A stretch of DNA of 41,083 bases from a virus, in the IMG/VR virus record IMGVR_UViG_3300021952_000010, positions 1-41,083 of that record; one strand, 5' to 3'. Position 1 is the stretch's first letter, and every line of letters starts with the position of its first letter. This document shows positions 1 through 41,083 of the stretch, piece after piece. Under the pieces are notes generated by a model. That model was not told the DNA's origin and made no database searches. It was given only the letters and a program-made list of their open reading frames with translations. The translations under genes were made by a program, and so were the position numbers.

Positions 1-195
1 TAACCGCACGTCGGGCCCGGGCATCGTGGGTTTACCGGGTATTGCCTGCCGTGGGTCTATCGCCGCCGCGCAACCCATTGTAAAAAGGTTTGAGATTGCC
101 GTTGACGATAGGAAGCGGCTGCCGATAATGTCATTTCTGCTGATGGTGGATTGCTCTGCAGCCGGTGCCTCGGTGGTTGTGGGGGTGTCTTCCAT
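1..195 (-). CDS. Hypothetical protein, N-terminal part only (runs off the left edge)
   Basis: An open frame starts at ATG 195 (reading leftward) and stays open to base 1, giving 65 codons without a stop. An AGAAAGGAA ribosome site lies about 8 bases upstream of the ATG. The first 20 residues are Thr/Pro/Ala/Glu-rich and probably disordered; the rest has no motif I recognise. It follows the UDG-exonuclease gene in the same direction with a 20-base gap, so it is probably the next gene in that operon. I cannot say whether it leads into the missing polymerase domain. Confidence 0.6.
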   Translation of the reverse strand, partial: MEDTPTTTEAPAAEQSTISRNDIIGSRFLSSTAISNLFTMGCAAAIDPRQAIPGKPTMPGPDVRL

Positions 196-215
196 TAGTC
201 TATTCCTTTCTAACT

Positions 216-1448
216 CTATCGTGGTGGCGGGTAATTAAGTTCTCGCGTTTGCTTCTTCGCCACCCGGTACTCCAGGAGGCTATCTAGCCCGTTGTACAAC
301 AACAAATCCATAATATCAATTTCGCGGAGTACCTGGTTGGCCTGCCGTGAGCCGCGTGTTTTTAGGTATGGCTCAATGTGGGTGTCATACCGCTCGAACC
401 CCAGCCGTACAAACGCCTGGTATTTGATGGATGTGACACCGGGGCGGCTATCTAGGAGGTGTGCCCCCTGCATCGTATCAAAGTACCAATTGGCAACAGG
501 AGTTTGTGCGACGGCTAGGGACCAACGATCCTCGAACTTCATATTTGAGGCTATTTTAGGGATGTTAGACTGCAGGAACCGTTTTGTGGCCGCTATAGCC
601 GCCCCGTGGTAGGGATAGGCGATGGTTTGTTTGTCTTTGTGGCAGATAGACACGCTGACAATGCGGGCGTCCGCCCCGTCCGGCTTAAGCATGTTTGTTT
701 CATAATCAAATGCACACGGGCCGCCCTGTTCGATAATACGGTCAATGGCCGCCGCCGCATCTCCGGGATCCATGATGCGGGTGATTTCGCCACGGTAATC
801 CGGAACCACCGGCCACGGCCTCCCGGTTAGCCCGAACGCGGCGGCTAAATGCCGTTCCCACCATAGCTTGGACACACACACTTCTTTTTCGCGGCACTTT
901 TCTTCTTCTCGCATTACCGACAATGGGTGGAATGTAGGGCATATCCAGGTATTCGACCGTTGGTGGGGCACACGGGCCCCGGCCCACAATGCAATACCTC
1001 CTGTATCCTCCTTCCAATAATACCCCACCAATGACTCTAGTGGTGTGCCTCCTAGCAGGATAATTATTTCTGGTTGTAATTCTTGGATTGTGTTGAGGAG
1101 GTTGGGCCGGCAGTAGCTAATTTCCTTGCCCGTGGGTTTGCGGCCATCCTGGGGCATACAGATCAACGTATTCGTGGTCCAGCAGTCGCGGTCTAGGTCT
1201 ACGCCCAGGGCAAACAATGCCCGGCGTAGGTATTGCCCCACCTTGCCCGCCTGTTGCGTGCCTGTTGCGTCTTCGTCGGGCCCCGGGGCCTCGGCTACTA
1301 TAAGCACGCGGCGGCGGCCAGCACCCGACCAGGGCATTTTGGGGCTGCGGCACGTTTTGTAGAGCCCGCACGCCCCGCAATAGGGCTCTGATGGTGGTGG
1401 TGCCTTGGATTGCCCGAGGCGCGAGGCGGCAAAAAAACCTCGTGGCAT
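216..1448 (-). CDS. Uracil-DNA glycosylase-like domain fused to DEDD 3'-5' exonuclease
   Basis: A 410-residue two-domain protein. Residues about 20-205 match family 4-type uracil-DNA glycosylases: cysteines C24/C27 near the start and C97/C113 placed as for an Fe-S cluster, a motif A-like EAPGPDEDATG at 53-63, and FHPLS near 173. Residues about 240-400 form a DnaQ/PolA-type proofreading exonuclease: DYE at 248-250 (Exo I), NMKFED ending at D307 (Exo II) and YNGLD at 385-389 (Exo III). No polymerase palm or fingers follow before the stop. UDG-like domains are known at the N-terminus of some phage family A polymerases (SPO1 type), so this looks like the front half of such an enzyme encoded separately. 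GGGGAG precedes ATG 1448. Whether the UDG domain is catalytic is unknown. Confidence 0.8.
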   Translation of the reverse strand: MPRGFFAASRLGQSKAPPPSEPYCGACGLYKTCRSPKMPWSGAGRRRVLIVAEAPGPDEDATGTQQAGKVGQYLRRALFALGVDLDRDCWTTNTLICMPQDGRKPTGKEISYCRPNLLNTIQELQPEIIILLGGTPLESLVGYYWKEDTGGIALWAGARVPHQRSNTWICPTFHPLSVMREEEKCREKEVCVSKLWWERHLAAAFGLTGRPWPVVPDYRGEITRIMDPGDAAAAIDRIIEQGGPCAFDYETNMLKPDGADARIVSVSICHKDKQTIAYPYHGAAIAATKRFLQSNIPKIASNMKFEDRWSLAVAQTPVANWYFDTMQGAHLLDSRPGVTSIKYQAFVRLGFERYDTHIEPYLKTRGSRQANQVLREIDIMDLLLYNGLDSLLEYRVAKKQTRELNYPPPR

Positions 1449-1451
1449 CCG

Positions 1452-1775
1452 TTACTCCCCGTACCGGGGTAGGTGGTCTGCGTAGTGGCGTTGTTCTATG
1501 GTGCCGTACACGCGGATAAGATCCTTGCCATACGCTACGAGTTTCTGTCTAATCTCATGCTGGCTCTCAAAACCGTCACCGCCGCGCACCTCCAAGTAGG
1601 AGATGGTTATACCCGGGAGTTCGATGGTAACACAATCACCATCAAACTGCATAATAACCCCCAACCCCTGTTGCATTACCTCGTCTTCAGAGAATTCATC
1701 TCTAAGGCGGTTCCGCATTATGTGCGTAAGGTTGGCCACTATGTCGCGGATGCGACAATACACGGCATCGATCAT
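1452..1775 (-). CDS. Hypothetical protein (107 aa)
   Basis: Begins at ATG 1775 after a GGAGG site; its TAA lies three bases before the UDG-exonuclease start, so the two genes are probably translated in tandem. The N-terminal 40 residues look alpha-helical and the rest alternates short strands. No family recognised. Its place between the clamp-like gene and the exonuclease gene suggests a replication-associated role, by context only. Confidence 0.65.
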   Translation of the reverse strand: MIDAVYCRIRDIVANLTHIMRNRLRDEFSEDEVMQQGLGVIMQFDGDCVTIELPGITISYLEVRGGDGFESQHEIRQKLVAYGKDLIRVYGTIEQRHYADHLPRYGE

Positions 1776-1787
1776 CGCACGGCCCTC

Positions 1788-2195
1788 CTAGCCATTACCA
1801 TCCAATGCCGGGGCGTCCACGTCCGTATCCGGTGCGGGCACGACGTGGATAACCACCTGGTTCATAATCCTGTCCCGAATTTCCTGTTCGGTAAATGGGC
1901 GGAAACCACCCTCAACACGTACCCCGGCCGGTTTGATATTACGGATGAACTTTGGTACTTCTGGTGCCACCGGTGCGATGTTGTGTTGTACCGTAGTCGG
2001 GTCTTCCATTGGTTGTGCCTGCTTGAAAAAGAGGTCGTTGTCCTCGCCTTCCCGCAGATAGTATGCCCCCACCGGCAACTGTGCGAATGTGGTACGCTCC
2101 ACAAATGTTACCCGTTTGATGCGCGAGAGTTGTTCGCGGGTTGGTACGGGACGACGGCGGCCCGTCATTGGGCAGGTGTATGTGTCGGTTTGCAT
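1788..2195 (-). CDS. Hypothetical protein (135 aa)
   Basis: Starts at ATG 2195 with AAGGA seven bases upstream and overlaps the last 31 bases of the clamp-like gene, so it is in the same operon. The sequence is Pro-rich in the middle with a charged C-terminus ending in Asp/Gly. It has a CP-x-TGRRRPVPTRE segment near the start but no catalytic motif I recognise. Confidence 0.65.
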   Translation of the reverse strand: MQTDTYTCPMTGRRRPVPTREQLSRIKRVTFVERTTFAQLPVGAYYLREGEDNDLFFKQAQPMEDPTTVQHNIAPVAPEVPKFIRNIKPAGVRVEGGFRPFTEQEIRDRIMNQVVIHVVPAPDTDVDAPALDGNG

Positions 2196-3208
2196 GGCGT
2201 GTCCTTAGCGACCTTTTCAAGGCAGATAACAATCGTATACCCAGCACCATTCACTTTGAGGCGTTCTTCGTTGATGGTGCAATCGTTGTGTTGTTTGCCA
2301 ATGTCCGCTAGTATTTTGGGTGATATGAGAAATCGGATGGGCGGACCCTTGTAGTCGGATGTCTTCGTTTCAGTGTATTTGCCACTGGCACCCTCGCCGA
2401 TAATCCGCAGGCCGCCGGGCTTCATTTCTAGTTGCACGCGGTTGTTGTCCTGCTGCTCGCGGCTAAACACCTCGGCACGGTCTAGTGCATCCGCCAGGCC
2501 GCCGGGAAGCGCCATCGGGCTGCCCTTTACGGCGAGCACATTCTCCATATCCACGAATGTTTCGAGGTAGCGGCGGCAACTAATCACAAGGCCGGTGGGG
2601 TTACGGAAGTGCAGGAAATTTGTTGTTTCTGATACTTCGTGTACCCCTAACCCGGTTATGTGCTTGATGCTATCCCGCTTGACCAGTGTGGGCTGCTCGA
2701 TGGGTATAGCGAGCGGGTAGCGGGCGAGTTGCAGGTTGTCGCACGCTTCCAGCCACTTGGGGTGGATGTGTACGCAGGTAAGGGCGAACCCATGCTCATC
2801 CCCACGGCTGGCACAGGATTGCACCACATCCACCGCCTCACAAAAACCGGCCGGCAGGGGCTGCCATACACCGGGGTCCTCGATCTTATCGATCGGCATT
2901 AAAATTTCCGCCTCCGTGCGGATATCGGCCTTTCGCTTATTACCCTGGATGGTAATAACTCCTTGGCCCTGTACAATATCCACGGACTCTTCCGGAAACT
3001 TTGAGAGCATGGTGATAAATGGTGCGGCGGCCACGGCACCGGAGATACCCAGGTTGCATGCACGGCGGCAGGCGACCTCGCCGTTGTATGCGAACACGTT
3101 GTTGTCGGTGAACACCACACAACTGCTCTGCTCCACCACGTCACGCGGCGATAGCCCGGGGCTAACGGATTCTAGTGTACGGAGAAGATCTTCGCGACCA
3201 ATTCGCAT
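2165..3208 (-). CDS. DNA polymerase III beta-subunit-like sliding clamp
   Basis: A 347-residue protein whose start (MRIGREDLLRTLESV) and end (FLISPKILADIGKQH followed by a strand ending in VICL) follow the beta-clamp pattern: an initial strand plus helix, repeated two-layer units, and a third domain with an FN/FL-x-x-x-L-x-D/I helix. Length is close to the usual 360-380. A clamp would tether the replicative polymerase to DNA. I chose ATG 3208 over ATG 3220 because it has GGAA with normal spacing and gives the family-like N-terminus; 3220 remains possible. It lies in the replication operon upstream of the UDG-exonuclease. The identification is by fold pattern, not by a diagnostic motif. Confidence 0.65.
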   Translation of the reverse strand: MRIGREDLLRTLESVSPGLSPRDVVEQSSCVVFTDNNVFAYNGEVACRRACNLGISGAVAAAPFITMLSKFPEESVDIVQGQGVITIQGNKRKADIRTEAEILMPIDKIEDPGVWQPLPAGFCEAVDVVQSCASRGDEHGFALTCVHIHPKWLEACDNLQLARYPLAIPIEQPTLVKRDSIKHITGLGVHEVSETTNFLHFRNPTGLVISCRRYLETFVDMENVLAVKGSPMALPGGLADALDRAEVFSREQQDNNRVQLEMKPGGLRIIGEGASGKYTETKTSDYKGPPIRFLISPKILADIGKQHNDCTINEERLKVNGAGYTIVICLEKVAKDTPCKPTHTPAQ

Positions 3209-3390
3209 AGCTCGTTCCATTCCCTATCGGTAGGAGGGCCATCTTCAAAATAAAGGAGCATCAGTGCAACAAAGAACCAAAACGCATCCAGTGGCCCGTT
3301 TATGTTATCGGGAGTAAGCCAAAAACGAAATTGGGCGTAACCAAGGATTATCTGCGGTATGGCGTGGACCGGTAATTGCATTCGGCACAC
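3172..3390 (-). CDS. Hypothetical protein (72 aa), hydrophobic centre
   Basis: Starts at GTG 3390, with AAGGA nine bases before; the in-frame ATG at 3381 is worse spaced. A hydrophobic run at residues 35-48 (around FWFFVALMLLYF) could be one membrane segment. The end overlaps the clamp-like gene by 37-49 bases, which is long for this genome and lowers confidence slightly. No family recognised. Confidence 0.5.
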   Translation of the reverse strand: MCRMQLPVHAIPQIILGYAQFRFWLTPDNINGPLDAFWFFVALMLLYFEDGPPTDREWNELCELVAKIFSVH

Positions 3391-3395
3391 AAACT

Positions 3396-3608
3396 CTAGT
3401 CCTTGTAATAACCGTCCCGGTCATAGGTTGTTGGCGGGAATCCGATATCATCGTCGTCTTCACAACAATCATCATCGTCTGCCGCTATCCGGTCGACCGC
3501 CTGGCAAATAACCCAGGCAACAAACCCCACAAGGGCAAACCCAATAACCGCACCAAGCAGGGCATTACTGACTGTGCGGTCACCTGGCGCGAGGATATTA
3601 GCAAGCAT
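3396..3608 (-). CDS. Small membrane protein with acidic tail (70 aa)
   Basis: ATG 3608 is preceded by AAAGGAG eight bases upstream, which decides the start over the in-frame codons up to 3668. Residues about 15-38 form one clear membrane segment (ALLGAVIGFALVGFVAWVI), followed by a striking acidic cluster (DDDD-CC-EDDDD) and a short Tyr-rich tail. The acidic and cysteine cluster could bind metal ions; that is a guess. Between two other small envelope-type genes. Confidence 0.6.
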   Translation of the reverse strand: MLANILAPGDRTVSNALLGAVIGFALVGFVAWVICQAVDRIAADDDDCCEDDDDIGFPPTTYDRDGYYKD

Positions 3609-3621
3609 AACGACAACTCCT

Positions 3622-4143
3622 TTAATCACGCGGTGCCGTGGGTACCGCAAACTGCCGCCCCATAGCATCCAACATCACCTTGGTTTGTATTTGGTATGTG
3701 CCCGTGTCCCACAACCTTTGTAGCCGGCTGAACTCCGCAACCGTAATCTTACCATCTTCTATAACGTCCCGGACTTCCATAGCGTAGCCCGGGATATCCT
3801 TCGTATGGGGCTGTGCGTGCTGCTGCATCAATTTCTCGATAGATTCTTTGGATGCCAATCGCCCCTGTTCCGCAAGCCATACACGCAATGCGCTCTGGGC
3901 CTGTGTATGGATTTTGGATGTTTCTTCGTAATCTGGTAAAGCCTTGCATACATCCCAGCAAGACGCCCGTACACCATTAAACAGGACCGGCACAGTATTT
4001 TCTTTGGTAGTTTCTTGTTTTGGTGCCGGACGCCAATGCCGAGATGGTTGCCGGCAGCCCACACACGCATGGGTAGCAATCGCTGATAGGATAATTCCCA
4101 TGCCAATAAACACCCACGCGCGAAACTGATTTCTCTTACTCAT
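3622..4143 (-). CDS. Hypothetical protein with N-terminal signal/anchor segment (173 aa)
   Basis: ATG 4143 overlaps the PLP-enzyme stop (ATGA), so the two are translationally coupled. Residues 9-26 are hydrophobic after a basic start and end at Cys27-x-x-Cys30, compatible with a signal peptide or membrane anchor; the THAC sequence is a poor lipobox. The rest is helical, with a VIEDGKIT segment near residue 125 that resembles DGKIT segments in the proteins at 28,408 and 30,757 (QGKIT). This suggests a recurring small helical domain. Function unknown. Confidence 0.65.
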   Translation of the reverse strand: MSKRNQFRAWVFIGMGIILSAIATHACVGCRQPSRHWRPAPKQETTKENTVPVLFNGVRASCWDVCKALPDYEETSKIHTQAQSALRVWLAEQGRLASKESIEKLMQQHAQPHTKDIPGYAMEVRDVIEDGKITVAEFSRLQRLWDTGTYQIQTKVMLDAMGRQFAVPTAPRD

Positions 4144-4987
4144 GTTCTAGGGCTCCTGCACGCACACCCACAACCCAAAATAGGTCGCCCCGTTCCACGT
4201 AGAAATGGGCCTTGGCCTCGTAATGTGGATCAAGTTGAGCGGCTTCATTATCATTCCCAACGTATTGGGTGGCTGCCGATTCATATTTATAGGGCGATGT
4301 TATGATGGATAACTGCTGGTGCCAAAACGGCGGGGCGTGTTTGTTCAGCCTTTTCCGTGGGTCTGCACCGATCTGCACACCCACCACCGGCAGTGTACAG
4401 CCAATATCACGTAGGCCCCAAAGGATGCCGGCGGCGGTCATGCCGCTACCCAATACCACGACAATCCGTTTAATGCGAGGGCCCTTTGTATTATGGCTGC
4501 CTGCCCATTTCAGAGTGTGTTTTAGCCCGGCGGCCTGTTCCCGTGTGCATTGCATAGCCACGGGATGCTCCATACCAAAGGGAATGTAACAATACCCAAG
4601 GTCTTTTGCATCCTGTTCTGCCCTACTGCATATCACACTGTTATACCCGGGTCGGTGCTGCACTAACACACCCCCATTAGCCACGGCATCGTCCATTTCC
4701 GGAGTATTGGGCCCGCTAGCCGTGTGCAGCCGGGCCGGTAGGCCACGGTAGGCCGCGAGGCGGGCAACGATTTGCATTTGTGGGGATTTGCGGGCGGATG
4801 CCGTTACCACGCCACCCACATGCCCCCCGGCTTTTATCTCGGCCTCGTGTATTATGCGCAAACAGGCTCGCACCTTTCCGCCACGGATACCACCTACTTG
4901 GTGATAATCATCCCGTTTGTAGTATACACCATTTTCTGGGGCATACTCAACGGGTGTCAAGTCGGGTGTATAATCTTGCGTATTCAT
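4136..4987 (-). CDS. PLP-dependent enzyme, ACC deaminase/D-cysteine desulfhydrase-like fold
   Basis: A 283-residue protein with fold-type II PLP-enzyme features: KRDD followed by GGIRGGKVRAC, where K38 sits at the Schiff-base lysine position of this family (GGNKxRKL in relatives), a TASAR segment and a glycine-rich phosphate loop GSGMTAAG. Relatives act on amino acids such as ACC, D-cysteine or serine; the substrate here cannot be read. The start is ATG 4987, inside the left arm of a 23-bp inverted repeat, and no ribosome site precedes it; an upstream ATG at 5062 also lacks one. The stop is coupled to the next gene. Such enzymes can feed DNA hypermodification in phages, but no partner enzyme for that is obvious. 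Confidence 0.7.
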   Translation of the reverse strand: MNTQDYTPDLTPVEYAPENGVYYKRDDYHQVGGIRGGKVRACLRIIHEAEIKAGGHVGGVVTASARKSPQMQIVARLAAYRGLPARLHTASGPNTPEMDDAVANGGVLVQHRPGYNSVICSRAEQDAKDLGYCYIPFGMEHPVAMQCTREQAAGLKHTLKWAGSHNTKGPRIKRIVVVLGSGMTAAGILWGLRDIGCTLPVVGVQIGADPRKRLNKHAPPFWHQQLSIITSPYKYESAATQYVGNDNEAAQLDPHYEAKAHFYVERGDLFWVVGVRAGALEHE

Positions 4988-5173
4988 TTTGTGTGTCGCA
5001 CAGAACGGGCGGCATTGCTCAATCCCCCGAAACCTACGCACCGCTGCAGACGGCCACGCCATTAGTCAGGGAGTACTAGACCTTACCTATGGGTCGTGTT
5101 GCTTGGCTTTGATTTTTTCGGCCTTCGCCCTCGGGGCTAGCGGGGCGGTCCTGTGCGACACACAAAATGAATA
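4981..5173. repeat. 23-bp perfect inverted repeat flanking 147 bp
   Basis: Bases 4981-5003 and 5151-5173 are exact reverse complements over 23 bp, with core GTGTGTCGCACAG and its complement. The left arm holds the start codon of the PLP-enzyme gene. The 147-bp interior has no convincing gene. In a minus-strand transcript the arms would pair and bury the PLP start codon. No target-site duplication is visible outside the arms, so a MITE-like element is possible but unsupported. Confidence 0.85.
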
Positions 5174-5179
5174 AAACAC

Positions 5180-5268
5180 AAATAAAAAATTGGCCGGTGT
5201 GGAAGAGTGGGAAACTAACAACGTGTTACCGGCGGTTAGCGTCTTCTTCAATGTGGCCACACCGGCCA
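5180..5268 (-). terminator. Strong hairpin with U-tract, minus-strand terminator
   Basis: Arms 5191-5202 and 5257-5268 pair over 12 bp (TGGCCGGTGTGG with its complement). The interior continues the stem with GAAGA/TCTTC and CTAAC/GTTAG segments. Read leftward the hairpin is followed by ATTTTTTATTT, the classic intrinsic terminator layout. It would end transcripts from the RNA-like locus and the gene at 5584-6156, separating them from the PLP-enzyme operon. Confidence 0.75.
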
Positions 5269-5384
5269 AACGCGGCAGCTATGCCTACACACACCACCGC
5301 CATAACCTCGGTGTGGGTTTATGGGCTAAAATGGCCCTACCACCGTAATTGGGTGTGTTCGGGGATCAGTCGTCTCGTAAAAGT

Positions 5385-5475
5385 GAGCGGGATAGGATTC
5401 GAACCTACAATAACAAACACCCTAGGCGGGGCAGGAACCTTTGGTGCTTGTCGGCCTACCAATACCGACCCGCTC
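5385..5475 (-). tRNA. tRNA-like gene with expanded anticodon arm
   Basis: The minus strand has a 7-bp acceptor stem (GAGCGGG with CCCGCTC), a D-arm with TTGGTAGG, and a standard T-arm GTAGG-TTCGAAT-CCTAT. The anticodon region is abnormal: CAAGC pairs with GTTTG across 27 bases instead of 7, and the stem can extend to eight pairs (CAAGCACC/GGTGTTTG), then AGG/CCT. With this fold the variable loop is TTATT, normal for a type I tRNA. An alternative type II fold with CAA as anticodon is possible but leaves two mismatches in the anticodon stem and C at position 33. CCA is not encoded. It may carry a 20-base insertion, or be a tRNA mimic. Confidence 0.6.
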
Positions 5476-5482
5476 GTAAAAT

Positions 5483-5527
5483 CGCCGCCGTGTGCCCGGC
5501 CACGTCTATGGCTAACACACGGCGGCG
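5483..5527 (-). terminator. GC-rich hairpin downstream of the 5584-6156 gene
   Basis: Arms 5483-5494 and 5516-5527 pair perfectly over 12 bp (CGCCGCCGTGTG), with a smaller GCCA/TGGC stem in the loop. Read leftward it is followed by ATTTTA. It lies 56 bases after the stop of the Ala/Lys-rich protein gene and just before the tRNA-like gene, so it may be a terminator or an RNA-processing structure. Confidence 0.6.
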
Positions 5528-5583
5528 AACCCGTAACCAAACCAACCACTACTGTCGCTCACTAACAATTCGGCGGCGCGGCG

Positions 5584-6156
5584 TTACTCAGCGGCGGGTG
5601 CCGGGGCCAATGCCTTCTCGGTATCCTTCACATTGAACCCTCGGATCGCATGCCACGCATTACGCAGGCAAAAGAGCGATTCAGTGGGGTTCTCGGTGCC
5701 GTACACCTGATCGAGTTCCGCAACCATCGCTTCCGTCACACCGGCATCGCGGCCGTACTTCTTCACCAACACGCCGGCGAGGAAGGGGCGGCTGCGGGAG
5801 GCCCGCACACCGGCCGGGCCGGTCTTCTCGGGCTTGGGTTCTGGCTTGTCCGCCGGCTTCTTCGCGGCGGGGGCGGCAGCCTTTCCACCACCGGCAGTCT
5901 TCTTCTGTGTCGGCGCGGCCGGGGCAGCGGCCGGTGCCTTGGCGTCTCCGGTAACCTGGATGTCTTCTCCGGCGGCCTTAAGATCGTCGACCAACTTGGC
6001 CAACTTGTTGGGGAGTGTGGTGCCCTCGTCCAGCTCGCCCATCACGGTATCGATGTTCTTGAGCTTTTCGAGCACCTTGTCCTTGCCCCACTTGTCCACT
6101 CCCGTAAAACCCATCGCGGTAAACAGTGCGATGGCCGCACTCCGTGTAACCTGCAT
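5584..6156 (-). CDS. Ala/Lys/Pro-rich linker protein, possible abundant DNA-binding protein (190 aa)
   Basis: ATG 6156 follows GAGGTGAG, which decides it over the longer frame to 6378. Residues 1-65 form a helical domain (MQVTRSAAIALFTAMGF at the start), 70-112 a histone H1-like Ala/Lys/Pro/Gly linker, and 113-180 a second domain with basic SRSRPFLAGVLVKKYG and CLRNAWHAIRGF. Codons are strongly C- or G-ending compared with neighbours, as in the capsid genes, suggesting high expression. I infer a DNA-binding or structural role; no named family is certain. Followed by two hairpins and the tRNA-like gene; preceded by a 145-base gap (6157-6301) that may hold its own promoter (TATAGT near 6215). 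Confidence 0.7.
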   Translation of the reverse strand: MQVTRSAAIALFTAMGFTGVDKWGKDKVLEKLKNIDTVMGELDEGTTLPNKLAKLVDDLKAAGEDIQVTGDAKAPAAAPAAPTQKKTAGGGKAAAPAAKKPADKPEPKPEKTGPAGVRASRSRPFLAGVLVKKYGRDAGVTEAMVAELDQVYGTENPTESLFCLRNAWHAIRGFNVKDTEKALAPAPAAE

Positions 6157-6301
6157 GATACTCACCTCAAATGATACTGGGGGGTTGTTTTTGCCGTAGC
6201 GGCCGGTTGGGCCGTGGTTGGCTATGCAACTATATCGGCGGCGGCGTCGGAAGTTTTTGTGTGTTTCCAAAAATAGTTGTAAGCCCGTTGTTGTAATTCC
6301 C

Positions 6302-6541
6302 TTAGGTTTTGCTCCCATAGGGCGTTTGGTATGTGAACCGTATGCCGGCTGCGGCGAGCCGCACACCCCAACGGGCATATTGTTCCATGACTAACCGGCG
6401 GGCGGTGCGAACCACGCCGTTGGTGACCTCGGCCGCCGTCAAACCACTACCACGCAGGGCCCAGGGGCACGTGGCTACATCTTCAAGGTGTAGTCCATGT
6501 TTATCCGCCGCCTTGATCAGTAGCTTTGCTTCCATATTCAT
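6302..6541 (-). CDS. Hypothetical protein (79 aa)
   Basis: ATG 6541 overlaps the stop of the preceding membrane-protein gene (ATGA), so coupling is likely; a second ATG follows at 6535. The protein is mostly helical and mildly basic, with CPWALRG and RRLVMEQYARWGVR segments. No family recognised. It is the last gene of the DnaB-helicase run. Confidence 0.55.
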   Translation of the reverse strand: MNMEAKLLIKAADKHGLHLEDVATCPWALRGSGLTAAEVTNGVVRTARRLVMEQYARWGVRLAAAGIRFTYQTPYGSKT

Positions 6542-6687
6542 TGGCCTAAAATCCTTTTGATAACACCCACAAACCAAGACACACTATTAACAACCCCGGC
6601 GACAAATAACCCCAACAGGGCGGTGACGATACCGAAGGCTAGGCCACCAAGGATAACCATACCATAGAAGAAGGCTATTGTTATCAC
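6538..6687 (-). CDS. Small two-segment membrane protein (49 aa)
   Basis: GTG 6687 overlaps the helicase stop codon as GTGA and has AAGGAG six bases upstream, which decides the start over the longer in-frame ATG at 6744. Nearly the whole protein is hydrophobic: two membrane spans (around FFYGMVILGGLAFGIVTAL and FVAGVVNSVSWFVGVI) and a basic tail. A holin or envelope role is possible, but its place in the early operon makes a lysis role unlikely. Confidence 0.6.
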   Translation of the reverse strand: MITIAFFYGMVILGGLAFGIVTALLGLFVAGVVNSVSWFVGVIKRILGQ

Positions 6688-8093
6688 CAGCAGCTCCTTA
6701 TAGCAATGTTCCCAATGGCCCGGCACCCGGCCAGGTGAACGCAACGGCTAACCGTGTAATCCTCTTCACGCAGGGCCAACCAATTAAACCGCAACACCCC
6801 ATTCCGCTTCTCCATTTCGGTGCAATTGATACCAACCATACCGGTCACATGGGCAAATTTCCGTTTATCGCGGCTGAAGTTTTGTGGTGTTAGCGTGCGG
6901 GCCGTATAGCTCGCCGCATCTGCCTGGGTCGCCGTAATAATGAGGTTATGTCGTTTTTGGGATAGCCCCCGTAGTTGGCTCCAGGTTGCGTCGATCTGTC
7001 CCTGCTCTTCCGCATGGCCACGGGGCGGAGCTAGGATGTCGGCATAGTCAATGACAACCACCTCGGCCACCCACCCCTCCGCATCCCACTGTGATAGCTT
7101 ATCTTCGATATTGGCTACGTTCATTGTACCGGAGGGGTGGGTGGCTAGGCGGAAGTATGATTGGCGGCTGCGGATACGGTGCTGCATGACCTTGTCCGCA
7201 CCGGCTACCACCTCCCTCCAATCAAGGGGTTGCTCCCATGTCCGGGTGTCTTTTTCAATGAATGCCTCTTCGTCCACGGTGCCCAACCGCTGGATCTTGG
7301 TAGGGTATTCGATATGCCCGGCCCGGAGCGGGCGGCGTGCTATGCGGGCGGCGAGCCGTCGGAGCATTTGGTCCTGGGACATATCGCCAATGGAAAAGAA
7401 TGCGCACCGCCGCCGTTGCTCCATCGCTACCCAGGCATTGTCCATCAGGACAAATGACTTGCCCCGCTTCTCCGGTGCCATGTAGGCAATGAGCGAATCC
7501 GGTGCTAGAGCATTACCATAAAACTCACCCAATGCACCGGGGTATGTTATGAGGCTGCCGGCCTGCGTCTCTAGGGCGGCCCGGATAGCTTCCTCATTTT
7601 GCAACACATCCACATACCCACCCACACCAAGGCTGGCCGCGCGGAACCCGGCTATGGCCGTGACCGCCTGTTCCAGGTCCCCGCTATCAATCGCCCCCGT
7701 AATAACCTCGGCCAACCGCTGGGCCCGGGTTTGTGTGAAGTGCTTGCCGGCTATGTCAATGATGTATTCTGCATTGAGTTCTTCTCCGGCCTCATATTCT
7801 TCTGACATGGCCGTAAGGAATCGCTCTACTAAATCTAATGTGTCCTTGTCCCGTTGCTGCCGGCCGCACCAGGCGGCAAACATACCCCGGATATTTGCCC
7901 CGGGTGCTTCCCCGTATCTGCGGAAGTACACCGTACACCACTGACCCACAAGGTTGGCCCACTTACTTGCGAACGGACCCGGTTCGCCCGGTGCCGGCCA
8001 CATACCGGCTATGCGAGCGGTGACCGTGCGACTCACAACCATACCAATGACGATCCGCCGCTCTTCGTCACCACTACGGTCATGGATTTGCAT
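6684..8093 (-). CDS. DnaB-like replicative DNA helicase
   Basis: A 469-residue RecA-fold ATPase. Walker A is APEKRGKS at 206-213 and Walker B VVVIDYAD at about 345-352, followed by a sensor-like ITATQAD, as in DnaB/phage helicases. The N-terminal 200 residues are helical, as expected for the primase-interaction region. Begins at ATG 8093 with GGAGG nine bases upstream, overlapping the end of the initiator gene by 14 bases. It should unwind DNA at the phage fork with the separate primase at 9438-10322. The order initiator-helicase matches many phage replication modules. Confidence 0.85.
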   Translation of the reverse strand: MQIHDRSGDEERRIVIGMVVSRTVTARIAGMWPAPGEPGPFASKWANLVGQWCTVYFRRYGEAPGANIRGMFAAWCGRQQRDKDTLDLVERFLTAMSEEYEAGEELNAEYIIDIAGKHFTQTRAQRLAEVITGAIDSGDLEQAVTAIAGFRAASLGVGGYVDVLQNEEAIRAALETQAGSLITYPGALGEFYGNALAPDSLIAYMAPEKRGKSFVLMDNAWVAMEQRRRCAFFSIGDMSQDQMLRRLAARIARRPLRAGHIEYPTKIQRLGTVDEEAFIEKDTRTWEQPLDWREVVAGADKVMQHRIRSRQSYFRLATHPSGTMNVANIEDKLSQWDAEGWVAEVVVIDYADILAPPRGHAEEQGQIDATWSQLRGLSQKRHNLIITATQADAASYTARTLTPQNFSRDKRKFAHVTGMVGINCTEMEKRNGVLRFNWLALREEDYTVSRCVHLAGCRAIGNIAIRSCW

Positions 8094-9273
8094 TTATGGC
8101 CTCCAGCATCCGGGGCCAATAATCCGCCCGCCCACAATTCACCTCCGCCCAATGTCGTTGCCGCGCCGTGTAATCCGGGTGGTCGTCCCGGAATCGGTAC
8201 CGCCCAAAGTCGGTGTATTCCTTAGTTCTGAAATGGTGGTGGATAGTGCGAAGCCAGTTTTCGGCAAAGTGTGCTTCCGGTTCTAATTGCTCGGATAGCA
8301 TCACACGATACTGGTGAAGGGGTGTGCCCTGTGCTGGTTCAAATATAAGGATTCTATCCTTTAATTCCCGGTATGTGTCCATCGTCCGTTGTATTTCGAT
8401 GCGTAGAACGTCAGAGCTGATCGCACCCCAACCCAACATCGATAGCCGCCGGTAAACTTCTTCTGCTTCCGGGGTTACCACCGGCGCGGCCCCGCCGGCG
8501 CGTTCCATAGCGGCGGTAATGGCATTGAATTTTTGGCGGAAGCCGGCAGCAGATAGTGCCTGGGGCACGTAGGGCCCCCCAATATTCTCACAGTACCAAT
8601 TTAGAACTTCTTGCAGGTGTGGCAGGGGCACTGCGTCCTTGGTCCGGAGGAGGTGGAAGGCACCGGCCCAACCCCTAGCACTATAGCCGCCGGTGGGGTG
8701 GATGGTCTTGAGTAGGGCGGTGCGTAGTTGTTCCTGCAATTGAAGGTCTATAGCCTCGGGTTGGCCCTTTGGTGTTGTTGGTATGAATGGCATCTTTTTT
8801 TGTTTTTTGGGGTTTGGTGGGGTTGGGGTTTGTTCGGTGGTGTTTGTTTGTTCGGTGGTGTTTGTTTGTTCGGGTTGTGTAGCCGGCCCGGTCTGAGCAA
8901 AGCGCTTAGCTTTGCTCTTAAGGTATACTCTTATGTCCACAAATTTGTGGACCCCCCCTCCACAAATTTGTGGTCCTCCTATCGGGGGATTCCACACAGT
9001 CATTATTACCCGTTGATTGGAGTCGTTTGTACCCCGTGCGATGACGTTTAGGCCCTCTAGTTTGGCCAACATTCGCCGTATAGACTCTTCCGAAGTACCC
9101 ATATAGCCGGCGAGGTAGCCGTTAGAGGCAAAGCACCCCTCGCCACTACGGGTGAAGCTGTCGATGATGCCAATGAGGACAAACTCACCGGCGTTGATGT
9201 GCCCCTCCCGCAATAACCCAAAGATTTCCGGCGGATACCAAACCCCACGGAATTGCTGCACCTGGGTTTCCAT
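8080..9273 (-). CDS. Replication initiator / helicase-loader-like protein with N-terminal winged helix
   Basis: A 397-residue protein. Residues about 8-95 read as a RepA-type winged-helix domain (GEFVLIGIIDSF, then SNGYLAGYMGTSEESIRRMLAKLE). Residues about 130-150 carry a Thr/Asn/Glu/Gln repeat encoded by an 18-bp tandem repeat and lead to a Lys/Pro-rich linker. The remainder is helical. Placed directly before the DnaB helicase, like lambda O/P or DnaD/DnaB-loader genes. Two palindromic copies, a tandem repeat and a smaller inverted repeat lie within its own coding sequence, as in lambda O. ATG 9273 follows GAGG. The function is inferred from fold and position. Confidence 0.65.
   Translation of the reverse strand: METQVQQFRGVWYPPEIFGLLREGHINAGEFVLIGIIDSFTRSGEGCFASNGYLAGYMGTSEESIRRMLAKLEGLNVIARGTNDSNQRVIMTVWNPPIGGPQICGGGVHKFVDIRVYLKSKAKRFAQTGPATQPEQTNTTEQTNTTEQTPTPPNPKKQKKMPFIPTTPKGQPEAIDLQLQEQLRTALLKTIHPTGGYSARGWAGAFHLLRTKDAVPLPHLQEVLNWYCENIGGPYVPQALSAAGFRQKFNAITAAMERAGGAAPVVTPEAEEVYRRLSMLGWGAISSDVLRIEIQRTMDTYRELKDRILIFEPAQGTPLHQYRVMLSEQLEPEAHFAENWLRTIHHHFRTKEYTDFGRYRFRDDHPDYTARQRHWAEVNCGRADYWPRMLEAINANP
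8831..8973. repeat. Repeat cluster inside the initiator gene, candidate origin of replication
   Basis: Contains two copies of the palindrome CCACAAATTTGTGG (8937-8950 and 8960-8973; the first extends to 18 bp, 8935-8952), centres 23 bp apart and separated by a C-run. Beside them are an inverted repeat GAGCAAAG/CTTTGCTC (8895-8902/8910-8917) and two tandem 18-bp units starting TGTTCGGTGG (8831-8848, 8849-8866). Clustered palindromes plus iterons within an initiator gene resemble the lambda-type origin. Being in coding sequence, the 18-bp repeats also encode the TNTTEQ repeats. Confidence 0.55.
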
Positions 9274-9312
9274 ACCTCATACCTCACGTCATGTGTAGGT
9301 GGTGTAAATGCC

Positions 9313-9326
9313 TATACGGCCGTATA
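9313..9326. promoter_or_regulatory. 14-bp palindrome upstream of the initiator gene
   Basis: TATACGGCCGTATA is a perfect palindrome 40 bp upstream of the initiator start, in the 164-bp gap between primase and initiator genes (9274-9437). It could be an operator or initiator-binding site for autoregulation. The rest of the gap holds GC-rich imperfect repeats (ACGGCC, GGGCC) and no clear promoter. Confidence 0.45.
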
Positions 9327-9437
9327 AACGTAGCTGTAAAAACTGGCTACCTGTGGGCTATTTACGGCCGCCGGGCCCGTGGTGGGCCGTGTGGTGCGTA
9401 GGCGGGCACTAATTCGCCACCACCTAGCCGGTCATTG

Positions 9438-10322
9438 TTAGGTGTCCCGCAAAAAGTGTTTTCGTAATTGTTTTATTTCCTTGCCACCCGTCCGCTGCAA
9501 ATCCTCCGCTAGATCCTTGGCGTCGATTTCCGCCTCATACGTCTTGCCCGGAAAGGCAGAAAGTGCCATCGCCAATTCACGTGAACGTTTGCGAGCATCC
9601 GCCGCATTATCAAAGCATACAACCCGCGTAGCATACCGGGCGAGCCGGGCGACCTGCGATTGACTAAACCCCGTACCGCAAGTCCCCACAACGCCCGGGC
9701 CACCGGCCCACGCATCCACCGGCCCCTCGACAACGATGGCCGTGTGCCGGGCATAGTCTTCACCATAGAGGATGGTTTTGTGGGGTATTGCTTCATCGGT
9801 AGCCGCCGCCGAACGGTAACGTGTGCTATGCTCATCCGATATACTCCGTGTAGTCCAACTGACCACATCCCCATAGAGGTGGATGGGTATAAAAACACGC
9901 CATTGAAGTTCTTTGGCCAGCCCAATGCCGCCAAGGCCCCATAATTTGACGAGTGCCCCGGGGTCAAAGCCGCGCGAGCGTAGGTACCGGGTGTGGGCCG
10001 GTAGGAGCTCACCCACACCCGCCGGCAATTTTAATGTGCCGCGAGGCCGCGAGGCCGCCCGTTCGCGTATGATGCCGGCTAGTGCCTGCCTGGTTTCTGT
10101 GCGGCTGGCCCCCGTTACCGTTTCAAAGAACCGCAGTAGGTCCACCCGGCCGCATTGCCAGCAGTTCGTGTAGTGGTGGGCTAGGTTGTACCCGAGCCGC
10201 CACCGGCCGCTGTTGGGCGAGCAGTTAGGGCAGTCTAGCTGCAACCACCCGGGGCGGCAGTGCTCGTGCCCCTCGGCTATGTAGGGGATATTGTAGCGGT
10301 CTAGGATGTCACGGAAGTTCAC
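9438..10322 (-). CDS. DNA primase (CHC2-type zinc finger plus Toprim)
   Basis: A 294-residue protein. The N-terminal zinc ribbon has CPNC (about 31-34) and CWQC (about 54-57). The Toprim domain begins with VVEGPVDAW near residue 197 and continues with VVCFDNAADARKRS, where the second acidic motif is FDNAAD rather than a clean DxD. The linker between is short, as in compact phage primases. Starts at GTG 10322, overlapping the previous stop as GTGA, with AAGGA upstream. It should make RNA primers for the DnaB-like helicase fork. Confidence 0.85.
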   Translation of the reverse strand: MNFRDILDRYNIPYIAEGHEHCRPGWLQLDCPNCSPNSGRWRLGYNLAHHYTNCWQCGRVDLLRFFETVTGASRTETRQALAGIIRERAASRPRGTLKLPAGVGELLPAHTRYLRSRGFDPGALVKLWGLGGIGLAKELQWRVFIPIHLYGDVVSWTTRSISDEHSTRYRSAAATDEAIPHKTILYGEDYARHTAIVVEGPVDAWAGGPGVVGTCGTGFSQSQVARLARYATRVVCFDNAADARKRSRELAMALSAFPGKTYEAEIDAKDLAEDLQRTGGKEIKQLRKHFLRDT

Positions 10323-10654
10323 ACACCCATCCTTGTATTGAGCACGGCGGCTACCCGGGGGTCGGCGGCCCGTTGCAGGCCCCGGCTAACCTTAGCCCGT
10401 TCTTCGTTTGTGGCCCGCGCCTCGGCCGCCGTGGGGCTAAAATCGGCACCGGTCTCCGGTGGGTGGCCGTTGTAGATTTCAAGCCGGATGCCCCGCTGTA
10501 CGCACTTGGCCATAAGGAACACAATAGCGTCCATCATACTAATGTTGCGGCGGTGGCAGTAGCTCTTGAACGCCTGGTGGACCATAGGCGGTATGCCCCG
10601 CACATTGATTGCGTGCCCGTTACTTCTGGACACGTTTCTTCTTGGTCGTGGCAC
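10319..10654 (-). CDS. Ribbon-helix-helix-like small protein (111 aa)
   Basis: GTG 10654 has GGAG eight bases upstream. After a basic N-terminus, INVRGIPPMVHQAFKSYC followed by helices resembles an Arc/CopG-type ribbon-helix-helix (strand, helix, turn, helix). The C-terminal third is Ala/Arg-rich and helical. It overlaps the helicase gene by 35 bases and is coupled to the primase. A transcriptional repressor or DNA-binding accessory role is plausible; the fold call is tentative. Confidence 0.55.
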   Translation of the reverse strand: MPRPRRNVSRSNGHAINVRGIPPMVHQAFKSYCHRRNISMMDAIVFLMAKCVQRGIRLEIYNGHPPETGADFSPTAAEARATNEERAKVSRGLQRAADPRVAAVLNTRMGV

Positions 10655-12026
10655 GGCTTCTACTCCTTGTTTGTATTTTCTCTACCAATAGGTTCAGGAT
10701 ATTGAGGGAGCCGTTATTGGACCCGTCGAACACCTGGTCAAAATTACCCTGCTTGCCCTGCACCACTTCCGCCAGATCTTCGTCTACCGTACCCTCGGCA
10801 ATAAGGTAGTAGATGAATACGTTTTTAGTTTGGCCGATGCGGTGGATGCGGTCCTCGGCCTGGCTGTGCCGGCCTGGCACACTATCCAACTCACAAAATA
10901 ATGCGGAAGAAGCGGACGTGAGTGTAATACCCACACCGCCACTACGGATTTGTATGAAACAGAATATTGATTTCTTGTCCCGTTGAAACTGGTCAACCGC
11001 CGCCTGGCGAGCCTCGCCGGTAACCGTACCATCGATATGCACGGCCACCTTGCCAAAGTGTTTTATCAGCACTTCCATGAGTTTACGGTGATAGGTAAAC
11101 ACCACGAGTTTCTCGTTTGTGGTGGCTTGCCAGTTTTTGAGCCACTCCTTGATAGCCGCTACCTTCCCCCGTGCCGCGAGTTGCCGCAGGTAGGTAACAC
11201 GGGTCACCGCTTCCGCGCGGGCCGCCCGCTCGGCACGGGCAATATCCACACCACCCAACCAACCAAGGAAGTCACCCTCGGCGTGTTCATACTCTTCTCG
11301 GTTAGTAAGGGGCACCACCTGCACGCTACGGGTCTTGGGTGGTAGGTCCCTAGCAACCTCTACCTTTAGCCGCCGAACCATCATGTGTTCCCGTAGCAGG
11401 GTATTTAACCCCTCGAGGTTGGTGGCCCCGTTGTACGTCCAGCCCCACGGTTGTTTCTTGGGGGCGCAATACTCGACGGCATACTGCGGGAAGCTGGGAA
11501 ATAAATCCGGCCGCACTATATTGAGCGTGGGCCATAACTCCCGTGGGTAGTTCATGAACGGGGTGCCGGACATGGCTACCCGGTGCGGGATGTGCCGCGA
11601 GAGTTCTTTGGCCGCCTGCGTCCATCCGGTTTCCCGGTTGCCAAGGTTCTGTGATTCGTCGAACCAGATGCTGCCGGCACCCAGCATATAGAGCCACTCA
11701 AACCAATTATCGAGAATGTCATAATTGATGACATATATGTGGTGGGTTTCAGTCAACTGGACCCCGGGGCGGGGAGGGCGGCGGCCACTACATACCGCCG
11801 CCCTCATCCCCACATGGTATGCCGCCTCGCGTTGCCAGTTGATTTTCACAATTGCCGGGCAGACTACAATTGCCGGCCAGTATGCCTGGTTACGGCGGAT
11901 AGTCCATAACGCCTGGACGGTCTTGCCAAGGCCCTGTTCATCGAATAACAGGGCCTTGCCCCCAAATTGCTCAATCATCCGCACGCCTTCCCGTTGGTAT
12001 GGTAGGGCGGTGGGCCGTTTATTCAT
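10620..12026 (-). CDS. SNF2-family DEAD/H helicase-like ATPase
   Basis: A 468-residue SF2 protein with all main motifs: I DEQGLGKT (near 29-36), II DESQ, III MSGTPF, V RSGGVGITLTSAS and VI QAEDRIHRIGQTK. Length and layout match phage SNF2 proteins without extra domains. These translocate on double-stranded DNA and are common in phage replication or recombination modules. ATG 12026 overlaps the previous stop (ATGA). Motif II is DESQ rather than DEAH, as in related phage enzymes. Confidence 0.88.
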   Translation of the reverse strand: MNKRPTALPYQREGVRMIEQFGGKALLFDEQGLGKTVQALWTIRRNQAYWPAIVVCPAIVKINWQREAAYHVGMRAAVCSGRRPPRPGVQLTETHHIYVINYDILDNWFEWLYMLGAGSIWFDESQNLGNRETGWTQAAKELSRHIPHRVAMSGTPFMNYPRELWPTLNIVRPDLFPSFPQYAVEYCAPKKQPWGWTYNGATNLEGLNTLLREHMMVRRLKVEVARDLPPKTRSVQVVPLTNREEYEHAEGDFLGWLGGVDIARAERAARAEAVTRVTYLRQLAARGKVAAIKEWLKNWQATTNEKLVVFTYHRKLMEVLIKHFGKVAVHIDGTVTGEARQAAVDQFQRDKKSIFCFIQIRSGGVGITLTSASSALFCELDSVPGRHSQAEDRIHRIGQTKNVFIYYLIAEGTVDEDLAEVVQGKQGNFDQVFDGSNNGSLNILNLLVEKIQTRSRSRATTKKKRVQK

Positions 12027-12274
12027 AGTGGTAGATTCATCTGGTTGGGTGTATCAAGGGACTTTGCGGTTTGCGCAACTCTTTCTCGTAGCTGCCGTTC
12101 CTCGGTATGTCGTATATAGAATTCCGGTTCCAGATCATTCTGGATAAGAGCTCGTGACAATAACTCATCGTCCGGCGCGAGTAAAAGGGCTTTGTAGATA
12201 GCCGTTTCGGACCAGGGGTAGCGGCAGTCCTTTGATAGTACACCGGCACGTATTCTTATTTGTTCGTCATTCAT
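12023..12274 (-). CDS. Hypothetical protein (83 aa)
   Basis: ATG 12274 has AGGAG nine bases upstream; the stop overlaps the SNF2 start. It is a helical, acidic protein with conspicuous ELLSRALIQNDLEPEFYI and QLRERVAQT segments. It is not recognised. Tight coupling suggests it is made with the SNF2 helicase. Confidence 0.65.
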   Translation of the reverse strand: MNDEQIRIRAGVLSKDCRYPWSETAIYKALLLAPDDELLSRALIQNDLEPEFYIRHTEERQLRERVAQTAKSLDTPNQMNLPL

Positions 12275-12286
12275 GGTAGGGGGCTC

Positions 12287-12838
12287 CTAGTAGGTAAGGG
12301 CCTGCGAAACTTCTTCGAACGCCGCAGCAATGCGGGCGGCCGACCAGGCCGCCGCCCGCAGGTATATGCGGAGGCAGGCACGGAAGTTGTGTGGCTTACC
12401 GCCGCGCCGTTCCGCCGCTGCCGCGAGATCGTCGGGCGGGTTGATGCACAGGTTAGCCACATATTGCACGTCCGGGGTGTGGCCTTCGAGTAACTCGGCA
12501 ACCGTGAAGCGAGGCGGGCGGGTCGCCGCATGTTCGAGCCCGTGGTCGCTACGGGCTCGCTTGGTTTGGGTGCGCCATGACATTTCTGTCCGCATAGCGT
12601 CGTACAGTTCCATCCACACCCAATTTCGCACCCACGGTTCCCAGGCCACGTTGTCGGGTTTACCCTTCCCCATACCACGGAGGAAGGCGTGCTGGGCATC
12701 CATTTGAAGGGTGGGAAGGTGGCCGCCGTACCGCCGCCAAAAACGGAAGGCGGTTACTTCAATCAGCTCGCGGTGTGTTTCATACACCTCGGTGATATAG
12801 CTATTATCAATAACGGTGTTAGTGGCATGTGCAATCAT
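12287..12838 (-). CDS. Sigma-70-like protein (putative)
   Basis: A 183-residue protein. Residues about 20-85 fit sigma-70 region 2 in layout: a helix with FRFWRRYGG, then LQMDAQHAFLRGM (compare DLxQEAxLAFLRAx) and WEPWVRNWVWMELYDAMR (compare FSTWVxxxVxxxLxDxxR). The end, ACLRIYLRAAAWSAARIAAAFEEV, could be a region 4-type helix-turn-helix. It would redirect host RNA polymerase to phage promoters. ATG 12838 follows AGGA. The match is a pattern judgement and needs a profile search. Confidence 0.55.
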   Translation of the reverse strand: MIAHATNTVIDNSYITEVYETHRELIEVTAFRFWRRYGGHLPTLQMDAQHAFLRGMGKGKPDNVAWEPWVRNWVWMELYDAMRTEMSWRTQTKRARSDHGLEHAATRPPRFTVAELLEGHTPDVQYVANLCINPPDDLAAAAERRGGKPHNFRACLRIYLRAAAWSAARIAAAFEEVSQALTY

Positions 12839-12881
12839 TGCAGGAAAGTCCTGGGGCTACGGGGTTATGGGTTGGGTTGGG

Positions 12882-13865
12882 TTACATTGTCTCGCCGGTT
12901 TCTTCCTCCTTATCAAAACCCGGCGGTCGGGGGATCGTGTCGGCGGCCGTCTTGGCATCGCCCTTAAGGAAAACAAGGATGTTTTGGTGACTCTTTACTA
13001 CCTTGCGGTGGCCACGGATGAATGTGTTGTTGGCCCGCATGGCGGCCGAGCCTACGGCATTCACAAGGATAATTTCGTTGTACAGCTCCAAGCCGTTGTT
13101 TTGGAAGGCGCGGATTGTATCACCTACCAAGTCCCGCATCTGCCTGTCCCTAGGGTCTTTGTCGCGGAAGTTGGCTACTACAAAGCAGGCGAAGCGGTCA
13201 TTCTTTAATTTGGCACAGGCCGCCGCGATGATGCAGTTGTACAACTTATTGAAATCACGGTATGGCATTGTGCTTAGGTCGCGGGTGTCTTCGCTATAGC
13301 ACTCCAGGTTTCCATAGGGTGGGCAGGAGAAAATAAAGTCGGCCTGTGGGGCCTGGGAGGGCACTTCCACCAGGCTATCGCCGCACACCCACTTTGGCCG
13401 GTAATTGCCCCGGGTCGTGGGGCCAACCTGGTCGCGGTTAGCGGCCACCTGGTCGGCACGTAGGTCGCAACCCCAATAACGGTAGCCTAGCACGCTGGCC
13501 ACAATGCCACGCACCGAGCCGCCCGCAAACGGGTCGACAATAACACCACCCGGCCGGCACCACCAGCTATAACACAATTCACACACCACCGGATCAAAGA
13601 TGGATGTCTGCGCCCGTATTTTGTTGCCGGTTGAGCCGTCGCTCAGATAGATGGGGATGTTGAATGTGAGTTTGTCGTCACGGCCCGTCTCGCTCTGGAT
13701 ACCCAACGATAACCACCGCCGCTTACGGTCCTGCCAAAAACCCTCGCGGGTGTTCCACACGCTAAAGGGTGCCATAAGGAAGCGATCATTGAGGGGGCCG
13801 CGCGAGGCCGGCGCGAGCGGTGCTACGAGCCCCTGCCCGTATAGCTTGCCGTTTAGTTCTGTCAT
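12882..13865 (-). CDS. DNA methyltransferase (N4-cytosine/N6-adenine type)
   Basis: A 327-residue SAM-dependent DNA methylase. The catalytic motif IV is SCPPYG (near residue 185), and the SAM-binding motif I is VDPFAGGSVRG (near 113). The first 60 residues carry FSVWNTREGFWQDRKRRWLSLGI, a stretch I associate with phage methylases linked to ParB-like proteins. The order of motif I before IV gives a beta/alpha-type arrangement. No restriction enzyme gene lies beside it, so it probably protects phage DNA or regulates. ATG 13865 overlaps the GNAT stop (ATGA). Confidence 0.85.
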   Translation of the reverse strand: MTELNGKLYGQGLVAPLAPASRGPLNDRFLMAPFSVWNTREGFWQDRKRRWLSLGIQSETGRDDKLTFNIPIYLSDGSTGNKIRAQTSIFDPVVCELCYSWWCRPGGVIVDPFAGGSVRGIVASVLGYRYWGCDLRADQVAANRDQVGPTTRGNYRPKWVCGDSLVEVPSQAPQADFIFSCPPYGNLECYSEDTRDLSTMPYRDFNKLYNCIIAAACAKLKNDRFACFVVANFRDKDPRDRQMRDLVGDTIRAFQNNGLELYNEIILVNAVGSAAMRANNTFIRGHRKVVKSHQNILVFLKGDAKTAADTIPRPPGFDKEEETGETM

Positions 13866-14191
13866 TGTGGTTCACGCACCATTCTGAGGGATGTTGAATT
13901 ACGAGCGGCGAAGCCATACCGGCCGTACCACTCCCGTAGCTGGTCTGCCGTCAACCCATCGCCGCGAGGGTCGATGGTAAGGGTAGCCCGTTGGCCGTTT
14001 CGGTCTGCCCATTCGGTTAATTCCTGCAGCATCTCGGACGCTAGCCCATTGCCCCGGTGGCGCGGGTCCACCCACACATCTTCCACATAAATGACCTGCT
14101 TATTTTCCGAGTAGATGATATGGGCTATTTCTGGGCCGCCTGTGCAGGAGGGTGTAGCGTCGTTATACTTAGCGATCCGTCGCTCTCGCAT
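13862..14191 (-). CDS. GNAT-family N-acetyltransferase (109 aa)
   Basis: Residues about 30-100 contain the GNAT core: strand IYVEDVWVDPRHRGNGLAS with the acetyl-CoA loop RHRGNGLA, a following helix, a strand, and the terminal WYGRYGF. The N-terminal strands are short, so it is a minimal GNAT. Directly coupled to the DNA methyltransferase. The Mu Mom DNA-modification enzyme is also of GNAT type, so a DNA-modifying partner is conceivable; acetylation of a host protein or an antibiotic-like molecule is equally possible. Confidence 0.85.
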   Translation of the reverse strand: MRERRIAKYNDATPSCTGGPEIAHIIYSENKQVIYVEDVWVDPRHRGNGLASEMLQELTEWADRNGQRATLTIDPRGDGLTADQLREWYGRYGFAARNSTSLRMVREPQ

Positions 14192-14195
14192 GTTA

Positions 14196-14666
14196 TTAGA
14201 ACCCCGGGTTGCAGTTGGTTAGTTGTTCCTTGAGGTTTTCGATATCCGGGGTGTTGCCCGGATCTTCTGTTTCGATGTCAACACACCCCAACTCCGTTGC
14301 CCACGTCTGCAGGCTATCAATTCGTTCCTGCAACAATTGCCCGGTATCGCCCTGTTGCAACCCTTCGGGCATATTGTCGAATTTTTCTTGTTGTTCACTT
14401 TCTAGTTCATTGATCTGCTCAACCATTGTGTCTCGCAGGGCAGCCACATCTTCCGCAGTTTCGCACTCCGATTCCTCTATCATCTCTTCGATTTGGTAGG
14501 CCGTCTGTAAAAACTCTGATGAGGTTAGTTGGGATGGTTTAGGGTACACCTTACTGCGTTGCGGCCGTTGTCGATAGAGCGACCAAACGTAATGTTCTTC
14601 ACCCCGGAGGATGCCGAACTGAGGGTAGTCCCGGGCTGCCCGTACCTTTTCGACTTTAGTTGCCAT
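14196..14666 (-). CDS. Hypothetical coiled-coil protein (156 aa)
   Basis: ATG 14666 has AGGA nine bases upstream; an ATG at 14675 is too close to it. The first 50 residues contain aromatic and basic positions (HYVWSLYRQRPQR), and residues about 50-125 are Glu/Gln-rich with heptads typical of a coiled coil. The acidic tail ends NPGF. Unknown family. Confidence 0.6.
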   Translation of the reverse strand: MATKVEKVRAARDYPQFGILRGEEHYVWSLYRQRPQRSKVYPKPSQLTSSEFLQTAYQIEEMIEESECETAEDVAALRDTMVEQINELESEQQEKFDNMPEGLQQGDTGQLLQERIDSLQTWATELGCVDIETEDPGNTPDIENLKEQLTNCNPGF

Positions 14667-14677
14667 TATTTCCATTC

Positions 14678-14917
14678 CTAGGGGATATTGTATTTTTCCT
14701 TGATTGCCGCGATGGCGGCTGCAAATAACTGCGACGGGTCGTAACCCATTGCCTCGTAGGTGCCCTTGTTTGTGATGGCCGCCCAGCCCCGTGTGATTGC
14801 GGCGGCATGGGCTCCATTGCCGAGGCCCCGCATGCCCCAACCAGCGGCGAGTTTGAGTGCTCCACGCTGGTCACCGGCTGCCATCATCTTCTTCAGTTTG
14901 GATAGTTTTGTTTCCAT
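14678..14917 (-). CDS. Small phage protein (79 aa), own promoter
   Basis: Starts at ATG 14917. Begins METKLSKLKKMMAAGD, then KLAAGWGMRGLG, ITRGWAAIT and YDPSQLFAAAIAAIKEKY: an arrangement I recall from small conserved phage proteins of unknown function. No ribosome site is evident, but 11 bases upstream of the start is a promoter (TTGCGT-17-TATAGT) with an operator inside. So it is probably the first gene of a separate early transcript, with a very short leader. Confidence 0.65.
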   Translation of the reverse strand: METKLSKLKKMMAAGDQRGALKLAAGWGMRGLGNGAHAAAITRGWAAITNKGTYEAMGYDPSQLFAAAIAAIKEKYNIP

Positions 14918-14927
14918 GTGTGGTACC

Positions 14928-14956
14928 ACTATAGCAATGTAATAAACATTACGCAA
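14928..14956 (-). promoter_or_regulatory. Promoter with overlapping operator
   Basis: Read leftward: TTGCGT (14956-14951) and TATAGT (14933-14928) with 17-bp spacing. The operator-like GTAATAAACATTAC (14939-14952) lies between and over these boxes. The same core occurs in the inverted repeat at 18,212-18,235, so one repressor could control both. Confidence 0.6.
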
Positions 14957-15002
14957 TATCGCAATTGCGGCCGGTGTGTGTAGCGTTTCACAAAAGACTC
15001 CA

Positions 15003-15284
15003 TCAATAATAAACGCAGCCCCTTCCCATACTGTCTTGTTTGAGTTTCTTCGTCTGTTTGATGAAATCATTCATCTGTTTGATTAAATCATGTGCCCCCA
15101 CATCCGCCGCCAATGCCACACAGGCGTCCGCAATTAGTGGGTGGATGTCATTGGTGTTATTCAACACCAACCCGTAGGTTTCCCGGCCATACATCCCCCT
15201 GCCGCTATATGCTGCATTCAGGTGGCACTCTATGCCCAGGTTTTGTGCGGAGGCGTGGAGCATTTCTGCGGTGTGCTTATTCAC
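15003..15284 (-). CDS. Hypothetical protein (93 aa)
   Basis: GTG 15284 has AAGGAAAGG four to ten bases upstream, deciding it over the longer frame to 15356, which would run into the neighbour. It is a mixed helix/strand protein with YSGRGMYGRETYG and IHPLIADACVALAADVGAHDL segments. It is not recognised. Bases 14918-15002 downstream hold the promoter of the next gene. Confidence 0.55.
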   Translation of the reverse strand: MNKHTAEMLHASAQNLGIECHLNAAYSGRGMYGRETYGLVLNNTNDIHPLIADACVALAADVGAHDLIKQMNDFIKQTKKLKQDSMGRGCVYY

Positions 15285-15330
15285 TGGCCTTTCCTTTTGG
15301 ATGTCACTTCCGGTAGCCCGGCCAATGTGG

Positions 15331-15567
15331 CTAGGCCGGCGCGAGGGTCGAAACAAAAAAATACAGGACGTAGAGGTTTGTTAGGGCGATCAGTAAAAAC
15401 CACTGCTCGCCGTCCGCAAACCAACAAGATTCCCCTTCTTCTTTTGGTGGGGTGTTGATTTTGATGCCCATGTAGGCCTCTAGGCTATCCAGGGAAGTTT
15501 CTGTATGGATCCAGCTAAATCCAAGCGGATTGAAACCGTCGGGTGATAGCCCTTCTTCTTTTACCAT
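15331..15567 (-). CDS. Hypothetical protein with C-terminal membrane segment (78 aa)
   Basis: ATG 15567 with AAGGA eight bases upstream. Residues 1-55 are soluble, and 56-75 (around FLLIALTNLYVLYFFV) form a single C-terminal anchor. Tail-anchored topology suggests a role at the inner membrane. No family recognised. Confidence 0.6.
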   Translation of the reverse strand: MVKEEGLSPDGFNPLGFSWIHTETSLDSLEAYMGIKINTPPKEEGESCWFADGEQWFLLIALTNLYVLYFFVSTLAPA

Positions 15568-15606
15568 GATAAAATTCCTTGATGTCGGGGTGGTGTGGGT
15601 CGGTTA

Positions 15607-16137
15607 TTATGCGTCTTCGTAATCCTCTTCCACCCCTACGTGGCCGTTCGGTGCCGGTAACCGTTGGGTCAGTTTGTCGATCCATTGCAGCTCATAATCC
15701 GCAAAGTCAAACACCTGCGGTTCAATGTTATTCAGACAACCGTCGGAGCCACCATTCCAGGGTTGCACGAGGGCAACACGGTAGATGTGTACGGCTTCCC
15801 CTTCCGGGTGCCCATTACTATCCACCCAATAACCCACCACCAAACCCTCACGGCCGGTGTGGTTCGTGTGTGGGTGGTACATGCGGCCCGTTAGCCCCTG
15901 CATGTCGACATTGCGGATACGCACGGCGGTACCGGGCGTGAGGGGTGTGGTACGGTAGACCGTATACCCGGTGGCTTCCTTTTCTACCGTGTATTCTATC
16001 CCCTGTCCCTTGACCTTCTTGCTAGCAGCCTCGATGAGATAATCCCGCACATTGCGGGCACCGGCCATCTGCCGTGGCGTGAGGTCAAGCAGATCGTTGA
16101 TAGGAGTGTTGTAAATAGCAACCATTGCCTTGTTCAT
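15607..16137 (-). CDS. Hypothetical protein (176 aa)
   Basis: ATG 16137 with AGGA eight bases upstream. An N-terminal helical part is followed from about residue 60 by a beta-rich region (PGTAVRIRNVDMQGLTGRMYH, GREGLVVGYWVD, HIYRVALVQPW) resembling a small SH3/KOW-like barrel, then an acidic tail. The barrel call is a guess. Unknown function. Confidence 0.6.
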   Translation of the reverse strand: MNKAMVAIYNTPINDLLDLTPRQMAGARNVRDYLIEAASKKVKGQGIEYTVEKEATGYTVYRTTPLTPGTAVRIRNVDMQGLTGRMYHPHTNHTGREGLVVGYWVDSNGHPEGEAVHIYRVALVQPWNGGSDGCLNNIEPQVFDFADYELQWIDKLTQRLPAPNGHVGVEEDYEDA

Positions 16138-16164
16138 TTGACGGTTCCTCTATACTAGGGTTGG

Positions 16165-16422
16165 TTAAAACGGAACTTCTGCTAATTGCAACATCCAGCG
16201 TGTGCCGGGCCATTCCTGCGAGGCCCATGCGCACCACTGCAACGCGTCGTCGGCGGGTGTTGTGGTGGTGGTTAGCCAATGGGTAGTAAGGGCGGCCGTC
16301 CGCCCCGGGGGTGGCATTGTGTGGTCCACGGTGGTTTCGAATGCCGTAGCTAATTGGTCGGCTATTTGATATTCTAGCCTAAGGGGAACGTTGGCCGCGC
16401 GTAACCGGTATGTGATAGTCAT
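16165..16422 (-). CDS. Hypothetical protein (85 aa)
   Basis: ATG 16422 overlaps the previous stop as ATGA, which decides the start. Thr-rich centre (HWLTTTTTPADD) between a strand-forming N-terminus and an amphipathic end. No motif recognised. One of a string of small coupled early genes. Confidence 0.55.
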   Translation of the reverse strand: MTITYRLRAANVPLRLEYQIADQLATAFETTVDHTMPPPGRTAALTTHWLTTTTTPADDALQWCAWASQEWPGTRWMLQLAEVPF

Positions 16423-16628
16423 TGGTGTGTCCCCGGTGCGGGCACGTCCGGGATAGCCGGGAGCGGTGGTCTGCACATAACCAGCGCCGCCGTTTCCACA
16501 ACGTCTACTGTTTTTTCATCTAGATCTTCCTGGGATATACCGGGGTATCGCTGTTGTATTACACCCTGGATTTTATGCCAGGCATCTTCAAGGCGGTGTG
16601 CCGATTTCGGCGCGAGTATGATGGTCAT
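16419..16628 (-). CDS. Hypothetical protein (69 aa)
   Basis: ATG 16628 has GGAG eight bases upstream. Helical first 40 residues, then a Pro-rich tail (PPLPAIPDVPAPG). Coupled to the next gene by ATGA. Not recognised. Confidence 0.55.
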   Translation of the reverse strand: MTIILAPKSAHRLEDAWHKIQGVIQQRYPGISQEDLDEKTVDVVETAALVMCRPPLPAIPDVPAPGTHQ

Positions 16629-16651
16629 TTTGGTATCTCCGAGGGTGGGGT

Positions 16652-16957
16652 TTACCACCGCATCCCCTCGGGGTGTTTAACCGGTTGCAGTGCCATGTCC
16701 ATACGCTCACGGCCGGTCGGTAACTCGGCTGCCCATCTAATGCCGTTATCGAATTTGTTCCTTAATGTGGCTAATTGGTTAAGGATCTCTTCTGCGTCGT
16801 TGTGGCTGCACCAATCGCCCACCAGGCGGTCATGGCTGCCGCCGGGCGTGTATCGTTCTATGGTACAGTTTTGGGCCAGGTTTGCCGCGAGAAGGGCTTC
16901 CTGGATTACATGGCTTTGTGTACGGGGGATATTGGTTACGGTGATTCGCGTGAGCAT
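16652..16957 (-). CDS. Hypothetical protein (101 aa)
   Basis: ATG 16957 with GGAA upstream. The start MLTRITVTNIP and the following helix look like a small ferredoxin-like alpha/beta fold, but no family is recognised. It precedes the 69-residue gene with a 23-base gap. Confidence 0.55.
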   Translation of the reverse strand: MLTRITVTNIPRTQSHVIQEALLAANLAQNCTIERYTPGGSHDRLVGDWCSHNDAEEILNQLATLRNKFDNGIRWAAELPTGRERMDMALQPVKHPEGMRW

Positions 16958-16969
16958 GGTAGGATTCCA

Positions 16970-17230
16970 TTAGTGGGTGAATTCGGATACGAGGCAGTCG
17001 TAGATCTCAAGGGCAGTTTCGCCCGCATCCGCAACAGTGTAGTGTAGGGGTGATGGTTTATACGGTGAGGTGGATAGTGCGCTATAGAGGTTGCTCGCCT
17101 GGCCACCATGCCAGTCGCTAGCAAACCAATAAATAGCCGCCTCCACATCAAACATATCGTCGGGCTCGCCACACAAACCACAGCGGTTGGTATGTTCCAA
17201 CATGTCTTCTTTAGTTGGATCGTTTTTCAT
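16970..17230 (-). CDS. Hypothetical protein with CxxC pair (86 aa)
   Basis: ATG 17230 has GGAGGGG upstream and shares a base with the previous stop (TAATG). Contains RCGLCGEP near residue 17, a possible half zinc site, then a helical region. Too little for a function. Confidence 0.6.
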   Translation of the reverse strand: MKNDPTKEDMLEHTNRCGLCGEPDDMFDVEAAIYWFASDWHGGQASNLYSALSTSPYKPSPLHYTVADAGETALEIYDCLVSEFTH

Positions 17231-17484
17231 TATTTACCCCTCCTTGTTTCAAGGGCGGCCCGGTAGCCACGCAGGAATGTAACCAGCCGACCGGCCGTAG
17301 CGGGTGAGGTTAGCACCTCACCCATATAGGCCGCGATATATCGCGGCGTGTAACCGGGGGCATGGGTGGTAAATAACTCCACCCCGCAGCTACGAGCTAG
17401 GCCCCATAGCGGCAGCGGGGTACCCGCATGGGGAAGCTGGGCGTATCTAAACCGTTGGCGGATGTTTGGGGGTATGGTGTTCAT
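17230..17484 (-). CDS. Hypothetical protein (84 aa)
   Basis: ATG 17484 overlaps the previous stop (ATGA) and has GGAGGATG upstream. Basic protein with IRQRFRYAQLPHAGTPLPLW and a C-terminal RLVTFLRGYRAALETRRGK helix. Unknown. Confidence 0.6.
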   Translation of the reverse strand: MNTIPPNIRQRFRYAQLPHAGTPLPLWGLARSCGVELFTTHAPGYTPRYIAAYMGEVLTSPATAGRLVTFLRGYRAALETRRGK

Positions 17485-17759
17485 TGCACATCCTCCGTAG
17501 CCACCTCAATGGCGCGAGCCAGATCATCGAATTCATAGCCATTGTGGGTGTAGGTGGGGTAGAGCCCCGGCCAGCCTACGGTGATGCCGTAGGTGTCACG
17601 GCATAGGTTGTCCACGTCGGTAGTGAGCCGGTCACATTCATCCTGTGCCGCTTCGCGCCGCACCTCCGGGATAGCCCCGTCCGTGGTCCTGGCCCAGGCA
17701 CGTGCTGCTTGTTCAACCATTTCTTCTACAATTCTTACGAATACTGGGTTAGATTTCAT
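17481..17759 (-). CDS. Hypothetical protein (92 aa)
   Basis: ATG 17759 follows AGGAGG with ideal spacing, so the longer frame to 17837 is rejected. Helical, acidic protein with one Cys pair far apart (DECDRLTTDVDNLCRD). Not recognised. Confidence 0.65.
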   Translation of the reverse strand: MKSNPVFVRIVEEMVEQAARAWARTTDGAIPEVRREAAQDECDRLTTDVDNLCRDTYGITVGWPGLYPTYTHNGYEFDDLARAIEVATEDVQ

Positions 17760-17879
17760 TGTCTTCCTCCTTTTCTTCTTCGTAGCAGGTTGTTGCATAG
17801 CTAAGCACCCCGTTAAAATGAACCCCTTCCAAGTCACACAGGTGCATGATGTTGCACAACAAATCCTGGACCATAGTAG

Positions 17880-18071
17880 TCAGATCCTCGTTGGCCCGTA
17901 CCAGGTCGGTCTCTTCCGCATGTGCCATAACGGCACCCCGGCCGCTACCATAGCGGCATACTGGGCGTTGGTTAGCCGTGCGGGTTGCTTGGCTACGGCC
18001 GGCGCGGCTTCCACCACGGTGGCCACTACGGTTGCGGTGGTGTCATTGGTCTTGTTCTTGGTCTTCTTCAT
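17880..18071 (-). CDS. Small basic protein, first gene of the left block (63 aa)
   Basis: ATG 18071 lies about 90 bases downstream of a minus-strand promoter. MKKTKNKT start, Ala/Val-rich middle (TATVVATVVEAAPAV), then a helix and basic WHMRKRPTW end. Weak ribosome site. No family recognised; a small regulator or host-interaction protein is possible from its position as the first early gene. Confidence 0.5.
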   Translation of the reverse strand: MKKTKNKTNDTTATVVATVVEAAPAVAKQPARLTNAQYAAMVAAGVPLWHMRKRPTWYGPTRI

Positions 18072-18159
18072 GTTTGCACCATGTGTGTTAGCGGCAACCG
18101 GCCGCTACGGTGTGGGTACGGTGGGCATTGTTGCCCGTATGCCGTTGGCCACGTGTGTG

Positions 18160-18186
18160 AGTATACACCGCATCGGCAAATTGCAA
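18160..18186 (-). promoter_or_regulatory. Putative early promoter for the left block
   Basis: Read leftward: TTGCAA (18186-18181), 15-bp spacer, TATACT (18165-18160). Spacing is slightly short. Operator-like repeats lie directly upstream (18,192-18,235), consistent with regulation. Confidence 0.45.
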
Positions 18187-18191
18187 CCCGC

Positions 18192-18235
18192 TAGTGTAAT
18201 GTTTTATTGCCTTAGTGTAACAAACATTACACTAA
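18192..18235. promoter_or_regulatory. Operator repeats, core TAGTGTAATGTT
   Basis: A direct copy TAGTGTAATGTTTTA begins at 18,192. At 18,212-18,235 the arms TTAGTGTAA and TTACACTAA form a 9-bp inverted repeat around CAAACA. The half-site recurs at 18,350, 18,381, 18,713 and 14,939, as expected for binding sites of one dimeric regulator. Confidence 0.65.
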
Positions 18236-18349
18236 GCCCATGAATATCAATGGGTTAAAATTTATTGGGTTTTTCCCATTTTCCTACATTGTGGCCCATG
18301 TGGCCCGGGATGTGGTTTGGCATTTTGCCCCCTTTGGCACCCGGCTATT

Positions 18350-18393
18350 AACATTACATTAGCCACCATGCACCCGCTCCTAGTGTAATGTTA
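18350..18393. promoter_or_regulatory. Second pair of operator half-sites
   Basis: AACATTACATTAG (18,350-18,362) and CTAGTGTAATGTT (18,380-18,392) face each other with a 17-bp gap; one mismatch separates them from a perfect inverted repeat. A further single site CTAGTGTAAT lies at 18,713. Confidence 0.6.
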
Positions 18394-18588
18394 CCACGGG
18401 GCACCCAATAAACCACACCCCGGTACCGTGCGGTGGTGCCATGCCGTGCTAGTGCGGTGGTGTGCTAGGGGTGTTGCTATGTGTGTTAGGGGTTGTGGGG
18501 ACACCCGCTACCTATTCCCGCATACCGCAAATGCCGGGGCTCTCCGCTCCCAGGCCGGCCGGCCACCGTCCCCGGCCGCTCCTATACA

Positions 18589-18772
18589 TCCTCCCACTCA
18601 TGCACATCCTTCCACTCCTCCAACTTACCCCATACACGCCCCTAGCACCCCCTGCCCAACATCCGGGCATCCCACACATCCACCCATCCTCCTGGGGAGC
18701 CTCCACTCACCGCTAGTGTAATACGTCACACCCCACTACCGGAGGAGTGAGTGATGCCTAGGAGTGGGAGGA
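18589..18772. repeat. Nested inverted repeats (pyrimidine arm/purine arm)
   Basis: TCCTCCCACTC (18,589-18,599) pairs with GAGTGGGAGGA (18,762-18,772), and inside it CACTCCTCC (18,613-18,621) pairs with GGAGGAGTG (18,741-18,749); CACTCAC (18,704-18,710) can also pair with GTGAGTG (18,747-18,753). The order A-B-B'-A' allows one long fold-back in RNA or single-stranded DNA. Confidence 0.6.
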
Positions 18773-18798
18773 GTGAGGCCACCCGGTGGGGTGCAAAA

Positions 18799-18833
18799 GG
18801 GTTAGGGGGGAGGGGAGCTGAGGGAGGGAGGGG
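18799..18833 (+). other. G-quadruplex motif
   Basis: The plus strand has six G-runs of three or more in 35 bases (GGG, GGGGGG, GGGG, GGG, GGG, GGGG) with loops of 1-6 bases, satisfying the usual G4 pattern. It directly follows the nested inverted repeat. Confidence 0.6.
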
Positions 18834-19127
18834 TCACTCAACATAAGGATGTATAAAAATTTTGCAGGCAGGTGGCACCAGGGGCTGTGGGGTTAGTGGG
18901 CACCCCCACTCTTCTCTTTCGCACGCTCAGTCTAGGCATCACCGTAAAATTTGCACCAGAAAAAATCGGCGTCCTCCGTTCCTATATTTATTCTACCCTG
19001 TTAAAACACACCGGACTAAAAAAATTTCAGTAAAAAACGAACGAGGCGAGTGCCGAATAGGGTATAACACGGCCATAGCCAATGGCCCCGTAAATAAAGA
19101 TGTGTTATGGGTATTCGGAGACACACT

Positions 19128-19418
19128 ATGATCGGCGAAAGAACATCACACGAATTGCAACGCGATGACGACCGGCGAAAGGTCGAGCACTACGACCACC
19201 TGCACCAGCCGGGAGAGATTACGCAGGAGTTTGCCGATGCGGTGAGAAAAACCGAACGTGCCTTCATCGGTTCAAACGGTGTTGGTGAATGGTGGCTACA
19301 GCCACGACACAGAGAGATAGTCCTTTGCGACATAACGGTATCGTCAATCTCCCAAGTTCTGCTCATCCTTCACGCTTACGGCATCGAAATTGAGTGGCCG
19401 AGAAAGGAGAAGCCATGA
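19128..19418 (+). CDS. Hypothetical protein (96 aa), first gene of the right block
   Basis: ATG 19128 has GGAG eight bases upstream; an ATG at 19107 has none. Charged N-terminus (RDDDRRKVEHYDHLHQPGE), then a strand/helix region with IVLCDITVSSISQVLLILHAYG. The codon choice differs from the flanking genes (less GTGG/CCGG-rich), hinting at separate origin together with the next two genes. Not recognised. Confidence 0.6.
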   Translation: MIGERTSHELQRDDDRRKVEHYDHLHQPGEITQEFADAVRKTERAFIGSNGVGEWWLQPRHREIVLCDITVSSISQVLLILHAYGIEIEWPRKEKP

Positions 19419-19588
19419 ATGATACACAACTAACCATCCTTATTTCGTTTTGCGTGTCGGTCTCATTCGGCGCAGGCTGGCTTCTCGGTCGTGTCCAGAT
19501 TCTTCAATTACTTATCGAGTCAGAGCGAGAGATTGAAGCCACGCATGACGCCGAACGTAGGAAAGAGATAAACCATGACTCAAAATGA
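19415..19588 (+). CDS. Small membrane protein (57 aa)
   Basis: ATG 19415 overlaps the previous stop (ATGA), with AAAGGAGA upstream. One N-terminal membrane segment (LTILISFCVSVSFGAGWLLG), then a charged helix (ESEREIEATHDAERRKE). Looks like a spanin- or holin-like layout, but it lies far from the other lysis-type genes. Function unknown. Confidence 0.6.
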   Translation: MNDTQLTILISFCVSVSFGAGWLLGRVQILQLLIESEREIEATHDAERRKEINHDSK

Positions 19589-19697
19589 CGACGCCGAATA
19601 CAAAAGCACCCTGCGGATAATCCTCTGGGTCTACCTTGTGTTTATTTCGATCCTGCTGGTCACGCTTAAATACTTCAACGTCGGAGGGACGCCATGA
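19575..19697 (+). CDS. Very small membrane protein (40 aa)
   Basis: ATG 19575 starts inside the end of the preceding gene and its TGA overlaps the next ATG (ATGA at 19694). A short charged start (MTQNDDAEYK) leads into one membrane segment (RIILWVYLVFISILLVTL). The two coupled junctions support it despite its length. Confidence 0.55.
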   Translation: MTQNDDAEYKSTLRIILWVYLVFISILLVTLKYFNVGGTP

Positions 19698-20023
19698 CAA
19701 TGCCCCATTTAATGAATTGCCCCCACAGCGAGGATGGTTGGTGCCTTAGATGCGTCGAGGAACTTTATGAAGAAAAGCAGCGGCTTTATACTACCACGCT
19801 GCTTGGGCAAATTATCGAGGCCCTACGGACCGGCAAGCAGGTGGCCTTCCGGTATGATCCGGCACTCCGGTGTGTGGGGATGGACGTCCGGTTTGCACCG
19901 GATGCGCAGGGCGTAATTACATACGTGTCTGCGGTAGAGGAGGTGTTTGGGGCTAAATATGATGTGTTTGCCGCCGAGTTAGAAAAAATCAACCGAACCA
20001 TCCCCGGCGAAAGGATTTGGTAG
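19694..20023 (+). CDS. Hypothetical protein with Cys/His N-terminus (109 aa)
   Basis: Coupled to the previous gene by ATGA. The N-terminus MTMPHLMNCPHSEDGWCLRC has a CxH-x-CxxC arrangement that could bind zinc. The rest is alpha/beta (IIEALRTGKQVAFRYD and VITYVSAVEEVFG). No family recognised. Confidence 0.65.
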   Translation: MTMPHLMNCPHSEDGWCLRCVEELYEEKQRLYTTTLLGQIIEALRTGKQVAFRYDPALRCVGMDVRFAPDAQGVITYVSAVEEVFGAKYDVFAAELEKINRTIPGERIW

Positions 20024-20026
20024 ACT

Positions 20027-20278
20027 ATGGATGACGCACTGGTTGTAGGCGGGCCCCGGGATGGCGACCGGATACCCTGTACCGAACTCATCGCCTATTT
20101 TCATTTCCGTGACGCCGCCCGAAGCTCCCTGGGTAATATCATACCCCACCACCTTCACCGTTTTTTGGTGGATGGTGCGGAGTTCCGGTTTTATGCCCCG
20201 GCTACATACACGCAGCGGATGGTGATGGAACGGTTATGTGCCGTGTATGCGGCCGCCGTTGCCCGGGGTGGTGTATGA
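20027..20278 (+). CDS. Hypothetical protein (83 aa)
   Basis: ATG 20027. Starts DDALVVGGPRDGDRI, a layout seen in many small phage proteins (a VxGGPxDG strand-turn), followed by HRFLVDGAEFRFYAP and a C-terminal helix. I cannot name the family. Coupled to the next gene by ATGA. Confidence 0.65.
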   Translation: MDDALVVGGPRDGDRIPCTELIAYFHFRDAARSSLGNIIPHHLHRFLVDGAEFRFYAPATYTQRMVMERLCAVYAAAVARGGV

Positions 20279-20418
20279 ATATAGATGTGTGCATACGTGC
20301 ATGGGCCGAACACGTACATAACCACCTTGGGTATGGTGTTACACGTGGGTGGGATTGGTGGTGGGACGCCCCGCTATGGGGCCAACCCTACCCCGTAGGT
20401 AGAAGGAAACAAACATGA
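20275..20418 (+). CDS. Small Trp-rich protein (47 aa)
   Basis: ATG 20275 overlaps the previous stop and its own TGA overlaps the next ATG, so both junctions are coupled. Contains a Trp cluster (RGWDWWWDAPLWGQPYP). No motif recognised. Confidence 0.5.
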   Translation: MNIDVCIRAWAEHVHNHLGYGVTRGWDWWWDAPLWGQPYPVGRRKQT

Positions 20419-20762
20419 AAAGCATTATAAACACACTGGCCGCTACCTGGCGGCTGCTCCGCCACGGCCGCACCCCCGCCCCAACACCCCGGCCGGCACC
20501 GCAACACCCCCGCGCCCTCATCACCGGTGACATGGTGCAAAACCAGGAAGTGTGGTGGGCTATCTGCCTGGGGGTGGGCGCACTCGAAGCCAACGGCGGT
20601 GCCCATAATGGTGCAAAGGCCATAGCATTGGCGATGCAGTGCTCATGCGGCTGCGGCAACGTGCGGCTTGTTGGTATTTCCCTTGCAAATGCCAAATTCT
20701 TAGCCGAGGTACTCCCCCGGGCGGTGCGGAACATCGAAGGCGATGAGCAGGGGGAGGCTTAG
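20415..20762 (+). CDS. Hypothetical protein with CSCGCGNV motif (115 aa)
   Basis: ATG 20415 with AGAAGGAAA upstream. Pro-rich region at 23-35, then MVQNQEVWWAICLGVGAL and CSCGCGNVRLVG, a possible half zinc ribbon. The C-rich motif resembles CPCGCGDVIG in the protein at 22,714, so the two may share a small metal-binding element. Confidence 0.65.
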   Translation: MKSIINTLAATWRLLRHGRTPAPTPRPAPQHPRALITGDMVQNQEVWWAICLGVGALEANGGAHNGAKAIALAMQCSCGCGNVRLVGISLANAKFLAEVLPRAVRNIEGDEQGEA

Positions 20763-20765
20763 ACG

Positions 20766-21053
20766 ATGGGAACCCCAATAATCACCGATCCGGCTGAAGA
20801 TCCGGAGGAGTTTGTTTTTTGTTGTAGGAATGGGGGTGGGCTGTATTTCATGCACACCAACAGAAATGGTGCGTGGACGAAGAATTGGAGGCGGGCATTA
20901 CCACTGCCCCGCCGTGTGTGGCAGCGGTTTGGTAGCTTCACTTCCAAGTGTCAGTTGGTGGCATTATCGGAAGTCGCCCGTAATGATCGTATGGTACGGG
21001 AGTTACTGGACGTTATAGACCGGCCGCCGCCCGGGCCGTATGATAGTTTGTAG
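20766..21053 (+). CDS. Hypothetical protein (95 aa)
   Basis: ATG 20766 with GGGGGAGG upstream. Acidic start (DPAEDPEEF), then a basic middle (GAWTKNWRRALPLPRRVWQRF) and an acidic helical end. No family recognised. Confidence 0.6.
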   Translation: MGTPIITDPAEDPEEFVFCCRNGGGLYFMHTNRNGAWTKNWRRALPLPRRVWQRFGSFTSKCQLVALSEVARNDRMVRELLDVIDRPPPGPYDSL

Positions 21054-21234
21054 TAACCGAAATGCTACCGTTAAAAGGAATTGCCCCGGGTGGCCATACC
21101 GCTGCACCGCAGCCGGGCTACGCACCAAATGGGTTGGGGTTTGTTTATGTGCTTCCGGAGCCCAGCTAAACTACCGACCGCATAACCAGCCTAGGCACTG
21201 CTACCGCGCAACCACCCGGGGTATTTTATTATGA
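21040..21234 (+). CDS. Doubtful small protein (64 aa)
   Basis: The frame overlaps the previous gene by 14 bases and its stop overlaps the next start (ATGA), which fits local style. The protein is Cys/Arg-rich without structure and has no ribosome site. A different small frame (ATG 21062 to 21169, 35 residues) competes. The 177-base stretch 21,054-21,230 may simply be non-coding. Confidence 0.3.
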   Translation: MIVCSNRNATVKRNCPGWPYRCTAAGLRTKWVGVCLCASGAQLNYRPHNQPRHCYRATTRGILL

Positions 21235-21455
21235 TACAACTCACCGTATATCGCATCCGGCACTACCACCCACACGCTCCTAATATGAAGGTCGTGCGTC
21301 ACTATGAAACACGTGCCCAGGCTACGGCCGAGTGGGATGCGGCACCAAGGGAACATGATGTGTGTATGGAGATGTTATCGGCCTGCACACCATCCGGGCT
21401 GTTGGATAACCCACGGGTGGATTGCCTGTGTGCCCGTGGGCCTATCCGTACTTGA
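21231..21455 (+). CDS. Hypothetical protein (74 aa)
   Basis: ATG 21231. Begins MIQLTVYRIRHYHP, then VVRHYETRAQATAEWDAA, a strand-helix unit resembling small single-domain phage proteins; the second half has three Cys. No family recognised. Confidence 0.5.
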   Translation: MIQLTVYRIRHYHPHAPNMKVVRHYETRAQATAEWDAAPREHDVCMEMLSACTPSGLLDNPRVDCLCARGPIRT

Positions 21456-21488
21456 TTTTAGGCGCGTGGTAGAGCTCGGAGGTGTGTG

Positions 21489-21851
21489 GTGATTATCGTA
21501 GTATGTGGTGGCCGTCAGTACCGCAACAAGGAAAATGTGTTTAGGGTATTGGACGAGATCCATGCTGCCACACCCATCACACAATTACGGCAGGGTGGTG
21601 CCACCGGTGCCGATGCCCTGGCCCACCAGTGGGCTATTGCCCGGGGTGTTACCGTGCGTGCCTACCCGGCTATGTGGCGGCTAGAAGGCCGTGCGGCGGG
21701 GCCCCTGCGGAATGCCCGTATGCTACTGCCGGATCCGGATACCGGTTTCCGGCCGGCTGTGGTGTTGGCGTTCCCCGGTGGCACGGGGACCGGTAATATG
21801 CTGAAACAGGCTGGTGATGCTCGTATCCTTGTTCGCAAGGAACTTGTGTAG
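21489..21851 (+). CDS. DUF2493/SLOG-domain protein
   Basis: A 120-residue Rossmann-like protein. IIVVCGGRQYRNKENVFRVL, QGGATGADALAHQWAIARG and AGPLRNARML plus VLAFPGGTGTGNM are the successive motifs of the DUF2493/YspA-type SLOG family, which binds nucleotides or nucleotide-derived ligands. GTG 21489 has GGAGG six bases upstream and is preferred to GTG 21486. The substrate in phages is unknown; SLOG proteins occur in nucleotide metabolism and in some defence systems. Confidence 0.85.
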   Translation: MIIVVCGGRQYRNKENVFRVLDEIHAATPITQLRQGGATGADALAHQWAIARGVTVRAYPAMWRLEGRAAGPLRNARMLLPDPDTGFRPAVVLAFPGGTGTGNMLKQAGDARILVRKELV

Positions 21852-21913
21852 GCTTGCCACAACCGCCTCTCCTGCGGTAAACTCTCGGCCGTTCTTATAG
21901 CCGAGGTTTGTAC

Positions 21914-22714
21914 ATGCCTGCTCTTATCTGGGATGACACAAAGTACGTGATGGCCTACCGCGCCGCGCGGGCGGGAAGTACGGACCGTCAAATAGCCCAA
22001 ATGCTGGGTTATGCCGCTAAGCGGGATTGGGACCGGGCCCTAGCTCGCCGCACGGCCCTACGGCATGCCATTACCGCCGGTCGCGAAGACCGTGGCGATA
22101 GTGGGTCCGAGACGTTTGTTGAGTACGTCTACAAACAATTGCCGGATGATTTACAACGCTTGTGGGATAGGATCAATGCCTGCGGCCCCCAAACCCCCAA
22201 CCGCTACCAGCGTGTCCAGGCATTATTGGACGATAGCCCCCGTGGCAGCAAGCATGTGCGGCAGCACCTTTTTATTCATGCGTTTGTGGCGTCTAATTTC
22301 AACGCCACCGTGGCCATGAAGAAACTCGCCATCCCCTATAGTACATACAAGGATTGGCAGGACGATGAGGGGTTTTTCCGACTTATGGAAGAAATGGAAT
22401 TCCATAAGAAGAATTATTTTGAGGCCGGTATTGTGGACCTAGTCCGCCGTCGTAACCCGGCCGCCGTGCTTCATGTAAACAAAACAATCAACCGTGACCG
22501 AGGGTATGGCACCCGTGTCGATGTGCAGGTGAGTGGCACGGTGGACCATCTCCATAGTGCCTTAGATCTGGATAGCCTGGACCTTACGGTAGAGGTGCGG
22601 CGGGCATTACTGGAAGCTATCCGCAAACGCAACGAGGCCACGCAGCGGGCCGCCCTGGCCGCCCCCACGGTAGCCGGGCGTGTCATTGACGTTGCCGCGA
22701 TGGGGGTTGCATAA
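21914..22714 (+). CDS. Small terminase subunit (putative)
   Basis: A 266-residue protein starting at ATG 21914 after GAGG (TTG 21908 is less likely). Two helix-turn-helix-like regions: residues 15-45 (AARAGSTDRQIAQMLGY) and about 125-150 (FVASNFNATVAMKKLAIPYSTYKDW, a layout typical of phage DNA-binding proteins near terminases). The end is helical with a Val/Asp-rich segment. Position immediately upstream of the large terminase, with one small gene between, supports DNA recognition for packaging. Confidence 0.65.
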   Translation: MPALIWDDTKYVMAYRAARAGSTDRQIAQMLGYAAKRDWDRALARRTALRHAITAGREDRGDSGSETFVEYVYKQLPDDLQRLWDRINACGPQTPNRYQRVQALLDDSPRGSKHVRQHLFIHAFVASNFNATVAMKKLAIPYSTYKDWQDDEGFFRLMEEMEFHKKNYFEAGIVDLVRRRNPAAVLHVNKTINRDRGYGTRVDVQVSGTVDHLHSALDLDSLDLTVEVRRALLEAIRKRNEATQRAALAAPTVAGRVIDVAAMGVA

Positions 22715-23007
22715 TGGCACCTGTACCGGGCCGCCGTGTGTTGGGTTGGGAGGGGTTGCAACACCCGGGTGATTTTGCATGGCGGCCCGATGAAAATCCG
22801 AATAGAATGATAATCAAATGCCCGTGTGGCTGTGGGGATGTTATTGGGATTTGTGTGGCACCGATGGAACAGTTACCGGGGCGTCCCTCCCCGGTATGGG
22901 ATTGGGATGGTAACTTGGAAAAACCTACGGTCACCCCTAGTATACGTGTTGTGGGTAGCTGTGGGTGGCATGGTTTCCTGACGGACGGTGTTTTTCGGAG
23001 TTGCTAG
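22714..23007 (+). CDS. Small CPCGCG/GWHGFL-motif phage protein
   Basis: ATG 22714 shares a base with the previous stop (TAATG). Contains IIKCPCGCGDVIGI, WDWDGNLEKPTVTPSI and SCGWHGFLTDGVF, the pattern of a small phage family resembling DUF6527-type zinc-binding proteins found near packaging genes. Four Cys and one His can chelate a metal. The role is unknown. Confidence 0.65.
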   Translation: MAPVPGRRVLGWEGLQHPGDFAWRPDENPNRMIIKCPCGCGDVIGICVAPMEQLPGRPSPVWDWDGNLEKPTVTPSIRVVGSCGWHGFLTDGVFRSC

Positions 23008-23010
23008 ATA

Positions 23011-24492
23011 ATGGTAGTCGCCGTAGGAAAGATACCGCCCCCAAAACGAAGGCCTGCATCTGGGCGTGTACAGTTTAGTGAGGCCGCCGCTATTGCCTCA
23101 TTGGCCCGTGCGTCTTTCTATGATTTTGTGCGGGAATTTTGGGGTAGTATCATATCAGAAGAGCCGGTATGGAATTGGCATATCGAGTTCCTTTGTAATG
23201 AGTTGCAGGTGATGGCGGAGCGGGTGTTTCGTGGCGAGACTAAGTTGTATGATTTGATCGTTAATATCCCGCCCGGCACAACCAAATCCACTATCATCTC
23301 GGTTATGTTCCCGGCGTGGGTGTGGACGCGGATGCCGGCCGCCCGGTTTATCTGTGCCAGCTATACCGATAAATTGGCCCTAGACCTCTCCCGTAAATCG
23401 CGTGATATATGCCGTAGTGAGAAGTACCGTGCTTGTTTTCCGGAAGTTGTGATCCGCGATGATCAGGACACAAAGTCGTACTACATGAACCGGCACGGTG
23501 GTAGCCGGTATGCGGTGGGTACCGGTGCCGGTGTGACCGGTTTTCATGCCCATTTTATCCTAATCGACGACCCCATCGATCCATTAGCTGCGGTTAGTGA
23601 AGAAGAGCTCAAAACTGCTAACCGCTGGATGACAGAAACGATTCCAAGTCGCAAGGTGGATAAAAAGGTAACTGTGACCATCCTGGTCATGCAACGTCTC
23701 CACCAAAACGACCCTACCGGCCATTTGTTAAACAAGGACCGGTCTAATATCCGTCATATTTGCTTACCGGCCGAATTATCGGACAAGATAAATCCGCCGG
23801 AGTTGGCGGCTCGGTATGTAGATGGTATGCTGGACCCCGTCCGACTATCGCGGGAAGTTCTGGAAGAGGCGTGGCGAGACCTACTTGATTATGGGTATAG
23901 CTGCCAATTTCGCCAGGACCCTATCCCGCGTGGCGGTGGCATGTTCAAGGCTGATCGCATCCTAATCCGAGCGGTCCCGCCCATGCTAACAAAGGTTGTG
24001 CGGTATTGGGATAAGGCGGCTACCGGTGGTGGTGGTGCCTTTACCGTTGGTTTTAAGATGGGAATGGTACTTGATAAAATAACGAGCGAGCAGCGGTTTT
24101 GGGTTATGGATATTTACCGTGCCCAGGTGGATAGCTGGAGCCGTGAGGTAGAGATCAAGAAAATAGCCAAGGCAGACGGGCGAACGGTGCGGATTGGGTT
24201 GGAACAGGAACCGGGTAGTGGTGGTAAGGAAAGTGCCCAGGCTACGGTCAGCCGGCTAGCCGGGTATAGCGTTGTGATTGATAAGGTGACCGGTGCTAAG
24301 GAATTACGCGCCGACCCGTTTAGCACGCAGGTGAATGCAGGGAATGTGTTTATGGCCCCCGGGGCATGGAATGCCGCATTTATGCAAGAAATATCGTACT
24401 ACCCCCACAGCACGTATAAGGACCAGGTAGATGCCGGGTCCGGTGCCTTTTCGATGTTGGTGCGCCCCCGCCGTCGTGTAGGGGCCTTTTAG
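23011..24492 (+). CDS. terL: Terminase large subunit
   Basis: A 493-residue packaging motor. The ATPase domain has a Walker A-like PPGTTKST at about 87-94 and Walker B HFILIDDP near 181-188. The C-terminal nuclease domain begins around VRYWDKAATGGGG (about 330), with further acidic residues and LEQEPGSGGKESA. Motifs and size match the phage TerL family. It cuts concatemers and pumps DNA into the prohead. Starts at ATG 23011. Confidence 0.92.
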   Translation: MVVAVGKIPPPKRRPASGRVQFSEAAAIASLARASFYDFVREFWGSIISEEPVWNWHIEFLCNELQVMAERVFRGETKLYDLIVNIPPGTTKSTIISVMFPAWVWTRMPAARFICASYTDKLALDLSRKSRDICRSEKYRACFPEVVIRDDQDTKSYYMNRHGGSRYAVGTGAGVTGFHAHFILIDDPIDPLAAVSEEELKTANRWMTETIPSRKVDKKVTVTILVMQRLHQNDPTGHLLNKDRSNIRHICLPAELSDKINPPELAARYVDGMLDPVRLSREVLEEAWRDLLDYGYSCQFRQDPIPRGGGMFKADRILIRAVPPMLTKVVRYWDKAATGGGGAFTVGFKMGMVLDKITSEQRFWVMDIYRAQVDSWSREVEIKKIAKADGRTVRIGLEQEPGSGGKESAQATVSRLAGYSVVIDKVTGAKELRADPFSTQVNAGNVFMAPGAWNAAFMQEISYYPHSTYKDQVDAGSGAFSMLVRPRRRVGAF

Positions 24493-24518
24493 AGAACCCG
24501 AATACTAGGAGTATGTCG

Positions 24519-24923
24519 ATGAATGGTCAATTGGAAGCAAAAGTATCCCCCTACAAGGCCTCGTGCCTCGTCCACCGCGCCGTGTTTGTTATTGGTGCCG
24601 AAACCACCGACATTATCAATGTGGGGGTCACATTGAAGGACGCCCTCTCTCAGGTACCGGGTGGGCGTGCCGGTGTGTTTGCGTATTTGAGCGATGACGC
24701 AAATGGCGACACCGTCACCGGTACCACTCCCACCTCGGTGGCTATTGGCACTAATGGCCTGGCCATTGCAATGGTGGCCGGCAAGGCGTGGCAAATCACC
24801 ACCGAGGCAGATGGTACATTCGATTTGAACATCCAGTATACCGGTGGTGCGGCGACGTACTACCTGGCAATTCGGATGCCCGATGGTCGATTGGTAGTCA
24901 GTGATGCAATCACGTTTGCCTAA
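24519..24923 (+). CDS. Hypothetical beta-rich structural protein (134 aa)
   Basis: ATG 24519 has AGGAG seven bases upstream; ATG 24513 is too close. The sequence is rich in Thr/Gly/Ala/Val with alternating strands and no long helices (LVHRAVFVIGAETTDIINVG; GTFDLNIQYTGGAATYYL), looking like a jelly-roll or Ig-like fold. C-ending codons suggest good expression. A head decoration or fibre role is plausible. Followed by a hairpin at 24,943. Confidence 0.65.
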   Translation: MNGQLEAKVSPYKASCLVHRAVFVIGAETTDIINVGVTLKDALSQVPGGRAGVFAYLSDDANGDTVTGTTPTSVAIGTNGLAIAMVAGKAWQITTEADGTFDLNIQYTGGAATYYLAIRMPDGRLVVSDAITFA

Positions 24924-24942
24924 TCGTTTCGTGGGCCTGCGG

Positions 24943-24979
24943 GGGCGGGTCGGTTGCGTTGTGTGTGGCCGACCCGCCC
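24943..24979 (+). terminator. Intercistronic hairpin before the portal gene
   Basis: GGGCGGGTCGG (24,943-24,953) pairs with CCGACCCGCCC (24,969-24,979), an 11-bp stem with a 15-base loop. No U-tract follows, so it may stabilise or partially attenuate the transcript rather than end it. Confidence 0.5.
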
Positions 24980-25000
24980 TGCGGATAAGGAGTACTGTAG

Positions 25001-26419
25001 ATGATTCTCGTGACCCCCGACAAGAAGGCCCCAAAAACAACTAGTCGGGCTGGCCTGACACTCAACCGTTTCATGTCAATGGTTAGCCGGCTGTGGCGTG
25101 GTGCCGAACCGGACCCTCGCCGTGATATCAATGCGGAGTGCGGCTACCCCGAGCAGATCACTATCGATCAGTACCGGTATAGCTTTGAGCGGAACGGTAT
25201 TGCTACCCGTGTGGTATCCGTATTTCCCGATGAGTGTTGGGCACTACAACCGGAAGTTGTGGAAACGGACGAGGCCGTAGAAACACCGTTTGAGAAGGCG
25301 TGGAAAGAATTCGATACACAGGTGTCCGCTATCCACTACCTCCACCGGGTTGATGTGATATCGGGCATTGGGAACTACGGCCTGTTGTTTATTGGGTTTG
25401 ATGATTTAGTCCCCGGGGACCTGCTAACCAAACCCGCGACACCGGCTCCCGGGCGTAAGGTGTTGTTCTTGCGGGCGTTTGATCAGAGCCAGGTTCAGAT
25501 TGCCGAGTGGGAAACGGACATGACTAGCCCACGGTACGGCCAACCCAAACACTATAACATCACTTTTGCTGACAGTCGCACAGATGAGCCGGGTGGCATT
25601 GGGGTGGACCACACGCAGCGGCGCGTGCATTGGTCCCGGGTGTTGCATGTGGCGGATAACCGCCTATCATCGGACTTCTTTGGTATGCCCCGCCAAATGA
25701 ATGTATATGACCGCTTGTGCGACCTGCGTAAAGCGTTGGGCGGTTCGGCGGAGATGTTGTGGCGTGCAGGTTTCCCTGGACTGTCGTTAGAAACAGATCC
25801 ATCTTTGGGCGATGTGGAACTAAGTGCGGATGATGAGGCGTTTACCCGTAAGCAGGCAGAAGAGTATTCGAATAGCCTGAGTCGCATACTTCTTTTGAAG
25901 GGCATGACGGCTAAAAACCTAGGCGGCAACGTAACCAGCCCCGAGTACCATATCCAGGTACAACTCCAGGCCATTGCCATCACCATTAAATGTCCTTTGC
26001 GGATTTTAATTGGTACGGAGGAGTCTAAGCTATCCAGCACACAAGATAGCAAAACATGGAACAAGCGATTGAAGCTGCGGCAAGATAAATACATCGAACC
26101 TATGCTGTTCCGGCCATTTATTGACCGTATGATACAAATGGGGGTGTTAGCACCGCCCGCCGCCCCTAGCGGTTACACTATCCGTTGGTCTGACCTTAAC
26201 AGCCCCACCGATCAGGACCGTGCGGAAGTGGCCAGCAAAATTACCGAGGCGATGGCGAAGTATGTTGCGGGGGCGGTTGATCAACTTTGCCCGCCGCTGG
26301 AATATCTTACGCTTGTACTTGGGTTTACAACCGTACAGGCACAGGTAATTATCAATGCTGGCGAGGAATACGTGAGTGTGTTTAAGGACATGAACCAGCC
26401 GGTACAAACAAACGTATAG
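25001..26419 (+). CDS. Portal protein, DUF1073 type
   Basis: A 472-residue portal of the DUF1073 family: N-terminal DQYRYSFERNGIATRVVSVFPDECW, YGLLFIGFDDL in the core, SSTQDSKTWN in the stem region, and the typical length. Pfam now names this domain after its anti-CBASS Acb1-like relatives, but that does not mean anti-CBASS activity. The dodecamer forms the head vertex channel. ATG 25001 follows AAGGAG. Confidence 0.85.
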   Translation: MILVTPDKKAPKTTSRAGLTLNRFMSMVSRLWRGAEPDPRRDINAECGYPEQITIDQYRYSFERNGIATRVVSVFPDECWALQPEVVETDEAVETPFEKAWKEFDTQVSAIHYLHRVDVISGIGNYGLLFIGFDDLVPGDLLTKPATPAPGRKVLFLRAFDQSQVQIAEWETDMTSPRYGQPKHYNITFADSRTDEPGGIGVDHTQRRVHWSRVLHVADNRLSSDFFGMPRQMNVYDRLCDLRKALGGSAEMLWRAGFPGLSLETDPSLGDVELSADDEAFTRKQAEEYSNSLSRILLLKGMTAKNLGGNVTSPEYHIQVQLQAIAITIKCPLRILIGTEESKLSSTQDSKTWNKRLKLRQDKYIEPMLFRPFIDRMIQMGVLAPPAAPSGYTIRWSDLNSPTDQDRAEVASKITEAMAKYVAGAVDQLCPPLEYLTLVLGFTTVQAQVIINAGEEYVSVFKDMNQPVQTNV

Positions 26420-26428
26420 AGGTGTGTG

Positions 26429-26884
26429 ATGGATGGGTTTAGAAAATTTGTGTTGGGGTTGGTGCTTGTGTCCGCGAGCCTTGTGGCCATTCACACGGGT
26501 ATTCATGTTGCCCGTGAAAACGAGCATGCCCACCCCCACTCGCTTAGTATAGCGGTCCATGACCCACATGCACGGAGCGGCCGTTGGCCGGCGGTACGGC
26601 GGCAATACATAGAACAGCATGGGGAATGTGCGGCCTGTGGTGCTACGGATGATTTGCAGGTTCACCATGTGCGGCCATACCACCTGTTTCCTGACAAAGA
26701 ACTGGATCCCGATAATCTGATTACGCTGTGCGGTGCCCCACACGGCGGCTGCCACCTATGGCTTGGCCATCTCCGTGATTTTAAGGCCGCTAATCCATTC
26801 GTTAGGGAAGATGCGGCGAGATACCGAAAACACCGCGAAGCCAGAGTGTATGAATTAAAGGATTGGCCAGCGGAGGTGCCCTAA
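26429..26884 (+). CDS. HNH endonuclease-like protein with N-terminal membrane segment (151 aa)
   Basis: ATG 26429 after GAGG. Residues 1-30 form a hydrophobic segment (FVLGLVLVSASLVAIHTGI), then a His-rich linker. HNH core: CAACG-x-x-DDLQVHHVRPYHLFP (about 69-91) and LDPDNLITLCGAPHGGCHLWLG (about 94-115), with a CxxC pair and CH. HNH proteins near terminases usually help packaging, but those are cytosolic; the hydrophobic start is unusual. Coupled to the next gene by TAATG. Confidence 0.75.
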   Translation: MDGFRKFVLGLVLVSASLVAIHTGIHVARENEHAHPHSLSIAVHDPHARSGRWPAVRRQYIEQHGECAACGATDDLQVHHVRPYHLFPDKELDPDNLITLCGAPHGGCHLWLGHLRDFKAANPFVREDAARYRKHREARVYELKDWPAEVP

Positions 26885-27075
26885 TGGGCAAGTCAGAAAA
26901 GCCGCCTATACCGGTTTCCGTGACGTGGCGGAATGGCTCCCATGATAACTGGCATGTGGCTAGGAGGCTTGTGCGAGCCGGATCAGATCATGAGGCTCGT
27001 AGGTCGGTTTGTTTAGAATTTGTGGGCCGTGGGCTGCAGGTTAAAGAGACCTGCGTGGACTACGCTGGAGCGTAA
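26884..27075 (+). CDS. Hypothetical protein (63 aa)
   Basis: ATG 26884 shares a base with the HNH stop (TAATG), deciding the start. Basic protein with PPIPVSVTWRNGSHDNW and ARRLVRAGSDHEARR. Not recognised. Confidence 0.55.
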   Translation: MGKSEKPPIPVSVTWRNGSHDNWHVARRLVRAGSDHEARRSVCLEFVGRGLQVKETCVDYAGA

Positions 27076-27078
27076 TGA

Positions 27079-27912
27079 ATGGCTGCTAATCCCCTGCGTA
27101 TGGATCCCAGCCGTACAACGATGCTGCGGCGGTCCTTTTGTACGGCTATGCGGCAGCGATTTGGTGGCGTGCGACGGGCCGTAGCCGTGGCGCTGTTGGG
27201 TTTGGACGTGTTTGGGCTAAAACCGGCCCACGAACTCGTTACGCACGCCCTGCCGCAACCCAGGGCGTTTGTATTTGGCACCGATGCGGAGAAGGTGGGC
27301 CAATTCCAACAATGGCTTCAGGGTGAGATTGATAGCGGCATATTAGTCAAAGATTGGACTAATGCCTATATCAAGCGTGGGTATGACAAGGGGGTGGAGA
27401 ATGCCTATGCCGCCGCTAACCGCCTGGGGGCTGTAGGTGGTGGGGCGTTCTATTTAGGGGGCAAGGCCCAATTTCTAAGGGATTCGTTCAATGCACAAGA
27501 GAGTATTGAACGACTTCAGTTATTGTATACAAGGAGTTTCGAGTATCTTAGGGGCGTGACTCAGGATATGTCCCGGGATTTGTCCATCCAACTTACGAAT
27601 GGATTTTCCCGAGGCACCGACATCAACGTAATAGCCAAGGAAATGGCTAGCACGATTGATGGGCTTACGCAGAGCAGGGCATTAACAATAGCACGCACCG
27701 AAATCATCCATGCCCATGCGGAGGGGCAGTTGGATAGTTTTGAGCGACTAGGTATGAATGACCTACAGCTCGCCGCCGAATGGGTGACGGCCGGTGGTGC
27801 ATGTCCGAAGTGCTCTGCAATGGCCGGTAGGGTATACACAATTAAGGAGGCGCGGGGGCTTATCCCATTTCACCCTAATTGTCGGTGTGCATGGGTGCCC
27901 GTGTTGCGGTAA
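27079..27912 (+). CDS. MuF/SPP1 gp7-type head morphogenesis protein
   Basis: A 277-residue protein. The C-terminal third is a MuF-like domain: RTEIIHAHAEGQLDSFERLG, then TAGGACPKCSAMAGRVYTI and FHPNCRCAWVPVL, the usual CxxC...HPxCRC zinc-like signature. The N-terminal part is basic and helical. Minor head proteins of this type lie beside the portal and help start capsid assembly or DNA injection. The stop overlaps the next start (TAATG). Confidence 0.85.
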   Translation: MAANPLRMDPSRTTMLRRSFCTAMRQRFGGVRRAVAVALLGLDVFGLKPAHELVTHALPQPRAFVFGTDAEKVGQFQQWLQGEIDSGILVKDWTNAYIKRGYDKGVENAYAAANRLGAVGGGAFYLGGKAQFLRDSFNAQESIERLQLLYTRSFEYLRGVTQDMSRDLSIQLTNGFSRGTDINVIAKEMASTIDGLTQSRALTIARTEIIHAHAEGQLDSFERLGMNDLQLAAEWVTAGGACPKCSAMAGRVYTIKEARGLIPFHPNCRCAWVPVLR

Positions 27913-28322
27913 TGCCTAAACGAGCGGATGTTCTATTTACACCCCAAGATCCAGAAATCCTTGCCCGTAAAATCAAGGCAAGGAAAGAAGCGGACGCTAT
28001 TATCGCCCTAGCGAAAGAGGCGGCCCTCGTCCTGGGTGTGGATCCACACCATTTTTGGGTTATTATTATTCAACAGGCCACGGAAGCAAAAGAGGCCATT
28101 CAACCAACCACTAAACCCAAGACAAAGCTATCCATTAAAGAAGCCCTTAATTTTGAAACTCGCATAGTTCCCCGGGGTTTGTATGCGGGTCGGGCTGTTT
28201 CGGAAGTACCGGATAGTTACTGGGATTGTTGGGAGAAGGATGAATTTGCGGAAGAGTTGCACCTATACCTCCGCAGTGACCGATTCCGTAGGCGCGTGGG
28301 AATGCCCAACTTCCCCGACTAG
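27912..28322 (+). CDS. Hypothetical protein (136 aa)
   Basis: ATG 27912 is the TAATG start; the upstream in-frame codons lie within the MuF gene. Helical N-terminus (ILARKIKARKEADAIIALAKEAA), Lys/Thr/Pro-rich linker, and a C-terminal part GLYAGRAVSEVPDSYWDCW reminiscent of DUF3820-type small proteins (GxYxGxxxxEVPxxYxxW). Family not certain. Confidence 0.6.
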   Translation: MPKRADVLFTPQDPEILARKIKARKEADAIIALAKEAALVLGVDPHHFWVIIIQQATEAKEAIQPTTKPKTKLSIKEALNFETRIVPRGLYAGRAVSEVPDSYWDCWEKDEFAEELHLYLRSDRFRRRVGMPNFPD

Positions 28323-28407
28323 TGGGCTTGCCTCTTCTGGCTGGATTTGGCTAGGCTTGGGCGCGGATGTAATCATTTGGTCCCCTAGCCAACAAGGATG
28401 CCACGCT

Positions 28408-28725
28408 ATGGACACGACTCTTTTGCAGGCCACTATCCGGGCCAAGATGCAGGAACGCATGTCGGCCGCAGGTGCCCCGGAAGGTACCGACGGCCCATTC
28501 CATGTGCTCATTGATGCCGTTGCCGCCGTACTGCAGGACGGTAAAATTACCCAGGCCGACTATCCGGCCGTGGTAGCCGCTGCAACCACCCTCTATGACG
28601 AGGTGTGTGCGACGGTTGACATCCCCGGCGTGCCGGCTATTGTGGAGAAGGCTGCCGAAGCCGTACTCCGCCGTTTGATCGAACCGGGCGTGAAGGCTCT
28701 GTTTGAGCACTTTGTGCCTGCCTAG
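28408..28725 (+). CDS. Hypothetical small helical protein (105 aa)
   Basis: ATG 28408 with AAGGA upstream. Almost entirely helical and Ala-rich: AAVLQDGKITQADYPAVVAAAT, then VEKAAEAVLRRLIEPGVKALFEHF. The DGKIT segment recurs in the proteins at 3,622 and 30,757. C-ending codons suggest high expression. A virion or envelope role is possible from its place. Confidence 0.6.
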   Translation: MDTTLLQATIRAKMQERMSAAGAPEGTDGPFHVLIDAVAAVLQDGKITQADYPAVVAAATTLYDEVCATVDIPGVPAIVEKAAEAVLRRLIEPGVKALFEHFVPA

Positions 28726-28742
28726 TTTCTAGGGGGTGTGCT

Positions 28743-28778
28743 CCGGGGGTTGTTGTGGTTTCGGCCAAACACCCCCGG
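28743..28778 (+). terminator. Intercistronic hairpin before the peptidase gene
   Basis: CCGGGGGT (28,743-28,750) pairs with ACCCCCGG (28,771-28,778), and the outer segments GGGTGTG/CGCACCC lengthen the stem. No U-tract. It sits in the 97-base gap before the peptidase start and marks the start of the accessory block. Confidence 0.45.
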
Positions 28779-28822
28779 GCACGCACCCTGCACCCCACAC
28801 ACTAATATCGGAACTACTGCTC

Positions 28823-29578
28823 ATGTTTTCCGCAATGAAATTAGGAAAGCAGGAAACAAAACACGATGAACGTACCCTGAAATTAGGTGCGTTCGTGAAT
28901 CTCTCTAATCTGCCCCCAGCCCCGGATAGTGCAAATTGGGCCCCTCGTGTTGGTAACTTTCCCGTGTACCTGAATGATCAGATCGGGGATTGTGCCATTG
29001 CCGGTCCGGCCCACATGGTTCAAACATGGACCGCCAATGATGGGAAGGTGTTCACGCCAACCGATGCTCAGGTGGTTGCGGAGTATGAAAAGGTGGGTGG
29101 CTACCGCCCGGGAAATCCATCCACGGACAATGGGTGTGTGTTGTTGGATGTGTTACGGACGTGGCGGAATGTTGGATTTTTTGGGGGGCATCGCATTGGC
29201 GCGTTCGCCACGGTCGAGCCGTCCAACCTCCTGTTGACAAACACATCCATCTACCTGTTGGGTTGTTTGTGTATTGGCCTGGCTTTGCCGGTTGCGGCAC
29301 AAAGTATCGAAGTGTGGGATTTGCCCCGTGTGGGCCGCCGGTTGCCCAGTTGGGCTAAGGGTTCATGGGGTGGGCATTGTGTGGAAATTGTAGGCTACGC
29401 GCCGGGGTGGTACGACATTGTGACTTGGGGGAGGGTGATGCGAATGTCTGTTGATTTCTACCACGCCTATTGCGATGAGTCGTATTGTGCGATCTCGCGA
29501 GATTGGTTGGGACCGGACAATAAGGCCCCAAATGGATTTAATGCTGCTCAATTAACCGAAGCCCTTAAGGTGCTCTAA
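28823..29578 (+). CDS. Papain-like cysteine peptidase-fold protein (251 aa)
   Basis: NDQIGDCAIAGPAHMVQTW (near residue 51) carries the Gln/Cys pair of a papain-like oxyanion hole and nucleophile; GGHCVEIVGY supplies the catalytic His, and VTWG follows at the Asn/Asp position, where Trp/Gly occurs instead. The motifs match a widespread phage/bacterial family of unknown substrate. It has no signal peptide. ATG 28823 lies in a weak ribosome context; ATG 28835 is an alternative. It could cleave a phage or host protein, or act as a peptidoglycan-type hydrolase; neither can be shown from sequence. Confidence 0.75.
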   Translation: MFSAMKLGKQETKHDERTLKLGAFVNLSNLPPAPDSANWAPRVGNFPVYLNDQIGDCAIAGPAHMVQTWTANDGKVFTPTDAQVVAEYEKVGGYRPGNPSTDNGCVLLDVLRTWRNVGFFGGHRIGAFATVEPSNLLLTNTSIYLLGCLCIGLALPVAAQSIEVWDLPRVGRRLPSWAKGSWGGHCVEIVGYAPGWYDIVTWGRVMRMSVDFYHAYCDESYCAISRDWLGPDNKAPNGFNAAQLTEALKVL

Positions 29579-29742
29579 TGGCCCTGCTAGCGACGATGTG
29601 GTTCACGCAGGTACTCGTGCCGATAGTTTATCTTGTGTGCGTACTCCTTTTGATACTTACGGTATCAGAGTACCGGCAAAAGAAAAAGAGGACCTACCAT
29701 GCGAACCCTAGCACTAGCCCTCGTCATCGTTATTTTTTGTAG
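29578..29742 (+). CDS. Small membrane protein (54 aa)
   Basis: ATG 29578 shares a base with the peptidase stop (TAATG). One membrane span (about residues 10-28, VLVPIVYLVCVLLLIL) is followed by a basic stretch (EYRQKKKRTYH). It overlaps the start of the diheme peroxidase gene by 44 bases, so the tail may not be conserved. A holin or anchor role is possible. Confidence 0.55.
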   Translation: MALLATMWFTQVLVPIVYLVCVLLLILTVSEYRQKKKRTYHANPSTSPRHRYFL

Positions 29743-30760
29743 CGGTTCGGCATACTCCCAGGGGTTGCCACCCCAATTCGGGCCGCTTAACATCAAACCG
29801 ACGGCAAAAGAAATCGAGTTGGGGCGGATGTTGTTTTATGATCCCCGCCTCTCTGCCAATGGCCAAATATCCTGCAGCACATGCCACAACCCACAAAATG
29901 GATGGGGTGATGGGCGTGAGTTGGCAGTGGGGATTGCCGATGGGTTGGGTGTGCCGCAGGTGGGACGCCGCCACACCCCTCATATCATAAATGGGTCTTA
30001 TAGTCCGTTAATGTTTTGGGATGGCCGGGTGGTGGATGAAATTGCCCAGGCGCTATTGCCTATGAGTAACCCTATTGAGATGGGTCAGCAGACTGCCCAG
30101 GAAATTTCGGTGAGGTTAAATTTCATCGCCGGATACAATCGAGCATTTGTGGATGCATTTAATGGTGTGGATGTGACTACCCAACGGGCGGTCACGCCAG
30201 AACGTATGGCCCGTGTCTTGGCGGCATTCCAGTCCACTGTAGTGTCTTATGACTCTCCGGCGGACAGGCGATTTGCGGGTGACAAGAACGCCCTCACACC
30301 AGCGGAAGAAGTTGGTTTTCAGATATTTGTCGGTAATGTGCCCGGGCGCACCGGCAATCGTGCGCAATGTCTAGAATGTCACGCCCCACCATTCTACACG
30401 TCCCGGCTTGTGGCTAATAATGGAATGGAGTTTGCCGGCAAATGGGTGATGAATGATCGTGGCAGGCAAGAGTTTTCTCGCCTTGCTGTGGACTTGCGTA
30501 AATTCAAAATTCCCACGCTGCGAGAATTACCTCGCACCGCACCCTATAATCATGCTGGTAATTTTGCCGACATTCACCGTGTTGTGGTGCATTACTCTAC
30601 GGGCGGTAAGCGGTATGATGGGAAAATAGATCCTAATATCGATCGCCGTATACAACCCCTAGATCTTACTGATTCACAAATGAAGTATCTGGAGTTATTC
30701 CTAGAACGGCCCATGATGGGACGCTACTATCCAAATATAGAAGAACCGAGGCTTCCATGA
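29699..30760 (+). CDS. Diheme cytochrome c peroxidase / MauG-like protein, secreted
   Basis: A 353-residue protein with two c-type heme sites: CSTCH at 59-63 and CLECH at 224-228. Other family positions are present: ELGRMLFYDPRLS near 39-51, PHIINGS near 94-100, MFWDGR near 105-110, and APYNHAG at 281-287 (compare PYFHDG). An N-terminal signal peptide (LALALVIVIFC, cleavage near SAYSQG) directs it to the periplasm, where such enzymes reduce hydrogen peroxide with electrons from small cytochromes or oxidise protein residues (MauG). ATG 29699 has AGAGGA upstream. It is coupled to the next gene by ATGA. A diheme peroxidase in a phage virion module is very unusual. Which activity it has cannot be told. 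Confidence 0.9.
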   Translation: MRTLALALVIVIFCSGSAYSQGLPPQFGPLNIKPTAKEIELGRMLFYDPRLSANGQISCSTCHNPQNGWGDGRELAVGIADGLGVPQVGRRHTPHIINGSYSPLMFWDGRVVDEIAQALLPMSNPIEMGQQTAQEISVRLNFIAGYNRAFVDAFNGVDVTTQRAVTPERMARVLAAFQSTVVSYDSPADRRFAGDKNALTPAEEVGFQIFVGNVPGRTGNRAQCLECHAPPFYTSRLVANNGMEFAGKWVMNDRGRQEFSRLAVDLRKFKIPTLRELPRTAPYNHAGNFADIHRVVVHYSTGGKRYDGKIDPNIDRRIQPLDLTDSQMKYLELFLERPMMGRYYPNIEEPRLP

Positions 30761-31632
30761 CCCGTGCGGCAAAAGCATCTACATCCACCACAACAATGAC
30801 AACTGTAAAAACCGGGGCAAAACACACAAGCGTTGCCGCATTCCTGGTAATTGTTTTTTCCTATCTATACAACTCGGGCCTTTTGCACAACATCACACGG
30901 CCACCATCCGCTTCGGCCATAACGGCAGATATCAAGGGTGGGCGTGTGCTGGCGCTCGGTGACACCGGTGTATACCGCGTGAAGGTTAATGGCGGCCTGG
31001 AGTATGGAAACCCTAAGTGGAGTGTCATTGCACCGCCTCAAGAAACCGGAGTGGAGGGTTCTATTAAGGCGGATAGCGATTTTAGGTATGCGGTGGCGGA
31101 GTTTACCCCTACGGTTGAGGGGGAGCACGTACTAACCGCCGCTATCCCCGGGCCGGGCATGACCGTAGCGGATGCGCAGTTTAGGATTAAGGTGGTGCCG
31201 GTAGAGTTCGATAACCACGACCCGGCACCCACACACAATGATCCGAATATGCCACCCCAGCCGGCACCCGTGCCATTGCCGGCCACGCCCACCGTGGCGG
31301 ATTATTTTAGGCAGGCTTTAGCGGACGTGCATTCGGATACCTATGCGGATGATGTGCGGGCGGTTGCAGGATATTTTCGTGCTACTAGCGGCCGGGCTGC
31401 AACCGGTTTACTTCAGCCACACGATGATGTTGTTGCTGAGATTATCAAAGCTGCCCAACTTGGCCTGGGAGAGGACCGATACCAGAACTGGGCCTTGTTT
31501 TTTTCTGAGGTGCAGGCTATAGTGAATGACTTACGAGATCAGGGCAAGATCACGGACGCTCCATCGGCAGCACCCATACTGGCCGAAATGGCGGAGATCC
31601 TTAGCCCAACGAAGAAGGTTCGACACCCCTAA
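30757..31632 (+). CDS. Membrane-anchored Ig-like protein (291 aa)
   Basis: ATG 30757 overlaps the peroxidase stop. Residues about 25-45 form a signal anchor (VAAFLVIVFSYLYNSGLL). Residues about 55-150 look like a beta-sandwich (GDTGVYRVKVNGG, EGEHVLTAAIPGPGM, IKVVPVEFD), probably an Ig/PKD-like fold. A Pro-rich hinge (about 160-178) leads to a helical C-terminal domain containing RDQGKIT. It would sit in the periplasm attached to the inner membrane. Translational coupling suggests a partner of the peroxidase. Confidence 0.65.
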   Translation: MTRAAKASTSTTTMTTVKTGAKHTSVAAFLVIVFSYLYNSGLLHNITRPPSASAITADIKGGRVLALGDTGVYRVKVNGGLEYGNPKWSVIAPPQETGVEGSIKADSDFRYAVAEFTPTVEGEHVLTAAIPGPGMTVADAQFRIKVVPVEFDNHDPAPTHNDPNMPPQPAPVPLPATPTVADYFRQALADVHSDTYADDVRAVAGYFRATSGRAATGLLQPHDDVVAEIIKAAQLGLGEDRYQNWALFFSEVQAIVNDLRDQGKITDAPSAAPILAEMAEILSPTKKVRHP

Positions 31633-31649
31633 TGTAAAAGGAGTTTCCC

Positions 31650-32183
31650 ATGAAGCGAGTGATTGTTTCGTTATGCTTGGCCCTTGTGGCCGTGACCATC
31701 CTTGGGGCATGCGCCTCGGAAGCGTGTGCCCAGCAGTGCAATGTGAATGCCAATGCCAACGCTCAATCCAGTGCGGCTGCATTGCAACAACAGGCCCTGT
31801 TGGCGAATTTGTTTAGCCAGAGCCTCAACAACACGCAGGCGGCCCGCAGTGCCACGGCCTCGGCCAATGCGGGTGCGGCGGTGCAACAGCAGGCTATTAA
31901 CCCGGCTACGTTGCAGGCGGCCCTACGTGCGTTAGCGGCGGCTCAACCTGTTCCGAGTGGTGCTGCGGCTACTGCATCTATCAACACCCCGCTACCCAAT
32001 CAGAGCCTTGCCGCGTTGCTTGGTGCGTTGAATACGCCCAATAACACGCTTGCGACTAGTGTGGGATGTAGTGGCGGGTCTTGCAGCCGCAGCCGAGCGG
32101 TGTCACGTGTGGGTGCCGTACTACGCCTGCCCGTGCGACCGGCGGTGCAGCGTAGCCGCGCGGTTAGCGTGGTCCGCACGTAG
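31650..32183 (+). CDS. Lipoprotein with Asn/Gln/Ala-rich region (177 aa)
   Basis: ATG 31650 follows AAAAGGAG. Signal peptide with lipobox LGAC (Cys21); mature part starts ASEACAQQC. The middle is low-complexity Asn/Gln/Ala/Ser (ANANAQSSAAALQQQ), and the end is Ser/Arg-rich with CSGGSC. I recall similar Cys/Arg-tailed secreted proteins from planctomycetes, without proof. Probably outer-membrane or periplasmic. Confidence 0.65.
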   Translation: MKRVIVSLCLALVAVTILGACASEACAQQCNVNANANAQSSAAALQQQALLANLFSQSLNNTQAARSATASANAGAAVQQQAINPATLQAALRALAAAQPVPSGAAATASINTPLPNQSLAALLGALNTPNNTLATSVGCSGGSCSRSRAVSRVGAVLRLPVRPAVQRSRAVSVVRT

Positions 32184-32240
32184 TAATCCAGGACGGAGCC
32201 TGGGCCTTTATGGCCTGGATGGGTACACGGAGGAACCTAT

Positions 32241-32287
32241 AAGGCGGTGTGTTGGCTAATCACCGACACACCGCCTTTGCTTTTCTA
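32241..32287 (+). terminator. Intrinsic terminator after the lipoprotein gene
   Basis: AAGGCGGTGTGT (32,241-32,252) pairs with ACACACCGCCTT (32,266-32,277), a 12-bp stem with a 13-base loop, followed by TGCTTTTC. It ends the accessory block transcript or attenuates readthrough into the holin-like gene and the capsid genes. Confidence 0.7.
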
Positions 32288-32303
32288 TGGAAGGGATGGG
32301 GTT

Positions 32304-32570
32304 ATGGAAGGGATGGAGCAGATGTCGGAGATTGCCAAACTAATCACCCAAATTGGCCTGGTGGGGGCGATTACGGTGGTGACGGTGTATTTTGGTAGCC
32401 GGCAACTCAATAAATTCTATGATGCGACGGCGGAGAGGGAGACCCGCATGGCAGCTCGCATAGAAAAACTTGAGGATGATTACAAGGACAAGCTTGTGGG
32501 TATTATCCAAGCCAATACGGCCGCCATGCAGGCAATGGCCACGTCTTTGGATCGGCACCGCACTGGCTAG
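32304..32570 (+). CDS. Holin-like membrane protein with coiled-coil (88 aa)
   Basis: One N-terminal membrane span (IGLVGAITVVTVYFG), then a charged coiled coil (YDATAERETRMAARIEKLEDDYKDKL), the layout of BhlA/hemolysin XhlA-type holin-like proteins. The start is uncertain: ATG 32304 (AAGGG upstream), 32313 or 32322 are in frame; a short direct repeat ATGGAAGGGATGG precedes. The only lysis-type candidate beside the peptidase-like gene. Confidence 0.6.
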   Translation: MEGMEQMSEIAKLITQIGLVGAITVVTVYFGSRQLNKFYDATAERETRMAARIEKLEDDYKDKLVGIIQANTAAMQAMATSLDRHRTG

Positions 32571-32632
32571 TCCTGTTGCATGCCGGGGGCCCCTTCGGTA
32601 TATTGCTCTGAGCCATTAGTAAGGAATTCACT

Positions 32633-34258
32633 ATGCTAGTTCGAGTCATTGCCAATACCGTTGGCCCCGTGCGGACCGAAAAGCTCGAGGGCCGCGACCA
32701 TTGGGTTGCTCCAATGGTGATGCTTGTGGAGGGTGTGGTTTGCGGCAGCAACGGCCCGCTCTACTACCCCCGCAATGAACTCAATGCAAAACCATCCGCC
32801 TGGAATCACATGCCCATTGTGGTTTACCACCCGGAATATGACGGGCAACCAATTTCGGCGCGCAGCCCAGACATTCTTAATAAGATGAAGATTGGCGTTG
32901 TGTTAAATGCTGGTTGTAAGGTAGAAATTATCAATGGGATGGAATTGGCTAAGTTGACGGCAGAGGCATGGATCGATAAGGAGCGTGCAGGTAAAATCGA
33001 CCAGCGGGTGGTTAATGCCATCACTACGAATAATGCAATGGAAGTTTCTACCGGACTCTCCGCTCAATTTGGCCTAGGTGGCACTTGGAATGAGCGGCAA
33101 TACATCGCTACGGTTCAGAATATGGAACCGGACCACCTTGCTATCCTTCCGGACCAGGTAGGTGCGTGCAGCCTGGCCGATGGTGCTGGGTTGTTGGTCA
33201 ATCAGGAAGAGATTAAACGGAGCTTTGTGTATAATAGTGGGTGGACGCAGGCGAAACGGGATGCTACCCCATTAGCGGACTTTGGTGATCCAGATAAGCG
33301 GGCATACCCGGTTGAAACGCAGAAGGACCTTGAGGATGCCGCTCGCCTCATCGGCCATAGTGATCGGCCGGAATATGTGAAGAAGAGACTCATTGCTATT
33401 GCCAAACGGAAGAATCTTGCGTTACCGGCTAGCTGGGTCCAAAATGAACAGAGTTATAGTGCCCGTAGTGGGGCTGTACGGACGGCGGTTTATGATCAGT
33501 TTAATGGGGATGTGTACCTTGAGGATGTATATGAAGATTTCGCAATCATAGAAAAAGATGGGGGACTTTGGAAAGTCCCCTATACAATCGATGCGGGGGT
33601 TGCTACATTAGGCACCCAGCTCGATAGTGTTCTATTAGTATCAGAATACCGGACGGCCGACGGAACCTTTGTTGGGAACGCATCGACCGCCACGAAAAAT
33701 CGCAAGGAGGATAAACTCGTGGACAAGAAGAAAGTTATCGATGCCCTGATTGCCAATACGGCCAGTGGGTGGGTTGAGGCGGACCGTGAGTTGCTCATGG
33801 CCATGACCGAGCCTGCCCTGGAAAAGATCACGGCCAACGCCAAATCCGCCGCGCCGCCCAAGAAAGAAGAAGAACAGAAGCCGCCGGTCACTCCCCCGGT
33901 GACAAACGAAAAGAAGGGCTTCGACGATCTTCTCAAGGAAGCAGACCCCACCACGCGGGCCTCCATCGAGAATATGCGGCGGCTTTACGACCAACGCAAA
34001 ACTGCCCTGGTTGCGGCCATCATCGCAAACAAGGCCAACACGTTCACGGCTGATCAGTTGAACGCGAAGGATGTGGCAGAGTTGGAAGCCATTAACAACC
34101 TCGCCACCCCCACACAGGCCCCCACACAGGCCCCGGTTGGTGGACCGTTGTACATGGGCAGCTTTGGTGCCCCGCCCACCGTGGCTAACACCCAGGGCGT
34201 GGACGAGAAGCAGGATGCCCTGGTGGCTCCGGCCTGGGACGCCAAGATCAGCGGCTAG
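32633..34258 (+). CDS. Prohead protease / scaffold fusion (541 aa)
   Basis: Residues 1-190 resemble the DUF2213-type prohead protease (WVAPMVMLVEGVVCGSNG; NHMPIVVYHPEYDG; NAMEVSTGLSA). Residues about 220-270 carry a DUF6582-like segment (DPDKRAYPVETQKDLEDAARLIG). From about residue 362 the protein becomes a charged helical scaffold with a Pro-rich stretch and ends near a Pro/Gly tail. A protease fused to its scaffold is common. ATG 32633 has AAGGA seven bases before. An internal start is listed separately. Confidence 0.8.
   Translation: MLVRVIANTVGPVRTEKLEGRDHWVAPMVMLVEGVVCGSNGPLYYPRNELNAKPSAWNHMPIVVYHPEYDGQPISARSPDILNKMKIGVVLNAGCKVEIINGMELAKLTAEAWIDKERAGKIDQRVVNAITTNNAMEVSTGLSAQFGLGGTWNERQYIATVQNMEPDHLAILPDQVGACSLADGAGLLVNQEEIKRSFVYNSGWTQAKRDATPLADFGDPDKRAYPVETQKDLEDAARLIGHSDRPEYVKKRLIAIAKRKNLALPASWVQNEQSYSARSGAVRTAVYDQFNGDVYLEDVYEDFAIIEKDGGLWKVPYTIDAGVATLGTQLDSVLLVSEYRTADGTFVGNASTATKNRKEDKLVDKKKVIDALIANTASGWVEADRELLMAMTEPALEKITANAKSAAPPKKEEEQKPPVTPPVTNEKKGFDDLLKEADPTTRASIENMRRLYDQRKTALVAAIIANKANTFTADQLNAKDVAELEAINNLATPTQAPTQAPVGGPLYMGSFGAPPTVANTQGVDEKQDALVAPAWDAKISG
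33719..34258 (+). CDS. Scaffold protein from an internal start (179 aa, nested)
   Basis: GTG 33719 is in frame with the protease gene (codon 363) and has a near-perfect AAGGAGG (33,704-33,710) eight bases upstream. Codon usage also changes here from mixed to strongly C-/G-ending, like the neighbouring capsid genes. This matches the lambda C/Nu3 arrangement, where the scaffold is made in excess from an internal start. The fold is helical with a Pro/Glu/Lys-rich middle. The exact start is inferred. Confidence 0.7.
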   Translation: MDKKKVIDALIANTASGWVEADRELLMAMTEPALEKITANAKSAAPPKKEEEQKPPVTPPVTNEKKGFDDLLKEADPTTRASIENMRRLYDQRKTALVAAIIANKANTFTADQLNAKDVAELEAINNLATPTQAPTQAPVGGPLYMGSFGAPPTVANTQGVDEKQDALVAPAWDAKISG

Positions 34259-34316
34259 TTGCCGTTGTTGGGGTTTTTGACACAAACAACATCATTATGA
34301 AATAAGGAACCTGACC

Positions 34317-35255
34317 ATGAGTTTGCAGCGGATTGCCCTGCGATGTGTTGGCCGGCAAGAAGAGGGTCTTGCCGGCGCGGCCGGCATCAAGCCGGGCCAT
34401 TTGGTTGAATTGGCCGGCACGGCTTCGGCCATCGGCACACCCTACTACCGGGCCCACAGTACCTACGGCGGCTCGGCCGAGAAGTTTTTTGTGGAAGAAG
34501 ATTCGTTGCAGGGTGGAACCATCCTCGACGCGTATGCGAGCGGTGCCCCAATGAAGTTGCGGCAAGCCATGCCGGGCGATTGGGTGTTGGGGCGTTTGCC
34601 GGCCTCGGCTTCGGCCGTTGTGTTGGGCGACAAGCTCATCTCCAATGGTACCGGAACGTTGGTGTTGCCAACCTCTGCCGGAACCCACACGCTTTACGCC
34701 AATACGGCCGCCTCCGCCGCCGTGAGCAACACGACCACGGAAACGGCCTTTGACAAATCGTATACCATCCCGGCCAACCTGCTGGTTGCCGGTGATGTGC
34801 TCACGATCAAGGGTCAGGTGATTGCCACCGCAACCAACAGCACCGACACACTCAACATCAAACTGAAGTTGGGCTCGACGGTGTTGGTTGCCTCCGCCGC
34901 TGTGGACGTTGCAAACAACGACGTGGTGTTTTTCGAGATCACCGTGCTGGTGCGGACTGCAGGTGCCTCGGGTACCTATGTTGCCGCCGGCCATTGTTCG
35001 ACCGTGGGTGCCGCCGGTACGGTGACCCAACGCGCCGCGTTTGTTGCCAGTACCGCCATTGACACCACCGCCACCAATGCCATCACCGTGACGGCGACGT
35101 GGTCGGCCGCCAGCAGCGGCGATAGTGTGCGGCTAGACGTGTTGGATGTTGAACGCTCGGCCGTTAGCCCCCGCTCGTTGCTGTGCGTGGCACAGGAATC
35201 GGTGGACAACAGTGCCGGCACGGACGAGGCTATGATCAAGGTGCGGGTGTTGTAA
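34317..35255 (+). CDS. Head decoration protein with inserted beta domain (312 aa)
   Basis: ATG 34317 with AAGGAA eight bases upstream. The ends (ALRCVGRQEEGLAGAAGIKPGHLVEL, GSAEKFFVEEDSLQG and the final SLLCVAQESVDNS) look like a DUF2190-type capsid cement protein; the central 115-285 region is a Thr/Ala/Val-rich beta sandwich (LTIKGQVIATATNSTDTLNI), perhaps a protruding jelly-roll. Very C-rich codons indicate high expression. Placed between scaffold and major capsid genes, as for decoration proteins. Confidence 0.75.
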   Translation: MSLQRIALRCVGRQEEGLAGAAGIKPGHLVELAGTASAIGTPYYRAHSTYGGSAEKFFVEEDSLQGGTILDAYASGAPMKLRQAMPGDWVLGRLPASASAVVLGDKLISNGTGTLVLPTSAGTHTLYANTAASAAVSNTTTETAFDKSYTIPANLLVAGDVLTIKGQVIATATNSTDTLNIKLKLGSTVLVASAAVDVANNDVVFFEITVLVRTAGASGTYVAAGHCSTVGAAGTVTQRAAFVASTAIDTTATNAITVTATWSAASSGDSVRLDVLDVERSAVSPRSLLCVAQESVDNSAGTDEAMIKVRVL

Positions 35256-35279
35256 CACCCGCACGGGGCAGTATTTTTC
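35241..35279 (+). terminator. Hairpin with U-tract after the decoration gene
   Basis: GTGCGGGTGT (35,241-35,250) and ACACCCGCAC (35,255-35,264) pair over 10 bp with a 4-base loop that contains the decoration stop codon. TATTTTT follows at 35,272-35,278. It may attenuate or process the transcript between decoration and capsid genes. Confidence 0.6.
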
Positions 35280-35335
35280 CTTTACTGAAACTCACACGGC
35301 GTGGACGCCAAAACCTGACTTAGGAGAGTACACGG

Positions 35336-36427
35336 ATGTTGAACTTCATTATGAATGGCCAGGGCCACGGTGACCTTGGCGTCGCGCTTGCCGCTCAAAA
35401 CATGGACCCAAACCTGATGCGGCCGTATCTGGCCAACACCAACATGGGCCAACAGAACGTTGGTTACGTGACGGTGAACACCCGAGGGCCGGACGGCAAG
35501 ATGACGCCGAAGGCTCGCCCCGTGGTGGTCAACGCCAACTCCACGCTCCGTAAGGAGGAATGGGAGTACCTTGACCGCACCGTGATGCTGGCTAGCCGCC
35601 AACGGCTGAAGGCATGGGCGGACCTGCGTGCTGCCAACAGCTTTGCCATGCCCAACGGGATGGGCCACACGGTGCTCCAGACCCAGGCCATGAGCGACCC
35701 GGGCGAAGCTTCGATCTCGATGGAAGCCAACCCACAAAGCAGCAACGACCGCCCGTTGTTTGATTTGACCAACCTGCCGCTCCCCATTATCCATAGTGAG
35801 TTCACCGTGGGTATGCGTGAGTTGGCAACCTCCCGCAATTTTGGGCAGGGGTTGGACTTCTCGATGGCCGAGGCTTGCAGCCGCCGTGTTGCGGAATCGG
35901 TTGAGCGGCTCACGATTGGCTCGTTGGGCAGTTACACGTTTGGTGGTGGTAGCGTGTACGGGTACACCAATTACCCATACCGCATCACTGCCACCATCAC
36001 CAGCCCGACTGCCGTGGGTTGGGTGCCGGCAACGCTGATCAACGAAGTTTTGGCTATGCGTAAGGCTAGCCAGGACGCCAAGCACTACGGCCCCTGGGTG
36101 ATCTACAATGGTCTCGCCTGGGATCAATACTTGGATGTTGACTACTCGGCCGCGAAGGGCGACAACACTCTCCGTGATCGTTTGAAGAAGATCAACGGGG
36201 TTAGTGATGTTCGTACCCTTGACTTCTTGAGTGGCTACGACCTCATCATGGTGCAAATGACGAGCGACGTGTGCCGTGCGGTGGTGGGTGCCGATCTCAC
36301 AACCATCCAATGGGAGTCGCGTGGCGGCCTTAACATGCACTTCCTTGTGATGTGCATTTGCGTGAGCCAAATGCGCAAGGACTTCTACGGCAACACGGGC
36401 CTCGTACACGCCACCGTTGCCCCGTAG
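35336..36427 (+). CDS. Major capsid protein, HK97/encapsulin-like
   Basis: A 363-residue HK97-fold protein close to phage capsid proteins of the encapsulin-like type: LRKEEWEYLDRTVMLASRQRL, LPLPIIHSEFTVGMREL, FSMAEACSRRVAESVE and a P-domain with WVIYNGLAWDQYLDVDYS. ATG 35336 follows TTAGGAGAG. Strong C-ending codons fit the most expressed virion protein. No protease delta domain is obvious at its N-terminus; scaffold is provided by the neighbouring gene. Confidence 0.88.
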   Translation: MLNFIMNGQGHGDLGVALAAQNMDPNLMRPYLANTNMGQQNVGYVTVNTRGPDGKMTPKARPVVVNANSTLRKEEWEYLDRTVMLASRQRLKAWADLRAANSFAMPNGMGHTVLQTQAMSDPGEASISMEANPQSSNDRPLFDLTNLPLPIIHSEFTVGMRELATSRNFGQGLDFSMAEACSRRVAESVERLTIGSLGSYTFGGGSVYGYTNYPYRITATITSPTAVGWVPATLINEVLAMRKASQDAKHYGPWVIYNGLAWDQYLDVDYSAAKGDNTLRDRLKKINGVSDVRTLDFLSGYDLIMVQMTSDVCRAVVGADLTTIQWESRGGLNMHFLVMCICVSQMRKDFYGNTGLVHATVAP

Positions 36428-36457
36428 GCGGCCTTTGTGGTTGCCGTGTGTGTTTTT

Positions 36458-36498
36458 GCCTAGGCGGGTGCCGCGTTAAACCTCGGGCCCGCCTAGGC
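36458..36498. terminator. GC-rich hairpin after the major capsid gene
   Basis: GCCTAGGCGGG (36,458-36,468) pairs with CCCGCCTAGGC (36,488-36,498), an 11-bp perfect stem with a 19-base loop. TTTTT lies on the left side and only GGTTTATC on the right, so as a plus-strand terminator it is weak; it may lower expression of the downstream genes relative to capsid. Confidence 0.55.
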
Positions 36499-36538
36499 GG
36501 TTTATCAACCCCCTAGTTGTTTTGCAAGGACGTGAATC

Positions 36539-36967
36539 ATGGCTAAGTTTCGCTTCAAGGTTCTGGAAGGCCTTCATTACGAAGGCACCCGGTGCTACGC
36601 AAAGGGCGATGTCATCGACACGGATAAAGACCTCTCGGTCTTTGTCAATAAGTTTGAGCGTATTTATGCTCAGGTGCCCGTGGCCCCGGTTCAGGAAGCC
36701 GCCCCAGTGGCTCCCGTGTCGGTAGCCGTTGCTGCCGAAGATCCGGAAGAAGGTGACGCCATCCCGGCAGGCCGAGAGTTTGGTGAGGATGTGACCAGCA
36801 CATTCACCAAAGCGGCGAGTGCCGGCGTGTTGGTATTTCGCGGCAAGGACCGTAAATGTACGGTCGTGAGTGAGGTGGAGCCGACACTGGCCCTCAATGA
36901 TACCCCGCTCACGAAGGTCCAGACCTCCGAGTTCATTGACAAGTTGATTGAGCAACGCGGCAACTAA
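36539..36967 (+). CDS. Hypothetical structural protein (142 aa)
   Basis: ATG 36539 with AAGGA upstream. The first 45 residues (FRFKVLEGLHYEGTRCYAKGDVIDTDKDLSVF) look like a small beta domain often found in head-completion proteins. A Pro/Ala/Val linker (50-75) precedes a C-terminal mixed domain (GVLVFRGKDRKCTVV). Between capsid and connector genes, so virion-associated. Confidence 0.65.
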   Translation: MAKFRFKVLEGLHYEGTRCYAKGDVIDTDKDLSVFVNKFERIYAQVPVAPVQEAAPVAPVSVAVAAEDPEEGDAIPAGREFGEDVTSTFTKAASAGVLVFRGKDRKCTVVSEVEPTLALNDTPLTKVQTSEFIDKLIEQRGN

Positions 36968-36979
36968 GGACGGTGGGTA

Positions 36980-37393
36980 ATGCCCCGCACCACGGCCACG
37001 GCTGTAGCGAAGTTGATTGAATGGGACCAAACACTGGTGCCCAGCCTAGACCCATTCATCGAGACCGCCAACTCCGTTACAACCCAGGCCTGTGGGGCGG
37101 CGGGGTATGATGCCCCAACACTGGAACTCATTGAGCGGTGGCTATCAGCCCATTTTTATAGCACCCTAGACATGAAGGCCGCGTTTGAGCACGCCAGTGG
37201 ACAGCAGGGCGGTGTTTCAACATCGTACCAGTATAAGGTAGATATTGGGTTGAATGCCACGGTGTATGGGCAACAGGCTATGCGCATTGATACCAAGGGC
37301 AAGTTAGCCCAAATTGAGCGGACGCAGAAGACAGGGGGTGTTCGCAAGCCGAGTGTATTGTGGTTAGGGGTGCCTCGCCCGGGAGGGTGTTAA
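36980..37393 (+). CDS. Head-tail connector protein, DUF4054-like
   Basis: A 137-residue protein. LDPFIETANSVTTQACG, LELIERWLSAHFYSTLD and YQYKVDIGLNATVYGQQAMRIDTKGKLAQIE match the pattern of DUF4054-type adaptors (helical bundle, then YGQQA-x-x-xDTxGxL). Such proteins dock on the portal. ATG 36980. The end ...WLGVPRPGGC abuts the next gene with no gap. Confidence 0.8.
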   Translation: MPRTTATAVAKLIEWDQTLVPSLDPFIETANSVTTQACGAAGYDAPTLELIERWLSAHFYSTLDMKAAFEHASGQQGGVSTSYQYKVDIGLNATVYGQQAMRIDTKGKLAQIERTQKTGGVRKPSVLWLGVPRPGGC

Positions 37394-38002
37394 ATGGGCC
37401 TCCTGACCCGAATGCTGCAACGTGACTTCCTTGTGTATTGGCATAAAACGGGCCTTGGCCGTAATGGTTTGGGCATCTTCCGAGGACCCGTAGAGTACCC
37501 GTGCCGATGGCAGGATGGGGCGGTGAATGCCTTAAAGGCACAAGAAGAGCACATAGTCGCAGCTACTACGGCTTTTGTGGGTGTAGATCTTGTGTTGGGT
37601 AGTTTGGTGTGGCATGGTCGCCTGGCCGACCTTCCCACATTACCACGGCCGCTCTACGAAATAACCTCCCTTGGTAAAATCCCAACCCTCCGGTATAAAG
37701 GTTACTTGCGGCCATTAGGGCTGAGCTTTTACCGTGAAAATATCGATCCGGACGCATACACCATGAAATGGGCCGTACAGGATGTTGCCTATACCGGTGC
37801 CGTGATAGACCTGGGCCGCGAGGTGTTGGCCACGGATGTAGTTCGCATTGCTGTTGATAATGGCAGCGAACGCACCTTGGTTTATATGAGTGGTAAGGAT
37901 TTTGATCTTGTTCCGCCGCAATCCGTTGACCTGACTAAATTAGGTTTGGGCAGCGGGGATTTGTTGCAGATTGATAATTATGGCACCCCGGTAGGAGTGT
38001 AG
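37394..38002 (+). CDS. Head-tail or tail completion protein (202 aa)
   Basis: Starts at ATG 37394 directly after the connector stop. Mixed alpha/beta: MLQRDFLVYWHKTGLG, RGPVEYPCRWQDGAVN and GYLRPLGLSFYRENID. Its position after the connector is that of a stopper or tail-terminator protein, and its start resembles such small head-completion proteins, but I recognise no specific family. Confidence 0.6.
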   Translation: MGLLTRMLQRDFLVYWHKTGLGRNGLGIFRGPVEYPCRWQDGAVNALKAQEEHIVAATTAFVGVDLVLGSLVWHGRLADLPTLPRPLYEITSLGKIPTLRYKGYLRPLGLSFYRENIDPDAYTMKWAVQDVAYTGAVIDLGREVLATDVVRIAVDNGSERTLVYMSGKDFDLVPPQSVDLTKLGLGSGDLLQIDNYGTPVGV

Positions 38003-38004
38003 CC

Positions 38005-38406
38005 ATGCCCCCACATCTAGCACGCAGGTCCGGTGGTACCGGACAGAATGAATCCACTTCTGATGGTGTTGCCGTATTCCAGGGTAGTGATGGTCGTGTG
38101 GTATTTCCTATTGCCACAGATGATGAAATGGTTACGGGCACAGCCACAGATCGGTTAGCTACCCCTGCTGGTGTACTTGCGTCTATTAACAACAAATTAT
38201 CAATAGTAGGCGCTGGTACATATACGCACACGCAGAATGCGCCCGCGACTGTATGGAACATAGCCCACAATCTAGGCAACCACCCATCTGTATCTGTTGT
38301 AGACAGTGCCGGTACTGTGGTAGAAGGGCAAGTTGAATATATCGATGCAAACAATGTTCGTTTGACATTCAGTGCCGCCTTTGGTGGCAAGGCATATCTT
38401 AATTAA
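38005..38406 (+). CDS. Tail appendage/fibre protein (133 aa)
   Basis: ATG 38005. C-terminal half NIAHNLGNHPSVSVVDSAG and VRLTFSAAFGGKAYLN is a small beta domain frequent in phage fibres and appendages; a related domain ends the next protein. N-terminal part is short and Gly/Ser-rich. Probably a trimeric tail-fibre component or its adaptor. Confidence 0.65.
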   Translation: MPPHLARRSGGTGQNESTSDGVAVFQGSDGRVVFPIATDDEMVTGTATDRLATPAGVLASINNKLSIVGAGTYTHTQNAPATVWNIAHNLGNHPSVSVVDSAGTVVEGQVEYIDANNVRLTFSAAFGGKAYLN

Positions 38407-38417
38407 GGAGTGAGACG

Positions 38418-39557
38418 ATGTCCCGCAAGGTACTTATTCCGTTTGACATGAATGGCAATGAAATTCGCAACCATGTCCTACATCTCCTTGGCACCGATCC
38501 GACTCCGGCAGAGGGGCAGATTTGGTACAACAGCGCTTCGCACCTACCTAAGTGGTACGACGGAACGTCCATCCAAGTTATCCACAGTGCCGTAAGCACG
38601 GCTACCGCCAACACTGAAGTTTTGCGGGATGGCAGCGGGGATTTTGCGGCCCATGATATTACCGCTAATAAGGTGACCGGCCTGGCCACACCTTCCGGCG
38701 CATCGGACGCTGCTACGAAGAGTTATGTGGACAATGCCATCTCCGGGCTAAGCCCCAAAACCTCCGTGCGTGCGGCCACTACGGCCAATGGGACGCTCTC
38801 TACGGCGTTCGCTAATGGTCAGACATTGGATGGGGTTGTTATGGCCACTGGAGACCGCATCCTTTTGAAAAATCAAACGGATGCAACTGTCAATGGCATT
38901 TATACTGTGAATGCCAGCGGCGCTCCCACACGTGCGACGGATGCAGATACCGGAGCAGAATTGGCGGGGGCTTATGTATTGGTAACCGAAGGCACCGCCA
39001 ATAAAGGAAGCGGTTGGGTTGCTACATTCGATGGTGTGCCTACTATTGGCACCGATAATATCGTGTGGACTCAATTTTCATCCGCTGCCACTGTTACCGC
39101 AGGTAACGGTATCTCGGTAAGTGGGAACCAGGTGAGTGCGGTGGGCACAAGTAACCGCATTACGGTGAGTGGTGGCACGATTGATATTGATGCGGCTTAT
39201 GTGGGCCAAACGAGCATTACTACGCTCGGCACTGTGACCACGGGCACTTGGAATGGCACCACCATTGCTGTGGCCCACGGTGGTACTGGTGCCACGACGG
39301 CGGCCGGGGCACGCACCGCTCTGGGGTGCATGACCAAGTATTCGGCTTTGATTGGTAATGGCTCTTCAACCACCATTACGGTGACTCAATCAACCCACGG
39401 GTGTGCATCGAATCGTACAAACACAGCCCGAGTGAGTGATGAATCTAGTGGTGCCGAAGTTATGTGCGACATCACCTACGCTAGTAATGGTGATGTTTCT
39501 TTCATCTTTGCTGCTGCCCCTACTAGCAATCAGTATCGTATTGTGATTATGGGCTAA
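38418..39557 (+). CDS. Tail fibre protein (379 aa)
   Basis: Starts with ATG 38418 after AAGGAG. The N-terminal region (VLIPFDMNGNEIRN; EGQIWYNSASHLPKWYDGTSIQ) is a typical fibre adaptor start. Middle: SGASDAATKSYVDNAI, then LLKNQTDATVNGIYTVN and AYVLVTEGTANKGSGWV, all common in fibre shafts. Near 295, HGGTGATTAAGARTALG. The C-terminal domain (VSDESSGAEVMCDITY; FIFAAAPTSNQYRIVIMG) resembles that of the preceding protein. Presumably the receptor-binding or shaft fibre. Confidence 0.8.
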   Translation: MSRKVLIPFDMNGNEIRNHVLHLLGTDPTPAEGQIWYNSASHLPKWYDGTSIQVIHSAVSTATANTEVLRDGSGDFAAHDITANKVTGLATPSGASDAATKSYVDNAISGLSPKTSVRAATTANGTLSTAFANGQTLDGVVMATGDRILLKNQTDATVNGIYTVNASGAPTRATDADTGAELAGAYVLVTEGTANKGSGWVATFDGVPTIGTDNIVWTQFSSAATVTAGNGISVSGNQVSAVGTSNRITVSGGTIDIDAAYVGQTSITTLGTVTTGTWNGTTIAVAHGGTGATTAAGARTALGCMTKYSALIGNGSSTTITVTQSTHGCASNRTNTARVSDESSGAEVMCDITYASNGDVSFIFAAAPTSNQYRIVIMG

Positions 39558-39585
39558 GCGTTGCCGACGCACAAGGAATTCAAAG

Positions 39586-39936
39586 ATGCCTAAATCACTG
39601 TCGCCCATCCTCGATGCTGTGGATTTTATTGAAAACACACAAACATTTCCCACAATCTTCGCTCTTAACACGGGAAATCGTTTTTATTGTGACGTGGGTG
39701 CGAGCGGTTCTGTTACGTTTAGTGGCGGAACTCCAGCAAAGACATTCCAAGTCTTATTTCGTAGCAACGGAGGCGGCCATGCTCTTACATGGCTCCCGAC
39801 TATCCATTGGGATGGTGGTGCTCCGGATTTTACGACTGTGGATGATACTAAGTACATGCTTCTTGTTTTTCAAGCCATTACTACGATTGCCGGCAGCAAC
39901 CACTATATTGGGGCTGTGGTGGCTATCAACGTATAG
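39586..39936 (+). CDS. Tail-associated beta protein (116 aa)
   Basis: ATG 39586 with AAGGA upstream. TGNRFYCDVGASGSVTFSGGTPAKTF and TWLPTIHWDGGAPDFTTVDDTKYMLLVFQ form a beta domain seen repeatedly in phage fibre tips (WPxxIxWxGGxxPxLTxxxxxxDxxxF). Likely another appendage component. Confidence 0.65.
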   Translation: MPKSLSPILDAVDFIENTQTFPTIFALNTGNRFYCDVGASGSVTFSGGTPAKTFQVLFRSNGGGHALTWLPTIHWDGGAPDFTTVDDTKYMLLVFQAITTIAGSNHYIGAVVAINV

Positions 39937-39944
39937 GATCGGTG

Positions 39945-40163
39945 ATGTCCATGCCTTTTATTGTCGGTGATCGTGTGCGATGTGTGCACGGCGGTGAGGT
40001 CTTAACCGTGGCAGCGTGTGGTACCGATATATCCCTCGATGCATACCCACTGCCTATGCGCCCTCGGTGTATAGTTGGGGAGCTTTTAGTGTCGTTTCAA
40101 GAAAAGTTCCCTAGTGGGCTTCCTGTTGTGCCTATGCGGGCCGTGGATCTTGTGAAGGTTTGA
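39945..40163 (+). CDS. Hypothetical small protein, KOW/SH3-like start (72 aa)
   Basis: ATG 39945 with AGGA upstream; the GTG at 39942 is a less likely start. FIVGDRVRCVHGGEVLTVAACG resembles the start of a small SH3/KOW barrel. The rest has several Pro and Arg. Unknown; among tail genes. Confidence 0.55.
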   Translation: MSMPFIVGDRVRCVHGGEVLTVAACGTDISLDAYPLPMRPRCIVGELLVSFQEKFPSGLPVVPMRAVDLVKV

Positions 40164-40167
40164 CGTA

Positions 40168-41083
40168 ATGCCTAACGAAGTTCAGACAATCAGTACTGAT
40201 CGCGTGCCAAATGGCGGGGACTATGTGCTTACATTTAGGGGCAGGTCCACAACGGCCATCGCCTTCGATGCAAGTAATGCCACTATTCAAACTGCAGTTC
40301 AAGCACTACTGAGTGTTGGAAGTGGTAATTGCCTGGTGCGGGGTACGTTTGCTAGTCGTACATTTGCATTCATTGGGGCGCTTGCTAATCAAGCTATTGT
40401 AGATTTGATTACGATGGATGGTTCTGGCTTGATTGTGGATGCTTCTACGATTAATATCAATAGAACACAAGTGGGAGATGGGGCGACCGTAGAAATACAG
40501 ACAATATCCTTTTCGGACGGCCCCACGTCTGGTACGGCTACTATCAATGGGCAGTCGGTTAGTTATGGTGCTAGCGGCACCGATATGCAGGGGGCATTCG
40601 ATGCTGCATTGGGTGCCGGTATTGTGACGGTGGCCCGTGACGGTTATGGGCGCGTGAATAGCCCGTATACATGGACTATTACGTGGTTGTCTCCGGGGGC
40701 TCAGACATTGTCTACCGGCTCCGGGACAATGGGGAGGGAGTACAAGGAACCATTAGGTGCATTTTGGCCGTGCGATGATGGTAATAATCTTCTGTTCGTT
40801 AATACCACTGCCGTCGATTTGACGGATCATAGTAATTTCACAACTGGCACAACAGGATTTCCTACTGTAGCTGGTGGGGCAACCCTTTTCTTTCGTTATA
40901 GGTATCCGGTAGGAGCTGCTGGAAATTGCACAATTTCTTTAGGACAGGCGGATGGTACGGCGGGGATGCAATTAGTAGGACACCACGGTACATTAGGCGC
41001 TGGATATATTGATAATCTTAACGGTGCCTATTTAACATTCCCAACTCCAGATGACATGAAGCCGCATACGGTTAGTATTAGAG
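40168..41083 (+). CDS. Large tail/fibre protein, N-terminal part only (runs off the right edge)
   Basis: Open from ATG 40168 to the end of the window (305 codons, no stop). Begins EVQTISTDRVPNGGDYVLTF and AIAFDASNATIQTAVQALLSVGSGN, a repeat type frequent in planctomycete phage and surface proteins as far as I recall, followed by FSDGPTSGTATINGQSV and further beta-rich sequence. From about residue 205 (AFWPCDDG) it may begin a LamG-like carbohydrate-binding fold. Likely a host-recognition protein. Confidence 0.7.
   Translation, partial: MPNEVQTISTDRVPNGGDYVLTFRGRSTTAIAFDASNATIQTAVQALLSVGSGNCLVRGTFASRTFAFIGALANQAIVDLITMDGSGLIVDASTININRTQVGDGATVEIQTISFSDGPTSGTATINGQSVSYGASGTDMQGAFDAALGAGIVTVARDGYGRVNSPYTWTITWLSPGAQTLSTGSGTMGREYKEPLGAFWPCDDGNNLLFVNTTAVDLTDHSNFTTGTTGFPTVAGGATLFFRYRYPVGAAGNCTISLGQADGTAGMQLVGHHGTLGAGYIDNLNGAYLTFPTPDDMKPHTVSIR

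Follow-up and report, generated by a model that had tools for sequence, protein, structure and literature searches.

The gene at 29699-30760 of the virus contig analysed here (the window, a whole IMG/VR record of 41,083 nucleotides) encodes, almost certainly, a phage MauG-type diheme enzyme, and it is very probably part of a conserved cassette in planctomycete phages rather than a lone oddity. The common core of the cassette is a protease, the MauG-type enzyme (MauG below) and an Ig-like membrane protein (Ig), usually joined by a secreted, Cys-containing, Trp-free protein (QCN) and a TM/coiled-coil protein. Literature searches on phage MauG or diheme peroxidases, on planctomycete phages and lysis, and on viral heme genes found nothing relevant. 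The use by phages of a cassette with a diheme MauG-type enzyme appears not to have been described before, and would be the first conserved viral use of such an enzyme found. The genes and features of the window on which this reading draws are the following.

25001-26419 and 27079-27912, same strand as MauG: portal and MuF genes
28408-28725, plus strand: p1, small helical protein upstream of the protease, assigned by position
28823-29578 (open reading frame from 28736), plus strand: papain-like cysteine-peptidase-like protein in the protease slot (PHROG 19005, E 7e-27)
29578-29742, plus strand: small one-TM protein, joined to the peptidase gene by a TAATG overlap and overlapping the MauG start
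29699-30760, plus strand: MauG-type diheme c enzyme, 353 aa, ATG start (open reading frame, Pfam, structure model)
29699-29758, plus strand: predicted signal peptide, approximately residues 1-20, from hydropathy only
29873-29887, plus strand: first heme c motif CSTCH, residues 59-63
30368-30382, plus strand: second heme c motif CLECH, residues 224-228
30757-30760, plus strand: ATGA overlap of the MauG stop and the Ig start
30757-31632, plus strand: membrane-anchored Ig-like (beta-sandwich) protein with a C-terminal helical domain; homologues lie beside MauG in relatives
31650-32183, plus strand: QCN, secreted protein with a signal peptide, Ala/Gln/Ser-rich, with Cys motifs, an Arg-rich tail and no Trp or Tyr
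32304-32570, plus strand: one-TM and coiled-coil protein, holin- or spanin-like by architecture only
32633-34258 and 35336-36427, same strand as MauG: scaffold-like and capsid genes

The reading frame lies exactly where it was first placed, and the features then read from it were borne out: the CSTCH and CLECH heme motifs together with TAPYNHAG, a hydrophobic N-terminal export signal (by hydropathy), and coupling to the next gene, whose start at 30757 falls inside the ATGA overlap. The profile search suggested as a check returned Pfam CCP_MauG (PF03150) far above threshold (E 4.4e-42; 144.7 bits vs. a cut-off of 25.6), and a PHROG search with the protein gave no family match. When the protein was shuffled 100,000 times, two CxxCH motifs never arose; the two of the real protein lie in cytochrome c domains, of which sequence and structure model show two.

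Replication genes occupy one strand of the window, and the opposite strand carries TerL, portal, MuF, scaffold-like and capsid genes. MauG sits between MuF and the scaffold-like gene, in agreement with its predicted position among head genes. A second record, IMGVR_3300021956_000059, is 100% identical to window positions 21401-41083 (19.7 kb) and runs 9.4 kb past the window end into tail genes; inspection of that extension by eye revealed no peptidoglycan hydrolase. As for the partners, p1 of the window has no significant sequence match to other p1 copies, and its counterparts are assigned by position (L003:6481-6810, L122:5538-5864 and others). The papain-like protein, a putative peptidase with the motifs IGDC ... 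GGHC ... VTWG read by eye, has no Pfam or PDB match; in phage MW202816 an amidase gene is overlapped by that of a PHROG 19005 homologue.

Scans of IMG/VR and one genome scan answered the suggestion to look for the gene beside protease genes in related phages: ten other divergent phage or prophage loci share the cassette (G002, G003, G004, L119-L122, L123, L135 and L162), with protease, MauG and Ig together. In G002 (68 kb) the order is p1, S8 subtilisin, MauG, a small protein, Ig, QCN and TM/coiled coil, and in G003 it is TerL, portal (both named by eye), S8, TM, MauG, Ig and QCN. G004, the Pirellula MAG PB1.007 (contig PNKZ01000014.1), has p1, S8, papain-like, TM, MauG, Ig and QCN in a prophage region (about 94-146 kb) that also has genes for integrase, resolvase and repressor-like HTH proteins and adjoins chromosomal genes such as glycerol kinase (chromosomal names read by eye). 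L119-L122 have p1, S8, MauG, Ig and QCN; L135 has p1, S8, MauG and an Ig gene cut by the locus end. In L123 and the Planctomycetia genome locus L162 (G050), a putative protease with an HExxxxxxD motif (SHELLEMLYDP and SHELLEMLADA, found by eye) precedes MauG, Ig and a QCN-like protein. The protease slot is thus filled by a subtilisin in eight loci, an HExxxxxxD protein in two and the papain-like protein in the window. An ATGA or GTGA overlap follows MauG in 9/9 cassettes checked; in G002 the gene after MauG is the small protein, which itself overlaps Ig. Hosts are established for two carriers (at least two loci lie in Planctomycetia genomes) and presumed for the rest, and the cassette could serve as a marker for planctomycete phages.

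Between G002 and the Pirellula prophage, MauG is the best-conserved member of the cassette (86% identity), and in the same comparison its dN/dS of 0.11/0.87, about 0.13, indicates purifying selection. A quick maximum-likelihood tree that included cellular homologues put nine cassette MauGs in one clade (SH-aLRT 84), with Planctomycetota among its nearest neighbours; in a first tree, which had four phage members, the support was 99. Repeated capture of a host gene is excluded for the cassette by this single clade. Another virus contig encodes a lipoprotein-like diheme peroxidase (L124:6842-7819) with a thioredoxin-like gene nearby; it falls elsewhere in the tree, has no cassette and is a separate acquisition.

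The Ig partner is more widespread than MauG. An Ig profile matched in 33 of 398 Planctomycetia genomes, and among 14 Ig loci inspected MauG was present in one (L162) and absent from 13 (L163-L175), so MauG is inessential to the wider module. In the neighbourhoods listed for these 13 loci a papain-like protein is adjacent, three Pirellulales loci also have the Ig and papain-like pair, and the Ig locus L175 adjoins a capsid-like gene. This pairing seems to be a module of planctomycete prophages that has not been described before; the broader module looks like protease plus Ig, with MauG and QCN added in one lineage. In a second Pirellula prophage-like region (L176:4129-7088, contig C18 of G004), p1 and S8 are followed by a secreted protein of 484 aa that has a single CxxCH, a tail rich in Gln and Arg and no Pfam or PDB match; TerL and a portal-like gene lie downstream. 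This protein may be a further heme c protein that fills the place of MauG.

In classical cytochrome c peroxidases the high-potential heme has a Met ligand, whereas the window protein has Tyr there by alignment to MauG. The description 'diheme cytochrome c peroxidase / MauG-like' in the original prediction therefore holds for the MauG/CcpA superfamily and fails for the classical peroxidases. The AlphaFold2 model of the window protein (45 aligned sequences) reached a pLDDT of 90, and its best solved match was MbnH (PDB 6e1c, TM 0.77), with cytochrome c peroxidases and MauG also among the best. With residues counted from the printed alignment, Y299 aligns to MauG Tyr294 and W107 to MauG Trp93, and Q117, P121 and E127 take the positions of Gln103, Pro107 and Glu113 along the same ungapped stretch. 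These equivalents, the fold and the two c-type hemes are shared with MauG of Paracoccus denitrificans (TTQ biosynthesis; PDB 3l4m). Tyr occupies the Tyr294 position in 8/9 aligned cassette proteins; L123 and L162 have Phe there, and the counterpart of Trp93 is missing from L122, L123 and L162. Two residues ahead of the second heme motif, at the site that we take to be the substrate-interface residue Trp199 of MauG (numbering after PDB titles), the window protein has A222, and the alignment shows Trp there in 0/9 cassette proteins. A specific TTQ-like cofactor role finds no support, given this absence and a score of 170 against the curated cut-off of 443.9 for MauG sensu stricto (TIGR03791); no methylamine dehydrogenase partner was seen in the cassette.

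MbnH/MbnP pairs (also SACCP/MopE and CorB) are similar in that MbnH is the top structural match and a MauG-like gene adjoins the gene of a secreted partner. They differ in that the window protein scores 167 against a curated cut-off of 362.9 for the MbnH family (TIGR04039) and that the genes around it encode Ig, a protease and a Cys protein; the genes on both sides gave no Pfam or NCBIfam match, MbnP included. The CcpA/MacA peroxidases (PDB 4aam, 2vhd) share the fold and the N-terminal catalytic residues, but the cassette enzymes have Tyr (or Phe) in place of Met at the second-heme ligand and a different operon context. Judged by its ligand position, the window enzyme is of MauG type, yet it belongs to neither of the two curated families, MauG or MbnH.

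Enzymes like MauG and MbnH modify proteins whose genes lie near their own, and c-type heme attachment is periplasmic. We give slightly better than even weight to a protein-oxidising role for the phage enzyme. The host Sec system would export it, the host cytochrome c maturation system would supply its hemes, a dependence on host heme attachment that had been anticipated and is supported here, and in the periplasm it would oxidise a protein substrate, most likely Ig, the membrane partner translated along with it, or else Cys-rich proteins of the wall. The earlier idea that it oxidises a partner protein fits the co-translated Ig best. One Trp is kept in 8/9 Ig proteins, albeit at a site typical of Ig cores (the model of the Ig structure has a low pLDDT of 63). 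The idea does not extend to Trp oxidation in QCN, which cannot be a tryptophan substrate because none of nine QCN proteins contains Trp (and Tyr occurs at most once). Conversion of Trp to kynurenine in MopE/MbnP has been discussed (PMC3621798). Oxidation of the phage Ig protein would extend MauG-like chemistry to a new candidate substrate.

For phage exit from bacteria whose walls are reported to be mainly protein, the cassette of an integrated Pirellula prophage supplies concrete candidates for a solution by protease plus oxidase. Walls of Planctomycetales are described as protein-rich, with cysteine-rich YTV proteins, and most members as lacking peptidoglycan genes (PMC8567305). In such protein-walled hosts a protease, not a peptidoglycan hydrolase, might be the wall-breaking enzyme, and MauG, the cassette protease and the TM proteins could together remodel or dismantle the envelope late in infection. 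This role of the whole cassette in lysis or exit, drawn from its architecture and the absence of hydrolases, is the reading that we favour, though only tentatively; a more specific version, in which the protease replaces the endolysin and the oxidase modifies Ig or host Cys-rich wall proteins to permit envelope rupture, is doubtful. Like phage lysis cassettes of holin, endolysin and spanin, the genes are compact and co-oriented, and their products include an unexported hydrolase besides small TM and TM/coiled-coil proteins. The S8 proteins match intracellular subtilisins best and have no evident N-terminal export signal, so that they would depend on a holin, as endolysins do. Unlike known lysis cassettes, the hydrolase here is a protease, and a diheme enzyme and secreted Ig and Cys proteins are added. 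Pfam families of peptidoglycan hydrolases, which divergent lysins could escape, were absent from 60 Pirellula prophage proteins and 53 window proteins, and Amidase_2 from eight related virus contigs, which may be incomplete; for G002 and G678 the families considered were the top 25. The Pirellula MAG, possibly incomplete too, gave no match to PBP transpeptidase, whereas E. coli and nine other controls did. The wall argument is not universal, because G050, host of the L162 cassette, has a PBP transpeptidase. A prohead protease is an unlikely identity for the subtilisin: G678, which carries L122, has a separate S78 prohead protease, so the L122 subtilisin is probably not one, and in G002 and G004 the subtilisin lies away from head genes.

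Lysogenic conversion or superinfection exclusion, in which the protease, Ig, secreted Cys protein and MauG would alter the cell surface and block other phages or predators, is a minority possibility. Secreted and membrane proteins without assigned function suit a moron, two carriers (the G004 prophage and G002) have temperate genes, and in both the cassette stands apart from structural genes. In the window and G003, however, it lies inside the late packaging/head run on the same strand, and its two small TM or TM/coiled-coil genes and unexported subtilisin look more lysis-like.

Detoxification, with the enzyme guarding the infected cell from H2O2 as a cytochrome c peroxidase or respiratory auxiliary, is unlikely. 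MauG is a poor peroxidase, and the window enzyme has, as MauG does, Tyr for Met at the sixth-ligand position. The peroxide protection envisaged in the original prediction is consistent with membership in the superfamily of bacterial cytochrome c peroxidases and with the retained core Q117, P121 and E127, but leaves the constant coupling to Ig and protease across divergent phages unexplained, and no other redox genes were recognised in the cassette.

Cross-linking or modification of structural proteins during virion maturation is very improbable: the neighbours of the gene in the window and in G003 are packaging/head genes, but the signal peptide and c-type hemes point to the periplasm, whereas heads assemble in the cytoplasm, and G002 and G004 have the cassette at a distance from their head genes. 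One window protein, probably the capsid (35336-36427), gave a weak Linocin_M18/encapsulin match in a scan without named members; an encapsulin-type peroxidase cargo is excluded, the enzyme being exported. Chance insertion, host contamination or misassembly can practically be dismissed: the GC content of the gene is slightly lower than the phage average (0.51 vs. 0.55), but the assembly join that would betray such an origin did not appear, related phages do carry the gene, and the identical second contig and ten divergent carriers in the same order, with one clade and a dN/dS near 0.13, rule out misassembly or a lone capture.

Other genes of these phages were recorded in passing. One window protein, which the scan did not name, matches DUF6260, and the product of 4139-5062, judged by sequence, is probably the PALP (pyridoxal-phosphate enzymes) match, unusual in a phage. 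G678 (L177-L181) encodes GDP-mannose dehydratase/epimerases, a DegT aminotransferase, a sulfatase and a putative ADP-ribosyltransferase domain. Genes for CsrA, a chaperonin-10 protein and a sigma-70-like factor occur in G002 (L096-L099) as well as in the Pirellula prophage (L102-L105).
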